Assembly: GCA_030710605.1 (NCBI GenBank)
Contig: CP092879.1
Coordinates: forward strand, 42,031,008-42,095,007
Direction: 5' to 3'
DNA: 64,000 nucleotides
From: Cordylochernes scorpioides
Lineage: Eukaryota; Arthropoda; Arachnida; Pseudoscorpiones; Chernetidae
Under the pieces are notes generated by a model. It was not told the origin of the DNA. It was given only the letters and a program-made list of their open reading frames with translations, and did not search any database. Each line of letters starts with the position of its first letter. The stretch's first letter is position 1. This document shows, piece by piece, positions 1-64,000 of this stretch. The position numbers were made by a program, and so were the translations under genes.

Positions 1-790
1 AAATATTGGCATTTTTATATTAAATAAAATGTTTGTTTTATATTAGATCCAAAATATGCCCTTTAATTAATATATATATATATATATATATATATTCTTG
101 TGTGTCAACGAGTAGGCGACCGAATGCCACACGTGACTAGAAGAACTATTTTTGTTTATTTTTTTATTTATTAGATTTATCAAAAATAAAGGGAATCACA
201 GAGATGAAGGGTATTAATTGTATTTAACCATTGACCACCGTTTCGCGGCAATATGTTAAATGTGCCAGTTATCGTTTACCTTTCGTCCGGTTTAGATATT
301 GACTGGCGATTGAAAAATGTCTAGCCACAGCAACAACCCCTTCTTCAACTGTCCCAACGAGACTCAGAACTTAACGACCTTCCTGGACCGGACCACGGGC
401 CCAGCATTGGACTTGGTGACCATGGAACACTGCACTAAATAAATCCACTGAGCCTTACATCTCAGCCTCATCAATGTATTGTTACGACGATGAAAGAAAG
501 AAAGCTTCGGAAACGCCGTGGTAGTAAGCAGGGTCAAATCGACCAATTGTGTTCATCCAAAGAATAGCTGAAAGGAGATCGACAGAACAGTTGAGATGAA
601 GCCCATCTGGACAGCAGAAAGAGTAAAGTCATCATCCCTGTTTTGCAACGACGGATGCTAGATAATGTTCTCTATATGTTACTTGCTTATTCTTTACACG
701 AAGGTAAATAAAGAGGAGTCGAACAAAAATCCTTACCTATCCTTCGTGATTATTTGGTCATTCTTTACACAGCAGCGGCACAACAATATT
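1..790. other. AT-rich sequence with a family D fragment and (TA)n run
   Basis: No gene is visible. Positions 45-66 match, inverted, the outer end of the family D foldback (8232-8510), including the GGCAT-type end. A (TA)n run follows at about 70-95. The rest is ordinary AT-rich sequence. Confidence 0.4.
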
Positions 791-794
791 TATA

Positions 795-968
795 TTTTGA
801 GTCAAAAGACGATCCATTAAGCATGTTTATATAAAAAGTATATTTGTAAATTAAGCCTATTGGGTAATTAATTGAAAAAAAGTAAGCGCGCGCAATCTCT
901 TGAAATAATTTAAGGAATCTTTTTTTTTCTTTCACAGATCCAGGTACGCCCTTTTTTATATAAATATA
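795..968 (-). repeat. Family H copy (degenerate)
   Basis: 797-845 matches, inverted, the tail of the family H foldback at 9093-9319 (GAGTCAAAAGRCGATCCAT). 885-962 matches one arm of it (the CAATCTCT...poly-T...CCAGGTACG stretch). It is a divergent copy of the same miniature element; no clear target-site duplication is visible. Confidence 0.6.
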
Positions 969-1198
969 TATATTATTCAAAATATTTTGAAGAGTAATTA
1001 CTGCTTCTATCTCCTTTTTTTTTGTTTTCTGAAGTGGCAACATTCCAAATCATTTTCACTTAATTCAGAATATGCAAAGTTTGTTCAAATTTGATCATAA
1101 TGTTGGAATTCAATACATGATATTTTTTATTTTCTATATTTTAACGTTTTCAATTCTAAAAGTTTAATTTATTTGAGAAATAACAACATATTTACAAA

Positions 1199-1936
1199 TA
1201 TGTATAAGACCGGTGGTCTTAATAAAGCTGTATATTTGTGTGTGAAATATATCTTAAAGAAAAATTTCAGAATCAGTGCTTCTCCACGTAACTCAGGCTT
1301 CCAAAAAATTCCCTAACACTCCATCCTTCTTCTAACATCCCACAGACTTGGAGACGATTTTATTTCAATTAACTTCCAATTATTATTACAGCAATCAATT
1401 TTCTAGGCAGGAATTAATTTTGAAAAACCCCATTAATATAGATCCCCTTTTTAAAATACAATCTTAACTTTTTATAGGCGTTTATAGCTATTGACGTTTT
1501 TAAAGAGACATTTAATTTTAAGGCCATTAAATTTATTAATTTTTTATATAGATAGAATGAGTTTTTATACTATATTTAATCCACCTATATTCTATAATCA
1601 CCGTGAATATTATAAGAAAGCAATATTAGACTAAATAATTCTTACTTTATGCTATAACTGGTTATAAAAACAATATTTTATATTTTCCTTCTCTCATATA
1701 AGACTAAAAAGAAAAAATTGATTTGCCTCCTCAATATCAAAATCTCAATCAACTAGACGTATGACACCAGGCTTCTTTCTAAATATTACCAAGAGAATGT
1801 TTGTAATTAAATATTAAATTATATTTTGTAGGTTGTAGGTTAAATATTGTAGATTACCCCCCTCCCCCATATATGCGGAATAAACACAAAAATATTTAAC
1901 ATATACAGGTTTATTTAGACCACCGGTCTTATACAG
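1199..1936. repeat. Pair of inverted ~40-bp motifs
   Basis: The motif TATAAGACCGGTGGTCTTAA and about 20 following bases occur at 1200-1240 (plus) and at 1899-1936 (minus). A third, degenerate copy is near 5548-5585 (minus). The core is itself nearly palindromic. The pair could be the termini of a ~740-bp element, but no transposase is present. Between them I see only AT-rich sequence. Confidence 0.4.
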
Positions 1937-1942
1937 ATTCAC

Positions 1943-2068
1943 CAGAGGAAGAAAGGAAGCATAGATGGAGCTCCTGTACTCCAGGCAGAACCCAACCACA
2001 GACGACAGGTCCGTGGCATATCCAGTGGCCACACGTTCATTCGTGCATACGTCAAAGTTAGTGTATCT
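1943..2068 (-). CDS. Candidate internal exon, product unknown
   Basis: On the minus strand, a 126-nt open stretch (42 codons, phase 0) is preceded by a pyrimidine-rich acceptor ending CTTTTTCAG and followed by a GTGAAT donor-like site. The translation (RYTNFDVCTNERVATGYATD..., ending ...SIYASFLPL) has balanced composition and much higher GC than its surroundings, which suggests coding sequence. I do not recognise the family. It lies beside a dispersed inverted motif, so it could also be a piece of an unrecognised transposon. No partner exon is visible within several kilobases. Confidence 0.3.
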
Positions 2069-2069
2069 C

Positions 2070-2615
2070 TGAAAAAGCTAGTGTTGAATCAGCCGCGTTC
2101 TAGTCTTCGCTTTCCTCTTCCAAAACACACAAAAATTTCTAATTACAAGTATCTAGAGATTTTCCATAAAAATAAATTTGTTCATCTTTCAATTTTATTT
2201 TGAATACCAATATGCCATAACAAGTTATAGCTAAATATCTTGTCTAATGAAAGACATATAATACATTATAGCTGTCATGAACTTAATTCTTAAAGTGAGA
2301 ACATATATTAACATCAGCGAATTTTTGTTTAAAACAAACCTTAATTAACACTGAGAATAATTATTGTTGATAGGCTGTGAAATGTGGTGGATAAATACTC
2401 ACACATTAGAACTCACATTAACTATATTGTTTTTCTTCTAGTACACACTACATAAAAATATTAAATAATTTATTCTTTAGATATGAAATATATGTTTGCA
2501 TAGTCCATAATTCGAAGCCTATTATCTCTTCCTTTATTTTGTATTTATGTTTAAATTACTGCCGTAAAAGAGAGAAAAAGAAAGGTATTATTCATATATA
2601 TATGAAAAAACAATA
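2070..2615. other. No recognisable feature
   Basis: AT-rich sequence without ORFs, repeats or structured motifs that I could recognise. Confidence 0.4.
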
Positions 2616-2616
2616 G

Positions 2617-2763
2617 GATGGCTTTTCTTGATTTATCAAGAAATTGGGTTGGCCAAATATCAGGGAACAGGTTAAATCAATGAATAGTTGATTGCTTCTC
2701 CACCAGATGGCGCTCTGCCTTCTGAAAAGCACATGTTCTCCTGGTCAGGATATGCCTTTTTTA
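2617..2763 (+). repeat. Family A element fragment
   Basis: Matches the 3' body of family A: GGATGGCTTTTCTTGATTTA, then GGTTGGCCAAATATCAGGGA, CCAGATGGCGCTCTGCC and the terminal CTGGTCAGGATATGCC. The hammerhead core found in the 58877 copy is missing here because the copy is 5'-truncated just after the cleavage-proximal sequence. Confidence 0.75.
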
Positions 2764-2920
2764 TATATATAATATATTTATATATATATATTACCTTTTA
2801 TAATAAAAGGATATAACGAATATAACAAATCTGAAAGGTAGAGAGAGAGATAGAAAAGAGAAAGATAGATAGACACTATGAAAAGACACAAGGGAAAATA
2901 TAGATAGACTATATATATTG

Positions 2921-3095
2921 TAGCAAAGTATTTATTATTTTATTAACAGAGTATCATTTTTTATGTTTATATTTTGCTATTCTGTAAATATCCCTCATTG
3001 GTTATCCTTTGTTTTTCATTCATTGTTAATTCTTGACTTAAATAAATTGTTGTGTCATTCCGAAGTTTTTCTTTTCCTATTTTTTCACGTGGAAA
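2921..3095 (+). repeat. Dispersed repeat M (paralogue of 43270-43449)
   Basis: This is the reverse complement of 43270-43449, apart from the insertions found there. It also shares short blocks with Helitron bodies near 36700 and 53100 (a GTGTCAT...AATT...TTTCCTA block). It preserves the uninterrupted form of the site that carries two nested insertions at 43450-43768. Confidence 0.6.
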
Positions 3096-3104
3096 AATTC
3101 AACA

Positions 3105-3283
3105 AACATATATATATAGTCACGACCGTCTTTCCTCATCGGCCTCTGTCACGGATGCGCGCGCACAGGGAGGTCACGTGCTCGCCGGCTCCCTCGAGCC
3201 GGATTTGAACCATGACCTAAGGATCACCGTTGTAACATCTACAGTCGGGTAAAACACGGGCGTTGCCCGGGTCATTCGGCTAG
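3105..3283 (+). mobile_element. Helitron 3' end (truncated copy)
   Basis: Ends with a GC hairpin (CCGGGC-type arms around GTT, 3256-3272), then about 8 nt, then CTAG at 3280-3283 followed by T. This is the Helitron 3' signature: hairpin, CTRR end, insertion before T. The same end is seen at 22275, 37004, 39833 and 52911. The 5' boundary is uncertain. Confidence 0.6.
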
Positions 3284-3584
3284 TATATAATATTTATGAC
3301 AGGACAAAGTATTCATTTTAATTTTTATCACATATCATATTTACACGAATGATTGTTACAAATTTTAAGACGAGTTTAAATATGTGGATTCAAAAGATAA
3401 TACAAATTTTTGAATAAATGGTATTTACTATCCTATTAGGATACTTTAGGATAGAGGATTAGGAATTTCTATTATGTTTTTTTTTTATTAAAACGTAGTT
3501 TTTTATTATAATTATTTTTTATTTTAATACTTTTGAGTTTTTCTCTCTCTATATATATATTTAACCCTAATATGATTTTTTTTG

Positions 3585-3838
3585 CTTATCCCTAGTACAC
3601 GTGGTACAGGCCATGATAATCATGGTGGGTAGAAGGCGACTGCTTTTTGCACTTACAAATAGATATGCCAGAGCCCCGTTTGGTTACTTGCTCTCGCTGG
3701 TGGGGTTGGACTTTTGCCAGAATAGGGGAACTTTGGAGCATTTTTTAAATCAGAAAAAAAGTGCCCAATGCGGGAATCGAACTTGGGTCGTAGCGGTCGA
3801 AAACCAACGGTTTATACCAGCCTTCCACCGACCCCACC
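3585..3838 (-). repeat. tRNA-derived SINE, copy 1
   Basis: Reads on the minus strand: a tRNA-like head ending in a B-box-like GGTTCGATTCC variant, then a conserved body (CCAACCCCACCAGCGAG, AACGGGGCTCTGGC) and a tail next to AGGGATAAGCAAAA. It is the same family as 4091-4385 and 41683-41997. The 5' head is mutated. Confidence 0.75.
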
Positions 3839-3889
3839 CTAATATGATTAAATTGTGATATAAAAAAAATAATATAAATGTATATGTTA

Positions 3890-4080
3890 CATAAATATTA
3901 TTCTATTTTAAAATTAATTTTTCGAGAATAAATTCTGTAAAGTTGACCACCAGATGTCTTGGCTTTAGACTATATAAACACATTGTTATTTGTGTTTCCT
4001 TTGGCCGGCTCAAATCTTTTTGTAAATATGTACATAAGTCTTTTATTTTTTTATTCTACTCGCCCTAATTCAGGTATTTA
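3890..4080 (+). repeat. Family F repeat, copy 1
   Basis: Diverged copy of a ~200-bp repeat also at 43975-44180 and 62480-62695. It has a GACCNCCAGAGGTC-like block, a TATA-like stretch, the shared GGCCGGCTCAAA block and GTAAATANGT near the 3' end. The TATA-like box could indicate an LTR, but the similarity extends upstream of any plausible TG start. Confidence 0.55.
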
Positions 4081-4090
4081 TTCCCTTTTT

Positions 4091-4385
4091 TTGTTTGCTT
4101 ATCCCTAGTACACATGATACAGGCCATGATAATCATGGTGGTAGAAGTAGGCGACTGCTTTTATTGTAAGTGCACCACATGTCTACACATGTGAAAAGCA
4201 GTTCAACTTTGCATTTACAAATGTGCCAGAGCCCCTTTGGTTACTTGCACTCGCTAGTGGGGTTGGACTTCACAAGAATCGGGGGCCATTGGAGCATTTT
4301 TTACCTTAAATTAAAAAAAGGTGCCCAATGCGGGATTCGATCGCAGGCCGTAGAGGTCGAAAACCACCATCCTTCCACTGACCCA
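4091..4385 (-). repeat. tRNA-derived SINE, copy 2
   Basis: Near full length, minus strand. It retains the block CACATGTGTAGACATGTG-like palindrome (4177-4195), the central CCAACCCCACTAGCGAG region and a tRNA-like head around 4325-4385. It is adjacent to family F and copy 1. Confidence 0.75.
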
Positions 4386-4389
4386 GTAT

Positions 4390-4960
4390 TTAGTCCTTAT
4401 TTTCATAATCTCGAAGAAAATAGTGATCTGAAATGTTTTCATTTATATTTTTCCAAGATGACACGACTACAAACCAATATCATAATATTCTTGTATTCAA
4501 TATCTAAAAAAAAAAAAACACCTAAAAATTTTAATCAAAATTTAATATAACAGCATATTTTCGAAATCTTAACAACTTTTATTATAACATATATACCTAA
4601 TTAAAACCGTCTAACCTGAAATATATAGCTTATATCGTGCGAATTCTTGTACACAAGAGATATGTGATATTACATTATAATTATTATTCCCTAATATAAT
4701 TAATAATAAAAACTATATAGCATTAGATAATTAAATTTTCAGCATTAGATAATTTGTTTGTTTATAAAATATACAAATGTACTATAATTATTAATATTCT
4801 ACTTTGATAAATATATACTTTTTAATATAGGTCAAATTGCACCTCTAAAAACAAATATGCAAAATATATCCATATGTATCCAAAGATAATCGAATATTAT
4901 CAAAACGATTAGGTTATATATGTGGCACTTACATATATATTAAAAATACAAAAAAATACT
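4390..4960. other. No recognisable feature
   Basis: Very AT-rich sequence with short A and T runs; nothing supported. Confidence 0.4.
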
Positions 4961-4961
4961 A

Positions 4962-5140
4962 TCCTGACCACTCTAATTTTTAGATTGCAGACCGCCACCA
5001 TCTAGGGGAACAAAATTCAACTAAACGTTGATTTAAATCGTTCCCTGATATCTGTCTAACCCAGATCTTGATAAATCAAGAAGAGTCTATCAACTATGCG
5101 TTTCGTGCTGTTGGCCATTGTCAGAATGGTGTAATTATAT
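4962..5140 (-). repeat. Family A element with decayed hammerhead
   Basis: Minus-strand family A copy. The body (TTGATAAATCAAGA, AAATCAACGTTTAG-type and CACCATCTAG blocks) is followed upstream by CTGACAA...GAAACGC...ATA, the remains of the hammerhead core seen at 58877. CUGANGA has become CUGACAA and stem II no longer pairs. Confidence 0.65.
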
Positions 5141-5212
5141 ATAATATAGATATTAATCGCTTTCATAATCTGTGATAAGATTTATTTCCCTATTTAAATA
5201 TATTGATATGAT

Positions 5213-5475
5213 ATCTATTCATATAAAATGAAAGGATTTAAAAGCACAAATGTTTCCTTTATACATAATAAAAACTTCTACTGCCCTCACTGCGATAAAA
5301 AGAATATATTGGGAGGGCTTGGCTCAGCAGTGGTGGACCCCCACTATATATCCCAATATATTTTTTCATCGCAGTAAGGGCAGTAGAAGTTTTTATTATG
5401 TATAAAGGAAACATAAGTGCTTTTAAATCCTTTCATTTTATATGTATAGATGGCGCGTTATTGCTTTGTGATAAT
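5213..5475. repeat. Family E palindromic element, copy 1
   Basis: Near-perfect inverted repeat: 5227-5330 against 5350-5450, both carrying ATGAAAGGATTTAAAAGCAC, CTTCTACTGCCCT and CTGCGAT blocks. The right side has an extra unpaired tail (TATAGATGGCGCGTTATTGC). ATATCTATT flanks both sides (5211-5219 and about 5473-5482), a possible short target duplication. The inner part retains only the CUGAUGA-type strand, mutated. Confidence 0.75.
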
Positions 5476-5849
5476 ATCTATTATTAATATTCACAATGCC
5501 AATCTATTTCTGATATTATTTTTTATCTTAAATACAAAAATATTCACACGCAGCGCCTTTATTTAGATCATCAGTCTTACTAAATATTCTTATTTAGACT
5601 CTAACAGAGGAATAAGTAAGAAAAAACTTTAATAAGCAAATATAGAAAGAAATATATATAATACACTCATATATACAACCATAAATATATATATTAGATA
5701 TTCACATCAAAGGTATACATATATACATGTGTACATATATACATTTATCTATCAAACCGTGGATAATATCACCAGAAATCAAACAAATATAACGTAATAA
5801 GAAAAAGAATGGCTAAAAAAAAATATAAGAACAACAATAAAAAGAATAG

Positions 5850-6775
5850 CTAAATAAAGTACATCAGAATCACATCTAGGTAGGATACTTTCATATCTGA
5901 TAATAATAAATAAATAAATTGAGCCATTCTTATAAAAAATACCATATATTTATAATTCTGTATTTATTTATATACACTTTCTCTTTTGTTTATCGTCTAA
6001 TAATTATTTTAGGTTGAGATAAAGCAAGATCAAAAGGTTTCAAAATAAATTAGCAAAATAAGGTGCAGTTTTGAAAATCTACATTAAGATCAAAAGAATA
6101 TTTTACAATCACTACTTAAATGAGGTATATCAGAATCACATCTTGGTACGATACTTTAATATCTGATAATAATAATAAATAAAAAGAAATTGAGTTATAT
6201 ATATATTCCTATAAAAAATACTATATACAGGCTTTAAAATACCATATACATTTATAAATCGGTATTTATTCATAAACTTTCTTTTGTTTATCATTTGAAA
6301 ATTATTTAAGGTTTAGATAAAGCAAGATCCAAAGTTTTAAAATAAATTAACAAAATAAGGTGCAGTTTTGAAAATATATAGAAAACTAAAAGAATAGTTT
6401 AGAATCACTTCTTAAATTTGGAATATCAGAATATGTATATACACGATACTTTTCATATATGATAAAAATAATAAATAAAAATAAATTGAGTTATATATAC
6501 TTACAAAAAATACTATTTTAAAATAGGCCTTATTTTGGATTTTAATAAGATTTTTTATCAATCCAATATTTCGATATATATATATAGATACAAATATATA
6601 AATTTATAAATAGGTTTTTATATATAAACTTTCTTTTGTTTTTCGTCTGATAATTATTACTAGTTGAGATAAAGCAAATTCCAAAATATTTAAAATAAAT
6701 TAGCAAAATAAGGTACAGTTTTGAAAATCTATATTAAAATTAAAAGAATAGTTTAAAATCTCTTCCTTAAAACAC
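5850..6775. repeat. Tandem array of a ~300-bp unit
   Basis: About three diverged units begin near 5860, 6120 and 6415. Each contains TATCAGAAT, GATACTTT.ATATCTGATAATAA, TTATAAAAAATAC, ACTTTCTTTTGTTTATCGTC and GAGATAAAGCAA blocks in the same order. No coding content. Confidence 0.7.
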
Positions 6776-6779
6776 ATAC

Positions 6780-8230
6780 TCCTGTTTCTTACAGAAATTT
6801 CAAAACGCGCTATAAAAATAGGGTTATAACAAGACAATTAGAGCACATAACCCGTTTAATAAATTTGCATTTTTAACCTTTCAAATCCCAACTAACAAAG
6901 TCTGTATAAATTATAAGTGGAAGATAAAAATAATAAAAAGATGAAATATCTTTCCTCCCATATTTAACCTTATGTAAATTTAAAACCATTAGTTTTATAA
7001 TAGATTGAAAAATAAAAATTTAAATTTAGGCGGGAAATATATATATATCTGTCTCAAATAACATCAAATAAATAATAGGTTTTTTTTTCTTCGAATTATT
7101 CATAGAAATTTCTTTTTTATTTTCAATAAAATATTGAAATATTTAAAACGTTCCCTTTTAATTTCAAATTTTAAATTTCATTTTAAATATTCTAACATAT
7201 GTATATGTATAATGAAATTTATTACTTCTCATTTTTCATACAATAATTTATACATATATATAGTGATTTATATATATAATATATAATTTTTAAAGATGAT
7301 AGAATTAATAATACATAGGAAATGGTAATTTGCTTGGTCTCTTGTTTTATCTATAAAATTTTAATTGATGTATATATTGCTCCCTAGTGCCTATCTAAAA
7401 CCATGTGATAACGAATTATTCCAGTTCTGCTGAATATTTTATTATTTTCTATTAATTATTCACTGATACTGTTTGAAAATTTTGTTGAAAAAGGTGTAAA
7501 ATGTTAATATCTGCCTTGATGTGCTAGATCTGTGTCAAATCTAAAATTTAAAAAAATGATTTACAGAATAATCTAAGATATCGATGTTTTTTTTCTAATT
7601 TCGTTTGTATATTATAATTAGGAGGTGAATATATTGCTTTTTTAATATAATGTTCGTCCAAATACTTTTAATGTGTTTTATTTGAACAAATATGAAGCAA
7701 GAAGTTGAATATTCTTTGAGTGTGAAAGCTTGTAAAAAATAGGAACTTACCCTCTATTATTAATTTGTTTATTTTTGGTTTGTCGTCTGTTTTGCACAAG
7801 TTGAATCTGGTTAGAAAATGTATAAAAATTAGATGATTCTTTTGTTGCCTTAAATACGAGGTAATTAACTCGTTTCTCTCTATATATCTAAAAATGTTTA
7901 ATGTTTAATAAATTAATTTTATAAATCTCAGAGTTGTCTTCAAAAACGATCCAACAAAATAGATGTCTTATATATAATTATAAAAGAGTATATTAATATA
8001 AAGATATATTTAAAAGTTTATGTGAGCAATAGTTACAAAGATATTATTTGAAAAAGTAAAAATAAAAATCATTTTAAAAGTTTATATTTTATTTAGAGAT
8101 TGTACATAAAGTATTAGCTAGTTGAAGAGCAGTATATTTGCTTGAATACTTGCAAATTCAAAATAAAAATAAAAACTTTTTATCTGATTTTTATTGTTAC
8201 TTTTTTAAATTTATTTTACTTTTTCATTTA
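6780..8230. other. No recognisable feature
   Basis: Long AT-rich stretch without ORFs of interest, inverted repeats or family matches that I could find. Confidence 0.4.
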
Positions 8231-8231
8231 A

Positions 8232-8515
8232 AGGTTTAATTAAAAAGGCATATATTGAATTAAAATATCATTTATTTTACCAATATTTCAGTTGGCTGAA
8301 TATCAAGGTATTATAACATATTAATGTGTGTCAACAACAAACTTAATTCTATTGACGTTATGTGGCGTTGAGTTTGTTGTAGACACACATTGATATGTTA
8401 TAATACCATGATAAAGGTTGGCGTTCAACCAACTGAAATATTGGTAAATAAATCATATTTTGATCCAATATATGCCTTTTTAATTAAATATTTATTTATG
8501 GATTGCTCTAATTTC
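8232..8515. repeat. Family D palindromic element
   Basis: Inverted arms share AAAAAGGCATATATTG, CCAATATTTCAGTTGGC and a GTTGTTGACACACATTAATATG block; the loop is near 8345-8365. The right side continues into a tail (ATTTATTTATGGATTGCTCT) also present beside the second copy at 59135-59390. It shares the GGCAT terminal motif with families A and B. No clear target duplication was found. Confidence 0.75.
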
Positions 8516-8519
8516 AAAA

Positions 8520-9080
8520 CAATATTCGAAAGTGTATTCTAAAAATGACTACTAAAAATAAATATAAAAATGAAGTTTATTTAAATTCAAACATAACTTT
8601 TATTGTATTTCAGTATTCTAATATTAGATGACACGTTTATAGATTATATTATTTTAAACAAAGGTAACCACTTACGACTTCAAAAATATCAATACTTTAT
8701 GTCACATACACTCTTAAAAATCAAATAAATGAATAATTACTTTAACAAATGGCAATCTATCTTTATTTAATGTCAAACGTAACCAATTGTTTACTTATTT
8801 ATTGAAGACTCTGGCTATTTATTACTATAACTGTTTTGTATTTTTAGAAATATACTTAAAATTTGATACATTATATTATAGTGGAGATTTCCATTTAGAT
8901 TGCATTATATTTTATGATCTTAAATATCTTATAATCTGGTGTAGATTACAAAATTTTCCAAAAGGTCGTCTCTCTATTTTTTTTTTGGTTTAAAAGAAAT
9001 AGAAGAATTTGATACAATCAGAAATTTATATCTTTAAATTGTTATTAGCGACTCTATATTCTCACACGCCATGTTCTAAC
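8520..9080. other. No recognisable feature
   Basis: AT-rich; only short unsupported ORFs. Confidence 0.4.
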
Positions 9081-9331
9081 AATTCTATAATAGTTTATAT
9101 AAAAGGGTGTACCTGAATCTGTAGAGAAAAAAAAAAAACAATTTTTCTCTAATTATTTCGATAGATTACTCCCTCTTTATCAATTTATTCATATTACTGT
9201 GTAATAAATTGATAAAGAGGGAGCAATCTCTCGAAATATTTAAAGAAATTTTTTTTTTCTTTACAAACCCAGGTACACTCTTTTATATGAACTTAATTGA
9301 TGGATCGCCTTTTGACTCAAATTCTATAATA
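9081..9331. mobile_element. Family H palindromic miniature element with 12-bp TSD
   Basis: The element is 9093-9319, flanked by the perfect 12-bp duplication AATTCTATAATA (9081-9092 and 9320-9331). Its arms pair from GTTTATATAAAAGGG(T) on the left to CTCTTTTATATGAAC on the right around a loop near 9195. A 27-nt unpaired tail (9293-9319) lies on the right only. This matches the architecture of the two PLEs in this window. Confidence 0.8.
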
Positions 9332-9339
9332 AATCCATT

Positions 9340-10225
9340 TTGATTTAAATTGGAGTCATATTTTTTTTCAGCAGTGCATACACATATTGTACTGTTGGGA
9401 TGCTTATATAACTTAAGATGCCTATGTAGTAGAATTTATATATTTGGAATACGGCGTGGAAAATATAAAACGGCGATTAAAATATGTAAATAGATTAGAA
9501 AGCATTGAGGGTTATTTATCCTTCTTCATCACAGCAATTTGCCACCCAGATGTTTAAATAAAAATTACTCACGTAGCATACTTTTTGGTTCTCAAGTAAG
9601 AAATGTTCATGAAATTGCATTCAGAAAAGATACACCTTCATTTTTATATTATATTTTATTCTCCATTATTTTTATATAATTCTTAAAGCTCTTCAAAAAT
9701 AAAGACAATTTGAAATATTTAAAGAATACTTGGAAACTTAAAGAGAATAAATCTCTAAATTGTTGAGCGTTAGGTATTGTAAATAGTCCAGAATGCAAAT
9801 GGTATCAGGATTCTGGATCTTATTACAAACATTAAACAAATATATTTGGAAGATTTTCAAGTGTGGTTCAATAGATATAATTGCTCTATCACAGATATAA
9901 TTACGCTGCCAAACACCGTTTCAAGGTCAGAGGAAACAATGGAAATAGATTTGTCCTCACGTAATTTGCATAAGTAATGATGAACATGGCACACGCCATT
10001 CTTGTATTCTAATTGTTGGTTTACTAGGGCTTTTCCTGTGCACGCGACACCTTCCCTGACACTTTGTTTTTATACCTATTTTATATTCCTATGGTCGATA
10101 GAAGTTCATAGAAATGAATTCTGTGAAACATTCTACATACAAAATGTTAGCATACATCCTAGAAGCAGATGGCCTCTCAGACCTGTCGGTCCATAAGACG
10201 GTATGTTAGCATACAGCACAAATCC
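9340..10225. other. No recognisable feature
   Basis: AT-rich single-copy-looking sequence with no supported gene. Confidence 0.4.
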
Positions 10226-10227
10226 TA

Positions 10228-10425
10228 CAAGGTTGTCCCAAAAGTTCGTAAACACTTGCAAAAATTGTAATACCAATAATATTCGCTGTTATGTATAATG
10301 TCTTTGTATAATGTATTTGTATTATGTATAAGGTAATAGTATTATGTATTCGACGTAATAATATTATTCTCCAAGTAATAAGAAAAACAACGTTTTAAGA
10401 AAAACACGAACATTTTGGACAACCT
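10228..10425. mobile_element. mariner-type MITE
   Basis: TIRs CAAGGTTGTCCCAAAAGTTC (left, followed by GTAAACAC) and the inverted, diverged form (CACGAACATTTTGGACAACC) on the right; preceded by TA. It belongs to the same family as the cluster at 31296-32142. The interior is AT-rich and non-coding. Confidence 0.75.
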
Positions 10426-10839
10426 TACCTACATAATATAGATGCTTATTATATCTGCTATAGATTCTCTTTGAATTCTAATAGTTATATATATAATTGA
10501 ATAATTCTTTTGAAACTTATATATAGATACATTTTTAATTAAAATCGTTATAAAGAATTTTCATATATTTATTGAAAAATTCTTATAACTGTTATAGATT
10601 CGTTTAAAATTATATTCGTTATAAAGAATTCATATCATCTCCGGCGTTCATTTTACAATTTGGTGTCAAAGGCATTCACCAAATAACATCTTAAGACTTA
10701 CCCGTGCTATATCACATGACACTTCTAAGTGAAATCTTACTACAAATTAGGATATTTTTCACAGATATATTATTAAATGTTTTATTTAAATATCCATCCA
10801 GTATATAATTCTGGCGATATTTTGTGGTACAAACTCTCT

Positions 10840-10925
10840 CTCTTTTTCCTTTCCATCACTACTTGAATAGTGCGGACTGTGCACTTTTGCCTATGTTTTG
10901 ACGAAATGTCAATAAAACTATGTTA
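10840..10925 (+). repeat. Family J fragment
   Basis: AGTGCGGACTGTGCACTTTT followed by a TGACG.AATGTCAATAAAACT block, shared with 39345-39575 (minus) and 62955-63215 (plus). The AATAAA-like end suggests a transcript-derived 3' end. Confidence 0.5.
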
Positions 10926-10929
10926 TTTC

Positions 10930-11790
10930 CCAATTGTCTCCCTCTTTTCCAAGCCAAGAATCATCCGTTTGCCATAGCAAAATTCTCAAGAGAATTCCCA
11001 TCTTCATTCTGCTTCAGGATAATTTAATTTGGGTATTTACTTTTTCCCATTATTTTCGACATCCCTGGCCTATCCTTAATCCACTTAGGTCCTGCTTCTA
11101 TAATTGGATGGATGGGTTAAGAGTCTGAATGAGCGTGACAATCGTCCCCAGTGCCATATGTAGACAGAGCTAAAGTACCAAGTTAGATTTATAACCAAAT
11201 TTGAGACTCGAAACTACTCCAAATTCTAATACAAGCATGAAGAAATAAAAATTACATTTCCATTAAGAATTCCTGAATATTTAATTCAATATAACCCACC
11301 CTCTTTGTCTCTTTGCTGATCAAATATTTATAATAATGGTAACCTAGATATAGTAGAAAGTTTTACCATTATCCTCCGCATTCTGAATTAGAAATTTGAG
11401 AATCTTCACTAGTAAACTAGCTGATGCTCATAAGTGTATTGCGTCTATAATCGCGCTGTTTATTTGAGAAACTTTAAATATTTATATTCAAATTAGAATT
11501 TTACAATAAAAGGCCTCACATATTAAAGACATACTGATCCGCAAAACTGTATATTTTAATAAAACGCTTTCTTTAATTAGGTAATAGTTATAAAATTTAT
11601 AATCATATTCTATATAATACACTTATCATAGTTTGGTTATATCTATTATACTTGTGTACAAATAATTATTTTCTTAAATAAAATTTTAAGGACGTCATAG
11701 TCCGAAAAAATGCTCGCCACGATTTTATAGCTTAAATAAAGAATCTCGTTTCCGTTAGCTTTTATTCTTTCTTCAAAATGATGTCTAGTG
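10930..11790. other. No recognisable feature
   Basis: AT-rich; small ORFs without recognisable similarity. Confidence 0.4.
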
Positions 11791-11794
11791 ATTC

Positions 11795-12045
11795 CTTCTC
11801 TTGTAATTTAAATATATTCTAAAATACCCATTCCAAGAGTTTAACAACAGTCACCTATAAAAGGAAGTTCCAAAAATGCAATATAACAGCGGTATGGTAG
11901 ATTAAACTGGCGAAACCGCTGGGAGGGTTCACCACTGATGAGCCAGGCCCTCCCTTTAATTTTTACATCGCAGTAAGGACAGTAGAAATTGTTTTATTTT
12001 AAAAAGAATATTACGCCTCTAAAATAGTTTTATAATTTGATATAG
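11795..12045 (+). repeat. Family E element, copy 2 (unit-length)
   Basis: Single-orientation copy. The 5' part (CATTCCAAGAGTTTAACAAC) is followed by the hammerhead-like module (11887-11954), TTTACATCGCAGTAAGGACA, GTAGAAATTGTTTTA and the ACGC(G)TCTAAAATAGTTT 3' part. It has the same block order as 35945-36205 and, inverted, 46232-46735. Confidence 0.75.
11887..11954 (+). ncRNA. Hammerhead-like module with scrambled strand order (family E)
   Basis: Blocks in order: CAGCGGT (11887-93), A at the cleavage position (11894), TGGT (11895-98), CTGGC (11907-11), GAAA (11912-15), ACCGCTG (11915-21), GGGAGGG (11921-27), ACCA (11931-34), CTGATGA (11935-41), GCCAG (11942-46), CCCTCCC (11948-54). CAGCGGT pairs with ACCGCTG (stem III), TGGT with ACCA (stem I) and CTGGC with GCCAG (stem II), reproducing every hammerhead core residue. 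The strands occur in the order cleavage, GAAA, CUGAUGA, so the three stems cross. Seen: sequence and pairing. Inferred: ribozyme function. Confidence 0.55.
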
Positions 12046-12129
12046 TATTTAGCTTGTAATATATAAACACAGATTGATGATGGATGTTGCTTATTATGCT
12101 ATTTTAAAACGCTCGCAATGGGTTTTATG

Positions 12130-12399
12130 CTGATTTTTATATGGTAATTGTTGTTGTCGGGTGTCCAATGAAGAGCCTTAGATGTCTCCATACATCTCTA
12201 TCACAGCAGTCATAATGTTCTCTATCTTGGGTGTGTTAAGCTGCTGTTCTGGGTCTGTATTAATTTTCTTCAAGACTTCGGCCATTGGTGAACATGAGAA
12301 TATGTGAATAGGTGTTAGTTCCATACCAGGGCAATTGTTGCATGTCCTGTAGGTTCTTGAGCTTTCTGGATGTATTGTCATTCCTTTATAGTGTTTCAT
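12130..12399 (-). pseudogene. LINE 3'-end fragment (C-terminal zinc-knuckle region)
   Basis: A 73-codon minus-strand ORF (12178-12399) encodes a Cys/His motif, CNNCPGMELTPIHIFSC, of the C-x2-C...H-x3-C type found at the C terminus of many RT/RNase H non-LTR retrotransposons. The ORF ends ...IEMYGDI. A 3' UTR-like GACACCCGACAACAACAATT sequence follows towards 12140. No RT is present upstream, so it is a 5'-truncated insertion or relic. I infer the LINE identity from the motif. Confidence 0.6.
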
Positions 12400-12409
12400 T
12401 CTGTCTCTT

Positions 12410-13405
12410 ATTATTGTTTTTGTTATTCTTCTCTCAGCGTTTATGTCGCATATTTAATCTTTTAAAGACTCTTATAACACATATTTAATCAAATTCTGAT
12501 ACATTAATTCAATTTTTAAAAAAATATAAATTAAGCCTAATTTTTCCTTATATATTTGATATCACAATGTTATATAAACAAAGTATTCCCTCTAATTTTA
12601 ATTTAAAAAAATCAAAGATAAATTCATATTCAAGGTTATCAAATTCCGGTCGTTTGTCGGATAGAAGAAGAATTGTTCTGGAGAGATATCTCTCAGTCAC
12701 CATTTTATTGTTAAAGTAAGTAACTCACCATTTTCAAGTAAAGTAAATAGGTCAAGTGTAAATTTTCGCCTTGCGATTCATAATTAGAGATAATTACATA
12801 ATTAATTAATGCCTCATTAAAGGCTAATCAAAACCTCTAATTTATTCCCAGTAGTCATCATTAATGTTTTTACAATAATTTCTCTTTTTTATATTTAAAT
12901 TAGGAATTTTCTCAATGAGATTCGGTTTACTATGAATATATATTTCTTCAGCATATCTAGCCTTGGGTAGTTCCTGGTCTCCAGTGGGTCAATGCTTCCC
13001 TAACTTGAGCTCTTTTAGTTTATTTCTTCATAGTTTCCTATTCAATAGACCGGTAAATTCTTCTTCTTTTTATTCTATTGTGATTCATTTTAATCTCCAA
13101 ACCTTTCTTAAGCATTTAAACAGGCCTCGCGTTCCTCCTAAATCCGGAGTCTATCAACCCATTTTCTTCTTTCTATATTTACATATTATATTTGAAGAAA
13201 GAAGATATTCTAATATCAGGTTATACATAACTACAGATATTTTTAATGGAAATTTATCATTAAAATTTCAATCGCGTAATTCTAGTTAAACAAGTGCGTG
13301 AAGATTAGAAATGTACGATTCAATATACATTTTAAAGTGACATGCTTCTTCATTAAATTTTGTGTGCGATTAGATTTCAGGCCAAAATCTCTTCAAAATA
13401 TCTCA
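12410..13405. other. No recognisable feature
   Basis: AT-rich. The ~108-codon open stretch at 12963-13289 has no recognisable motif and looks like chance. Confidence 0.35.
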
Positions 13406-13407
13406 GA

Positions 13408-13600
13408 ACAATATACACTCATGGATAAAACTAAAGGAAGTAGAATATTTTTGATGACGCCTGTCGTCTGTTTTTTCAAAGAGCAGAGGCAATTTTTTTC
13501 ACTCTTGGTCACTGTGTATCAAATATCTTTCAGAGTTATTGTCTAAATCTTAATATACATGCTAAAGGGTACAACCTCCATAGGTTTAGGCCATAAATGT
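13408..13600 (+). repeat. Family I repeat (Tc1-like MITE remnant), copy 1
   Basis: Begins with TATACACTCATGGATAAAAC and ends near GGTACAACCTCC. It shares GTCTGTTTT...GAGGCAATTTTTTTC, ACTTGGTCACTGTGTATCAA-type and TTATTGTCT blocks with 19018-19210, 27150-27355 and 32865-33055. The end resembles Tc1-type TIRs, but no transposase is present. Confidence 0.5.
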
Positions 13601-14484
13601 ACTATTCTAAAACTCTTCTTGATGTATTTTATTTGTATAACAAGGAATTATTGTGTGCACATAGGAGGCTTAACAACAACCGACTCAAGAGTCTGCCTGA
13701 CATGTTATTTGGATCCATGCCCAACTTACTTCGTCTGTAAGTACCCATCTTTTCTTGGAATATAGGACACCCTACCTTCATTTGATTCGTGTTTCTTAAA
13801 ATACTCCTCTCATAAACCTAGCACATAAAAGTCTCAAAATGAAAAAATATATATTCTTATGAATATTAAGTAATAAGATTCGATAGTGCAATCGTTTGAT
13901 AAAAATATTTATTTATATATAAAAAATAATTATTTATTATTAAATAGTTTATTTTTTAATTACTTGAATAAAATTATAATTAAATATTTACACAGATATA
14001 TATTTAGTTTATGAAATTAATCCTTTATTTAGTAAATTATATAATATATCAATTATTTATATATATATATATACATATTTAAAATAAAATTAAAAATTGA
14101 GGACTTCTAAAATTATAGTTATTTATTTTAATGAATGAAAATAGAATATTTATTTTAAAATTATATAATATTTATAAATTTTTTAATATATATGTTAAAT
14201 ATATGTGCAGAAAAATAGATAATCCCTCTTTTCATAAAAAAAAAACTCAATTTAATGTCATGAATATTATTATTAATATAAGATAATGAAAATTATTAAT
14301 AATAATAATTAGTATTTTCAGATTACATTATATTTTAATTTTAAAAGGTTTCATACTTTCGATGTTTTATGAATCAATGTGTTAATAGCACCTGTTTTTA
14401 AAATAAATATCAAATAGTTTATTATACATTTTAGAGAAAACTATGCAGGTTGTGTTAAAATAATTAAAATTTGCACATATTAAT
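13600..14484. other. Extremely AT-rich stretch
   Basis: Mostly A/T; no gene. It is the flank of the first PLE insertion. Confidence 0.4.
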
Positions 14485-14546
14485 ATAATTCAATGTAAAT
14501 CAATTAAGGAGGATCAGAAGATGAGTTTCTTTTATTGTAAGAATGC

Positions 14547-14577
14547 TACAAGCTTTCGGGCAAAAGCCCTTCGACAG
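14547..14577 (-). ncRNA. Hammerhead-like motif in PLE1 left terminus
   Basis: Minus strand: CTGTCGA, AGGGC-TTTT-GCCC hairpin, GAAA, self-complementary AGCT, then TGTA. The layout follows a minimal type I hammerhead with a very short stem III, but core position 6 is U instead of A. The mirror copy near 17994-18030 has CTTTCGA and is more decayed. Hammerheads are known in PLE terminal repeats; activity of this variant is uncertain. Confidence 0.45.
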
Positions 14578-14728
14578 GCAAAAATATAACTATACAAATA
14601 AAGATAACGATTTATATATGTTAATCTTAACTGAAAACCGATTTTTGAATAAAGTAAATATTAAATCTGCTGTCTGAGACCACGAGACGGCGCATGGTTT
14701 GGGCTATTGAAATAAACATGTGGGAGGT

Positions 14729-15695
14729 TTAAATGTAGTTTGTGTAGGCTGCGGGGATATCTATTTTTCTATTTATGCTGTGTAGCTTGGATGAAACTAT
14801 GGATTCTAGAACCAATCTCTGGTGTAGGTTGGAGATATTTTTGTAGTGAATGGTTGGGTTAGCAGTGTCAAAGGAATGGCCAGAAGATGCAATGTGTTGG
14901 AAAATAAGGGAACGGGTATCTCGGTTGGTGATGTTGCGTGTGTGTTCGGTCATTCTGATGGCGATGGTTCTACCGGTCTCCCCCACATAGGTGGCAGGAC
15001 ACTGTTGGCACGAGACCGAGTAGACTGCTCCAGAAGATGTTAGAGGATCAGTGGAGGAGTCGGTTTTTGTGATGGGATGCCTAAGGAGTGAGTGGAGGTT
15101 AGGTGTGTTAGTAAAAAAGGTACGGATGCCAAAGGGTTTGAGGAAACGGGAGAGGTTAACTGAGAGGGGAGAGAATGGGATCACACATGTGGATTTGTAA
15201 GTTGCAGGAGGGTTGAGAGGAACAGGTGAATAGGTGTGTTTTTCTATGAAGGATAGAGGGAAACCTGAAATTGTAAGATGGGAGATGATGCGGTTCTTTT
15301 CAATAGTTTTGAAGATGGGGAGTGAGCAGTGGGTTAATAGGCGGCGGGTGAGGGCTTTAACTATATTGATTTTGTGGGAGGTTGGACAGTGCGACCTATA
15401 ATGGGTATATCTGGGGGGGTGGTTTTTCTTGTAGTAGACTGTGGTATGGTAGGTGTTTGGGGTGCGTATGACTAGGACGTCCAGGAAAGGAATAACAAGC
15501 TCATGTTCTCTCTCAAGAGTGAATGTGATGTTGGGATTGTAAGTGTGGAGGTCGGTGAAAATGGTATTCTCGCTGTCGGTTTTGCATACGCAGAAAATAT
15601 CGTCAACGTATCGACGCCAGAAGAAGATGTTTGAGGGTTGTCGGTTACAAATCCACTGGTCTATGGTAGACATCGTTATTTCAGACAAAATGGAC
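14729..15695 (-). pseudogene. Inverted partial PLE1 ORF: RT C-terminal part plus GIY-YIG
   Basis: Minus-strand open reading frame identical or nearly identical to the C-terminal ~320 residues of the plus-strand PLE1 protein. It begins just before the YVDD RT motif and runs through the GIY-YIG domain (VYSVSC...YVGETGR) to the same stop. It lacks the N-terminal RT motifs, so it cannot encode a functional RT. The near-identity of the two arms implies a recent insertion or recent gene conversion. Confidence 0.85.
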
Positions 15696-17845
15696 GTACC
15701 CAAAGACAATTACTACGCACCAGAACCAAAGGCTGCTATTCCAATATCAGATTCCTCAGCAAATCCATCAAAGGACTCATCTTTCTGATCACACAGAACA
15801 TGGACATCGCAATTCTCACCTCTTTCATAGAAAAAACCACAACAGACGTTAAGGCCCTGGAACAGAATACAAACCGCAAACATAACCAAAAACTGGAGTT
15901 TTGGTCCCGAAAATATGCTTTCCCTCTCCAACGTAGGAACACCGACCATGAGGTCCCCAATGTTATCAACCTGTCTGACATAACCCTATCACCAGCTGAA
16001 AACAGACTATTATCCAAAGGGCTAAAATACAGAATCCCAGCCAAAGTAGACACACCCCGACTCATTAGTGGAATAGAGGCCTCCATCAGAACCCTCTCCC
16101 ACCAAGACCAATGGACCATCAGGAATCAAGTAACCCACACCCTCCAACGACCGCTACCTCCACTCTCCGTGTCAAGATTAGAACACAAGATCATACGCAA
16201 ACTGAAATCCCAACGATCCATTGTCATTACCCGATCAGACAAGGGATCTGATACGGTTATCATCAACCAAACCGAATACCATACAAAAATGACAGACATA
16301 CTGAATGATACAACCACTTTCACCCAAATCTCCGCAGAAGAAAGCAAAGCAACGACCAAGAATTTCAGAGTTTCCCTCAACCGCATGAAACGCTCGGCCT
16401 CCATCACAATAGAAGATCACAAAAACTTCACCTCCAACATGGGAACTAATGCCTATATTTACGGCCTCCCCAAGATCCACAAACCATCCGTCCCCCTCCG
16501 TCCAGTCATCGCATACCACCTATCCCCTGCCTACCCCCTGGCCAAACACCTTACGAACCTTCTAACCCCTCTTTGGAATAATAACAGGAGAGCCTCCACG
16601 ACACCCAATTCCACCAGTTTCATACAGGATATAACAAACCTGCTCCCCCCTCCAAACTCATCCATGTGCTCGTTCGACGTATCTTCCCTATTCCTCAGCC
16701 TTCCACACAGCCTCATGATAGATAACCTCCACCAATTCCTTTCATCCATCCACACAGATACCACCATAGCCAACAACATCATCTCACTCACCAAAATCTG
16801 CCTGTGCATGAACACCTTCACCTATTCTCATACCCACTTTAAACAGATCAGGGGAACCCCAATGGGCAGCCCCCTCTCATCCATTTTGTCTGAAATAACG
16901 ATGTCTACCATAGACCAGTGGATTTGTAACCGACAACCCTCAAACATCTTCTTCTGGCGTCGATACGTTGACGATATTTTCTGCGTATGCAAAACCGACA
17001 GCGAGAATACCATTTTCACCGACCTCCACACTTACAATCCCAACATCACATTCACTCTTGAGAGAGAACATGAGCTTGTTATTCCTTTCCTGGACGTCCT
17101 AGTCATACGCACCCCAAACACCTACCATACCACAGTCTACTACAAGAAAAACCACCCCCCCAGATATACCCATTATAGGTCGCACTGTCCAACCTCCCAC
17201 AAAATCAATATAGTTAAAGCCCTCACCCGCCGCCTATTAACCCACTGCTCACTCCCCATCTTCAAAACTATTGAAAAGAACCGCATCATCTCCCATCTTA
17301 CAATTTCAGGTTTCCCTCTATCCTTCATAGAAAAACACACCTATTCACCTGTTCCTCTCAACCCTCCTGCAACTTACAAATCCACATGTGTGATCCCATT
17401 CTCTCCCCTCTCAGTTAACCTCTCCCGTTTCCTCAAACCCTTTGGCATCCGTACCTTTTTTACTAACACACCTAACCTCCACTCACTCCTTAGGCATCCC
17501 ATCACAAAAACCGACTCCTCCACTGATCCTCTAACATCTTCTGGAGCAGTCTACTCGGTCTCGTGCCAACAGTGTCCTGCCACCTATGTGGGGGAGACCG
17601 GTAGAACCATCGCCATCAGAATGACCGAACACACACGCAACATCACCAACCGAGATACCCGTTCCCTTATTTTCCAACACATTGCATCTTCTGGCCATTC
17701 CTTTGACACTGCTAACCCAACCATTCACTACAAAAATATCTCCAACCTACACCAGAGATTGGTTCTAGAATCCATAGTTTCATCCAAGCTACACAGCATA
17801 AATAGAAAAATAGATATCCCCGCAGCCTACACAAACTACATTTAA
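15638..17845 (+). CDS. Penelope-like reverse transcriptase / GIY-YIG endonuclease
   Basis: A 735-codon uninterrupted ORF. RT motifs: YGLPKIHKP near residue 278, motif A FDVSSLFLSLP (Asp347), TPMGSPLSS just before the fingers/palm end, and catalytic YVDD at 443-446. A linker of ~190 residues leads to the GIY-YIG endonuclease: VYSVSCQQCPATYVGETGR (Tyr639, Tyr650), then a conserved Arg and Glu (MTEHTRN). The first ~18 codons are antisense sequence of the inverted arm, so the annotated Met is artefactual; Met55 (15800) is the first in-frame Met in real PLE sequence. The 5' end of the natural ORF is probably missing. In PLEs the protein nicks target DNA and copies element RNA by target-primed reverse transcription. 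Base composition is distinctly more GC-rich than the flanks. Confidence 0.92.
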   Translation: MSVTNPLVYGRHRYFRQNGRTQRQLLRTRTKGCYSNIRFLSKSIKGLIFLITQNMDIAILTSFIEKTTTDVKALEQNTNRKHNQKLEFWSRKYAFPLQRRNTDHEVPNVINLSDITLSPAENRLLSKGLKYRIPAKVDTPRLISGIEASIRTLSHQDQWTIRNQVTHTLQRPLPPLSVSRLEHKIIRKLKSQRSIVITRSDKGSDTVIINQTEYHTKMTDILNDTTTFTQISAEESKATTKNFRVSLNRMKRSASITIEDHKNFTSNMGTNAYIYGLPKIHKPSVPLRPVIAYHLSPAYPLAKHLTNLLTPLWNNNRRASTTPNSTSFIQDITNLLPPPNSSMCSFDVSSLFLSLPHSLMIDNLHQFLSSIHTDTTIANNIISLTKICLCMNTFTYSHTHFKQIRGTPMGSPLSSILSEITMSTIDQWICNRQPSNIFFWRRYVDDIFCVCKTDSENTIFTDLHTYNPNITFTLEREHELVIPFLDVLVIRTPNTYHTTVYYKKNHPPRYTHYRSHCPTSHKINIVKALTRRLLTHCSLPIFKTIEKNRIISHLTISGFPLSFIEKHTYSPVPLNPPATYKSTCVIPFSPLSVNLSRFLKPFGIRTFFTNTPNLHSLLRHPITKTDSSTDPLTSSGAVYSVSCQQCPATYVGETGRTIAIRMTEHTRNITNRDTRSLIFQHIASSGHSFDTANPTIHYKNISNLHQRLVLESIVSSKLHSINRKIDIPAAYTNYI

Positions 17846-18119
17846 ACTTCCCACATGTTTATTTCAATAGCCCAAACCATGCGCCGTCTCGTGGTCTCAG
17901 ACAGCAGATTTAATATTTACTTTATTCAAAAATCGGTTTTCAGTTAAGATTAACATATATAAATCGTTATCTTTATTTGTATAGTTATATTTTTGCCTTT
18001 CGAAGGGCTTTTGCCCGAAAGCTTGTAGCATTCTTACAATAAAAGAAACTCATCTTCTGATCCTCCTTAATTGATTTACCTTACTAGAAGAGTCTTTACC
18101 TTTAATAATTCAATGTAAA

Positions 18120-19015
18120 AACTTCATTACGAGTTAATATATTTCTTTCATTTACCAATATCTTAATGAATGAAATAATTAAAATAAATTGTGTGTGTTT
18201 ATAAGCTCTTTACTTTAATTCTTTTATGATATTTAAATATATTGGAAAACAAATTTAATTTCATTATTTATAATTGAAAATAGATATATAAAAATGTATT
18301 GTTTTGTAATAAAATTTGTAATTAATTAAAAGTAAAATAGGCCATTTCAATATCTATCAAAATAAAGGGGTATATTATAAACCTATTAACACAGCTTTAT
18401 CTCTATATAAACAATCTAGAAGATATTTATTCAACCTATTAATGCCAATGTGAAATTAATCATAATAGCGGCTGTGTAATATTTCATATTGGCAATATTA
18501 ATTATCGAGAATAGATTTATCTGCGAGAGATAAATTGACAAGCTTTTTTTTAAATAAACAAACAATATTTAATATCTTCCGCCAATTTATTCCTCATTGT
18601 TTTCTTTTGAAAAACTTTTTGATGAGTATTATTATATCTGATATATAAATATGTGCTTTTAATTTTTAACTTTTTCTTTCTTATTAGTCTGAGAGAAAAA
18701 AGTTTTGACGAATTTTATTACTTTAATATTTTTAATTTTCAAAGAGAGGGAGATAGTTTTTGTATTATATAAAACTTCAAATTTTTAAAGATCGAAATAT
18801 TTCATTAGGCTCATATTTGTCATAAGCTCATAGTTAGATGCTTCAATTTATTTTTAGAGAGATTTATTATAATAATATTTACTGACTTTCATTAAGATTT
18901 TATATTTTGATATTGCTAAAAAATATATCTTTTAAAAATTTGAAAAATAAATATTTGACATGAAACAAAGAAAAGTAGCAGTTTAATTAAATATTTAAAG
19001 CATAATATTACGATA
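18120..19015. other. No recognisable feature
   Basis: AT-rich flank of PLE1; nothing supported. Confidence 0.4.
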
Positions 19016-19017
19016 TT

Positions 19018-19210
19018 TATACACTCATAGACAAAACCTAAGAAAGTTATACCTTTTAGCATGTAAATCAGGATTCAAATAATAACTCAGAAGGATATAT
19101 GAAATGTAGTGACCTTTATTGAGGATACACGAGATAACCAAGTGTGAACAAAAATGTTTCTGTCTCCTTAAAAAAAAAACACACAGACGACCGGCGATAT
19201 TAAAGACGTT
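19018..19210 (-). repeat. Family I repeat, copy 2
   Basis: Starts TACACTCATAGACAAAACC at 19020. It contains GTGACCTTTATTGAGGATAC, ACGAGATAACCAAGTGTGAA and the ACAGACGAC block, all shared in the same order with 27150-27355 and inverted at 13408 and 32865. Confidence 0.5.
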
Positions 19211-19214
19211 AAAC

Positions 19215-19885
19215 TAACTTAAAATGTGTCCATTGGTGTAGATTGATATACTTCTAATATATATGATTGTTTAAAATAAACGTTCTAAGAGAGCCTATTT
19301 CTATATATTATATTTCTCACATAAAAATAAAAAAATGATTTTGATTGATTTAATATTCGTAAAAGTAAAATCGTCTGCAAAACATATAGATAATAAGCAA
19401 AACAGCTTCTAAAGGTAAACAAGTAACTCAACTTAGGAAGCTTTTTTGATTTTATTTACATATATTGATTTAATGTATTATTCAAAAGTGTAATTTTTCA
19501 ACTTTTCTAAATGTATCATTTTTTATAAAATTGTGTACATTTTTTTTTAAATTGCATATTTTAAAGAGTGATTTTATTTTTTCATCAAAAACATGTTTTA
19601 AAAAAATCCTTTTAACGACACTTTGCGAACAAAATTAAATGTTTGTAAAGTAATTACATTTTCTAAATGTGAAAAATGACAAAGTTATGTAGCTAATTTA
19701 AATTTCATTAATTACAACTCAGTTTTGTTGTTGCTGCTAAGTTTTCGTAATTAATTTTATTTTGGAAGGGGGGTAATTTATCTATCACAAACATACTTTT
19801 AAATATGAATTTATCAAAATATACTTTAGAGAGAAAAATAAAATATATATTTTCTTGTTATATATAATGGAATAATATAAACCTT
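19215..19885. other. No recognisable feature
   Basis: AT-rich; no gene. Confidence 0.4.
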
Positions 19886-19889
19886 TTTT

Positions 19890-20785
19890 TATTACAAGAT
19901 TACTACATATCTCTTTATATGACAGATCTTTTGGAAGAGATAGACAAAGAAATTATAATAATGAGGTAATATTTACCAATTTTCTCTATTCGACAACTCT
20001 CTTGGAAGAGATAGACAAAAATAACTATAATAATGAGTTAATATTTACCATTGCTCGCTATATAAGAGCTCTCTTTTAAGAGAGAAAGATAGACAAAAAG
20101 AAATCTACTAATGAGATAATATCTACCATTGCCCTTTATACGAATGATCTCTTGTAGAAGACAGACGAAATAACACAAATAATAATGACGCAATATCAAC
20201 CATTTCTCTTTATATGACAGCTCTCTTGGAAGAGATAGACAAAAATAACTATAATAATGAGGTGATAATTACCATTGCTCTCTATACGAAAGCTCCCTTG
20301 TAAAAGATAGACAAAAAGAACACTGATAATGAAGCATCATATATCATTGCTCCCTATATGACAGATCTTTTGGATGAGATAGACAAAAATACTAAAATAT
20401 TATTGAGGTAATATCTACCATTGCTGTCTCTATGTGACAGATATACCTTGCGTAAAAGATAGACAAAAAGAACTCTACTATAATGAGGTAATATCTACCA
20501 TTGCTCTTGGAAAAGATAGACAAAAAGAACACTAATAATGAAGTACTATCTATCATTTCTCTGTATATGACAGATCCTTTGGAAGAGATAGACAAAAAAA
20601 CCTATATTAATGAGGCAATATTTACCATTGCTCTCTATACGACAGATCTCTTGGAAAAGATAGACAAAAAAAACTAAAATAATAATGAGGTAATAATTAC
20701 CATTGCTGTCTCTATGTGACAGATATATCTTGTGTAAAAGATAGACAAAAAGAACTCTACTAATGAGGTAATCCACCAGAGGTGT
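19890..20785. repeat. Minisatellite, ~70-80-bp unit
   Basis: About 12 tandem units. Each carries GACAGATCTCTTGGAAGAGA, TAGACAAAAA, TAATAATGAGGTAATA and TTTACCATTGCTCTCTATA blocks with variable spacing. The CTTGGAAGAG core is a small inverted repeat. Open minus-strand frames through it are a by-product of the repeat. Confidence 0.85.
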
Positions 20786-20789
20786 AATG

Positions 20790-21070
20790 GAGTGTGGAGT
20801 AGAGGTAATAGACAGCCTGATGAGAGTATCATCATCAATAATTAAGGCGGCTCATCATAAAACTATAATTTATGATCCAATTTTATTTTATGACGCTATA
20901 TAAGGCTGATATCTAATTAAGGTAGAAATATGTTGGTGGTATCTCTCTCTATGATAGGTAAGGGGGTGGTAATTTACCTGTTATATACATTAGACTAAAA
21001 CTTATATGTTCAACGTGTTGGGTTAAAATATAGTTAGTGTGTTAGTTAGATTAATCAAATATAAATCTCC
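20790..21070. other. No recognisable feature
   Basis: Short unique-looking stretch between the minisatellite and a PLE terminal remnant. Confidence 0.35.
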
Positions 21071-21074
21071 GATG

Positions 21075-21165
21075 ATTAATTTCTTTATTACACTTTTAAC
21101 GAGTTTACAAGTTTTCAGGTTTTAAACGACCCTTCTACAGGTAAAAAGTTATAGAAAAGGAAACT
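21075..21165 (-). repeat. PLE terminus remnant with hammerhead-like motif
   Basis: Minus strand: CCTGTAGAAGGG...CCTGAAAACTTGTAAACTCG, then a poly-A-like AATAAAGAAATT. It is a decayed version of the PLE terminal CUGUNGA...GAAAGCU...GUA motif; only one arm is present. Confidence 0.45.
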
Positions 21166-21432
21166 ATGCTGTATTGTAGTTGTTTATATACATTACTATT
21201 AACACAAAGCAATAACGCGCCATCTATACATATAAAACGAAAGGATTTAAAAGCACGAATGTTTCTTTTATACATAATACAAACTTATACTGTCCTTACT
21301 GCGATGAAAAATGTAATTCTACTGTCCTATAAGCTTATGTCCAGAAGTTTCTTGAAAACCATTTCTGAGATGCCATCGTTCATTGCTGCGTATATAAGCA
21401 GAATCGTCCAATTCAGTATTAGAGCTCTGAGA

Positions 21433-21499
21433 AGCGGTCTGGTGGATTAAATTGGCGAAACCGCTGGGAGGGTTCACCACTGATGAGTCAAGCCCTCCC
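21433..21499 (+). ncRNA. Hammerhead-like module with scrambled strand order (family E)
   Basis: AGCGGT (21433-38), C at the cleavage position (giving GUC), TGGTG (21440-44), TTGGC (21452-56), GAAA (21457-60), ACCGCT (21460-65), GGGAGGG (21466-72), CACCA (21475-79), CTGATGA (21480-86), GTCAA (21487-91), CCCTCCC (21493-99). Stem I is 5 bp here, stem III 6 bp, and stem II 5 bp with one G-U. It differs from the 11887 copy at paired positions in stems I and II in a pairing-preserving way. Confidence 0.55.
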
Positions 21500-21540
21500 A
21501 ATATATTTTTTCATCGCAGTAAGGGCAGTAGAAGTTTGTA

Positions 21541-22275
21541 TCTACTTATATATTTGCCTTATTCTGTCTGTTTGTTTGTCTGTTTGTCTGAAGCTCACGG
21601 ATAGAATGCGCGCTCATTGGCTGCCAGGGAACACGTGTCCTCCCTGCCCCCCTCTAGACAACCCTGTTATTCAAACACCATACATCCAATCGCCATGAAA
21701 TTCTGGGATATTATTAGGTATATCCCCGGAAAGGTTTTCGAAAAATAATTTCTTGAATATCTTGAATATCCTTAGAGTTATTTGCAGAATTGTAGATATA
21801 ACTCGCATGCAGCGCCACCATTGCGACGACGGAGATAGGCTTAAGTTTGCTGCTCCACCCCTGTTGACCTTGGGTCATCGTGTGAGTCACAGCATGATGC
21901 AACAAAAACACTCTCTCTGGGGATTGCGGCGTCAACAACCTGTAAGTTTGCCTCTCTCATAAACCTGTCTATACAGACCACCCTGACTATAGCGACCACT
22001 CTAGACAACCCTGTTATCAGCTGCCCGTCTATACAGACCACCCTGTCTATAGCGGTCACCTTAGGCAACCCTGTTATCAGCAGTGTGATACATCCACCTG
22101 TCTATACAGACCACCCTGTCTATAGCGACCACTCTAGACAACCCTGTTATCAGCTGTGTGATACATCCACCTGTCTATACAGACCACCCTGTTAATAGCG
22201 ACCACCCAAGTCAACGTTTTTAAAATATATTCGCACTCGGGTAAACCCCGGGCGTTGCCCGGGCCATTCGTCTAG
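21541..22275 (+). mobile_element. Non-autonomous Helitron inside a family E element
   Basis: Starts TC (TCTACTTATATATTTGCC) after A and ends with a CCCGGGC-GTT-GCCCGGG hairpin (22246-22262) and CTAG at 22272-22275 before T. There is no target duplication, as expected. Excision in silico rejoins the family E arm exactly. The body shares AATCGCCRTGAAATTYTGGG and following blocks with 36206-37004 and 52911-53402. No Rep/helicase ORF. Confidence 0.85.
21960..22205. repeat. Tandem ~75-bp repeat inside the Helitron
   Basis: Three to four units with CTGTCTATACAGACCACCCT, TATAGCGACCACTCTAGACA and ACCCTGTTATCAGCTGTGTG blocks. Confidence 0.8.
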
Positions 22276-22339
22276 TTATGTATAAAAGAAACATTCGTGC
22301 TTTTAAATCCTTTCGTTTTATATACATTACTATATTTAC

Positions 22340-22570
22340 ATATTTTGGACTATTTAGATATTACTTTATAAATATTAATGGACAATGTTTACTAACTATT
22401 CTTATATATTTTTTTTCAATAATTTGATATGATTTTAAGCACTATATGTAAATATGTATGATTATAAGCATTATATGTAAATATTTAAAGATTTTTCTAT
22501 TTTATGAATAATGAAATTGTTATTTTGTCAATACGTAGACAATGAATTTATTTTTACTTGATTTAAATCT
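22340..22570. other. No recognisable feature
   Basis: AT-rich; a short tandem duplication of ATGATTATAAGCA...TATATGTAAATAT near 22440-22480. Confidence 0.35.
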
Positions 22571-22579
22571 CCTGGATAT

Positions 22580-22805
22580 AAATTAAAATAATAAAACAGT
22601 TTTCTGGAAATGGGTTTCCTACCATTTTTATTAATGCTATCTCAAGTTTTCGGGCATCTCTTTCCTTCTACATGAATACATAAAACAATGTTCTCCTGTA
22701 GATGGGCAGAAATGCCCGAAAGATTGAGATTACATTAATATAAATGAAAAGAAACTCGTTTCATGAAAACTGTTGTATTATTTAAGTTAGCAATGAATAT
22801 CTGTT
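22580..22805. repeat. PLE-terminus palindrome with hammerhead-like motif
   Basis: Inverted arms: AATAATAAAACAGTTTTC...GGGCATCTC on the left and GAAATGCCCGAAAGATTGAG...GAAAACTGTTGTATTATT on the right. The plus arm contains CTGTAGA, TGGGC-loop-GCCC, GAAA. Both outer ends resemble PLE 3' ends (GAAACTCGTTTC near the end, compare GAAACTCAT in PLE1). There is no coding sequence, so it is a PLE-derived miniature or relic. Confidence 0.65.
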
Positions 22806-22864
22806 TGACATTTAAGAAATGTGGTTGAAAGTCTTCAAGAGAGAACGATCAAGAATTTCTATAT

Positions 22865-23055
22865 TCCCGGTATCTTCTAGAGGTGGTCTCTTTTTAAATA
22901 TCGATTCATATCAGGTCATCTTAATTTTTGATTAGAGGTGGCTGTTCGCAAGAAGAATCTCGTTGTGATTGTTTGGCTACAACTATTAATATGTGATCAT
23001 AATAATAATGATAATATATTTTGGTTAAAAGGATAACAATGTGAAAAGAATAGTA
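22865..23055 (+). repeat. Direct repeat copy 1 flanking PLE2
   Basis: CCCGGTATCTTCTAGAGGTG through GTGAAAAGAATAGTA is essentially identical to 26589-26782. The two copies lie on either side of PLE2 and of one arm of the family B foldback. They therefore derive from a larger duplicated or inverted B-type element that PLE2 later interrupted. Confidence 0.85.
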
Positions 23056-23565
23056 AAAAGCTATAAAACGAAGAGAAAAATTCTTTTATTAAAATGCATA
23101 GGCTACTAGCTTTCGGGCTCCAAGCCCTTTCACAGGTACAACGTATTGTGAGAAACTAACGCTATATATAGAATCGATATGCGATGAATCTGCATATTTT
23201 AACTATGTATGAGGCAACGATATCAAATTAAGATATGGAAAGAAGGCTTTTTAGAAATATTTAACAAATATAGGATATGATAATTGATAAAATTATGAAA
23301 GATTTAGCATACTATTAATAGAACTATTGCGAAATAAAATAAAATAAACTAAAAATAAAAATAATAAGATAACGCGTGATCATCTCTGGATGCCAAACAA
23401 CTGAAAAATACCATACACACCGTGACGCTAAAAAGTATAAACAGAGAGGAAAACAGGTTTGACCCGCCATCAGCGTAATCCTCGGATTATGAAAAATAGG
23501 GGTCGGGAGGGGGGGGGGGGTTATGCGGGTGGTTATGGCAAGATCAGGGGAGTGAAGTGGCCGGC

Positions 23566-25348
23566 CTAAAGATTATTACATATGTCTAGGTACTGTATTG
23601 GTATATCAATATGTCTGTTAATACTGTTGTTACTGATGGATAAAACTGCTTCGATAATTAACCTTTGATATTTATTGTTGATATTAGAGTATATGGTGGT
23701 AGGGGAGGATAGATTGAATGAGTGGCCAGTGGTGTCTATATGGTTGAAAATAAGGGATCTGTTGTCTTTGTTGGTAATGCATCTACCGTGCTCAGTCATC
23801 CTGATGGCTACGGACCTACCAGTCTCGCCTATGTAAGACGCGCTGCAATCGTTACATGAGACTGAGTAGACCGAGCCACCCGAGGACTGAGCAACGGTAG
23901 ATCTAGGTAGTCTGGTAATAGGATGTCTGAGGATGGCGCCAATACTATTGCTATTAGAGAAATAGGTGTTGATCCCGTGTGATCTGAGGATGCGGGAGAT
24001 GGCGACTGATTGGGTGGAGAAGGGCAAAAGACAACTGCTTCTGCTGACTGTAGCAGGCCTAACGGAAAGAGGGTTATATCTATATTTATGTATAAAATGG
24101 GGGAGGGTATTGGGATAGGGCCAGCTGTTTTATGATTAGGGAAAATTCAATAGTTCTGAATAGGGGAAGGGAGCAGTGGGTGACCAATCTCTTGGTAAGC
24201 GTTCGAACAGTATTTATTTTATGCGATAGGGGGCTTGAAGAATTGAAGTCTGTGTAGAATGTGGGATTAATAATCTTGTGATATACGGTAGTGTGATAAT
24301 GGGAGGAAGTACGTATAACAAGTATATCTAGAAACGGCAATACAGATCTGTCCTCCAATTCTAAACTGAATGAAATTTCCGGATGATAGGAGTTAAGACA
24401 ATCTAAAATACTTATTTCCTGTCCGGTATCACATATGCAGAAGATATCATCAATATATCTCCGCCACATGTGAATGCCCGGTGTGATTTGCTGTTGGATC
24501 CAGTGGTCAATGGTGGCCATGACTATTTCTGCAAGGGGGGAGGATAGCGGGCTGCCTATGGGCGAGCCCCTGATTTGTTTGAAATACAGGTTGTTAAAGG
24601 TGAAAGTAGTGAAGTCTAAACATAGGGAGGACAGTGCGATTATGGATTCAATGGTATGGGGATCTACGTGGTTATCCTGCAAGAATGTTGTCAAGTGGCT
24701 AATGATGAGCTGGTGGGGGAGGGAAAGATACATGGAAATAACATCATAAGATACCATAACGGAGTTGGGAACAGGACTGAGGGAATTAACTGATTGCACA
24801 AAGGACGGGATATCCCTTATGGCAGAGGACTGTGGGCTGGCTTTCACCAAAGGTGTGAGCCAGCTAGACAGATATTTAGATAGTTTGTAGGCAGGGGAAA
24901 GGTGGTAGGCTATGATGGGACGTAGGGGTATGCCAGGCTTATGGGTCTTGGGAAGTCCGTAAATATAGGGAACATTGCCAAGATCGGAAATGAAAGTACT
25001 ATATTGAACCGGAGTGATATGACCTGACTTTTTAAATCGCAATAGCTTTAATCTGAATGATTTAACGGAGGTGGATACCTCAGACTGTGCAATGGGGATA
25101 AACGTGGTGTTGTCACTGAGTATTTCCATCATCTTGGAGGTATAGTCAACCGTGTCCAAGATGACGGTCTGGGAACCTTTGTCAGACCGGGTGACTACAA
25201 TGTTTGAGTTTCGCCTTATGGAGCTAAGGGAGCGGTACTTACCAAGAGATCGGGACTGTGGGGGGGTAGGCTTCCGGAGGATTTGGGCTATGGAACTGCG
25301 TATGTCATACTGGGATGTGTGGGAAAGGGAGCTGATGGCGGGCTCCAC
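23566..25348 (-). pseudogene. PLE2 reverse transcriptase / GIY-YIG, frameshifted
   Basis: The RT part is 24086-25348 (420 codons): YGLPKTHKP, motif A YDVISMYLSLP, SPIGSPLSS and catalytic YIDD at residues 298-301. The GIY-YIG part is 23566-24027 (VYSVSCNDCSASYIGETGR, then MTEHGRC). The two are in different frames. A single-base indel near 24090-24105, in a C/T-rich stretch, separates them; the linker reads through in the second frame. The RT also lacks the N-terminal segment present in PLE1. As it stands it would yield RT without endonuclease. Confidence 0.88.
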
Positions 25349-25369
25349 TCCAGAGATGATCAGTCGCCA

Positions 25370-25803
25370 TCTCCCGCATCCTCAGATCACACGGGATCAA
25401 CACCTATTTCTCTAATAGCAATAGTATTGGCGCCATCCTCAGACATCCTATTACCAGACTACCTAGATCTACCGTTGCTCAGTCCTCGGGTGGCTCGGTC
25501 TACTCAGTCTCATGTAACGATTGCAGCGCGTCTTACATAGGCGAGACTGGTAGGTCCGTAGCCATCAGGATGACTGAGCACGGTAGATGCATTACCAACA
25601 AAGACAACAGATCCCTTATTTTCAACCATATAGACACCACTGGCCACTCATTCAATCTATCCTCCCCTACCACCATATACTCTAATATCAACAATAAATA
25701 TCAAAGGTTAATTATTGAAGCAGTTTTATCCATCAGTAACAACAGTATTAACAGACATACTGATATACCAATACAGTACCTAGACATATGTAATAATCTT
25801 TAG
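25370..25803 (+). pseudogene. Inverted GIY-YIG fragment of PLE2
   Basis: Plus-strand mirror of 23566-24003, with GIY-YIG motif remnants and the same C terminus (...YLDICNNL). One difference from the other arm is I to T in NRH(I/T)DIPI. A frame disruption lies before 25570. It is part of the inverted arm and not an independent gene. Confidence 0.8.
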
Positions 25804-26231
25804 GCCGGCCACTTCACTCCCCTGATCTTGCCATAACCACCCGCATAACCCCCCCCCCCTCCCGACCCCTATTTTTCATAATCCGAGGATTACGCTGATG
25901 GCGGGTCAAACCTGTTTTCCTCTCTGTTTATACTTTTTAGCGTCACGGTGTGTATGGTATTTTTCAGTTGTTTGGCATCCAGAGATGATCACGCGTTATC
26001 TTATTATTTTTATTTTTAGTTTATTTTATTTTATTTCGCAATAGTTCTATTAATAGTATGCTAAATCTTTCATAATTTTATCAATTATCATATCCTATAT
26101 TTGTTAAATATTTCTAAAAAGCCTTCTTTCCATATCTTAATTTGATATCGTTGCCTCATACATAGTTAAAATATGCAGATTCATCGCATATCGATTCTAT
26201 ATATAGCGTTAGTTTCTCACAATACGTTGTA

Positions 26232-26266
26232 CCTGTGGAAGGGCTTGGAGCCCGAAAGCTAGTAGC
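26232..26266 (+). ncRNA. Hammerhead-like motif in PLE2 right terminus
   Basis: CTGTGGA, AGGGC-TTGG-AGCCC hairpin, GAAA, self-complementary AGCT, then AGTA; UAC upstream can pair with GUA downstream as a short stem I. The left-arm copy (23102-23136, minus) reads CTGTGAA. Position 6 is U instead of A, as in PLE1. Confidence 0.45.
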
Positions 26267-26366
26267 CTATGCATTTTAATAAAAGAATTTTTCTCTTCGT
26301 TTTATAGCTTTTTACAATTCATTAAGAGAAATTTCGTCAATCTAATTAAAAGTGAAAAGAATAGTA

Positions 26367-26990
26367 CAAATGAAAAAGGCATCTCCTTATCGTGCAACTG
26401 AAATTTGCTAATGGCTTGCGCCAACTATCGGAATAAATATCAACTATTCTCGTTGATTTCTAATTATTCCAGAATTGACCAATTACCCATTATTGATTAA
26501 TCAACAAAGGCTAACCACGTATGAACCTTATCCCAGTACAATATCACATTTGTACTTTTCTTTTCACATTGTTATCCTTTTAACCAAAATTCCCGGTATC
26601 TTCTAGAGGTGGTCTCTTTTTAAATATCGATTCATATCAGGTCATCTTAATTTTTGATTAGAGGTGGCTGTTCGCAAGAAGAATCTCGTTGTGATTGTTT
26701 GGCTACAACTATTAATATGTGATCATAATAATAATGATAATATATTTTGGTTAAAAGGATAACAATGTGAAAAGAATAGTACAAATGTGATATTGTACTG
26801 GGATAAGGTTCATACGTGGTTAGCCTTTGTTGATTAATCAATAATGGGTAATTGGTCAATTCTGGAATAATTAGAAATCAACGAGAATAGTTGATATTTA
26901 TTCCGATAGTTGGCGCAAGCCATTAGCAAATTTCAGTTGCACGATAAGGAGATGCCTTTTTCATAGGATAACAAGTTAAGAAAAGGCCTC
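26367..26990. mobile_element. Family B foldback element (host of PLE2)
   Basis: Long inverted arms, about 26367-26588 against 26744-26990. Both carry ATGAAAAAGGCATCTCCTTA, CGTGCAACTGAAATTTGC, TTGGCGCAAGCCATTAG-type, ATCAACTATTCTCGTTGATT and CTAACCACGTATGAACC blocks. The inner spacer is the second copy of the 22865 direct repeat. The hammerhead core expected next to CGTGGTTAGCC is missing. Confidence 0.8.
26589..26782 (+). repeat. Direct repeat copy 2 (see 22865)
   Basis: Second copy of the ~190-bp CCCGGTATC...GAATAGTACAAATG sequence, forming the spacer of the family B foldback. Confidence 0.85.
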
Positions 26991-27060
26991 CACTTATCGT
27001 GCAACTAATTTCCTTAATTCATCCAGATGATCCTACTACAATTTCATTTTTTTTTTTTCA
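26985..27060 (-). repeat. Family B terminal fragment
   Basis: AAAAGGCCTCCACTTATCGT, then a CATCCAGATGATCCTACTAC tail that matches the tail of 27590-27715 (ATCCACCTGATC). No body. Confidence 0.5.
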
Positions 27061-27149
27061 GATAGGAGATAACAGGACCTAATCCAAATCAATAAATAGT
27101 GCATTATTGGCTTTGTTACCATACCCTTTAATTACACTCATTGGCACCA

Positions 27150-27355
27150 CATTAGATGAAGTTGTACCTTTCAGTATGATTATCAGAAATCAGACAATAA
27201 CTCTGAAAGATATTTAATACGCGGTGACTTTCGTTGAAGATACACGAGATAACAAAGTGTAAACAAAATTGCCTCCGTCTTCTACAAAACACAGACTACC
27301 AAAGAAATATAAGACTTTTTCACTTCCTTAAGTTTTGTCTATGAGTGTATATCAT
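27150..27355 (-). repeat. Family I repeat, copy 3
   Basis: Ends with CACTTCCTTAAGTTTTGTCT, then ATGAGTGTATA. It contains TACACGAGATAACAAAGTGT and ACAATAACTCTGAAAGATAT, in common with the other copies. Confidence 0.55.
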
Positions 27356-27359
27356 ATCA

Positions 27360-27585
27360 TTTTGATTTATTGATTTTATTCTCAAAAATCCAATTAAAAT
27401 ATTTGAAATTTTAGTAGTTAACAGATTTTTGTTTACTATATTCTGGTTTACTATGATTTAGAAATAGGTTAAAATCTACAAATAAATTTGTAAACTATTT
27501 TAAAGAAATTTTTGAAAGGTTTTATCTTGATTATAATAATGATTATATAATTATGATAAAACTCCATAAAACGTTGGATTGAGTT
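27360..27585. other. No recognisable feature
   Basis: AT-rich; nothing supported. Confidence 0.35.
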
Positions 27586-27589
27586 TTAT

Positions 27590-27715
27590 TTTAATGTAAA
27601 AGGTAATTAAGAAAGAGGCCCCTCCTGGTCGAGCAACTAATAGTTGTTAATGCACGACCAGAAGATGCCCTTTTTTATTTATCCACCTGATCTCAGTACA
27701 ATTTGAATTTTGTTC
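27590..27715. repeat. Short B-like palindrome
   Basis: Arms: GAGGCCCCTCCTGGTCGAGC and GCACGACCAGAAGATGCCC around TAATAGTTGTTAA, followed by a one-sided tail TTATCCACCTGATCTCAGTA. It has the same palindrome-plus-tail layout and the same GGC(AT) end as families A and B. Confidence 0.65.
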
Positions 27716-27829
27716 TCTTATCAAATTTGGATAATATTGTCAATGTGGATGATTAGGAAAGTACACAAAAGTTAACGGGAAATATAAATTTTGGAGTAGA
27801 TTTTAGAAATAATCTGAATTGATCCAGGG

Positions 27830-28795
27830 TAGATATTGAAAAGAAAGAAGTTAGGCCATCCTTGGACTATGTATTAAAGAAAAAGAAGTTAGACCAGCCT
27901 TGAACAAGGTATTGAAGAGAAAGAAGTTAGACCATCCTTAGACAAGGTATTAAAGAGAATGAAGTTAGACCAGCCTTGGACAAGGTAATAAAGTGTAAGA
28001 AGTTAGACCAATCTTGGACAAGGTATTAAAGAGAATGAAGTTAGACCAGCCTTGGACAAGGTAATAAATAGTAAGAAGTTAGACCAATCTTGGACAAGCT
28101 ATTAAAGAGAAAGAAGTTAGACCAGCCTTGGACAAGGTATTAAAGAGAAAGAAGTTAGACCAGCCTTGGACAAGGTATTAAAGAAAAAGAAGTTAGACCA
28201 GCCTTGGACAAGGTATTAAAGAGAAAGAAGTTAGACCAATCTTGGACAAGGTTTTAAAGAGAAAGAAGTTAGACCAACCTTGGACAAGGTTTTAAAGAGA
28301 AAGAAGTTAGACCAACCTTGGACAAGGTTTTAAAGAGAAAGAAGTTAGACCAACCTTGGACAAGGTTTTAAAGAGAGAGAAGTTAGACCAATCTTGGACA
28401 AGGTTTTAAAGAGAAAGAAGTTAGACCAACCTTGGACAAGGTTTTAAAGAGAAAGAAGTTAGACCAACCTTGGACAAGGTTTTAAAGAGAAAGAAATTAG
28501 ACCAACCTTGGACAAGGTATTAAAGAGAAAGAAGTTAGACCAGACTTGGACAAGAAAATAATGAGATTCAAGTTATACCAGCTTTGGATTAAATTTCAAA
28601 TTGGAAAAAAAGTTATACCAGCCTTGGAAAAGGTATAAAAGAGAAAAAATTGACCAGGCTTTGCCTAGTTATGAAAAATAGAGAAGTTTTATATGAACTA
28701 GTCTTGGACAAGGTAGTAAAAAGCAAGAAGTTAGACCAACCATGGACAAGGTATTAAAGAGAAAGAAGTGAGACCAACCTTGGACTAGGTAATAA
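27830..28795. repeat. 38-bp minisatellite
   Basis: About 25 tandem units of AGAAAGAAGTTAGACCAACC, TTGGACAAGGTTTTAAAG (38 bp). The central block (28205-28520) is nearly homogeneous and the edges are more diverged, a pattern expected from unequal exchange. No CRISPR-type spacers occur. Confidence 0.95.
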
Positions 28796-28799
28796 ATCA

Positions 28800-29050
28800 G
28801 AAAGAAGTAAGTCCAGGATTAGGCCAGGTCCTACAGAAGAAGGAAAGAGAGGAGTCCAGCACCCAGACTGCTGTATAAAGTAGGCCAACCAGAACTGTGA
28901 ATAAACACGGACCCTCAAATAAAACTCCAGAAATACCGGGAACAATGCAGGTCCCAGGACCCTGTTGACAACTTATAGAGAAGTCCTCCAGCTGACACCT
29001 CTTTTGTTCTCTTTTTCAATATATCGAAAAAAGGTTTAGAGCGGGTTCAT
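28800..29050. other. GC-richer unique segment
   Basis: Follows the minisatellite. Short purine-rich stretches; no convincing exon or splice sites. Confidence 0.3.
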
Positions 29051-29124
29051 TCTTCGTCTCTTGTGTTATACTTCTTCTTCCTCCTTCTCAGTTCGACCAT
29101 TCTTACACTTCAGTTCTCTCTTTC

Positions 29125-29290
29125 ACCTCCATGTATTCCTTCCAACTCCTGTCTTCTCATCTTGTCTATGACCTTTCCTTTCTTATGGAACATTTCTTGT
29201 GTTCTTCACGTATTCCTTCCCACTCTTGTATTCTCATCTTGTCTTTGACCTTTCCTTTATCTTGAAACGTTTCTTGTGTTCTTCACATAA
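29125..29290. repeat. Tandem duplication (~80 bp, 2 units)
   Basis: TGTATTCCTTCCAACTCCTG ... TTTCTTGTGTTCTTCACG is repeated at about 29130 and 29208. Pyrimidine-rich, non-coding. Confidence 0.75.
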
Positions 29291-29299
29291 TGATATTCA

Positions 29300-30840
29300 T
29301 AAAGTCCTTCTTCTATCCTTTTTTGCAACAATATGCCCAGCGCATGCATCCGTCATGTTTTACCTAAGTATATATTACACTTTCTGCGTCTTTTCTTCTT
29401 TAATACGCTAAATGTAACTGTGATATTCAAATCGCTTCATTATTTAAATATATACGAGTTTTGATAAATTCAACAGGGTATGGGAGAATTGTATTCAAAT
29501 CTTTCGATAATAAAAACTGAATAACGACTATTCTATATCTAGAATTAATGAATCAATCTTTCAAAAAAGTAAAGAATATTCCTATGTATATAGGGTAAAC
29601 AAACAAATTTTGAAAGAACAGGAGAATATGCAACTCAAATAAAAATAAAACCGCTTAAAGTGATGTACAAATATTAAGTTTATTTTGTGTTCAATGTAGA
29701 CTATCTTTTTGAACCTCTCTCTCTCTTTTTATTTTCCAATATTAACATTTTGAATATTGTGACCGGAGCTCAACAAGGTATCATTCTCCATTACAAGTTA
29801 TGATAAATCAAGATTTCAGTCAAAATGAGTTCTTTTTTTTTTCGACAGTTACCAAAAAACATATTGAAAAAAACCTCTCCATATATAATATATATATTTA
29901 GAAAATATGCATATAAATATTTTTATTATTCCGATATTTATAAATCCAAAATATGCATATTTTCTAAATATAATTCTAATTATGGATTGTTCAATCTTCA
30001 ATATATATATGTATATCCTGATACCTATCTGAAATCCACAGAACCTTTATTCTAAATTCGAGCGGTTTTCAGAAGGCAACAAGACTTTGTATTCTCGATT
30101 TGTCGATGGAATCTGTCACCTCCACACTTAATCATGTCAACCCGGAATTTGTAATAAAACTGACGAATCAGAATGTCAATTTGCAATTTTAAAATAAAAA
30201 TACAACCTTTCGCAATGAGTTTCTTTTTTTTTGTTTACTTCAAATTTGCAATTTGCACTTGTATTTAAGAAAAAACAGACTTTCTGAAAATGTTTAGTGG
30301 ATAAGATGACAAAAAGGTTGGATGTATAGAAGGTTTATATTGTTAACACGATTATGGAGAGAAAAATAATTTATAAGAATATATCGTTGAAAACAAAATA
30401 TTTGTGTGCATTTTCAATATGGAAAAAATGAGTAAATCCTGATTAAAAATAGAGAGACATTCCAAAAATGTTTACAAATTTTAACAGATATATATTCAAG
30501 ATATAATTGATAGCTTTTTAAATATTTCTCTGCGTTTTTCATATTCGGAATCTTTAACACTATCAAAATCATCATATTAACAGGCTTTGGATGTCATCAA
30601 TAAAGCGATAACTATGTAAATATTTCATATAATATCATAAGTAATATAATTATCTAACTCATAATACACTTTCGATTAAATTCCGAAGAGTACATGCATT
30701 CTTGTTTCAATAATAAAATGTAATATGGACATTTTTTACAAGTTGGAGGAAAATGTTTTGAGTCACCTTAATAAAAGCTTATTTTTGAGATCCTGGGATA
30801 TTATTATTCCTCTCTTCATATTTTGAAATTAAAGATGTTA
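29300..30840. other. No recognisable feature
   Basis: AT-rich. An inverted pair AAATATGCATATAAATATTT / CAAAATATGCATATTTTCTA near 29900-29970 is the only structure seen. Confidence 0.35.
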
Positions 30841-30844
30841 ATTC

Positions 30845-30984
30845 ACTGATATGGACTTACCATTTGGTACAGAAAAATATTACTTCAAAATTCCACAAAA
30901 TGCACAGGCAGCTTTTTCAAAATAACATTCAAAACTTTTTCCCAACTATATATTTTTTTTCATTTGACTATTTCTAGTATAAAC
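30845..30984 (+). repeat. Segment duplicated into the family E copy at 31733
   Basis: Reappears at about 80% identity at 31866-31999 in the same orientation, as the spacer of a family E palindrome. It begins at ATGGACTTACCATTTGG and ends at TTTCTAGTATAAACT. Just downstream, TATTTTTCAG (30985-30994) looks like a splice acceptor. Confidence 0.7.
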
Positions 30985-31295
30985 TATTTTTCAGCTTTTT
31001 GGACCAAACTCCAGTGTGTGGATCGGTGGTGCTGATTGGATTTGAGACGATTTTGTTCTTCAGAACATCATTTTGAAGTATTTTGAAGTATATTTGTTAT
31101 TTTGTTTATTTCTTCTTACTCTTTTATCCATAGCGCTTTATATCCAGTTAAAATAGCTAATTAATATTGTGAAGCCCTGTCTTTGTTGAAACGGGTGGTT
31201 GATAGTTACACTAACTAATACGATGACATACTAATTATAAAGTATCTAATCAATTAAATCGATAGATCGTACTTAGTTTAAAACCAGATCAATAT

Positions 31296-31370
31296 AAGAT
31301 TGTCTCAAAAGTTCGTAAACATATTATAATTTATATTTTGCAAGTGTTTACGAATTTTGGGACAACCTTG
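31296..31370. mobile_element. mariner-type MITE, cluster copy 1
   Basis: Short TIRs: AAGATTGTCTCAAAAGTTCG and CGAATTTTGGGACAACCTTG. Only 75 bp long. Followed by a 110-bp spacer that is repeated after copy 2. Confidence 0.8.
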
Positions 31371-31485
31371 GTAATATTGTTCACCTTTGTAAAATCATAA
31401 CAGAATTCTTATAGAAGAATGATTTAATCTCTGATGTTCTATGTTAAGGATGGCCAATCAGCAGGTGGGCCAATTTTCAGAAATA

Positions 31486-31567
31486 CAAGGTTGTCCCAGA
31501 AGTTCGTAAACACTTGTAAAATATAAATAATAATCATAATATGTTTACGAAATTTGGGACAACCTTG
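31486..31567. mobile_element. mariner-type MITE, cluster copy 2
   Basis: TIRs CAAGGTTGTCCCAGAAGTTC and the inverted end GGGACAACCTTG; TA before. The MITE plus its following spacer (31371-31485 and 31568-31681, with GATTTAATCTCTGATGTTCT) is a tandem duplication of about 197 bp. Confidence 0.85.
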
Positions 31568-31681
31568 GTAATATTGGTAACCTTGGTAAAATCATAACAG
31601 ATGTCCTTTAGAAGAATGATTTAATCTCTGATGTTCTATATCAAAAGTGGCCAATCAGCAGGTGAGCCAAGTTTCAAATTA

Positions 31682-32142
31682 CAAAGTTGTCCCAAAAGTT
31701 CGTAAACACTTGAAAAATATAAATCATAATATTATGATGCATTAGCGCGCCATCTGTTATCAAAATTCGAAACTATTATAGACGCGTTTGATTCTTTTTA
31801 AAATAAACAATATCTACTGTCCTTACTGCAATGGAAAAATTAATGGGAGGGCCTGGGATGTTCCTCGCTGATGGACTTAGCATTTGGCAAAATGCAAAAT
31901 TCCTTCAAATTCCAAAAAAAAAAGAACAGGAATCTTTTTCAAAGTAATATTCAAAACCTTTTTCCAACCATATTCTTTTGACTATTTCTAGTATAAACTG
32001 ATGAGCCAAGCCTTCCTATTAATTTTTCCATTGCAGTAAGGACAGTAGATATTGTTTATTTTTTAAAAGAATCATACGCGTCTATAATAGTTTCAAATTT
32101 TGATAAATCATAATATGTTTACGAACTTTTGGGACAACCTTG
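31682..32142. mobile_element. mariner-type MITE, cluster copy 3, interrupted by family E
   Basis: Left end CAAAGTTGTCCCAAAAGTTC at 31682 and right end GGGACAACCTTG to 32142, with TA on both sides. The interior is split by the family E insertion at 31733-32102. Confidence 0.85.
31719..32116. mobile_element. Family E palindromic element, copy 4, with 14-bp TSD
   Basis: Inserted into a MITE with the perfect 14-bp duplication ATAAATCATAATAT (31719-31732 and 32103-32116). Arms: AATTCGAAACTATTATAGAC...GGGAGGGCCTGG and the inverted form to GTTTCAAATTTTG. A 28-nt tail with GCATTAGCGCGCCATCTG lies on the left only. The loop is a ~135-bp copy of the sequence at 30845-30984. The scrambled hammerhead is truncated; only the CUGAUGAGCCAAG strand remains. 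Confidence 0.9.
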
Positions 32143-32289
32143 TATTAATACAGAATTGAGGTAATCATCCACTACTATGAATTTTTTCGGCAAACTCGAC
32201 CTAATTCGATTACATCAGCCTGGCTAGAATCCTAGACCAACTGTCCTAGCATAAAATTATTACTACGGAAGAATGATGTTAACAAGGTA

Positions 32290-32370
32290 ACAACAACCAA
32301 ACGATGCCAGCTTCCAGAGAAGTAGAACAACTACAGAGGTTCATGGGAATCTTAAAAAGTGGTCGTTAAC
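32290..32370 (+). pseudogene. Small gypsy-type pol relic
   Basis: A short frame reads MPASREVEQLQRFMGILKSG, like the region of gypsy polymerases between RT and RNase H (a P.s.EelqrFlG motif). Stops follow at once. A very short fragment; identity is tentative. Confidence 0.3.
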
Positions 32371-32379
32371 CTGGTATGG

Positions 32380-32860
32380 TCGTAAAGAGAGAGCCGTTTT
32401 ATTGTAGAGCAAATCTATTCATCATCTCTAGAAAGACATCGTCCTGAAGCCAGGGATCATTTAAACGTGATGAGATTGACTAGGTCAATCACAGAAGGGA
32501 GGGGGACGATAAATGAAGAATCCTTCCTTTGTCTTTGTAAGGCCGACACTCTTTAATCTGGAGCTCTTTGGTGAAAAATGGTCTTCATAATTGATTCTTA
32601 TAGATAGAATATGTAGGTCAATCTCTCCTTGTGGTCTTTGATAATAGCTAAAAATTGATTCTTAGTTGGATCTTAACAAAAATATTCATTGAGCGACTCA
32701 TTATAAACGGCAACTTTTTGTAAATTCAAAATAACTTGAACAAGCATAGATCGAACTATCTCTGGAAACAGTAACCAGGAATGATAAGGAATATCTATAT
32801 TTCAGGCACTATTTCTTAATTTAAGTTATCTATATACACCCACATGGGCAGAATCATGAG
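32380..32860. other. No recognisable feature
   Basis: Moderately AT-rich; nothing supported. Confidence 0.35.
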
Positions 32861-32864
32861 GAAG

Positions 32865-33055
32865 TTCTATATTTTTATGTCACCTGCGGTCTGGTTTTTT
32901 TTTTCTAAGAAGTAAAAATGAGGCAATTTTGTTCCCACTTGGTTATCTCGTGTGTCTTCAATAAATGTCACTGTGTATCAAATATCTTTTATATTTGTTG
33001 TCTTAATCCCGATATACATTGTGAAAGGTAGAACCTCCTTAAATTTATCTACAGG
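32865..33055 (+). repeat. Family I repeat, copy 4
   Basis: GCGGTCTGGTTTTTTTTTCT, GAGGCAATTTTGTTCCCACT, TGGTTATCTCGTGTGTCTTC and GTCACTGTGTATCAAATATC match the other copies; ends at GAAAGGTAGAACCTCC. Confidence 0.55.
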
Positions 33056-33224
33056 AGTCTATATATATTAATAAGCATACTAATTTTAATGTAAAATCAA
33101 ATCAAAATAATTTTAAAAACTATAATATAGCGCATATATAATATACAATCAATTATACTTAACAATTAAAGAGTATTTAACAAGTCTGATGTAAATTTAC
33201 AAAATCTATTGACATTAATATATA

Positions 33225-34643
33225 CACTGCGTGACATTGAAAATGGAACACCAAGAAATAGTGGCCAGAAAATTATGCAAATTTCAGGGTAGACGCGCCT
33301 AACCGAGTTATACAAATGATGTAAAATGCGCAGCTCTCGTGCGCACATGGAGTAAGATATAAGGGAAGGAACTTGCAGAAAGGACAGTATTCGTGTCGTT
33401 ATTTCTTCAAGGAAAATCATTGTAGAAATTTTGTTCTTGTGTCAAAAGACACGTGTAATAACAGAGAATGCCAGGTCATCGTAAACGGAGGCAGTTCAAG
33501 CAGACAGACGCTTTTACGAGGGGCATGGTGATCGGACTGAAAAGGGCAGGTTGGTCCATACGTCAAATCGCAGCTGATACACACCTTGGTGCGTCCACGG
33601 TGCACCGACTGTGGAGAAGATGGTTGGAACAAGGAAATGTGGCAATTTATAGGAATGCCGGTGCAACCAGAGTGACGTCAGCACGTGTGGATCGGCGTAT
33701 CCTTCGACAAGCAGTGGCGGCCCCACAAGCCACTTGTACCGCCATCCTGCAACATGTGCAAGACACCCTAGATCATTCCATCTCGACCAGAACCATTTCC
33801 CGTCGATTGGTTGCTAATGGCTTGCACTCATGCCGTCCGCTAAGAAGACTGCCATTGACCCCACCGAATAGGCGCCAACGTTTGGAATGGTGCCGGGCTA
33901 GATCGACGTGGATGACGGAATGGCACAGGGTCGTGTTCTCAGATGAGTCGCGTTTCTGCTTGTCCAGTGATAGTCGCCGTGTACGCGTGTGGCGTCGACG
34001 TGGAGAAAGGTCCAATCCGGCAGCAATTGTGGAACGCCCCACCGTGCGACAACGTGGAATCATGGTTTGGGGAGCAATCGCGTATGATTCCAGGTCACCT
34101 TTACTTCGTATTCAGGGCACTATGACGGCCCAACGATACGTTGATGATGTGCTGCTACCGGTGACACTCCCCTACCTTCAGGGGGTACCCAATGCCCTTT
34201 ATCAGCAGGATAACGCCCGACCGCACACTGCTCGCATTAGCCAACAAGCTCTGCAAGATGTACAGATGCTTCCCTGGCCACCGTACTCTCCTGATCTCTC
34301 ACCAATCGAGCACGTCTGGGACATCATTGGACGCCGTTTGCATGCCTTGCCACAGCCGCGTTCAGAAGACGAACTGTGGCAAATGGTTGAGAGGGAATGG
34401 AGAGCCATCCCTCAGGACGCCATCCATACTCTGATTGACTCTCTACCTAGACGTGTTGCTGCGTGCATCGCCGTCCGCGGTGGTCTTACTTGCTACTAAG
34501 CCGACGCCGTTCTCGCTCTGTATTATGACTATCATTTTGAAATAAATATCACTTATTGTTCGTCCCTGCCTCTCTCTGTCTGCCGAGTTTCATCACTTTC
34601 TGGCCACTATTTCTTGGTGTTCCATTTTCAATGTCACGCAGTG
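33225..34643 (+). mobile_element. Complete Tc1-like transposon
   Basis: 1,419 bp with 47-bp perfect TIRs (33225-33271 and 34597-34643; CACTGCGTGACATTGAAAAT at the tip) and TA on each side (33223-24 and 34644-45). A single intact transposase lies inside. It interrupts the left 13-bp target duplication of the family A element at 34647-34939, so it is younger than that element. It is GC-richer than its surroundings, which suggests recent arrival. Confidence 0.96.
33468..34499 (+). CDS. Tc1-family transposase, apparently intact
   Basis: 343 codons, Met to stop. The N-terminal helix-turn-helix (about 14-52, KRAGWSIRQIAADTHLGAST) and a second DNA-binding part (to about 125) are followed by the catalytic domain: Asp159 in FSDESRF, Asp248 in YQQDNARPHTA, Glu281 in SPDLSPIEHVWD. 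By my count 32 residues separate the second Asp and the Glu, two fewer than the usual Tc1 DD34E. The ORF length is typical. The start is the first ATG after the TIR. It acts by cut-and-paste at TA sites, binding the 47-bp TIRs. No frameshift is visible, so the copy may be active. Confidence 0.95.
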   Translation: MPGHRKRRQFKQTDAFTRGMVIGLKRAGWSIRQIAADTHLGASTVHRLWRRWLEQGNVAIYRNAGATRVTSARVDRRILRQAVAAPQATCTAILQHVQDTLDHSISTRTISRRLVANGLHSCRPLRRLPLTPPNRRQRLEWCRARSTWMTEWHRVVFSDESRFCLSSDSRRVRVWRRRGERSNPAAIVERPTVRQRGIMVWGAIAYDSRSPLLRIQGTMTAQRYVDDVLLPVTLPYLQGVPNALYQQDNARPHTARISQQALQDVQMLPWPPYSPDLSPIEHVWDIIGRRLHALPQPRSEDELWQMVEREWRAIPQDAIHTLIDSLPRRVAACIAVRGGLTCY

Positions 34644-34646
34644 TAT

Positions 34647-34939
34647 TAAAAATAAAGAAGGCATCTCCTGACCACGAGCACATGTGCTTTTTAGATAGCA
34701 GAGCGCGATCCAGTGGAGCAAAAATAAACTAAACGTTTATTTAGCTTGCTCCGAGATATTTGGCCAACCCATCGTGGATGGCTTTTCTTGATTTATAAAC
34801 GTTTAGTTTATTTTTGCTCCACTAGATGGCGCTCTGCCATCTAAAAAGCACATGTGCTCGTGGTCAGGAGATGCCTTCTTTATTTTTAATATCAACATCT
34901 GACCACTTATCTTTTATTTTTTCTATTGTTTTTTTTTTT
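34647..34939. mobile_element. Family A palindromic element with 13-bp TSD
   Basis: Arms from AAAAATAAAGAAGGCATCTC to the inverted GGAGATGCCTTCTTTATTTT, sharing GAGCACATGTGC, GCGC..TCCAGTGGAGCA and AAACTAAACGTTTAT blocks. A ~49-nt tail lies on the right only. CATTAATATATAT (13 bp) is duplicated: the right copy is 34940-34952, and the left copy (33213-33224 plus 34646) is split by the Tc1 insertion. The hammerhead is reduced to CGTGGATGGC at the centre. Confidence 0.85.
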
Positions 34940-35024
34940 CATTAATATATATAAACTTTGCTAGATACGAGTTCTCTTGGATCAATGCAGACAATATTGT
35001 TACTCTGAAATTATATATATGTAC

Positions 35025-35250
35025 CTCTACAGACCTATAAGCTTATGTCCATAGTCCACTAAACACCCCTAAGCTGCCTTCCATAGAAAATGCAGGGTAT
35101 ATCCCAAACCAAACCAATACAATAGTAGAGCGGTCTAGAGATTAATTTGGCGAAACCGCTGAGAAGGTTCACTACTGATGAGCCAAGCCCTCTCATTCAA
35201 AAACTCATATCATTGCTATAAGGTATGTAGAAATAATATTTGATGATATT
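35025..35250 (+). repeat. Family E element, copy 5
   Basis: Plus-strand unit: CTATAAGCTTATGTCCATAG near the 5' end, module at 35129-35194, then a mutated GCTATAAGGTATGTAGAAAT. It carries compensatory changes in the module. Confidence 0.7.
35129..35194 (+). ncRNA. Hammerhead-like module with compensatory changes (family E)
   Basis: AGCGGT (35129-34), C (cleavage, GUC), TAG (35136-38), TTGGC (35147-51), GAAA (35152-55), ACCGCT (35155-60), GAGAAGG (35161-67), CTA (35172-74), CTGATGA (35175-81), GCCAA (35182-86), CCCTCTC (35188-94). Relative to other copies, stem I changes from UGG/CCA to UAG/CUA, and the extra helix changes from GGGAGGG/CCCTCCC to GAGA.GG/CC.TCTC; both keep pairing. Confidence 0.55.
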
Positions 35251-35254
35251 CAAA

Positions 35255-35940
35255 AGAAACGAAGTGACAGTAAATTTACTTGTGTAAAATTATAACGATA
35301 GATGGCAATCAAATTTATAAATTTAATTCTATCTGTAATATTGAAATGCTGGGTATTAGAGTAAAATATGTGCTACATATTCAACGATTTGTGCTTAAAA
35401 AGAAGCGAACAAACATCAAAGTGATCTGTTTGAGCCATGATAGCAATAAAGACATAGGTAAGTGATGCGGATAGATTCACAGAGAGCCCAATAACTGGAC
35501 ATGACGGAATAATTCAGCGTAGCATAAGTTCATCGAGCCGTGTCTCTCTCTTCCTTTATTATTATTTCATTTTGTCGCTGTATTAGATTATTATATGACA
35601 TTTTCTCTCTTAAATCATTTCTATATTTCCTCTATAAATAGGTAAATGCCTTTCTTAAATAATAATATGAGGTAAGGTTTATGATATGAGGAATGTTGTA
35701 TCACAACGGATAGAGAATACATAAGTTAAATGGTGATTTACCACTTATATTCAAATACGTTAATTTTTAACATTAAATATACATACAACTTCAAATAAGC
35801 TTAGATTAGAATTAATAGAAGATATTGCCTTTTAAATTGAATAATAAAGTGAAATACGCGCGTGTTTGTAGGACTACACACATATTTGAATATCGTTTCA
35901 TAACTATGCTGAAGAGATACAGCTTGAAGAATGAAGTATA
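35255..35940. other. No recognisable feature
   Basis: AT-rich sequence between two family E copies. Confidence 0.35.
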
Positions 35941-35944
35941 GGCA

Positions 35945-36205
35945 TTTCTACTGTTCTCAAATATTATGTCCACAGTTCATTATAAATACCTTTCCCAAGA
36001 GTTTAGCTTCAGTATTGGTGTAAAAGCGAAACAGCCCAATACAATATTACAACGGTTTGGTAGATTAAACTGTCGAAATCGTTGGAAGGCTTCCCCACTT
36101 ATGAACCAGGCCCACCCATTAATTTTTCATTGCATAAGTGGTGAATTGAATTGGTCAGTAGAAAATTGTTCTATTTTAAAAAGAATCATACGCGTCAAAA
36201 ATAGT
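35945..36205 (+). repeat. Family E element, copy 6
   Basis: Plus-strand unit: TTATGTCCACAGTTCATTAT, CCAAGAGTTTAGCTTC, module 36050-36116 (decayed: CUUAUGA in place of CUGAUGA), then AAAAGAATCATACGCGTCAA. Stem III still pairs with covarying bases (CAACGGT with ATCGTTG). Confidence 0.7.
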
Positions 36206-36206
36206 T

Positions 36207-36275
<69 letters not shown>

Positions 36276-37004
36276 GAATGTCTGTATGTGTGTGTGTGTG
36301 TCCTCTATGGATTCAAAAACCATACATCCAATCGCCGTGAAATTTTGGGATATTATTAGGTGTATCCCCGGAAAGGTTTACGAAAAATAATTTCTTGAAT
36401 ATCTTTAATATCCTTAGAGTTATTTGCAGATTTGTAGCTTTAACTCGCAAGCAGCGCCACCTTGCGACGGAGATAGGCTTAGGTCTGCCCCACCCCGTGA
36501 GAGAATGGATTCGTCCGGCCGCCGGCCGACAGTCCAAGTACCCACCGACCAATCAGGGCAGAGTTAGTGACACAGCTGTGCCAAGTAGACAAGAAAAAAA
36601 GCCTCGCGGGAGCTTGCCCAAGATGACCTCCGGGAACTTCGTCCATCTTCCATAAACGACCATGAATTTATTCAACCTTATCGAGTATTTTTCAAGGGAC
36701 TGGGAAAGAAAATTAGGAAAGACAAAATTCAGAATGACACGGCACACAGGGACCGGGAAAAAATGATCACTTTATCAGTTTCAAATTATCAAAATATATC
36801 TATTTCTTTTTATAAGTTTATAGAGAATTGTTTTAACAAATGTTCGTTAGACAGACCTTTACTCGGGTACCGATTAATATTGATTTTATTCAACTTATCG
36901 AGTATTTTTCAAGGGACCGGGAAAAAATGTTCACTTTATCGAGAGATTCGTTAGACAAACCTTTACTCGGGTAAAACACGGGCGAAGCCGGGTACATCCG
37001 CTAG
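36206..37004 (+). mobile_element. Non-autonomous Helitron with expanded (TA)n start
   Basis: Body blocks CATACATCCAATCGCCGTGA, CCCGGAAAGGTTTACGAAAA and CTTGCGACGGAGATAGGCTT match the 21541 Helitron. It ends with a GGGC-GAAGCC-GGG hairpin and CTAG at 37001-37004 before T. The expected TCTATATATA start has become a ~65-bp (TA)n microsatellite (36208-36272). No ORF. Confidence 0.8.
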
Positions 37005-37009
37005 TTTCT

Positions 37010-37365
37010 TATAATGAAGAAAGAGGTAGACATGGGAAGTATTAGTTCCAAATTTTAATAAAATGGTTTAAAATTTGAAAATACGAGTATGTAATTTTAA
37101 TTGAGCAGTATAGGGTAAATGTCTGGCCTCCATATCGAAAATGGTACTTCATATGAACCTAAACTATGTGTTGTACACATCTCTAAGAGATACAGAAGTC
37201 ACCAACTGTCCAGGTGGTTGACTTACCGTCTTATTTGTAGTGGACATCTATCTGATCATATATCACCAGGCTGATCTGGTTACAGGAAGGTTTCTTATTG
37301 CTTATGTAATAAATTATCTCACCAAGAATTACTGTCTGTAGCAAAATATAACGAGGATTGAAGAG
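37010..37365. other. No recognisable feature
   Basis: Unique-looking; nothing supported. Confidence 0.35.
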
Positions 37366-37369
37366 GAGT

Positions 37370-37495
37370 GTCTTATACGAACTTTATTCACATGCTTTCG
37401 GAAGTCCTTCTACAGGCTTTACTATGAACAATGAGGTCATAGTATAGCCTGTAGAGGGACGTATGCGTGCTAAAGCTTGCGAATAATGGCAAAAG
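37370..37495. repeat. PLE-terminus palindrome (imperfect)
   Basis: Two inverted arms with CTGTAGA motifs: minus strand 37391-37417 (CTGTAGAAGGACTTCCGAAA, GCATG) and plus strand 37449-37482 (CTGTAGAGGGAC...GCTAAAGCTTG). These match the PLE terminal hammerhead-like motif. Non-coding relic. Confidence 0.55.
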
Positions 37496-37499
37496 TTAA

Positions 37500-38110
37500 C
37501 TTTTACGGGTTACCACACAAAAATGGAATATACTAGGACCTAAAGTAAATGTAACTTGATACACAGAAAAGCGTACACTCAAGAGTACAACACCAACAAC
37601 AAGAAGGAGGTAAATGAAACTCACGATTGGTAAAATTAAAACAAAACAGTACTTATCTTTATTGTAGCGTTGGTAAGGATCGGACTCTGGTGACACCGGG
37701 ATGCGAAGAGATGTCCCAGACACGGAAAAACCACGTAGAAAAACACTTTAAGCGTCTCCACATCAATTCTCCACGGGCCCCCCTCGCATTCCCTTAGTCC
37801 CCTCTTATATACAGACATGGTCACATTCGTCCAATGAGAAGGCGTGAGATATTGGTACACTAACAAACGAGGACAACATTCTTCCCACTAAAACCTGATC
37901 AGAAAAAACTGAAAATGTTTGTCAATATAATTTGACAATATGTGCCGATATGGAAAGAAAGCCTTTTTCTATATATTAATATAATTATTTAAATATTTCT
38001 TAAGATTTAGAGACACTACGGCAAGAAGTTGGCGCTCTGCGCTCCAGGAACCTGGGTTATAAATATATATATCTCTCTCTTACAATAAAGGTTAGTGAGT
38101 AGGCTTGTTC
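37500..38110. other. No recognisable feature
   Basis: Somewhat GC-richer around 37680-37860; small minus-strand ORFs without recognisable motif. Confidence 0.3.
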
Positions 38111-38114
38111 GCGG

Positions 38115-38270
38115 TTACTGCTGCTGCTGTTGTTATGGCAAGAAAAGGCTTTTATTTTATCTGTTCTTAAAATTGACACTTTGGCCAGAAAATATTTTCT
38201 AGCCGAAGTATTTCTTAATTTTTATAACTATGAATGCTGGCCAGGCAACCTCTATCTTTAATATTTAAAT
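38115..38270 (+). repeat. Family C repeat, copy 1
   Basis: GACACTTTGGCCAGAAAATA...CTAGCCGAAGTATTTCTTAA, then the tail ATGAATGCTGGCCAGGCAAC CTCTATCTTT. Same layout as 42919-43058 and 60170-60350. Confidence 0.6.
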
Positions 38271-38279
38271 ATTTATTAT

Positions 38280-39175
38280 AGCTATTCTCTGTAAGATAAA
38301 CTTACAATGAAAGAATATGCAGTAGAATGTCTTTTCCGTTGTCTTTCTCTGTCGAAGTGGTTGTTTATTTAAGAAAAGATAAAATGTTATTTTACCAAAT
38401 ATGATCGATAAATGAAATGGTTGTTTATCAAATCAGTCACACATAGACGGTTTCGCTGTCTACCACAAAAAAAAAGTCGAGATCCAAGAAAAAAACGGAA
38501 GAAATATTCGATTTTCCAGAAAACACGCAATTTATTTTTATTATTAGCTATTAGAGCGCATCCCACAAATAAACTTCTATAAGATTTTTTTTTAAAGAGA
38601 AGAGGAAAAATCGTAAAATGTTACCTCATTAAATCGTGCCAATCCCTCTATAAAAACTGAGGGACCATAAAAGTTGAGAGAGAGGGAAGACATTCAACAG
38701 ATTCTTCCAAATGGCATTTCTCCAGTATTTGTCTTGAGTAAGCAAGCTTTTTGTGGAAGTTATGGGGAGGTTCTCTGGCAATATTTTACAGTTCCTTTGT
38801 CGCGTTAAACGTTGCATTTTAACTCCCTTCTTCACTTTTCTTTGGCTACCATCGATTTTCAATTAGAATCCGCGTCCTAGATCCCCATTCCGGATGATGG
38901 AACCACGGGTTATTAATCTTGGATTGTGTTTTCGCATTTTTCTTAATAATCCCAATCGTAAACTTCTCTTTAAATCGAGAAATTCTGATTTAGGTTAAAC
39001 CTCCAAGCGCAATATACATACAGAGAGAGAGAGAGAGAGATTTATACACTAGTAATAAACTATAATAAAAGTGTATTTAGAGAGATATTGATATTTGAAA
39101 TAGTTTTATTGACAATTAGTCAATTTTTACAAAATACAAAAACAAATATTGATAATAATGAATAAATGATGATAA
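38280..39175. other. No recognisable feature
   Basis: AT-rich with an (AG)n run at about 39022-39040. Confidence 0.35.
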
Positions 39176-39180
39176 TATAC

Positions 39181-39322
39181 AATGATATTATGAGCTAGGG
39201 AGGTTCCACCGCCTTGATAAGGTCCTTCTCCAGACCAGGAGGGGTTTTCTTGGACGCTGCGCAACTCCAGGCCCAGGAAATTCTTGTAAATACGGGTCTT
39301 GGCAGAAGATTTAGAGATCTTT
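39181..39322 (-). CDS. Candidate exon, product unknown
   Basis: On the minus strand a strong pyrimidine-tract acceptor (GTCATTTGTCTCTTTTAAAG, ending at 39323) leads into an open, GC-rich stretch: ISKSSAKTRIYKNFLGLELR, continuing SVQENPSWSGEGPYQGGGTS. The frame runs on for about 25 codons of AT-rich sequence to a stop at 39127, so the true exon end is unclear. Codon composition contrasts sharply with the AT-rich surroundings. I do not recognise the protein. The family J repeat lies directly upstream on the same strand. Confidence 0.3.
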
Positions 39323-39344
39323 AAAAGAGACAAATGACAAAAAA

Positions 39345-39575
39345 ACATAGTTTCATTGACATCCCGTCAAAATATAAGCAAAAGTGCACAGTCCGCACTA
39401 TTTAAGTAGAGATGAACAATTTACAATGATGATTATTATTATAATGAAAATATATATATGAGAGAGAGAGAGATGAGAATATATATGCTATGTATAATGA
39501 ATATGTACATGGCGCCTCTGCCACCGCTGCAGAGTTTGATGGAAGATCGCCAACGGGTCTCCAGATACCACAGAG
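39345..39575 (-). repeat. Family J repeat (full copy)
   Basis: Minus strand: CTGCAGCGGTGGCAGAGGCG, CCATGTACATATTCATTATA, then AGTGCGGACTGTGCACTTTT and TGACGGGATGTCAATGAAAC. Same order as 62955-63215. Could be a SINE or a retrotransposed transcript 3' end; class unresolved. Confidence 0.5.
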
Positions 39576-39579
39576 AGAA

Positions 39580-39830
39580 AGAGAGATAACTACTAAAATT
39601 ACATAATTCTTAAATGTAATTATAAGTTATTTTGTCAAATACCTATTTTTTACAATGATTAAATGATGCAGAGTGAAGGTTGATATTGTTTAATAGGTAT
39701 TAATAAATGAAGAACTTGGCTATGTTTGTAGATCCTTATTTCTATCGACTTAAATATATAATTCACTCTTATCAGGAAAGGAGATATGTTTTATATATTT
39801 ATTTCCTGATAAACAGTTATATTTATATAT
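39580..39830. other. No recognisable feature
   Basis: AT-rich; nothing supported. Confidence 0.35.
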
Positions 39831-39925
39831 ATACTAGCGAATATACCCGTCTTCACCTAGTTTGTTTTACTCGAGTAAAAGTTTGCCTAACGAACATTTG
39901 TAAAACAATTTTCGGAGGTCTAGCA
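39831..39925 (-). mobile_element. Helitron 3' end fragment
   Basis: Begins CTAGCGAATATACCCG (minus-strand CTAG terminus) followed by ACTCGAGTAAAAGTTTGCCT, the same subterminal sequence as 36945-37004 and 52911-52970. The terminal hairpin is mutated. Confidence 0.55.
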
Positions 39926-39959
39926 TTCACTCCCTACTGAATCCATTATTGCCAAGATA

Positions 39960-41675
39960 AATCCAAGATAAATTGATATTTGTTACTATTCTCCAACAAA
40001 ACCATTGGGAAATTTCGCATGTAGTTAGCTGAATATATAGGTTAACATATAAGTTATTCAACGATGGAATGATGGTATTATTTACAATACATATTCAATC
40101 ACCATGATCCTATATACAAACCTGCGTTTTTCTAAAATTAAATTTCTTTCATGGTCTCAATTATAAGTCTAATATCAACAGTAAGAGCACAAGAGAGTGA
40201 TTTCAATAGATGCTCTGACACTTCATGTATGTACAATTTTGAATTATTTTCTGTATTTGTGTACATGAACTGTGATCTTTTCCTACAGCAAAGGACAGTC
40301 ATTAATTACCCACCAGATTCATTATGTTCTGTCTTATGTATACATAGAGTAAATAAAGATAAAAATGGAAATTCTTATAAGAAAAATATATTGAAGAGGT
40401 TACAATTAAAGAAAAACTAAAGCTAGAATTGATCAACACAGCATGCTAATACAAGGTGTGAACTAATGCTGGTCTGAACACGACCTATCTCTGCCCAAAT
40501 GAAGGTTTTAAACAAGACAAATGGACACAAAACAAGACAGCCCCGGGCGCCCATTTAAATGTTTCTTACAGGACTCTCTTTGTTCCCATTAACAGCTGCT
40601 CCATTACGTTAGGGGTCCAATTACACTCACTAATGACAGTCTGTAAAAAGTCCCCGGTCCCTTAATCAAGACTTTCAAGTGGCATCAGTGAGAGTACTGG
40701 CTTTAAGTGGCTTCTTTTTGTAGAGAAAGGACAACACTATTGTTTCTTTAAATATATTATTCGAATTGTAAATAGGGCTGTGGAATTGTTCATTCTTCAT
40801 ATTAAGGATATCTAGTTTTTATTAACGACAAATTTTTTTATTGCGACCTAAACGGCCAAATATCAAATTTTGGAGAATATCTTTCATCAAAATCATTTAT
40901 GGACTATAGAAAGATATTAAAGAAAATACTGTTTATTTATAATATTATATTGTTGGTTGTATGACGGCGTGTTTAATGAAACTAATGAAAATTTGACTTA
41001 TAGAATTGTACACATTCTATATATTTATTCCCTCTCTTTCTCTCTCAACACACACACATTTTATTGCCCTTCAGCTTTAAGGATATAGAAATAAAACCCA
41101 TATTTATTATTTGTAAAAATTAACTTGGAAATGTTTAATAAAAAAATAGATAAGAAACTCTTATGTTCTTAACAATTTTTATAGGAATACGAATACTCTT
41201 GGTATGACTGTTAGCTATGTACAGTTTTATATTTGAAAGTCGTTGGGAGTTCAGACTTGATATTGTCGCTGACCTAAGTGTGATAGATTTTAGAGACAGT
41301 CAATACATATCGCATGATTTTGACGGGAAAGGTAGTTTTTTCTTTTTGGACCTCACTTTTATATACTCTATATCTATTCTACCTGCATTATAAAACTTCT
41401 CATGAAGCGACCACTTTGGTAAAATGAAACATTTTCTGATCTAATTCAATCTTCAATAAACAAATACCTCCAGAATTGATTGGGAGTATCTAATGTTTTG
41501 GTCAGTCTCTTATAAGGCGGTATAGAGTGTACTGTAGTTACCTGTGTCTAGCGCACAAATATGTCAATACTATTTGTAATAAAAGTATATATATCTTCAT
41601 AATCTTTCGTTTGTATTAAGTCCAATTGTCCCCGCACTTAATTTCTATGATCTAAAATAATTAATGATTTCATAG
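39960..41675. other. No recognisable feature
   Basis: Long stretch without recognisable repeats. The ~89-codon open stretch at 40151-40420 has no motif. A short (CA)n/CT tract occurs near 41035-41060. Confidence 0.35.
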
Positions 41676-41682
41676 TTACGGT

Positions 41683-41997
41683 GGGGTCGGTGGAAGGCTG
41701 GTTAAACCGTTTGGTTTTCGACCACTAGGACCCGGGTTCGATTCCCGCATTGGACACTTTTTTCTGTTTAAAAAAAAATGCTCCAATGGCCCCCGATTCT
41801 TGCTAAAGTCCAACCCCACCAGCGAGTGCAAGTAACCAAACGGGGCTCTGGCATTTGTGAGTGCAAAGTCGAACTGCTTTTCACATGTGTAGACATGTGG
41901 TGCGCTTACAGTAAAAAGCAGTCGCTAACTACCCACCATGATTATCATGGCCTTTACCACGTGTACTAGGGATAAGCAAAAAAAATAATAATAATAA
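41683..41997 (+). repeat. tRNA-derived SINE, copy 3 (full length)
   Basis: The tRNA-like head (41683-41757) has a clear Pol III B box GGTTCGATTCC at 41735-41745 and a degenerate A box. The body runs through CCAACCCCACCAGCGAGTGC and AAACGGGGCTCTGGC to GTACTAGGGATAAGCAAAAA, with an (AAT)n tail. TTACGGT flanks both sides (41676-41682 and 41998-42004), a 7-bp target duplication. Confidence 0.85.
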
Positions 41998-42004
41998 TTA
42001 CGGT

Positions 42005-42900
42005 TCGTTAACAACCTCAATTCCTTATGATAATGATAAGACCGCCTTAAGAACATGGGAATGCCTGATCACTTCAGGATGGGCTATCTTATTGGATGTT
42101 GAGCCATCTTTGAATTATTTTTCATATCTGGTCCCTTAGATAGTTGGGTTTCATTATATTGGGATATATGAGAGGTTTTACAGTAGAGTAGAACCTCCCA
42201 TGAGAGACAGACCAAAGCATAGATATTCTAGGTCTCTCCAGGAAGTGGTCTCTCATTGGAAATTGGATTAGCTCAAACGAAGTCATTTTCGATTTAACAA
42301 AATTGTCTGTAAATCAGATGTTTTGCTCTTTATAAAAGTAATATATGAACAGTATATAAATATTCTCCTCTTCTATCTTTACGATGTTGCATCTCTTTCT
42401 TGATGTAACCCGGATTCCTGGAGCCTCCTACAAAAGTCGCCAACTGTTCGGTTTGGTATTCAGACTTAACGTCTAATTGATTAAGATGGACATTCATTTC
42501 TTCAGATGTCCTAGTTGTCAAGTTGATTTAAACTTTTATGTTTCCGCATGTTTCCGAAACGATATTTCACTCACAAAATCATTAAATTGCTATTGAATAG
42601 AGGTGTAGCTGAATTATGTAGAGGTTTGATATCATCTTAAAGAACCGAGCAAAGGTCATGATATCCATTTAAATTACCCTCAATTATCTTAAGACACGGC
42701 GGTAACATGGGTCGCCCATAAATCAATTATTTCTAATGATAGGTTTTAAGCTTTCTTTTGTAGTGTTGAAGCTGTTGAAGGTCGTGTAATTACATTACTC
42801 GTCGTTCGTGTAGTTCTTTGATAGTTTCCTCATTCCTACATTTCTACCTCTTGACTCTCTGTTTATAGGTCATATTTCAAATAAGGCATAGTCTATTTAA
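42005..42900. other. No recognisable feature
   Basis: Unique-looking sequence; nothing supported. Confidence 0.35.
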
Positions 42901-42906
42901 AACACT

Positions 42907-43070
42907 ACATACATAGATTCTTGAAAATAAAGATACTCCGGCCAGTAAATCTTTTTATTACCTCGATGTTTCGACAAAAAAATCCTTTGTCCTTACTGGC
43001 CGAAGTATCCTTATTTTCAAGAAATATGAATGCCGGCCAGGCAACCTCTATCTTTACGACATTCATAGAT
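42907..43070. mobile_element. Family C palindromic element, copy 2, with 12-bp TSD
   Basis: The element is 42919-43058, flanked by ACATACATAGAT (42907-42918) and ACATTCATAGAT (43059-43070), 11/12 identical. Arms TCTTGAAAATAAAGATACTC / GTATCCTTATTTTCAAGAAA; one-sided right tail of about 35 nt with GCCGGCCAGGCAACCTCTAT. Confidence 0.8.
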
Positions 43071-43075
43071 GTTTA

Positions 43076-43190
43076 TACAATGCATTAGCGTGCCATCTTT
43101 TATAAAAAAAATAACTATTTTTGACTCATGATTATTTTCGAAATGAAACAATTTTTTTCTACTTTCTTTCTGCAATGATAAGATATTATT
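43076..43190 (-). repeat. Family E fragment, copy 7
   Basis: CAATGCATTAGCGTGCCATC tail followed by diverged arm sequence to TTTCTGCAATGATAAG. Confidence 0.55.
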
Positions 43191-43269
43191 GCATTCTTTG
43201 AAACAAAGTTCTAGTAATTCGTCAGAAAATCCAAAGAAAAATGTAAGAAAGAAGCGATGATATATCCAA

Positions 43270-43449
43270 TTCTACTGAAATCATATTTCCACGTGGAAAT
43301 TTGGGAAGACAAACTTCAGGATGACACAGCAATTTATTTAAAGCAAGAACAAACTATGAGTGGTAAACAAAAGATAAGCAATGAGGGAAGTTTACAGAAT
43401 AGCAAAATATAAACATAAAAATGATACTCTGTTAATAAAAGAATAAATA
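43270..43449 (-). repeat. Dispersed repeat M, interrupted at its end
   Basis: Reverse complement of 2921-3095. The pre-insertion end can be read as GTTAATAAAAGAATAAATAC, now separated by two insertions (43450-43620 and 43639-43768) and resuming at 43769. Confidence 0.7.
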
Positions 43450-43634
43450 AATAAATTAAAATCCTCTGGAGTAACTTGATAAAGAAAGAAAAATCAAAGA
43501 TAAGGAGGATAAGTTTCTTTTATGAACAAATGATCAAGCTTTCGGGCACTGTAGAAGGGCGACTTTGTGCCCGAAAGCTTGATCATTTGTTCATATAGAG
43601 AAACTTATCCTCCTTATCTTTAAAAGAATAAATA
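43436..43634. mobile_element. PLE-terminus miniature element with 14-bp TSD
   Basis: The element is 43450-43620, with perfect duplication TAAAAGAATAAATA (43436-43449 and 43621-43634). Arms AAAGATAAGGAGGATAAGTT...CAAGCTTTCGGGCA / TGCCCGAAAGCTTG...CTCCTTATCTTT, with a ~45-nt tail on the left. The plus arm holds CTGTAGA-AGGGC-loop-GCCC-GAAAGCTTGA (43549-43582). It is 171 bp with no ORF: a PLE reduced to its termini. Confidence 0.88.
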
Positions 43635-43780
43635 CTTTATGAAAAAGGCATCTTCTTATCGTGCAACTGAAAGCCATCAGCAACTTTCAATTGCACGATA
43701 AGGAGACGAATTTTCATAATTTATGCACCATATCCCAGTACAATATCACATTTGTACTATTTATTCAAAATAAATACTTT
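43627..43780. mobile_element. Family B miniature element with 12-bp TSD
   Basis: The element is 43639-43768, with duplication AATAAATACTTT (43627-43638 and 43769-43780). Arms ATGAAAAAGGCATCTTCTTA TCGTGCAACTGAAAG and the inverted form; one-sided ~50-nt tail with CCCAGTACAATATCACATTT. It is inserted immediately beside the preceding element. Confidence 0.85.
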
Positions 43781-43974
43781 GTTACAACATAATTACAGAT
43801 GATTCAGGATTTAAGTAAGATAGAAATTATCTCATATAACATTTTCCCTTTATATAGCACTTGTTATTAAAGGAGAACACGGGATATTTTAAATAAAAAA
43901 TAAAGAGATTGAATGCTAGAAGCGCTATAAAATGATTGTTTTTAAAAAAGAGGTGACTAGATTCTAATATATAT

Positions 43975-44180
43975 ATGTTTTATTAAAATATTATTTTATT
44001 TAAAATTATATTTCATTGATACAAATACTCTGTTAAATCGACCGCCAGAGGTCACGCTTCCCCTATAAAAACTCATTGTTGTTGTGTCCCGATGGCCGGC
44101 TCAAAACTGTTGTACATTATGTAAATAAGTTTTCCATTTTTTTTATTCTTACGCCTTAAGCCAGGCAGTACTTTTACCAA
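43975..44180 (+). repeat. Family F repeat, copy 2
   Basis: CGACCGCCAGAGGTCACGCT, CCCCTATAAAAACTCATTG, GATGGCCGGCTCAAAACTGT, ATGTAAATAAG and GCCTTAAGCCAGGCA. Nearly identical to the minus-strand copy at 62480-62695, including ~45 bp upstream. Confidence 0.7.
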
Positions 44181-44189
44181 ATTATGTTT

Positions 44190-44880
44190 ATATATATTTC
44201 TTAAGCTCAATTAAAGCTATTTCTAATCTTCATTATTTTTATTATTATTATTTCAATATTTTAATCACGACTGCATTACCATAGCATAATCCTCAAGATA
44301 ATCAAAATCAAGTAGAAAATCTCATTTTTTAAATAGTATATATATATAATAATATATAACAAAACTATATATAATTATATATGTATATGAATGAAATTAT
44401 AATAGATGGGAACATGAAGAAATACATCTAGAGATATTTAGGCTAAGAGTATATTTGCGTGTTTGGAGAGAGCGCCAGTAATGAGGAAGAAATTTGGAGA
44501 AATATGTTTTCTTTGGATCTTTCTCTCCTATAGCCTCGAGGTTGGGTTGAAGTTTGTATAAGAATATATAGTTTGACACGGATGCTAGTTGTTGCCACAG
44601 GAGATATCGAGGTTGTCAATGGATAACAAGAGTAAAATGTGGGATTGTATTGAGGTTATTTTTACTTGGTGGATACTTCCTGAATTAATTTTATTGAATA
44701 GGAATGAATTTGTAAGTTTATATACTGGGTAAAAGAGAATATTTACCATTTACACTCATATTTATAGGAGGATTGATGGGTCTATAGAAGATAAAATGAA
44801 TTTTACTAGATAGCACAAGATGTACCTAGACCTATATTAATAACCAAGAGTTACATAGTAGGTGGGACATATCAAAACTG
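44190..44880. other. No recognisable feature
   Basis: AT-rich; (TA)-rich run near 44335-44390. Nothing supported. Confidence 0.35.
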
Positions 44881-44884
44881 AAAT

Positions 44885-45175
44885 ATTCTGGCCTTAACTA
44901 CCCGTTTCATGATTTTTCAAGATGTCTGAATGATCAGATTTTTGATAGTTGAGGTACAGCTTGTACCACTCTGACGAAACGCGTACGTGGTTAGCTTTTC
45001 TTGATTAATCAAGAATGAGTATTTGGCTAATTCTGGAATAAATAAAAATCAACGAGTGGTTGATATTTATTACGATAGATGACGCAAGCCATCAGCAACT
45101 TTCAGTTGACCGATAAGGAAATGCCCTTTTTTTCTTTTTTAATTTATGAACCTAGTACAATATCACATTGTAAAA
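44885..45175 (+). repeat. Family B full unit with stem-II-deleted hammerhead
   Basis: The upstream part (TCTGGCCTTAACTACCCGTT TCATGATTTTTC) is homologous to the region upstream of the family A hammerhead at 58795-58860. The core at 44965-44991 reads ACCAC, CTGACGAAAC, GCGTA, CGTGGT: stem I and the cleavage triplet GUA are kept, but stem II is deleted so CUGANGA runs straight into GAAA. The B body and GATAAGGAAATGCCC end follow, then the AGTACAATATCACA tail. This shows A and B descend from a common ribozyme-bearing ancestor. Confidence 0.75.
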
Positions 45176-45179
45176 CGAA

Positions 45180-45740
45180 AATTAAAATTATACCGCGAAT
45201 GTTTCTTTTAAAAATCGAAATTTATTTTCAATTTTAATATCACATTAACACTATTTTTTTCACAAATCAAAATTGAATATACCGAATTCGAATATGTTTG
45301 AATACAATGTCATTTGGATTATATTGTTTTTAAGAATGGAGTTAGCATCCAAAAGGAATACAATATACAAAATATATGACTTCAGCGCCCCATCTATATT
45401 TAGGTAAAGAAACAATTGAACGATATTTGTTTACTATTCAAATAAAACAATTTTATTCTGTTCTTTACTGTTATAGACAAATATTGAGACAGCCTGGCTC
45501 ATCAAGGATGAATCTTTCCAGCCAAATACAATATTTGAATGGTCTGTCAGAAAAGAAAAGATGAAAGCCACTGTTTTTCACCACTGAATAGCCACCCACT
45601 CCCAATATATTCAGTTTCATAATCAATAGATCCTATTTTATTATATTCTATTGAAACTATATTCATTATATTTCGATATTTTTAGCAAAATATATGAAAG
45701 ATTTGATATTAATTGATAAAGGTGAGTATATAGCAAATGA
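45180..45740. repeat. Degenerate family E sequence (45385-45620) in AT-rich DNA
   Basis: CAGCGCCCCATCTATATTTA, ATTCTGTTCTTTACTG and GCCTGGCTCATCAAGGATGA are decayed E blocks. Otherwise nothing. Confidence 0.4.
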
Positions 45741-45744
45741 AAAC

Positions 45745-46030
45745 AATTAGACGTTAATGTTTCTTTCACACATATATCGAACTTCTACTGTCCTTATTGA
45801 GATGAAAATAATATTGGGAGGTTTATCAGTGGTGAAACCTCCATAAGTATTCTCCAATTTAATCTACCAGACCGCTTCTTGAGAGCTCTAATACTGTATT
45901 TGATTATTCTGCTTATATATGCTACACTAAAGGGTGGAATCTCAGAGATGTTATTCAAGCAAACTATGTTCATAAGATTTTAGGACAGTAGAATTACACT
46001 GAAATACAAGGTGAGTATTACTGTACACTG
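45745..46030 (-). repeat. Family E element, copy 9
   Basis: Minus strand: GGACAGTAGAATTACA-type end at 45990-46010, decayed module (GAAGCGGTCTGGTAG, TTGGAGAATAC, CACCACTGATAAACC) and CTTCTACTGTCCTTATTG at the other side. Confidence 0.65.
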
Positions 46031-46084
46031 ATCATTTGAAATAAAGATATTTTCGCATAGTTCCAAGAAGCACTTTTTTTGTAG

Positions 46085-46231
46085 TTAAAGTATACCTATA
46101 TATAAAGTTGGAATCCTCTGATAAGTATAAGTAAAGTATATGAAGCGGACGAGGATACTTTTCTTATTATTTTTTTTTTTAAAGAAAAGTATCCTCGTCC
46201 GCTTCATATACTTTACTTAAAGTATACCTAT
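46085..46231. mobile_element. Family K palindromic element with 15-bp TSD
   Basis: The element is 46100-46216 with a perfect 15-bp duplication TTAAAGTATACCTAT (46085-46099 and 46217-46231). Arms of 34 bp (GTAAAGTATATGAAGCGGAC...) are perfectly complementary around a poly-T-rich loop (46165-46182). A 31-nt unpaired tail (46100-46130) lies on the left. Confidence 0.9.
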
Positions 46232-46735
46232 GATAATTCGAAGCTATTTTAGACGCGTAAGATTCCTTTTGAAATTAAACAATTTCTACTGCCCTTACTG
46301 CAATGGAAAATTAATGGAAGGGCCTGGCTCATCAGTGGTGAACCCTCCCAGCGGTTTAGCCAGTTTAATCTACCATACGGCTGTTATATTGCATTTTTCG
46401 TATCAATTATTCCGCCTTCTACAAGCTTTCAGGTAAGCTTTTTAAGGCACATAAAAAGACACAGGACAACATCTAGACGACACGTGCAAACAGCCCGCCG
46501 AATCTGGTACAGCGCGCCGCCTGCGAAGGAACCAAGGACGCACCAAGCACACCTAGAGCCCGAAGCCCCAAGGCGGCAAAAATAGTGACCACGAGGGTCG
46601 AAACTTCATCTAGGAGTATATTATTGCATTTTTCGATATTCCTTTTATAGCGATACTGATGCTAGACTCTTGGAATGAGTATTTTAGATTAACTATGGAC
46701 ATAAGCTTTGAGGACAGTAGAATTACATACAATTA
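46232..46735 (-). repeat. Family E element, copy 10, with a nested insertion
   Basis: Minus-strand unit: GACGCGTAAGATTCCTTTTG, TTTCTACTGCCCTTACTGC, module 46316-46383, then CTTGGAATGAGTATTTTAGA and GGACAGTAGAATTACAT at 46715-46732. Interrupted at 46401-46622. In the module GAAA has become UAAA and stem III has one mismatch, so it is probably dead. Confidence 0.75.
46388..46635. mobile_element. GC-rich 222-bp insertion with 13-bp TSD
   Basis: The insert 46401-46622 is flanked by perfect ATTGCATTTTTCG (46388-46400 and 46623-46635). The left end carries CTACAAGCTTTCAGG, matching the PLE1 terminal motif read inverted (CTACAAGCTTTCGGG). The right end carries GACC-ACGA-GGGTC hairpin plus GAAAC and ATC, hammerhead-like. 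The interior is GC-rich and non-coding. I infer another PLE-type non-autonomous element. Confidence 0.75.
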
Positions 46736-46799
46736 TAAATATATAATATGCTTCCAGAAATCGCTCTTCCGCAAATATCAAATTGAGTCTTTTATTAGA

Positions 46800-46895
46800 A
46801 CATTTATATTATGATTCACTAGCACGCCATCTGTTATGAAAATTCGAAACTATTTTAGACTCGTAAGATTCTTTTTTAAATTAAACGTAGACCTA
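46800..46895 (-). repeat. Family E fragment, copy 11
   Basis: ATTCACTAGCACGCCATCTG tail and the AAAATTCGAAACTATTTTAG ACTCGTAAGATTC arm; ends where the long-TIR mariner begins. Confidence 0.65.
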
Positions 46896-48218
46896 TATAA
46901 CCTACAGGGTGATCCAAAAGTCCCGCACAACTTTAAAAATTAATAACTCCGCGAATATTTGCGCTAGAGCAATGCGGTAAACACCATTGTGTTCAAGATG
47001 CAATGGGATTTTTTTATGGCAAATAATGAAAAATTCGAAATTGATTTTAGTTACAACATTATTCGCTAGATGGCGCTCTACCAGAATCAGAGATTCAGCG
47101 GCCAAATTGTTTGATAAATTGAAAAATATAACTGAACGACACGTATTTTTCCTTTTTGAATGCCAGGAAAGAACCCTAATAATATCAAATGATAAATTAA
47201 TAAAACACCATTTCGCCAAAAGTTAGAAGAATTGGTTGACGATTTTTAAATACAATCTGAGATATGTAAAATAGGTATATGCAAATTAAAACATGTAGCA
47301 AAAAATATTTATATTTTAGATGGAGTTTTGTGAAATAGATTGAATGTTTGAAAATAACTACTGATATCAATGCACGATTTATGAAATGTTAATATAGTAC
47401 CAAAAATTATGATGGCACTACTAATAGGATTTCGTGCTGTAAGGAATGTATAGTTTCTTGACTAATTGGCGCCACTTGACTATTCAACTGGATATTTGTC
47501 ATGATCCAAAAATGAAATATAGAGGGGATTGACAAAATATATTTGTCGTACTTTATTCCAAATATCCTATGGGCTTGTCAAATGTTATCATTGTTTATTA
47601 TACTGTAATTTTGCAAATGTATCCCCTAAAAAAATCATTTTTAAATCGACCTTTTGTGTTGAAAAACGTGGTATTAAAATCATTTTGCATTATTTTTTGC
47701 GCAAAATTTCTAAAGTTGGGGGGGGATACAGAGAATATTCCTTATGCTATTTCTTCTAATGAGCGAGAAGCGATAAACTAAACATAAGGGGTAAAATTGT
47801 GTATACCAGTTTTATTCGAGAAGTTATAACACTTTGGCCTGAACGACATAATATAAAATGTGGGCAAATGACAAACAAAAAAATTGCTGTTTACAGAAAA
47901 AAAAAAAGAGTCAAGATGTGAGGACAGCATTTATTATTCCCATAACCCAAAACAAAGAGCTGCAAAATATAACACATGAGGTAACTGCTTTCTCTCTTGT
48001 ATTAGGTCACAATCCTTGCTCAATGTGGCGCCCTTCATTCTCAAACACCGCCTGCAGACGATAGATGACAGAATGGTCACAATTAAATAGTTGAAATTTA
48101 TAAAACGTGCCATCTGATAGAAGCCTTCAACATGGCCAATGTGGTAGGCCGGCATCGATAAAAACGCGACTTAATGTACCCCCATAACCGAAATTGTAAG
48201 GCGTTAAATGGCGACTTA

Positions 48219-48926
48219 TCAACGAATTTCACCGAACGTATCCTTCAGCAGTTGTTTTGCACGGCGGGAGATATGAGGAGGTCCTCCAATTTGCATGAAT
48301 GTTATTTCGCTTAGTGCTTGTCTGTCCTGCAATATGGGAATAACCTTTTCTTTCAAAAGTTGAAAATAACGTTCACCAGTTACAAAAACGGTTTTAAAAG
48401 TTCTTCCATTGATTTTTTCAAAGAAAAATGGCCCAATAATAAAAAAAGAAGTGAACCCACACAAAACTGTAACTCTGGGCTGATGAAGTGGTATTTCTGT
48501 AAAATTCCTAGGGTTTTCTGTTGCCAAAATGAGGCAGTTTTGAATGTTAAATTCTCCCTTTAGATAAAAGTGAGCATCATCTGTTCTTAGAACATTTGAC
48601 AGCCAGTTTTCATCAATATCAATTTGCCGGAAAGCCCATGCAGCGAAATTTTGACGCTTCTCAAAATCGCTGAATTTCAACTCGTGAAAACTTTGAATTT
48701 TGTTAGGGTATTTTTATAGAAAAATTCTAAATGTGTGTTCTCTCCAAACTGTTCCATACGAAATCCCCGTGGATAACGTGGATAACGTTTCAATTGCTTC
48801 AGCATTCTGCAAAACCGTAACAGCCACTGACTTGCATGTCGATGGTCTTCCACTCCGAGGTTTTGCTTCCAGAGATCCAGTTTTCTCAAAACTTTTAATA
48901 AATCGCTTTAGAGAGTAGCAATTCAT
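48219..48926 (-). pseudogene. mariner-type transposase, degenerate
   Basis: N-terminal HTH part (48714-48926; FIKSFEKTGSLEAKPRSGRP) and catalytic part (48219-48680) lie in different frames. The first catalytic Asp region is kept (TDDAHFYLKGE). The second should read MQDGAPPH but is MQIGGPPH, so the Asp is lost. The C-terminal part (about 48218-48100) continues in another frame with stops. It cannot encode an active enzyme. Upstream 5' sequence is duplicated (see 48857). Confidence 0.8.
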
Positions 48927-49263
48927 TGGTCCTTTACCGCTTCGGATATCTTCAAAGGAACGAAACGCTCGTAAAGCTTCAGTGGCAGATTTTGAATCAC
49001 AATTTTAAAAATTCACCACGAGTGCTTTATCCTGTAGATACGGCATTCCAGAGTAAAATGAATTATCAGAGGTTTTGCTTCCAGAGATCCAGTTTTCTCA
49101 AAACTTTTAATCAATCGCTTTAGAGAGTAGCAACTCATTGGTCCTTTACCGCTTCGGATATCTTCAAAGGAACGAAACGCTCGTAAAGCTTCAGTGGCAG
49201 ATTTTGAATCACAATTTTAAAAATTCACCACGAGTGCTTTATCCTGTAGTGACGGCATTCCAG
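48857..49263. repeat. 212-bp tandem duplication within the mariner
   Basis: 48857-49068 is repeated at 49069-49263 (GAGGTTTTGCTTCCAGAGAT start; GGCATTCCAG at the end). Copies differ at a few positions (AATAAATCG/AATCAATCG). The LINE/gypsy composite sits in the second copy. Confidence 0.85.
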
Positions 49264-51313
49264 GGGGAAGGGGTGAAGTCCGACCACACCTCCTTGCGGT
49301 CCCCCCTGGACCCTTGGAATATTTGACCAAATTCTGGTTCGTTTCCAAGATGACTAACGTTGCAACGGCACCCATTTTCAAATGAAGAGCGAAACTGATA
49401 TCTCCAGTAATGCTACCGCGTCCGGGGTAACCGCCGCGTCAGGAGCTGCAGCTCGAGCTCATGATGAGAAATCTACTACGAGGACACAATTCAATCTACT
49501 ACAACTCAATATAAATGGTACCCCAGAGGAAAATAAAGAGCTGACTTGTCTTCTCTGTGAAAACAATGTACATATTACTTGTCCTCAGAAAACAAAATTG
49601 AATCAGAATCTGAGATTCAATATCAAAGATTATACAACACTACACGAAAGGACAGACCGGGAAAATTCGGAGAAGGACTTGCCGTTTTGATTAAAACTCT
49701 AGAAATCAAATTTAAGGAAATCGCCTATAATCAGAGTAAGCCTAGAGAAAACACGACAGAAACTCAGGCAATAGAAATCTATCTTACAGATAAAACAATT
49801 CCAATCATAAATGTTTATCACCACGATAATACTAGCATCAATACAGGCCTGATAGAGACATTAAGTGAAGCGTCTTCTGATATCGCAATCATACTTGGTG
49901 ATTTTAACGCCGAAAGACCAACTATCTATCCAAGTCCACAGGCACAAAATCCGCAATAGACATCACAGCGAAAAATTATAACATCGCACCCACAACACAA
50001 TGGAAAATTCTGAAAAGTGCAATCAGTGACCACAGACCAATTTTAACAACTCAAAATTCAAAATTGAGAATTTCCAACAGAATAAAAGAACACCGGAAAA
50101 ATTCACAGAAAAGCTTGAAGAACTGTGCAACGAATAGTTAAATCACAGAACGATTGACAAAAAATTGGAAAAATTATCTTCGAACATATCCAAAGCTGCA
50201 AAAGTATCGATACCTAGAGGTAGACGTAAAGACCTGTGAATACTTTACTGGAAGGACCACAATATCGAGGCAATGATTGCAGAGAGAGACAATATCAATG
50301 AACTTCTTAAAACAAATAAAACTGAAGAAATCATAATGGAACTCATTGAAATTAGTCACAAAATAGAACAAGATATTTGGATATTCAAACAAGAAAAAAA
50401 TGGGCAGAATTCTGCGAAACAAATAGATCCAAAAAAGGAAAGCCATTACTGGAATATAATTAGTGTTATAAAACAATCAAAACCAACACTAATCCTCTAA
50501 TACTCTAACCGATATGGATAGCGAGAACGAACAAACAGATGGCTGAAATAATTGCTGAATATCTTTCAAGCACTTCCAGACTCAGCTATACGAATGAAGG
50601 CAGGACTCTAAAAAATAATGTAAACAGGTTAGTTAAACAAGCAAGAAATTACCATTAACAAGATATTTACCCGGGAGACTTCACACTGAATGAGCTAAAC
50701 TCATCAATAGGAAGGTTAAATCCAAGATGTCACCTGGAGATGCTCTAATCTTTGGTCAAATGATTAAACACTTTGGAGACGAAGCTAAAAATCAACTCCT
50801 ACGAATACTGAAGATTTCATGGCAAACTGGTAAACTACCAAAGAATTGGAAGATATCAATTATGCCAAGGAATGCAAGAACTATCGGCCAATTGCTCTTA
50901 CCAGCATACTTTGTAAAATAACAGAATGAATTATCCACTCTAGGCTCATAGTCTGGCTCACTAACAATAATAAAATAAACCTCTACGAAACTGTCTAAAG
51001 ATCCAGAGACTGTACAACTGATAAACTGTTCTACTTCTGTCAATCAATAATAGATTTCTAGGAAAAACCGCCAAAGAAGACAACGGCCGTATTCCTGTAA
51101 TTGACCTCAGCTTTTGATTGAGTGTAGAAATTATTTTAAAGGCTGCACAACATCGGAGTAAGAGGAAAAACCTTAATCTGGATTGCAGACTTCTTAAGGG
51201 GAAGAAGGATAAAGGTTCGGGTCAATGGAACATTTTCCAAGGACCGAAGAACATGGACTGGTGTGCCTCAGGGATCTGTGCTCAGTCCTCTACTCTTCTC
51301 GCTATATATTAAC
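49264..51313 (+). pseudogene. Non-LTR retrotransposon (LINE), 3' half missing
   Basis: Starts with a G-rich 5' end (GGGGAAGGGGTGAAGTCCGA) directly after ACGGCATTCCAG. An APE-type endonuclease is recognisable: LLQLNINGT near 49495, LNQNLRFNIKDY (49598), and IILGDFNA at 49885 in another frame. RT follows with many stops, up to VPQGSVLSPLLFSLYIN (about 51258-51310), where the gypsy 5' LTR begins abruptly. The YADD region and 3' UTR are absent. At least four frameshifts or stops; not functional. Confidence 0.8.
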
Positions 51314-51452
51314 TGTTGTTTAAGTAAATAGATGAATATTATTTGTATTATTTAAAGCCTCGTTATGTAAAAATATATGTATATATAAATTGGACATTTG
51401 TTGTTGGCCATGGTCAAGTTTGAGCTCTTGTACGTCTAATTACGACACAACA
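51314..51452 (+). repeat. Gypsy 5' LTR
   Basis: Aligns with 57234-57375 through AAATAGATGAATATTATTTG and TATATAAATTGGACATTTG. The second half differs more between the LTRs. Confidence 0.8.
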
Positions 51453-51769
51453 AAAGTGGCGACGAGGATGCGCGATCTACAGAGCCAGTAAAAAACTGAG
51501 GAAAACGGCGTCTATGCAAGTATAACAACTACATCTTTTAAACTATCTGGATCAAGAAAACAAAGGAGTAGAAAGGATCAGCATCACAAGTTCAAAGTTG
51601 ATATTACCTTTTAGATGCTATAGCCCAGTGGAGGACACTTCGATCTTTTTGTACAAAATTTGAGGCTTTCCTTTTGGCATCTGAAGGAGGAGATTAAAGT
51701 GCTGATTTTTACCTCGCTACCAGATTCTGAAACTTTGAAGCAGGGAAACGACATTTTCCTCTTGGTCTA

Positions 51770-52290
51770 ATGAAAGATCAAACCTATGATACTATCATTC
51801 AAAGAATTAAGCTGCATTTGAATCCAAAGAAGAAAGTGATACCACAGCGATGCAGATTTTTAAAGAAAATTAAACAAGAAGGAGAATCAATTTCGGAATG
51901 TCTTAGAGAATTGAAACATTTAGCAATAAATTGTAATTTCGGTGATATGCTGGGAACCATGATGCGAGACCGTTTAGTGGCTGGAATCAAGTTGGAAAGC
52001 CTGCAAAAGAAGCTATTACAAGAAAACGACGAAGTCACCCTGGATAAAGTTTTGCAGTGGCGATCTCGTTCGAACTGGCGGAGATAAATACAAGAGAATT
52101 ACAAGATAAATTAGTGGCCAAGATATCCCCTGTGAATGAAAAGGATAAAAAGGGTGAGTACAATAATAGTACGGCGCAGCATAGGCCTTTCAGGCAAAGG
52201 GGAGAAATAATGTGTTATAGATGTGGTGAAAGACATTCACACGTGGCCTCTGTTTGCCCTCATAGAGCAAAGACTTGTTTTAAAATGTAA
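51770..52290 (+). pseudogene. Gypsy gag remnant with zinc knuckles
   Basis: A gag-like segment (KLHLNPKKKVIPQRCRFLKK; DRLVAGIKLESLQKKLLQEN) in 51770-52087. A frameshifted downstream segment carries CYRCGERHSHVASVC (C-x2-C-x4/5-H-x5-C type) and, after a stop, a second knuckle (KLGHLSRICKASKK). Confidence 0.75.
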
Positions 52291-52333
52291 AAACTGGGTC
52301 ATTTAAGTAGGATCTGTAAAGCTAGTAAAAAAT

Positions 52334-52910
52334 GTGGGAATACAAGAGGACTCTATATATTCTGTACAGGGCGAAACTGATGCCACAATAAATTTAACAG
52401 TAGATGATTATTCTTTGTGCTTTACAATAGACACAGGAAGTCCAGTTACGTTAATACCTGAAGATATTTATAAGAATTATTGGGAAGGTAAAAATTTATT
52501 TCCAAAAAAATTTAAGATTAAAATCCTTTTGTGGTAAATAAATAGAGATTATAGGTCAAAGAAATGTTTTTGTAAAAGAAGCCAACCAATATTTACGATT
52601 AATAGTTGTAAATAAAAATATCTAGGTAATTTTATTAGGAAGAGAATGGCTTAAACAGTTAAAACTTGATAATTCTAGATTGTTTAGCATTAAAAATTTA
52701 AATAATGAATCTAATAGAAATAGTTTGATCGATAGATATGCAGATTTGTTTAACAAAGATTTGGGCTGTCTAAAGGATGATAAAATAAATTTTGATTTAA
52801 AAAAGGATGCGACTCCTGTGTTTTGTAAGGCCAGAAGTTCACCTTTCTCTCTGAAAAACAAAGTAGAGAATAAATTGATCGTTTAGTGAATTCTTGGATT
52901 TTATAACCTA
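52334..52910 (+). pseudogene. Gypsy protease and start of RT
   Basis: The aspartic protease motif FTIDTGSPVTLIP lies at about 52425-52460. ILLGREWLKQLKLD follows near 52630, then the RT N-terminal region ending SWIL just before the Helitron at 52911. Stops are scattered. Confidence 0.75.
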
Positions 52911-53402
52911 CTAGCGGACCCGCCCGGCTTCGCCCGGGTTACCCCGAGTAAAGGTTTGTTTAACGAATATCTCAATAAAGTGAACATTTTTTCCCGGTCC
53001 CTTGAAAAAATACTCGATAAGTTGAATAAAATCAATATTAATTGGTTCCTTCGGTAATTGGAAGTTAAAGGAATAGTATCTTGCCTTTGAATTGTATCAT
53101 TATTCTTGTCTCAAATAAATTGCCGTGTCATCCTGAATTTTGTCTTTCCTAATTTTCTACATTACAAAATCATCGTATCATCATGATAATATTTAGAGCA
53201 GATTGTTGAATTATAACAGATAAATTAGAATATTTATCTTGATTATTTCTAGGCGAAAAGTTATTTCAAAAATTTTATTTGCTAGAAACCTTCCCAGTAC
53301 TATACTAAATAACTTCCCAAAGTTTCATGGCGATCCAATGAATGGTTTGGTCAGGCATAAAGGACAAACAAACAGACATACATTCATTTTTATATATATA
53401 GA
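52911..53402 (-). mobile_element. Non-autonomous Helitron inserted in gypsy pol
   Basis: 492 bp. On the minus strand it starts TCTATATATATAAAAATGAA and ends with a CGGGC-GAAG-CCGGGCG-type hairpin and CTAG. Inserted between A (52910) and T (53403) without duplication. Removing it joins ...SWIL to ...HAYWTAPIVPVLKKDG in a single RT frame (one stop remains), so boundaries are exact. Confidence 0.92.
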
Positions 53403-53869
53403 TAGTTCATGCATATTGGACCGCTCCAATAGTACCAGTATTAAAAAAGGATGGTAGTGTAAGTATTTGCGGTGATTTTAGATGTACAGATAATAAAGCA
53501 ATAGAATTAGATAGGTATCCCATTCCATCGATCGATGAGATCTTTTCAAAATTATCTACAAGCACCGTACTTTCGACTCTAGACCTATCACAGGCTTACT
53601 TACAAGTAATGTTAGCGGAAGAAGCCAAAGCTGTTGTTGATATAAACACAACAAAGAGGTTGTTTTCTTATAAAAGACTACCATATGACGTAGCGGTAGC
53701 ACCAAATAAATTTCAGAGGATTATGGAAGGTCTATTTGCTGATTTGCCAGGTGTGGTCTGCTACACTGATGAAATTTTGTTGCAGGAGAAGACTTTGAAG
53801 ATCATGAACAAAAGTTGGATCTAGTGTTTAGATGATTGCTAGAAAAAGGTTTAAAGTTAAACAGATATA
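53403..53869 (+). pseudogene. Gypsy RT palm region
   Basis: APIVPVLKKDGSVSICGDFR, then STLDLSQAYLQVML (motif A Asp present) and YTDEILLQ at the YLDD site, so the second Asp reads Glu. A frameshift follows and the mariner at 53870 interrupts. Confidence 0.8.
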
Positions 53870-55185
53870 CAAAGTGTGTCCAATAAATAATCAGACTGGT
53901 CAAAAATAAAGAAAAATAGAATGATTCAAAATAATTTTATTAGTTTTTTTCAAAATAGTCTCCTCCCGCATCTATACATAATTTCCATCTTTTCTCCCAT
54001 TATTTGAAACATTTAGAAAAGGCATCTTTCGTGATGTTCTTCAAGACCTTTTTCGAATCCGCTATGTTGGACTCTCTAGTGTCAAATCTCCTTCCTTTTA
54101 GAGCCATTTTGAGTTTTGGAAAAAGAAAGAAATATTTTGGAGCAGGGTCTGGGGAATAGGGAGGTTGTTGAAGTATTTGGATGCCGTGTTCAGCCAAATA
54201 AGTCAGTACAGATATAGCGGTGTGTGGTGGTGCATTATCATGATGGATAATCCAATTTTTGGAACTCCACATTTCACTTCTTTTCAGACGAATTGATTCA
54301 CGTACACGTCTCATAATGTTTAAATAAGACTCCTTATTGATTGCTTGACCTTCCTCTAGATATTCATAATGCACAATTCCCTTTATGTCAAAGAACGTGA
54401 CCAATAAGACTTTGTTTTTTGACTTGCAAAGTCGGGATTTCTTCGTTCTTGGTTCATCTTTTCCTTTCCACTCCATGGATTGGCGTTTTATTTCCGGGTC
54501 ATACCCATAAACCCATGTCTCGTCTCCAGTTATTACTTTTTCCTTCCAATTAGGGTTTTCTTCCACCATGTCAAGCATTTTTTGGCAACTTCAACGCGAT
54601 TCTCCTTTTGTTGGCTTGTGAGCATTTTAGGGACAAATTTTGAAGGTGTCTTCTTTAACTGCAAGTCTTCTTTAATTATCGATCCAACTAATGATTTTTA
54701 TATCCTTGTTTCTTTCACAATGTCCTGTAACCCTATTCGTGAATTTTCTTTTATCAAATTTGAAATTTGGCTCACCTTTTCAGGGTTCCTGTGTAGAATT
54801 GGACGTCCAACACGCTTCTCATATTTCACCGAATCCATTCCATTTTTAAATCGTGAAAACCATCTAAATGTGGTGGGCTTATTTACATTTTCATTTCCAA
54901 ATGCCAATTTCAACAAATCTGAAGTTTCTGAAGCCGATTTCCCCATTTAGTAGCAAAATATAATACAAATTCGTTGTTCGAATTTTTTATCCATTGCAAA
55001 TTAGAAGTTGTCATGCAAGGCTTCTTTTTACAAGCTTACAATTTATCGACTGCGCGCGCAATCACGTGATGTGATATGCCGCAGTGTAGCTGAGGCTTTC
55101 TATTTTTTAAATAGACTTTAAAAAAAATTATCATTTCATTTTTTCTTTGTTTATGACTGGTCTCATTATTTTTGGACACACCTTG
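53870..55185 (-). mobile_element. mariner transposon inside gypsy pol
   Basis: 1,316 bp; TIRs CAAAGTGTGTCCAATAAATA (left) and, read inverted, CAAGGTGTGTCCAAAAATAA (right), with TA on both sides (53868-69 and 55186-87). The transposase lies on the minus strand. Gypsy pol resumes at 55186. Confidence 0.92.
54000..54946 (-). pseudogene. mariner transposase, frameshifted and lacking third catalytic Asp
   Basis: N-terminal HTH part 54698-54946 (NKPTTFRWFSRFKNGMDSVK; VGRPILHRNPEK). The catalytic part 54000-54578 lies in another frame, with about 40 codons lost or frameshifted between. Catalytic Asp in GDETWVYGYDPE and HHDNAPPHTA are present. The third should be in a ...PDLAPCDFFLFP motif but reads PDPAPKYFFLFP, so the DD34D triad is broken. 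Confidence 0.88.
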
Positions 55186-56098
55186 TAAATGTAAATTTAT
55201 AAAGAAATCGGTGGAATATTTAGGGTTTAAAATGGATAAATATGGACTGCATCCCTTAGAAAATAAAATTAAAGCAGTGATAGAGGCGCCTGAACCTAAA
55301 GAATGTTTCGCAATTACGATATTTCATAGGACTCTAAATTATTACTATAGATTCATAAAGAGTATAGCAAAAATTTTAGCGCTATTCTATCAACTTTTGA
55401 ATAAAAATTGTAGATGCAATTGGAAGAAAGAATATCGAATGTTATTTAAAAAATGTAAATCATTATTAATGGACTATGGACTAGGCGTAATTCTGAGTCA
55501 TAGAAATGATAGAAAGGAAGAATGCCCTATAGATTTTGCTTCTAGAACATTAACTGAAGCGGAAAAACGTTTCTCTCAACTAGAAAAGAAAGCGTTGAGC
55601 ATAACTTTTGGCGTTGAGAAATTCAGACAATACTTACTGGAACGAAAATTTGTATTGGTCACAGACAACCGACCCTTAATTCATATATTTTCACCTCATA
55701 AACCAATTCCCATATGTGCATCATCCAGAATTAAAAGATGGTCCTTAAAATTAGCTGCATTAAATTATACAGTGGAATTTCGAAAAACTAGTGATAATTC
55801 CAATGTTGACGCATTGTCACGTCTTCCTTTAGAATCGAGTGTCAGGGAGTCTCTTGATGAAGACCAGGTACTTCTTCTTAGTAAGTCGAATGAGGTACCG
55901 TTCTCTTTTATGGAGGTGGCTAATGAGACGCCCCAAGATAAAATACTGTCTATAGTATTAAGGAATGTTAGAGAAGGCAACTGGAAATTCACAAGGGTAC
56001 CGAGAGAAAACACACTAGCTCCTCATTATAAGATCAATGATGAATTAAGTTTGGAGTTTGGTTGTCTTCAATGGCGTGAAAGAGTGGTAATTCCTTAA
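55186..56098 (+). pseudogene. Gypsy RT C-terminus and RNase H
   Basis: A 308-codon open stretch (from about 55172): KCKFIKKSVEYLGFKMDKYG (RT thumb), then RNase H-like DYGLGVILSHRND, IDFASRTLTEAEKRFSQLEK, VLVTDNRPLIHIFSP and NVDALSRLPL, all typical of gypsy pol. Its first few codons belong to the mariner TIR. Confidence 0.85.
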
Positions 56099-56129
56099 AA
56101 ATTAAGATATTTAATTTTAAATGACTTGC

Positions 56130-56780
56130 ATGAAATACACATGGGGATTGTTAAAATGAAGATGATTGCCAGACGGTATTTTCTGGTGGCCAGGTATAGA
56201 CAGTAACATCGAGGAGTTAACTAGAGAATGTAGAGTGGACTTGGCCCGAAAAACCGTGGCATCGACTTCATCTTGATCTAGCGGGTCCGTTCATGGGAAG
56301 AATGTTTTTGGTTCTCGTGGACGCATACTCAAAGTGGATATAAATTTTTATCATCAAAGATATTACCAGAAAAACGATTATAAGTCATCTTAGAGAAATT
56401 CTCGCCAGAATTGGATTGCCCTAATATTTTGTTACAGATAGCGGAAGACAGTTTGTCTCCGGTGAATTCGAGCAATTTACCAAAATGAATGGTATACGGC
56501 ACACTAAGACCAGTCCGTATAATCCTAGTACAAATGGTTTAGCTGAGAGATATGTAAGAGAGTTTAAAAACATTTTGAGAAAGAATAATGGGAAGGATGA
56601 TTTAGAGACGAATCTACAAAGTTTCCTATTTGCTCATAGAGCATTCCCCCAAACTGCAATAAAGGAATTCCCCGGCGGAACTGCTAATGAAGAGAAGTTT
56701 AAGATCAAGATTCTCGAATTTAATACCAAGATGGGAAATCCGCGAGAGGTATTTCATGAGGCCGTAAGAAGGTAGGAGCA
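56130..56780 (+). pseudogene. Gypsy integrase core
   Basis: In shifted frames: PWHRLHLDLAGPFMGRMFLV, LVDAYSKW (first Asp), FVTDSGRQFVSGEFEQF (second Asp), and NPSTNGLAERYVREFKNILR with the catalytic Glu. Several frameshifts. A proline-rich C-terminal region follows to about 57230. Confidence 0.8.
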
Positions 56781-57233
56781 GTTTACTACAGGTTGTGAGG
56801 TTTATTTCCGCAACTATGCAACTGGACCTAAACGGTAAAAAGGTACCATTTTGGAATTATTGAGCTACCGTCACTACCTTATAAGTTGCGAGGGCGTCGT
56901 GTATAAGAGGCATATCAATCAATTGCGACCTGTGAGAAAGAAACAAGTGGAGACAAGAAATTTGATACTTCTTCGAACATCAGGAGAGAAGCCTGTAGGT
57001 GGAAGTCAGAAATAAAGTGAAGAGGAGGTTCCAGAGGTTACATCAGGAAACAAGGAGACTGCTTCTGTGCACGTACCCTCTTGCACTCCTATACCAGGGC
57101 CTGTTGCTGTGCACTTGCCCTCTTGCACTCCTAAACCGGAGGCTGCCATTGTGCAAGTGCCCGTCCGCAGTCCTAGACCTCAGAGAGCCAGGAAACCCCC
57201 AGACCGACTGGAGTATTATAAAGGGGGGAGATG

Positions 57234-57375
57234 TGTTGTGTATGTAAATAGATGAAGATTATTTGCATTCTTTAAAGTCTCATTATGTAAGAATATATGT
57301 GTATATAAATTGGACATTTTTGTTGGCCAAACGAAAAGAATCTGTGGCTCTTTATTGGACAAGACAAAAACAACA
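57234..57375 (+). repeat. Gypsy 3' LTR
   Basis: TGTTGTGTATGTAAATAGAT to ...ACAAAAACAACA; directly followed by ACGGCATTCCAG, the mariner sequence that also precedes the LINE at 49252-49263. Confidence 0.8.
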
Positions 57376-57959
57376 ACGGCATTCCAGAGTAAAATAAATC
57401 ATCAGAGATAGATAAATATTTTTCAAATGAATTAAAATAAATATAATCGATACTGAGAGAGAGTTGAATTTGAAAAAATAGAAAATTATTATTTTCGAAA
57501 TATAAATAGCTGAGAGGATTCCAGCAAACCGCATGTAAAATATCAGTTTTTTTTTTTGCTACATGTTTTATTTGCATATACCTATTTTACATATCTCAGA
57601 TTGTATTTAAAAATCGTTAACCATTTCTTCTAACTTTTGGCGAAATGGTGTTTTATTAATTTATCATTTTATATTATTAGGGTTCTTTCCTGGCATTTAA
57701 AAAGTAAAAATACGTGTCGTTCAGTTATATTTTTCAATTTATCAAACAATTTGGCCGCTGAATCGCTGATTCTGGTAGGGCGCCATCTAGCGAATAAAGT
57801 TGTAACTAAAATCAATTTCGAATTTTTCATTATTTGCCATAAAAAATCCCATTGCATCCTGAACACAATGGTGTTTACCGCATTGCTCTAGCGCAAATAT
57901 TCGCGGAGTTATTAATTTTTAAAGTTGTGCGGGACTTTTGGATCACCCTGTATATTCTA

Positions 57960-58370
57960 GAAAGCTGACTATGTTTGTAAACCTATATCTGAATCACATA
58001 TAGATTGAGATTTTCTGCAATAGATTACTAGTTTCTCAAAGTTGTTTCTCTAAGGGATTTATCACCCTCGCTGCACACACAGGCAACCTCCCAGGAGCGC
58101 ACCAACCACTTACCTGATGAGAAGCACCGACACGTTCCAAGTTTGCCCAACTTTGGATTTTACGACTTTAAAATACCGAAAGCAATCAAATTTTCCGAGT
58201 TTTCTTTTCTAATAACTTATCTCAATATAATTTCCATGTTACATAAAGTGTTAGGTTCATTTATAATATCTATTTACATATATATAGAAATAGTTAATAA
58301 TATAATCCTTTCCGTAAAATTATAAATAAAAGGCAATTCCTTTTTCCCTCAGCGAATTATCACATATATA
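57960..58370. other. No recognisable feature
   Basis: Unique-looking, with a (TA)n run at the right edge. Confidence 0.35.
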
Positions 58371-58530
58371 TATATATATTTATATTAAAAATGGCATATC
58401 CTGACCAGGAGCACATGTGCTTTACAGAAGGCAGAGCGCCATCTGGTTGAACAGAAATCAACTAAACATTGATTTAGCCTGTTCCCTGATATTTGGCCAA
58501 CCCAATTTCTTGATAAATCAAGAAAATCCA

Positions 58531-58572
58531 TCCACGAACGCGTTTCGCGCTTTTGGCGCTCGTCAGCGTGGA
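58531..58572 (-). ncRNA. Type I hammerhead ribozyme core (family A)
   Basis: Minus strand, 42 nt: TCCACG, CTGACGA, GCGC-CAAAA-GCGC (perfect stem II), GAAA, CGCG, TT, CGTGGA. Stem I is 6 bp (TCCACG/CGTGGA). Stem III is minimal (ACGCGT, self-complementary, favouring dimeric folding). Cleavage is predicted after GUU, between 58537 and 58536. All invariant core residues are present; H17 is U, less usual than C. Confidence 0.75.
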
Positions 58573-58876
58573 GTAGGCTGAACCAATTTATCAAGAAATT
58601 GGGTTGGCCAAATATCAGGGAACAGGCTAAATCAATGTTTAGTTGATTTCTGTTCCACCAGATGGCGCTCTGCCTTCTGTAAAGCACATGTGCTCCTGGT
58701 CAGGATATGCCATTTTTAATATTGATTTCAACACCTGATCTTTTTATATTTTTTTCTTTCGTTTTTTAATGTGCTAAGCGTATTTACGCAAGTTTGGCCT
58801 TAAATACCCATTTCTTGGTTTTTCGGGAAGTCATTGGGACCAAAAATTATTTGTTGGTCGCAGTGGTTCAGCCTAC

Positions 58877-58918
58877 TCCACGCTGACGAGCGCCAAAAGC
58901 GCGAAACGCGTTCGTGGA
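58877..58918 (+). ncRNA. Type I hammerhead ribozyme core (family A)
   Basis: Same 42-nt module on the plus strand: TCCACG 58877-82, CTGACGA 58883-89, GCGC-CAAAA-GCGC 58890-58902, GAAA 58903-06, ACGCGT 58906-11, cleavage predicted between 58912 and 58913, CGTGGA 58913-18. Metazoan hammerheads with tiny self-complementary stem III are known in retrozymes and PLEs. Confidence 0.78.
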
Positions 58919-59129
58919 TGGCTTTTCTTTATTTATCAAGAAATTGGGTTGGCCAAATATCAGGGAACAGGCTAAATCAATGTATAGCTGATTTCTGTTC
59001 CACCAGATGGCGCTCTGCCTTCTGTAAAGCACATGTGCTCCTGGTCAGGATATGCCATTTTTAATATTGATTTCAACACCTGATCTTTTTATTTTTTATT
59101 TTTTTTTTCGTTTTTTAATATATATTTAT

Positions 59130-59475
59130 ATATATATATTTGAAAATAGAGCAATCCATAAACAAATCTTTAATTAAAAAGGCATATATTGGATCAAAAT
59201 ATCATTTATTTTACCAATATTTCAGTTGGCTGAACGCCAACTTTTATCAAAGTAATATAACCTATTAATGTTTGTCAGCAACAAACTCGACGCCACATAA
59301 CGTCAACAGAATTAAGTTTTAAAACGACGTTTTGACGTTATGTGGCGCTGAGTTTGTTGTTGACACACATTAATATGTTATAACACCTTGTTCAGTGGGT
59401 TTCTGTTCCACCAAATGGAGCTCTGCCTTCTGAAAAGCATATGTGCTCCTGGTCAGGATATGGCTTTTTTATTTT
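59130..59475. repeat. Family D palindrome joined to a family A end
   Basis: 59135-59390 is a family D foldback (AAAAAGGCATATATTGGATC; TGACGTTATGTGGCG; ACACACATTAATATGTTATA). At 59395 it switches to family A 3' sequence (GTTTCTGTTCCACCAAATGG to TCAGGATATGG). It looks like an insertion or template switch between families. Confidence 0.7.
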
Positions 59476-59479
59476 TACT

Positions 59480-59715
59480 ATATATAAAATGGTAAAGAAA
59501 TTAATATTTTATATTTGAGTTGGGATTTTTATTGTATATATTCAATTCAGATAGTCATTCCGAACGACGCTCAAGCAATTCACCTATACAATTTTGTTGG
59601 CTATATTAATTCCACCGTTTTAACTGATAGTTATGGACTTATCAGATATTTGATCTGATATTTTAAAAGTGTAGATATTTTAAAGTATCAGATCATGTAG
59701 AATTTGCATAAAAGT
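59480..59715. other. No recognisable feature
   Basis: AT-rich; nothing supported. Confidence 0.35.
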
Positions 59716-59717
59716 AG

Positions 59718-60168
59718 AGAAAGTAGCCGAATAGTTCCTTGAAAAAAAACGACAGAAGGTCGTTGAAATGTCTAAAGTATTAAAGAAAAATTGATTTAAA
59801 TAATTTACGACTCAAATATAAAATAAATCTTCAAATTGGCGCGCGAGCCTTTTCCATAAACTATCAGTGGTAGTAGCAAATATAAGTCACAAAAGAAAAA
59901 CTAAATAATTCGGCTGATATTCTTGAAAATCAAGTAAACAGTAGCCAAATAATTTCTTGAAACAGAAAGCAAGAGAGTTGTTGATATGTCTAAAGTAAAA
60001 TATAAAAAAAAAGTTGATTTAAATAATTTACGATTCAATTATAAACCCAACCTGCAAATTTGCGCGCGAGCCTTTTCCATAAACTATCACGGGTAGTAGT
60101 ATATAGTATAAATCGCGAAAGACTGAATAGTTAGGCTATAGTTTGAAGATTGAGTTTACCTAGCCTTC
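59718..60168. repeat. Tandem duplication (~225-bp unit, 2 copies)
   Basis: Both units contain CCGAATAGTT-like/CCAAATAATT starts, TGTCTAAAGTA, GATTTAAATAATTTACGA, GCGCGCGAGCCTTTTCCATA and AACTATCA..GGTAGTAG. Confidence 0.75.
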
Positions 60169-60169
60169 A

Positions 60170-60350
60170 TTCATAGTTCTTTAAAATAAGAGACACTTCG
60201 GCCAGAAAAATATTTTATTGACCTTTCGACAAAATTCTTTTGACATTATCAGTAAAAGTAATTGAAAACAAAGCATTTAATAATGTCAAATGGTCGAAAA
60301 AAATGAAATTATTGTGGTCGAAGTGTATCTTATTTTGATGAACAAAGCTG
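60170..60350. repeat. Family C palindromic element, copy 3
   Basis: Arms TTCTTTAAAATAAGAGACAC TTCGGCCAG and the inverse GTCGAAGTGTATCTTATTTT GATGAA, with TTGACCTTTCGACAAAATTC in the arms. A right-hand tail follows. Confidence 0.65.
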
Positions 60351-60389
60351 CCATAACCAATTACTTCACTTATTACTTAGATTGATGGT

Positions 60390-60663
60390 TTAATAGGTTG
60401 TAAGAAATTTGACCTATTTTTGTGAGACACGCGTATGACTTCTTTAAAAAAATAATAATAAATTTTCTACTGACGTTACTGCAATGATAACATATTGGGA
60501 GGGTTCACCACTGATGATCCAGGCCCTCCCATTTTTTTATCATTGAAGTAAAATATTGCAGTAAGGGTAGTAGAAATATATTTATTTTAAAAGAAACATA
60601 CGCGTCAAAAATTTCAAATTTCTTATAAAAGATGGCGCACTAATATATCATATTAATAGGCTG
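60390..60663. mobile_element. Family E palindromic element, copy 12, with ~11-bp TSD
   Basis: Arms TAAGAAATTTG...ACGCGTATGA...TTTCTACTG and the inverse; loop with GGGAGGGTTCACCACTGATG, ATCCAGGCCCTCCC. The right tail (AAAGATGGCGCACTAATATA) is one-sided. TTAATAGGTTG (60390-60400) and TTAATAGGCTG (60653-60663) flank it, 10/11 identical. Confidence 0.75.
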
Positions 60664-60669
60664 TGTTAA

Positions 60670-61120
60670 AATATATCAAGTAATATTGAAGTTTTAATGG
60701 TATTCTGTCTTAAGGTATAGGCGTATGGCATTCTACCAGAACAGCTTTAATCCTGTATAGATAATTAACACCATGACACAGTGTACAAAAACAGCGAGGT
60801 TATCACACCCACGGTGGTTGACAACCCATCGACAGAGTGGCCAATGTAATTAGGGAATCTATAAGGAAGATAAGGAACTTATTAATCAACAGTTTTTCTT
60901 GGAGCGGCTTATCTGACAGACCTGTCGTGGATATCGCCTAAATACCTCCCAGATTTCCTGACTGCCTCCATTATTTATTGGAAGAACACCTGTTGACTAT
61001 TTATCCTGTCCCTTGTCAACATGGATATTGTGTCGCGCAGAATTTGAGAGACAAGTAAATAGTTACTACACGCGACGATATAATACATATATATTTGTAA
61101 TACAATATAATGCGGCTTAT
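60670..61120. other. No recognisable feature
   Basis: Unique-looking; nothing supported. Confidence 0.35.
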
Positions 61121-61124
61121 GATT

Positions 61125-61445
61125 GTAAAACGTCATTTGAAAATTATCCAGCATGTTTTTCTTTTGAACGAAAAATATAAATTTATTTTAAGAAGAAATA
61201 ACGATTATTTCTAACCTTAGGGATGAAGTATGAAAGCATGAATTGTGAAGAGTAATGATAAACGGAAAAATAAAGTGTCCAGGTATAGGATTTATTTTTC
61301 CGTTTATCATTACTCTTCACAATTCCCTCATTTCATACTTCATCCCTAAGGTTAGAAATAATCGTTATTTCTCCTTTAAATAAATTTCTATTTTTCGTTC
61401 AAAAGAAGCACATGCGGGATAATTTTCAAATGTCGTATTTATTAA
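61125..61445. repeat. Family L long palindrome
   Basis: Near-perfect inverted arms of about 140 bp (61130-61272 against 61293-61440) with TAGGGATGAAGTATGAAAGC, AATTGTGAAGAGTAATGATA and GAACGAAAAATA blocks; loop CAGGTATAGG. No ORF and no clear target duplication. Confidence 0.8.
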
Positions 61446-61449
61446 AGGT

Positions 61450-62475
61450 ATTTATTGATATTATAAGATGGTATTTATTAAAGGTATCAAACAATTTACT
61501 TTTCTTTGATGTTCTTTACTCAAATTGAGAGATTTCACCATAGTAGAAATCACAACACCAATTGGTATACTGGTTACCTTATTTGTTCGAATTTGCCAAT
61601 GATATATTGTCAATCTTCGTGATGAATTTATAATAAATATTGATATTTTATCCTTTATAGATGACAATATTCATTAGTTGAGTTAGGTTATATGACCAAA
61701 AGACATTTTTTCATCATATAAAACCAGCTTTTTTTCAACTGTCAATTTTTAAATGCATTTCTGGTCAATAGGTATCTGTTTTAATCTGTCTTTTTAAAAA
61801 TTAGAACAACAAAGAATACCTAGAGAAGTATTTTATTACATCCTTCAATCAAATTTCTTGCCATTCTATTTTGAACAAGTATAAAAAAGAAAGAAATCTA
61901 ATACCAAGAAAGAATGCGGCTCATCTAAAAATGGAAGAATTTTACTTTTTTTTTTGTCTGAACTCTCTCTAATGTGGATCGAATTGGAAATTTGAGAACA
62001 CCTTACTCTCCATTAATAATGAGATCCTAATGAAGTCATCTAAAAAGTGGTCAAAAATGAAAATAAAATTTCATAGATAATCGGTACCACATCTCATTTC
62101 AGAATTAATACTCTGTTGGAAATTTCCATTATTGACTAGTTCGTCGAGATAATAATCTGGTTTCAAATCCCATGAGGTATTCTTCATTTCCTTTTAGACA
62201 AGAAATTAAATTTGCTTTACACAGATTCTGATTTATTATTCAAAACCTCAAAACATTAATAAGATAATATAAAACATATTTTAACTATATTTCAATAGAT
62301 TATCTCTTATAGGAATACATGTTATATAAAAAAGAGATTTCTGTAGATTGTGATTATCTTGAGTATTATGCTATGTTAATGCAGTCATGGTTTAAATTTT
62401 GAAAGTAAAATAAAAATAGTAAAGATCAAAAATAGCTTTAATTGAGCTAACGGATTATAGTAAAAACATAATTTG
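61450..62475. other. No recognisable feature
   Basis: AT-rich; a short direct repeat GGTATTTATTAAAGGTAT near 61447-61490. Nothing else. Confidence 0.35.
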
Positions 62476-62479
62476 ATAA

Positions 62480-62695
62480 AATTAATGCCTGGCTTAAGGC
62501 GTAAGAATCTAAAAAATTAAAAACTTATTTACATAATGTACAAAATATTTGAGCCGGCCATCGGGAAACAACAATAATGAGTTTTTGTAGGGGAAGCGTG
62601 ACCTCTGGCGGTCGATTTAGCAGAGTATTTGAATCTATAAAATATAATTTTAAATAAAATAATATTTTTAATATAACATATATACGAATTTTTAT
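62480..62695 (-). repeat. Family F repeat, copy 3
   Basis: Minus-strand match to 43975-44180 over the full length, including the upstream TATTATTTTATTTAAAATTA. Confidence 0.7.
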
Positions 62696-62734
62696 ACAAA
62701 ATGAATAGATTTTAGAATTAAAAACAAATTAGGT

Positions 62735-62862
62735 ATATCCTGAACACTAACATTATCGTTTTTTTTTTAGTTGACAGAGCGCCATCTAGTAGAACAAAAT
62801 TCAACTAAAGGTTGATTTGAGCATTAATTTAAAAAGCATATATTGGATCAATTTTACACATT
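62735..62862 (-). repeat. Fragments of families A and D
   Basis: GAGCGCCATCTAGTAGAACA, AAATTCAACTAAAGGTTGAT is a family A body fragment (62775-62820). AAAAAGCATATATTGGATCA at 62832-62852 is a family D terminal fragment. Confidence 0.55.
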
Positions 62863-62954
62863 TTACACATAGTACAAAATAATTTGTAAACATAAAATAG
62901 GCGTTATTGTTAATATCTAAAATATTCACACCTTACGATTATACGAAACATCCT

Positions 62955-63215
62955 TGCATAATACTAATCTTCTCTATATCCTTCCCATCTCCCCAGCGGC
63001 GAAGCACGCGAACTACGATTTCTTCCTAGATCTCGAAATACGTGGTGTCGCTGGAAACCCGCTGGCAATTCTCCACCAAACTCTGCAGCGCTTGTAGAGG
63101 CGCCATATTCATTAAACATAGTATCATGCATATATATAATTATATATTTGAAATAATGCAGACTGTTCCATTTTGCATGTATTGACAAGATGTCAATAAA
63201 ATTATTTTAAAATGA
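62955..63215 (+). repeat. Family J repeat (second full copy)
   Basis: CCAAACTCTGCAGCGCTTGT, AGAGGCGCCATATTCATTAA, then TGCAGACTGTTCCATTTTGC and TGACAAGATGTCAATAAAAT; the same order as 39345-39575 on the minus strand. Confidence 0.55.
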
Positions 63216-63220
63216 AAATT

Positions 63221-63443
63221 GTCTATATCAGGAGTCGGTAAACTGCGGCTTACGAGCCACATGCTGCTCTCTGGATGTGAAACTGCGGCTCTTTATATAG
63301 TTCCATACGTAAATATTATTTATTCGAGCACTATTTATTGTTGACAAAAAACAATTTTGTAGCTCTTTAAAAAATTTGAAATTTTGTAAATTGTGATTTT
63401 TGACTCTTCTGACTCAAAAGTTTGTCAACCCCATGGTCTATAT
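63221..63443. mobile_element. hAT-type MITE with 8-bp TSD
   Basis: The element is 63229-63435 (207 bp), flanked by perfect 8-bp GTCTATAT (63221-63228 and 63436-63443). TIRs CAGGAGTCGGTAAAC and, read inverted, CATGGGGTTGACAAAC. GCGGCTTACGAGCCACATGC and GCGGCTCTTTA are internal. An 8-bp duplication and CAGGGGTCGGC-like ends are typical of hAT elements. No transposase. Confidence 0.85.
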
Positions 63444-63444
63444 C

Positions 63445-64000
63445 GTTCCATTTTAGGTCATGAAAGTAGAAAAGAAGGGTGGTATTCTGTTAATAAAGAC
63501 CAGTCAGAATCTGGAGAGGATAGGAAGTCCATGAAGAAGGTCCCGTCAAGATGTCGAGTGGTCCGTGAGAAGGAAGGATCTCAAGCACGGCGCCGTCTGC
63601 CAAAATAAACTCCATTATCTGACACCATCTCGACAAACTGACAAAGCCGCACGTCCCCCCAGGACCCAAGCGGTCTCCTTTATCCACTTTTTACAGCGGA
63701 AGCTTCCCCTACTCGATTGTCTCTAATTTTCCTATCACACAAGTTTCATCCCCGCAGAACTTTCTCTTCTTTTGTTTGGCACAAGATTTCCCCAACGGAT
63801 ATCTTCTACTTTTAAACTAAATATTAATATCAAATGTGATACCTAGAAGTTTTTTATGTATAAATGTTTGGTTTGAAGTGTTAAAATTTCATTTTTTTAA
63901 TCTATAATTAGTATAAAACACTTTCTATAGTTACTAAGAATTAAAGAAAATCTGTTTGGAGGATCTTACTACCTTTGTTTAAAATAAAAATATGTCAACA
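63445..64000. other. GC-richer segment (63450-63720), then AT-rich end
   Basis: 63450-63604 has a possible acceptor (CATTTTAG) and an open frame ending at an in-frame stop with AATAAA-like sequence just after, but two frames are comparably open and no protein family is recognisable. The remainder shows nothing. Confidence 0.25.

Follow-up and report, generated by a model that had tools for sequence, protein, structure and literature searches.

The window, a stretch of 64,000 nucleotides from the genome of the arachnid Cordylochernes scorpioides (2.62 Gb in 24 contigs), contains six copies of a repeat, named here family E, all of which align as one family (c1 to c6, at 11887, 21433, 35129, 36050, 46316 (-) and 45814 (-), respectively). 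A pair check identified a complete hammerhead core in three of these six copies, with its strands in the order cleavage strand, GAAA, CUGAUGA. An earlier note had read a three-strand core with crossing stems and a short linker between stems I and II from the letters of this DNA, and this arrangement is the one known as type SGC, which has been shown in vitro (PMC10085705, as far as its available text goes). The copies, together with the parts of c1, are located as follows:

11887-11954, plus strand: complete type-SGC core of subfamily E1 (c1), with all core nucleotides and 22/22 pairs
11888-11898, plus strand: block S of c1 (sequence and pair check), composed of the stem III strand AGCGGU (11888-11893), H17 = A (11894) and the stem I strand UGGU (11895-11898)
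11894/11895, plus strand: predicted cut of c1 (sequence and pair check)
11907-11920, plus strand: block G of c1, composed of the stem II strand CUGGC, GAA and the stem III strand ACCGCU
11921-11927, plus strand: 5' strand of the fourth helix of c1, GGGAGGG
11931-11946, plus strand: block C of c1, composed of the stem I strand ACCA, CUGAUGA and the stem II strand GCCAG
11948-11954, plus strand: 3' strand of the fourth helix of c1, CCCUCCC
21433-21499, plus strand: complete type-SGC core of subfamily E2 (c2), with its predicted cut at 21439/21440
35129-35194, plus strand: complete type-SGC core of subfamily E3 (c3), with its predicted cut at 35135/35136
36050-36116, plus strand: related copy with a broken core (c4), CUUAUGA replacing CUGAUGA
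46316-46383, minus strand: related copy with a broken core (c5), UAA replacing GAA, and one mismatch in stem III
46622-46728, minus strand: head matching c5, with other sequence in between
45814-45878, minus strand: related copy, strongly decayed (c6)

Read from 5' to 3', c1 to c3 contain block S (a stem III strand, U-H and a stem I strand), block G (a stem II strand, GAAA and the other stem III strand), one strand of a fourth helix, block C (a stem I strand, CUGAUGA and a stem II strand) and the second strand of the fourth helix. U16.1-H17 closes block S in the three copies (H17 being A, C and C, respectively) and both GAAA and CUGAUGA are intact in them, the conserved core being incomplete in c4 to c6. 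All 22 pairs are formed in c1 and c2, and c3 has one mismatch and one gapped pair. Stem I has 4 bp in c1 and 3 bp in E3, c3 included, and is longer in c2 if G-U pairs are counted; the linker between stems I and II is of about 8 nt, and stem III and the fourth helix are joined by 0 nt. The blocks, the order and the coordinates given in the earlier note for 11887-11954, 21433-21499 and 35129-35194 were all confirmed by the sequence and the pair check. Its count of at least four good copies is reduced to these three, because 36050-36116 carries, besides CUUAUGA, one mismatch in stem I, two in stem II and three in the fourth helix. One of the two decayed inverted copies that it listed stands at 46316-46383 (-), and the core of the other, placed at 45808-45890, actually occupies 45814-45878 (-). 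The coordinated pair changes that it described are present in the sequence, although those taken from 36050 belong to a copy with a broken core, and the fourth helix that it quoted for c3, GAGAAGG/CCCUCUC, contains one A-C mismatch; other members of the c3 subfamily have GAGAGGG/CCCUCUC, which is fully paired. A further place, 32886, was found by a loose word search and is not a family E copy. c1 scores 101 bits against a model, R1, that was built from these same copies. Rfam 15 gave no match on the window at gathering score. When the limit was relaxed to an E of 10, family E was still not matched by any ribozyme model, two weak miRNA models falling on its palindromic copies. To our knowledge, the hammerhead models of Rfam span the classic strand orders only.

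This arrangement exceeds what chance would give. With at least 4 bp in each stem and a span of up to 140 nt, the window contains 2 SGC arrangements, and 60 dinucleotide shuffles of it gave 0 SGC and 2 SCG arrangements in total. When the segments of c1 to c3 were shuffled 20,000 times each (stems I/II/III of at least 3/4/5 bp), no hammerhead of any order was obtained, even though both core words were present in 139, 400 and 533 of these shuffles for the respective segments.

Family E elements are composed of a head, a TATA-like box, a CA site, a leader of 15-25 nt, the ribozyme and a tail. The head (TTCTACTGTCCT..AAGCTTATGTCCA) is present at 5 places in the window (0.00 expected) and the tail (GCAGTAAGGRCAGTAGAA) at 12 places (0.05 expected), one of which is a head on the other strand. 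The TATA-like box is clear in c1, c2 and c6 and weaker in c3 and c4. Two of these boxes, and the sites of a further word, are located as follows:

11856-11880, plus strand: putative TATAAAAG box with a CA start-like site 24 bp downstream (motif reading)
21391-21415, plus strand: putative TATATAAG box with a CA start-like site 24 bp downstream (motif reading)
2705, 5448, 21217, 31747, 34824, 47068, 57780, 58436, 58660, 59005, 60630 and 62779: AGATGGCGC sites

The putative start of c1 lies 15 nt before the predicted cut, and the CA start-like site of c2 lies 25 nt before it. AGATGGCGC, which follows the tail in several family E copies and which we take to resemble the CTCF binding core, occurs 12 times in the window (0.08 expected), in the context of family E tails (4), of repeats related to canonical hammerheads (6) and of another repeat (2). 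No ORF of at least 150 aa was found over c1 to c6, and the 371-bp unit described below is too short to code for a reverse transcriptase.

The window also contains two Penelope-like elements, and both these and several family E copies show inverted layouts:

14492-18082, plus strand: Penelope-like element with a reverse transcriptase ORF (15638-17845, +) and an inverted partial copy on its 5' side
23045-26323, minus strand: second Penelope-like element, with a reverse transcriptase ORF (24086-25348, -) and the same layout
21197-21311, minus strand: inverted partial copy (3' tail) adjoining the head of c2
60398-60628, plus strand: palindromic 5'-truncated copy, composed of an inverted tail, the fourth-helix hairpin with CUGAUGA in its loop, and a tail
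5213-5451, minus strand: palindromic 5'-truncated copy of similar layout
31757-32106, plus strand: inverted pair of tails (31757-31856 / 32006-32106)

A reverse transcriptase domain was identified in both Penelope-like elements by Pfam, which returned no GIY-YIG domain at threshold in either of them (some relatives carry it), and the best relatives of the 15638-17845 protein are from Cordylochernes scorpioides itself (two of them with 95% identity over 91% of the query and 99% over 50%, respectively). The arms of the first element (14492-15694 / 16880-18082) are 99.75% identical over 1,203 nt and those of the second (23045-24010 / 25359-26323) are 99.4% identical over 966 nt, and such near-identical inverted 5' partial copies suggest a recent insertion with a fold-back step. 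The inverted layout is also found at four family E loci (5213, 21277, 31757 and 60398) and in the canonical hammerhead repeats at 58382, although no inverted E pair is present at the E loci in 11700-12200, 34950-36300 and 45400-46950. The palindromic copies at 60398-60628 and 5213-5451 have the fourth-helix hairpin near their centre, altered in the second of them, and short palindromic copies of this kind could derive from cDNA folding back on that hairpin. In addition, a hairpin followed by GAAGC or GAAAGC, a motif that was defined post hoc, is shared by tandem E units and by the Penelope-like elements, where it lies near the 3' end, its position relative to AATAAAAG differing between both groups. 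Since the inverted layout and the hairpin-GAAGC motif are shared, mobilisation of family E by a Penelope-type mechanism appears likely from the sequences compared.

Several other features were recorded in the window. Two small canonical type I (CGS) hammerheads form an inverted pair, at 58878-58917 (+) and 58532-58571 (-), in which the stem III strand ACG adjoins CGU with no loop; Rfam assigns both to HH9, below the cut-off, and they presumably resemble the minimal type associated with Penelope elements. At 44971 (+), CTGACGA is directly followed by AACGCGTACGTGG, perhaps a decayed canonical hammerhead that lacks stem II. There is also an open Tc1-like transposase ORF of 343 aa (33468-34499, +), a U6 snRNA-like sequence (62917-63009, -; 37.7 bits against an Rfam cut-off of 44) that is perhaps a pseudogene, and a tandem array of 25.7 copies of a 38-bp unit (27834-28815).

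A stem-neutral core pattern, in which GAAA, TTC and CTGATGA are fixed and the stems are free, has 48,761 + 48,424 = 97,185 matches in the genome, compared with 3 for the reversed control. A DNA search of the genome with the 68-nt core gave no match, by a method that passes over very frequent words, and the core is frequent by the pattern count. The complete core (at least 4 bp in stem II, 5 bp in stem III and 3 bp in stem I, with at least 6/7 pairs in the fourth helix) was found in 11 of the first 30 loci and in 6 of 8 within 264 contiguous kb, which by rough extrapolation, the 30 loci being neighbours on one contig, would amount to tens of thousands of complete cores. Seven of the 30 loci (L022, L025, L030, L036, L041, L043 and L048) belong, by an exact word, to a further subfamily, E4, in which GAAA and CUGAUGA retain their family E frame and the stem II pairing is lacking; no pairing cleavage strand was found within 40 nt upstream in E4. 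Neither of the two core patterns had any match in viral contigs, nor did a scan of prokaryote genomes give any; the single match of the tail word to a viral contig (L001) was taken as chance. Among the first 100 places of the pattern, three direct-repeat loci were picked because their direct copies lie close together. Two of them contain direct repeats spaced 371 and 372 bp, with a core in every unit; the first pair is 100% identical across 300 nt and the second 98% across 166 nt, and the third, spaced 376 bp, has 85% identity over 103 nt and joins different subfamilies. Tandem units of a few hundred bp, with a hammerhead in each, are present at 3/3 of the loci so chosen, whereas none of the 15 places with a CUGAUGA block in the 264 kb has a 371-bp tandem neighbour (0/15), so dimers are a minority in that region.

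Pairing in the core is supported by changes on both sides of its helices. In the six window copies 88.9% of the pair cells are paired, a value that 0/500 shuffles reach and for which slid controls give at most 52.5%, and every one of the four helices contains a single pair in which both bases have changed. A wider set was composed of 28 of 46 distinct rows from the same genome, after removal of 5 rows of subfamily E4 and 13 that were truncated or had no block S. These 28 rows contain 26 two-sided cells, compared with 11.4 +/- 3.3 in shuffled sets (reached by 0/500 shuffles; at most 11 with slid strands), and have a covariation score of 0.194 compared with 0.149 (again 0/500). Two other measures on the same rows are not above shuffles, namely the number of pairs changed two-sidedly (7; 196/500, and 9 at slide -2) and that of further pair types (22; 348/500). 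The rows are kin, and the main two-sided changes separate the subfamilies: stem II is CUGGC/GCCAG in E1 and UUGGC/GCCAA in E2, and E3 has UAG/CUA in stem I and GAGAGGG/CCCUCUC in the fourth helix. Covariation events are therefore few, yet stems I and II, which cross, each have some of them. In nine of ten copy pairs the core is also more conserved than the remainder of the element, and in the tenth equally so; between c1 and c3, for instance, identity is 85% in the core and 47% elsewhere in the element. The predicted nested fold of c1 and c2 consists of two adjacent hairpins that correspond to stem III and the fourth helix, with fold z values of -2.48 (c1), -3.44 (c2) and -1.36 (c3), and of -0.80 and -0.60 for the broken c4 and c5. 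Fold energies cannot score crossing stems, and stems I and II would be two loop-loop helices between both hairpins, a geometric reading whose pairs lie outside the scoring of the program.

If cleaved RNA is reverse-transcribed, it should give copies that start right after H17. Starts were counted in the whole genome with flanks of A/T only, groups of copies sharing the same flank, so that a count does not equal a number of independent insertions. Right at the cut there are 127 starts with T before and 557 with A before, and one nucleotide further in there are 38 with A before. Set side by side, 127 and 38 speak for the cut rather than for the position downstream of it. As a sign of cleavage in life, 557 against 38 is weakened by the T-flank control of 127: most of the excess with A seems to come from copies, many of them E1, whose start lies one or two nucleotides upstream of the cut. 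In E2, a single copy, present in five overlapping loci and surrounded by AT-rich DNA, begins precisely at the cut, and 10 starts lie one nucleotide upstream of it, 7 of which have T before C.

Judged from its sequence, the motif is a real, conserved type-SGC hammerhead residing in an animal repeat, the activity of its copies being predicted. Family E is most probably a high-copy non-autonomous retroelement with a candidate type-SGC ribozyme just downstream of its promoter, which would process the RNA of the element. Transcription would start at the TATA/CA site, 15-25 nt before the cleavage site, and stem III and the fourth helix would each form a hairpin in the RNA, with pairing between both loops, at two places, giving stems I and II. 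An ordinary hammerhead core would thereby be built from the cleavage, GAAA and CUGAUGA strands, and would cut after H17. In a head-to-tail dimer (unit of about 371 nt), two such cuts could free a single unit whose ends would allow it to circularise, a route proposed for retrozymes, and the likely mobiliser would be the reverse transcriptase of the co-resident Penelope-like elements.

Alternatively, as the earlier note also considered, the core could act only between tandem units, the GAAA of the first unit combining with the cleavage strand and CUGAUGA of the second to give a nested hammerhead. This is improbable: tandem units do exist and the strand order permits such a combination across two of them, but a single core has all three strands inside some 60 nt, compared with hundreds of nucleotides between units, and tandem pairs are rare near the window. 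Moreover, for cores joined end to end, folding into the nested form costs 9.0-19.7 kcal/mol relative to the free fold (-47.7 vs -60.1 in c1, -48.0 vs -67.7 in c2 and -33.0 vs -42.0 kcal/mol in c3), a free fold that is itself also devoid of stems I and II. The fourth helix, which shows two-sided changes, joins the arms only if a single core is read, and the published type-SGC RNAs cut as single cores (PMC10085705, in its available text).

Slightly less probable still is that the ribozyme was active in an ancestor and that the motif is now merely inherited, with no role. The complete core is indeed missing in 3/6 window copies and in 19/30 loci (under the pairing thresholds given above), and E4 is common though it has no cleavage strand. 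On the other hand, two-sided changes in stems I and II and in the fourth helix split E1, E2 and E3, which argues that pairing was kept while these subfamilies arose, and the tandem units of one locus (L053) are identical over 300 nt and have intact cores, so at least some intact copies look young. As for a chance likeness, in which promoter or repeat hairpins happen to carry hammerhead-like words, the two hairpins by themselves do account for the nested fold, but 0/60,000 local shuffles, the two-sided changes in the crossing stems and an order and helices that match an experimentally tested class (PMC10085705, available text) make it very improbable.

The earlier note knew of no description of this connectivity, which had been published in March 2023 as the type-SGC non-circularly permuted hammerhead, with the same order and the fourth helix (Eckert et al. 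2023; PMC10085705); the connectivity is therefore that of a known class and not a new fold. According to the available text of that paper, cleavage in vitro was shown for five examples, one of which, SGC-3, was probed in all four helices with disrupting and compensating mutations. The 583 predicted sequences of the set come from metatranscriptomes and other environmental sequences with no named host, and none is reported there in the genome of a known organism. Family E shares with type SGC (HRIMA-1 and variants) the order, the conserved core, the crossing stems I-III and the fourth helix that ties I and II. In a few members, as in family E, the fourth helix follows stem III directly, and this zero-length joint is one that the authors find hard to square with the known structure. 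It differs in its linker between stems I and II (about 8 nt compared with typically, although not exclusively, 3), in stem I (3-4 bp compared with 5 in HRIMA-1) and in its carrier, a nuclear repeat of an arachnid, whereas type SGC was published with no genome of a known organism (PMC10085705, in the same text). No earlier report of type SGC in an animal genome was found in the open-access literature, among the matches listed. As far as these matches show, family E adds to the known class a location in a genome, an animal as host, a copy number and a tandem unit. A named animal with very many DNA copies supplies both a host and a genetic context, along with natural variants in which the folding of a pseudoknotted core can be tested, and it makes approachable the question of whether environmental type-SGC RNAs could in part be animal retrozymes.

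As far as the available parts of the respective papers show, the non-LTR retrozymes of metazoans are, like some family E copies, short tandem units with a hammerhead in each and no LTR, and Penelope-like elements have been proposed as their mobilisers, as is done here for family E (PMC7761336). Those retrozymes carry type I hammerheads and measure about 150-300 bp, whereas family E carries type SGC in a unit of about 371 bp that is in tandem in some copies (PMC7761336). Penelope-like elements with minimal type I hammerheads, described in the same parts of two papers, are co-resident with family E in the window, and partial copies beside full ones, which are inverted in the window, are tandem or partial-tandem in those papers (PMC7761336, PMC11167929). 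Within the window, family E and the Penelope-like elements have in common the hairpin-GAAGC motif and AATAAAAG near their ends; they differ in that family E is too short to code for a reverse transcriptase and in its SGC order, compared with the CGS (type I) order at 58532 and 58878. It seems somewhat more plausible than otherwise that a chelicerate swapped the type I hammerhead of retrozyme or Penelope-type elements for the pseudoknotted type SGC, which was then multiplied to tens of thousands of copies. Family E would in that case be the first type-SGC ribozyme family encoded in a genome, and small circular type-SGC RNAs would have an animal source. These observations bear on how non-circular permutations arise, and the presence of CGS and SGC hammerheads in similarly laid-out elements of one genome makes the origin of the permutation testable.
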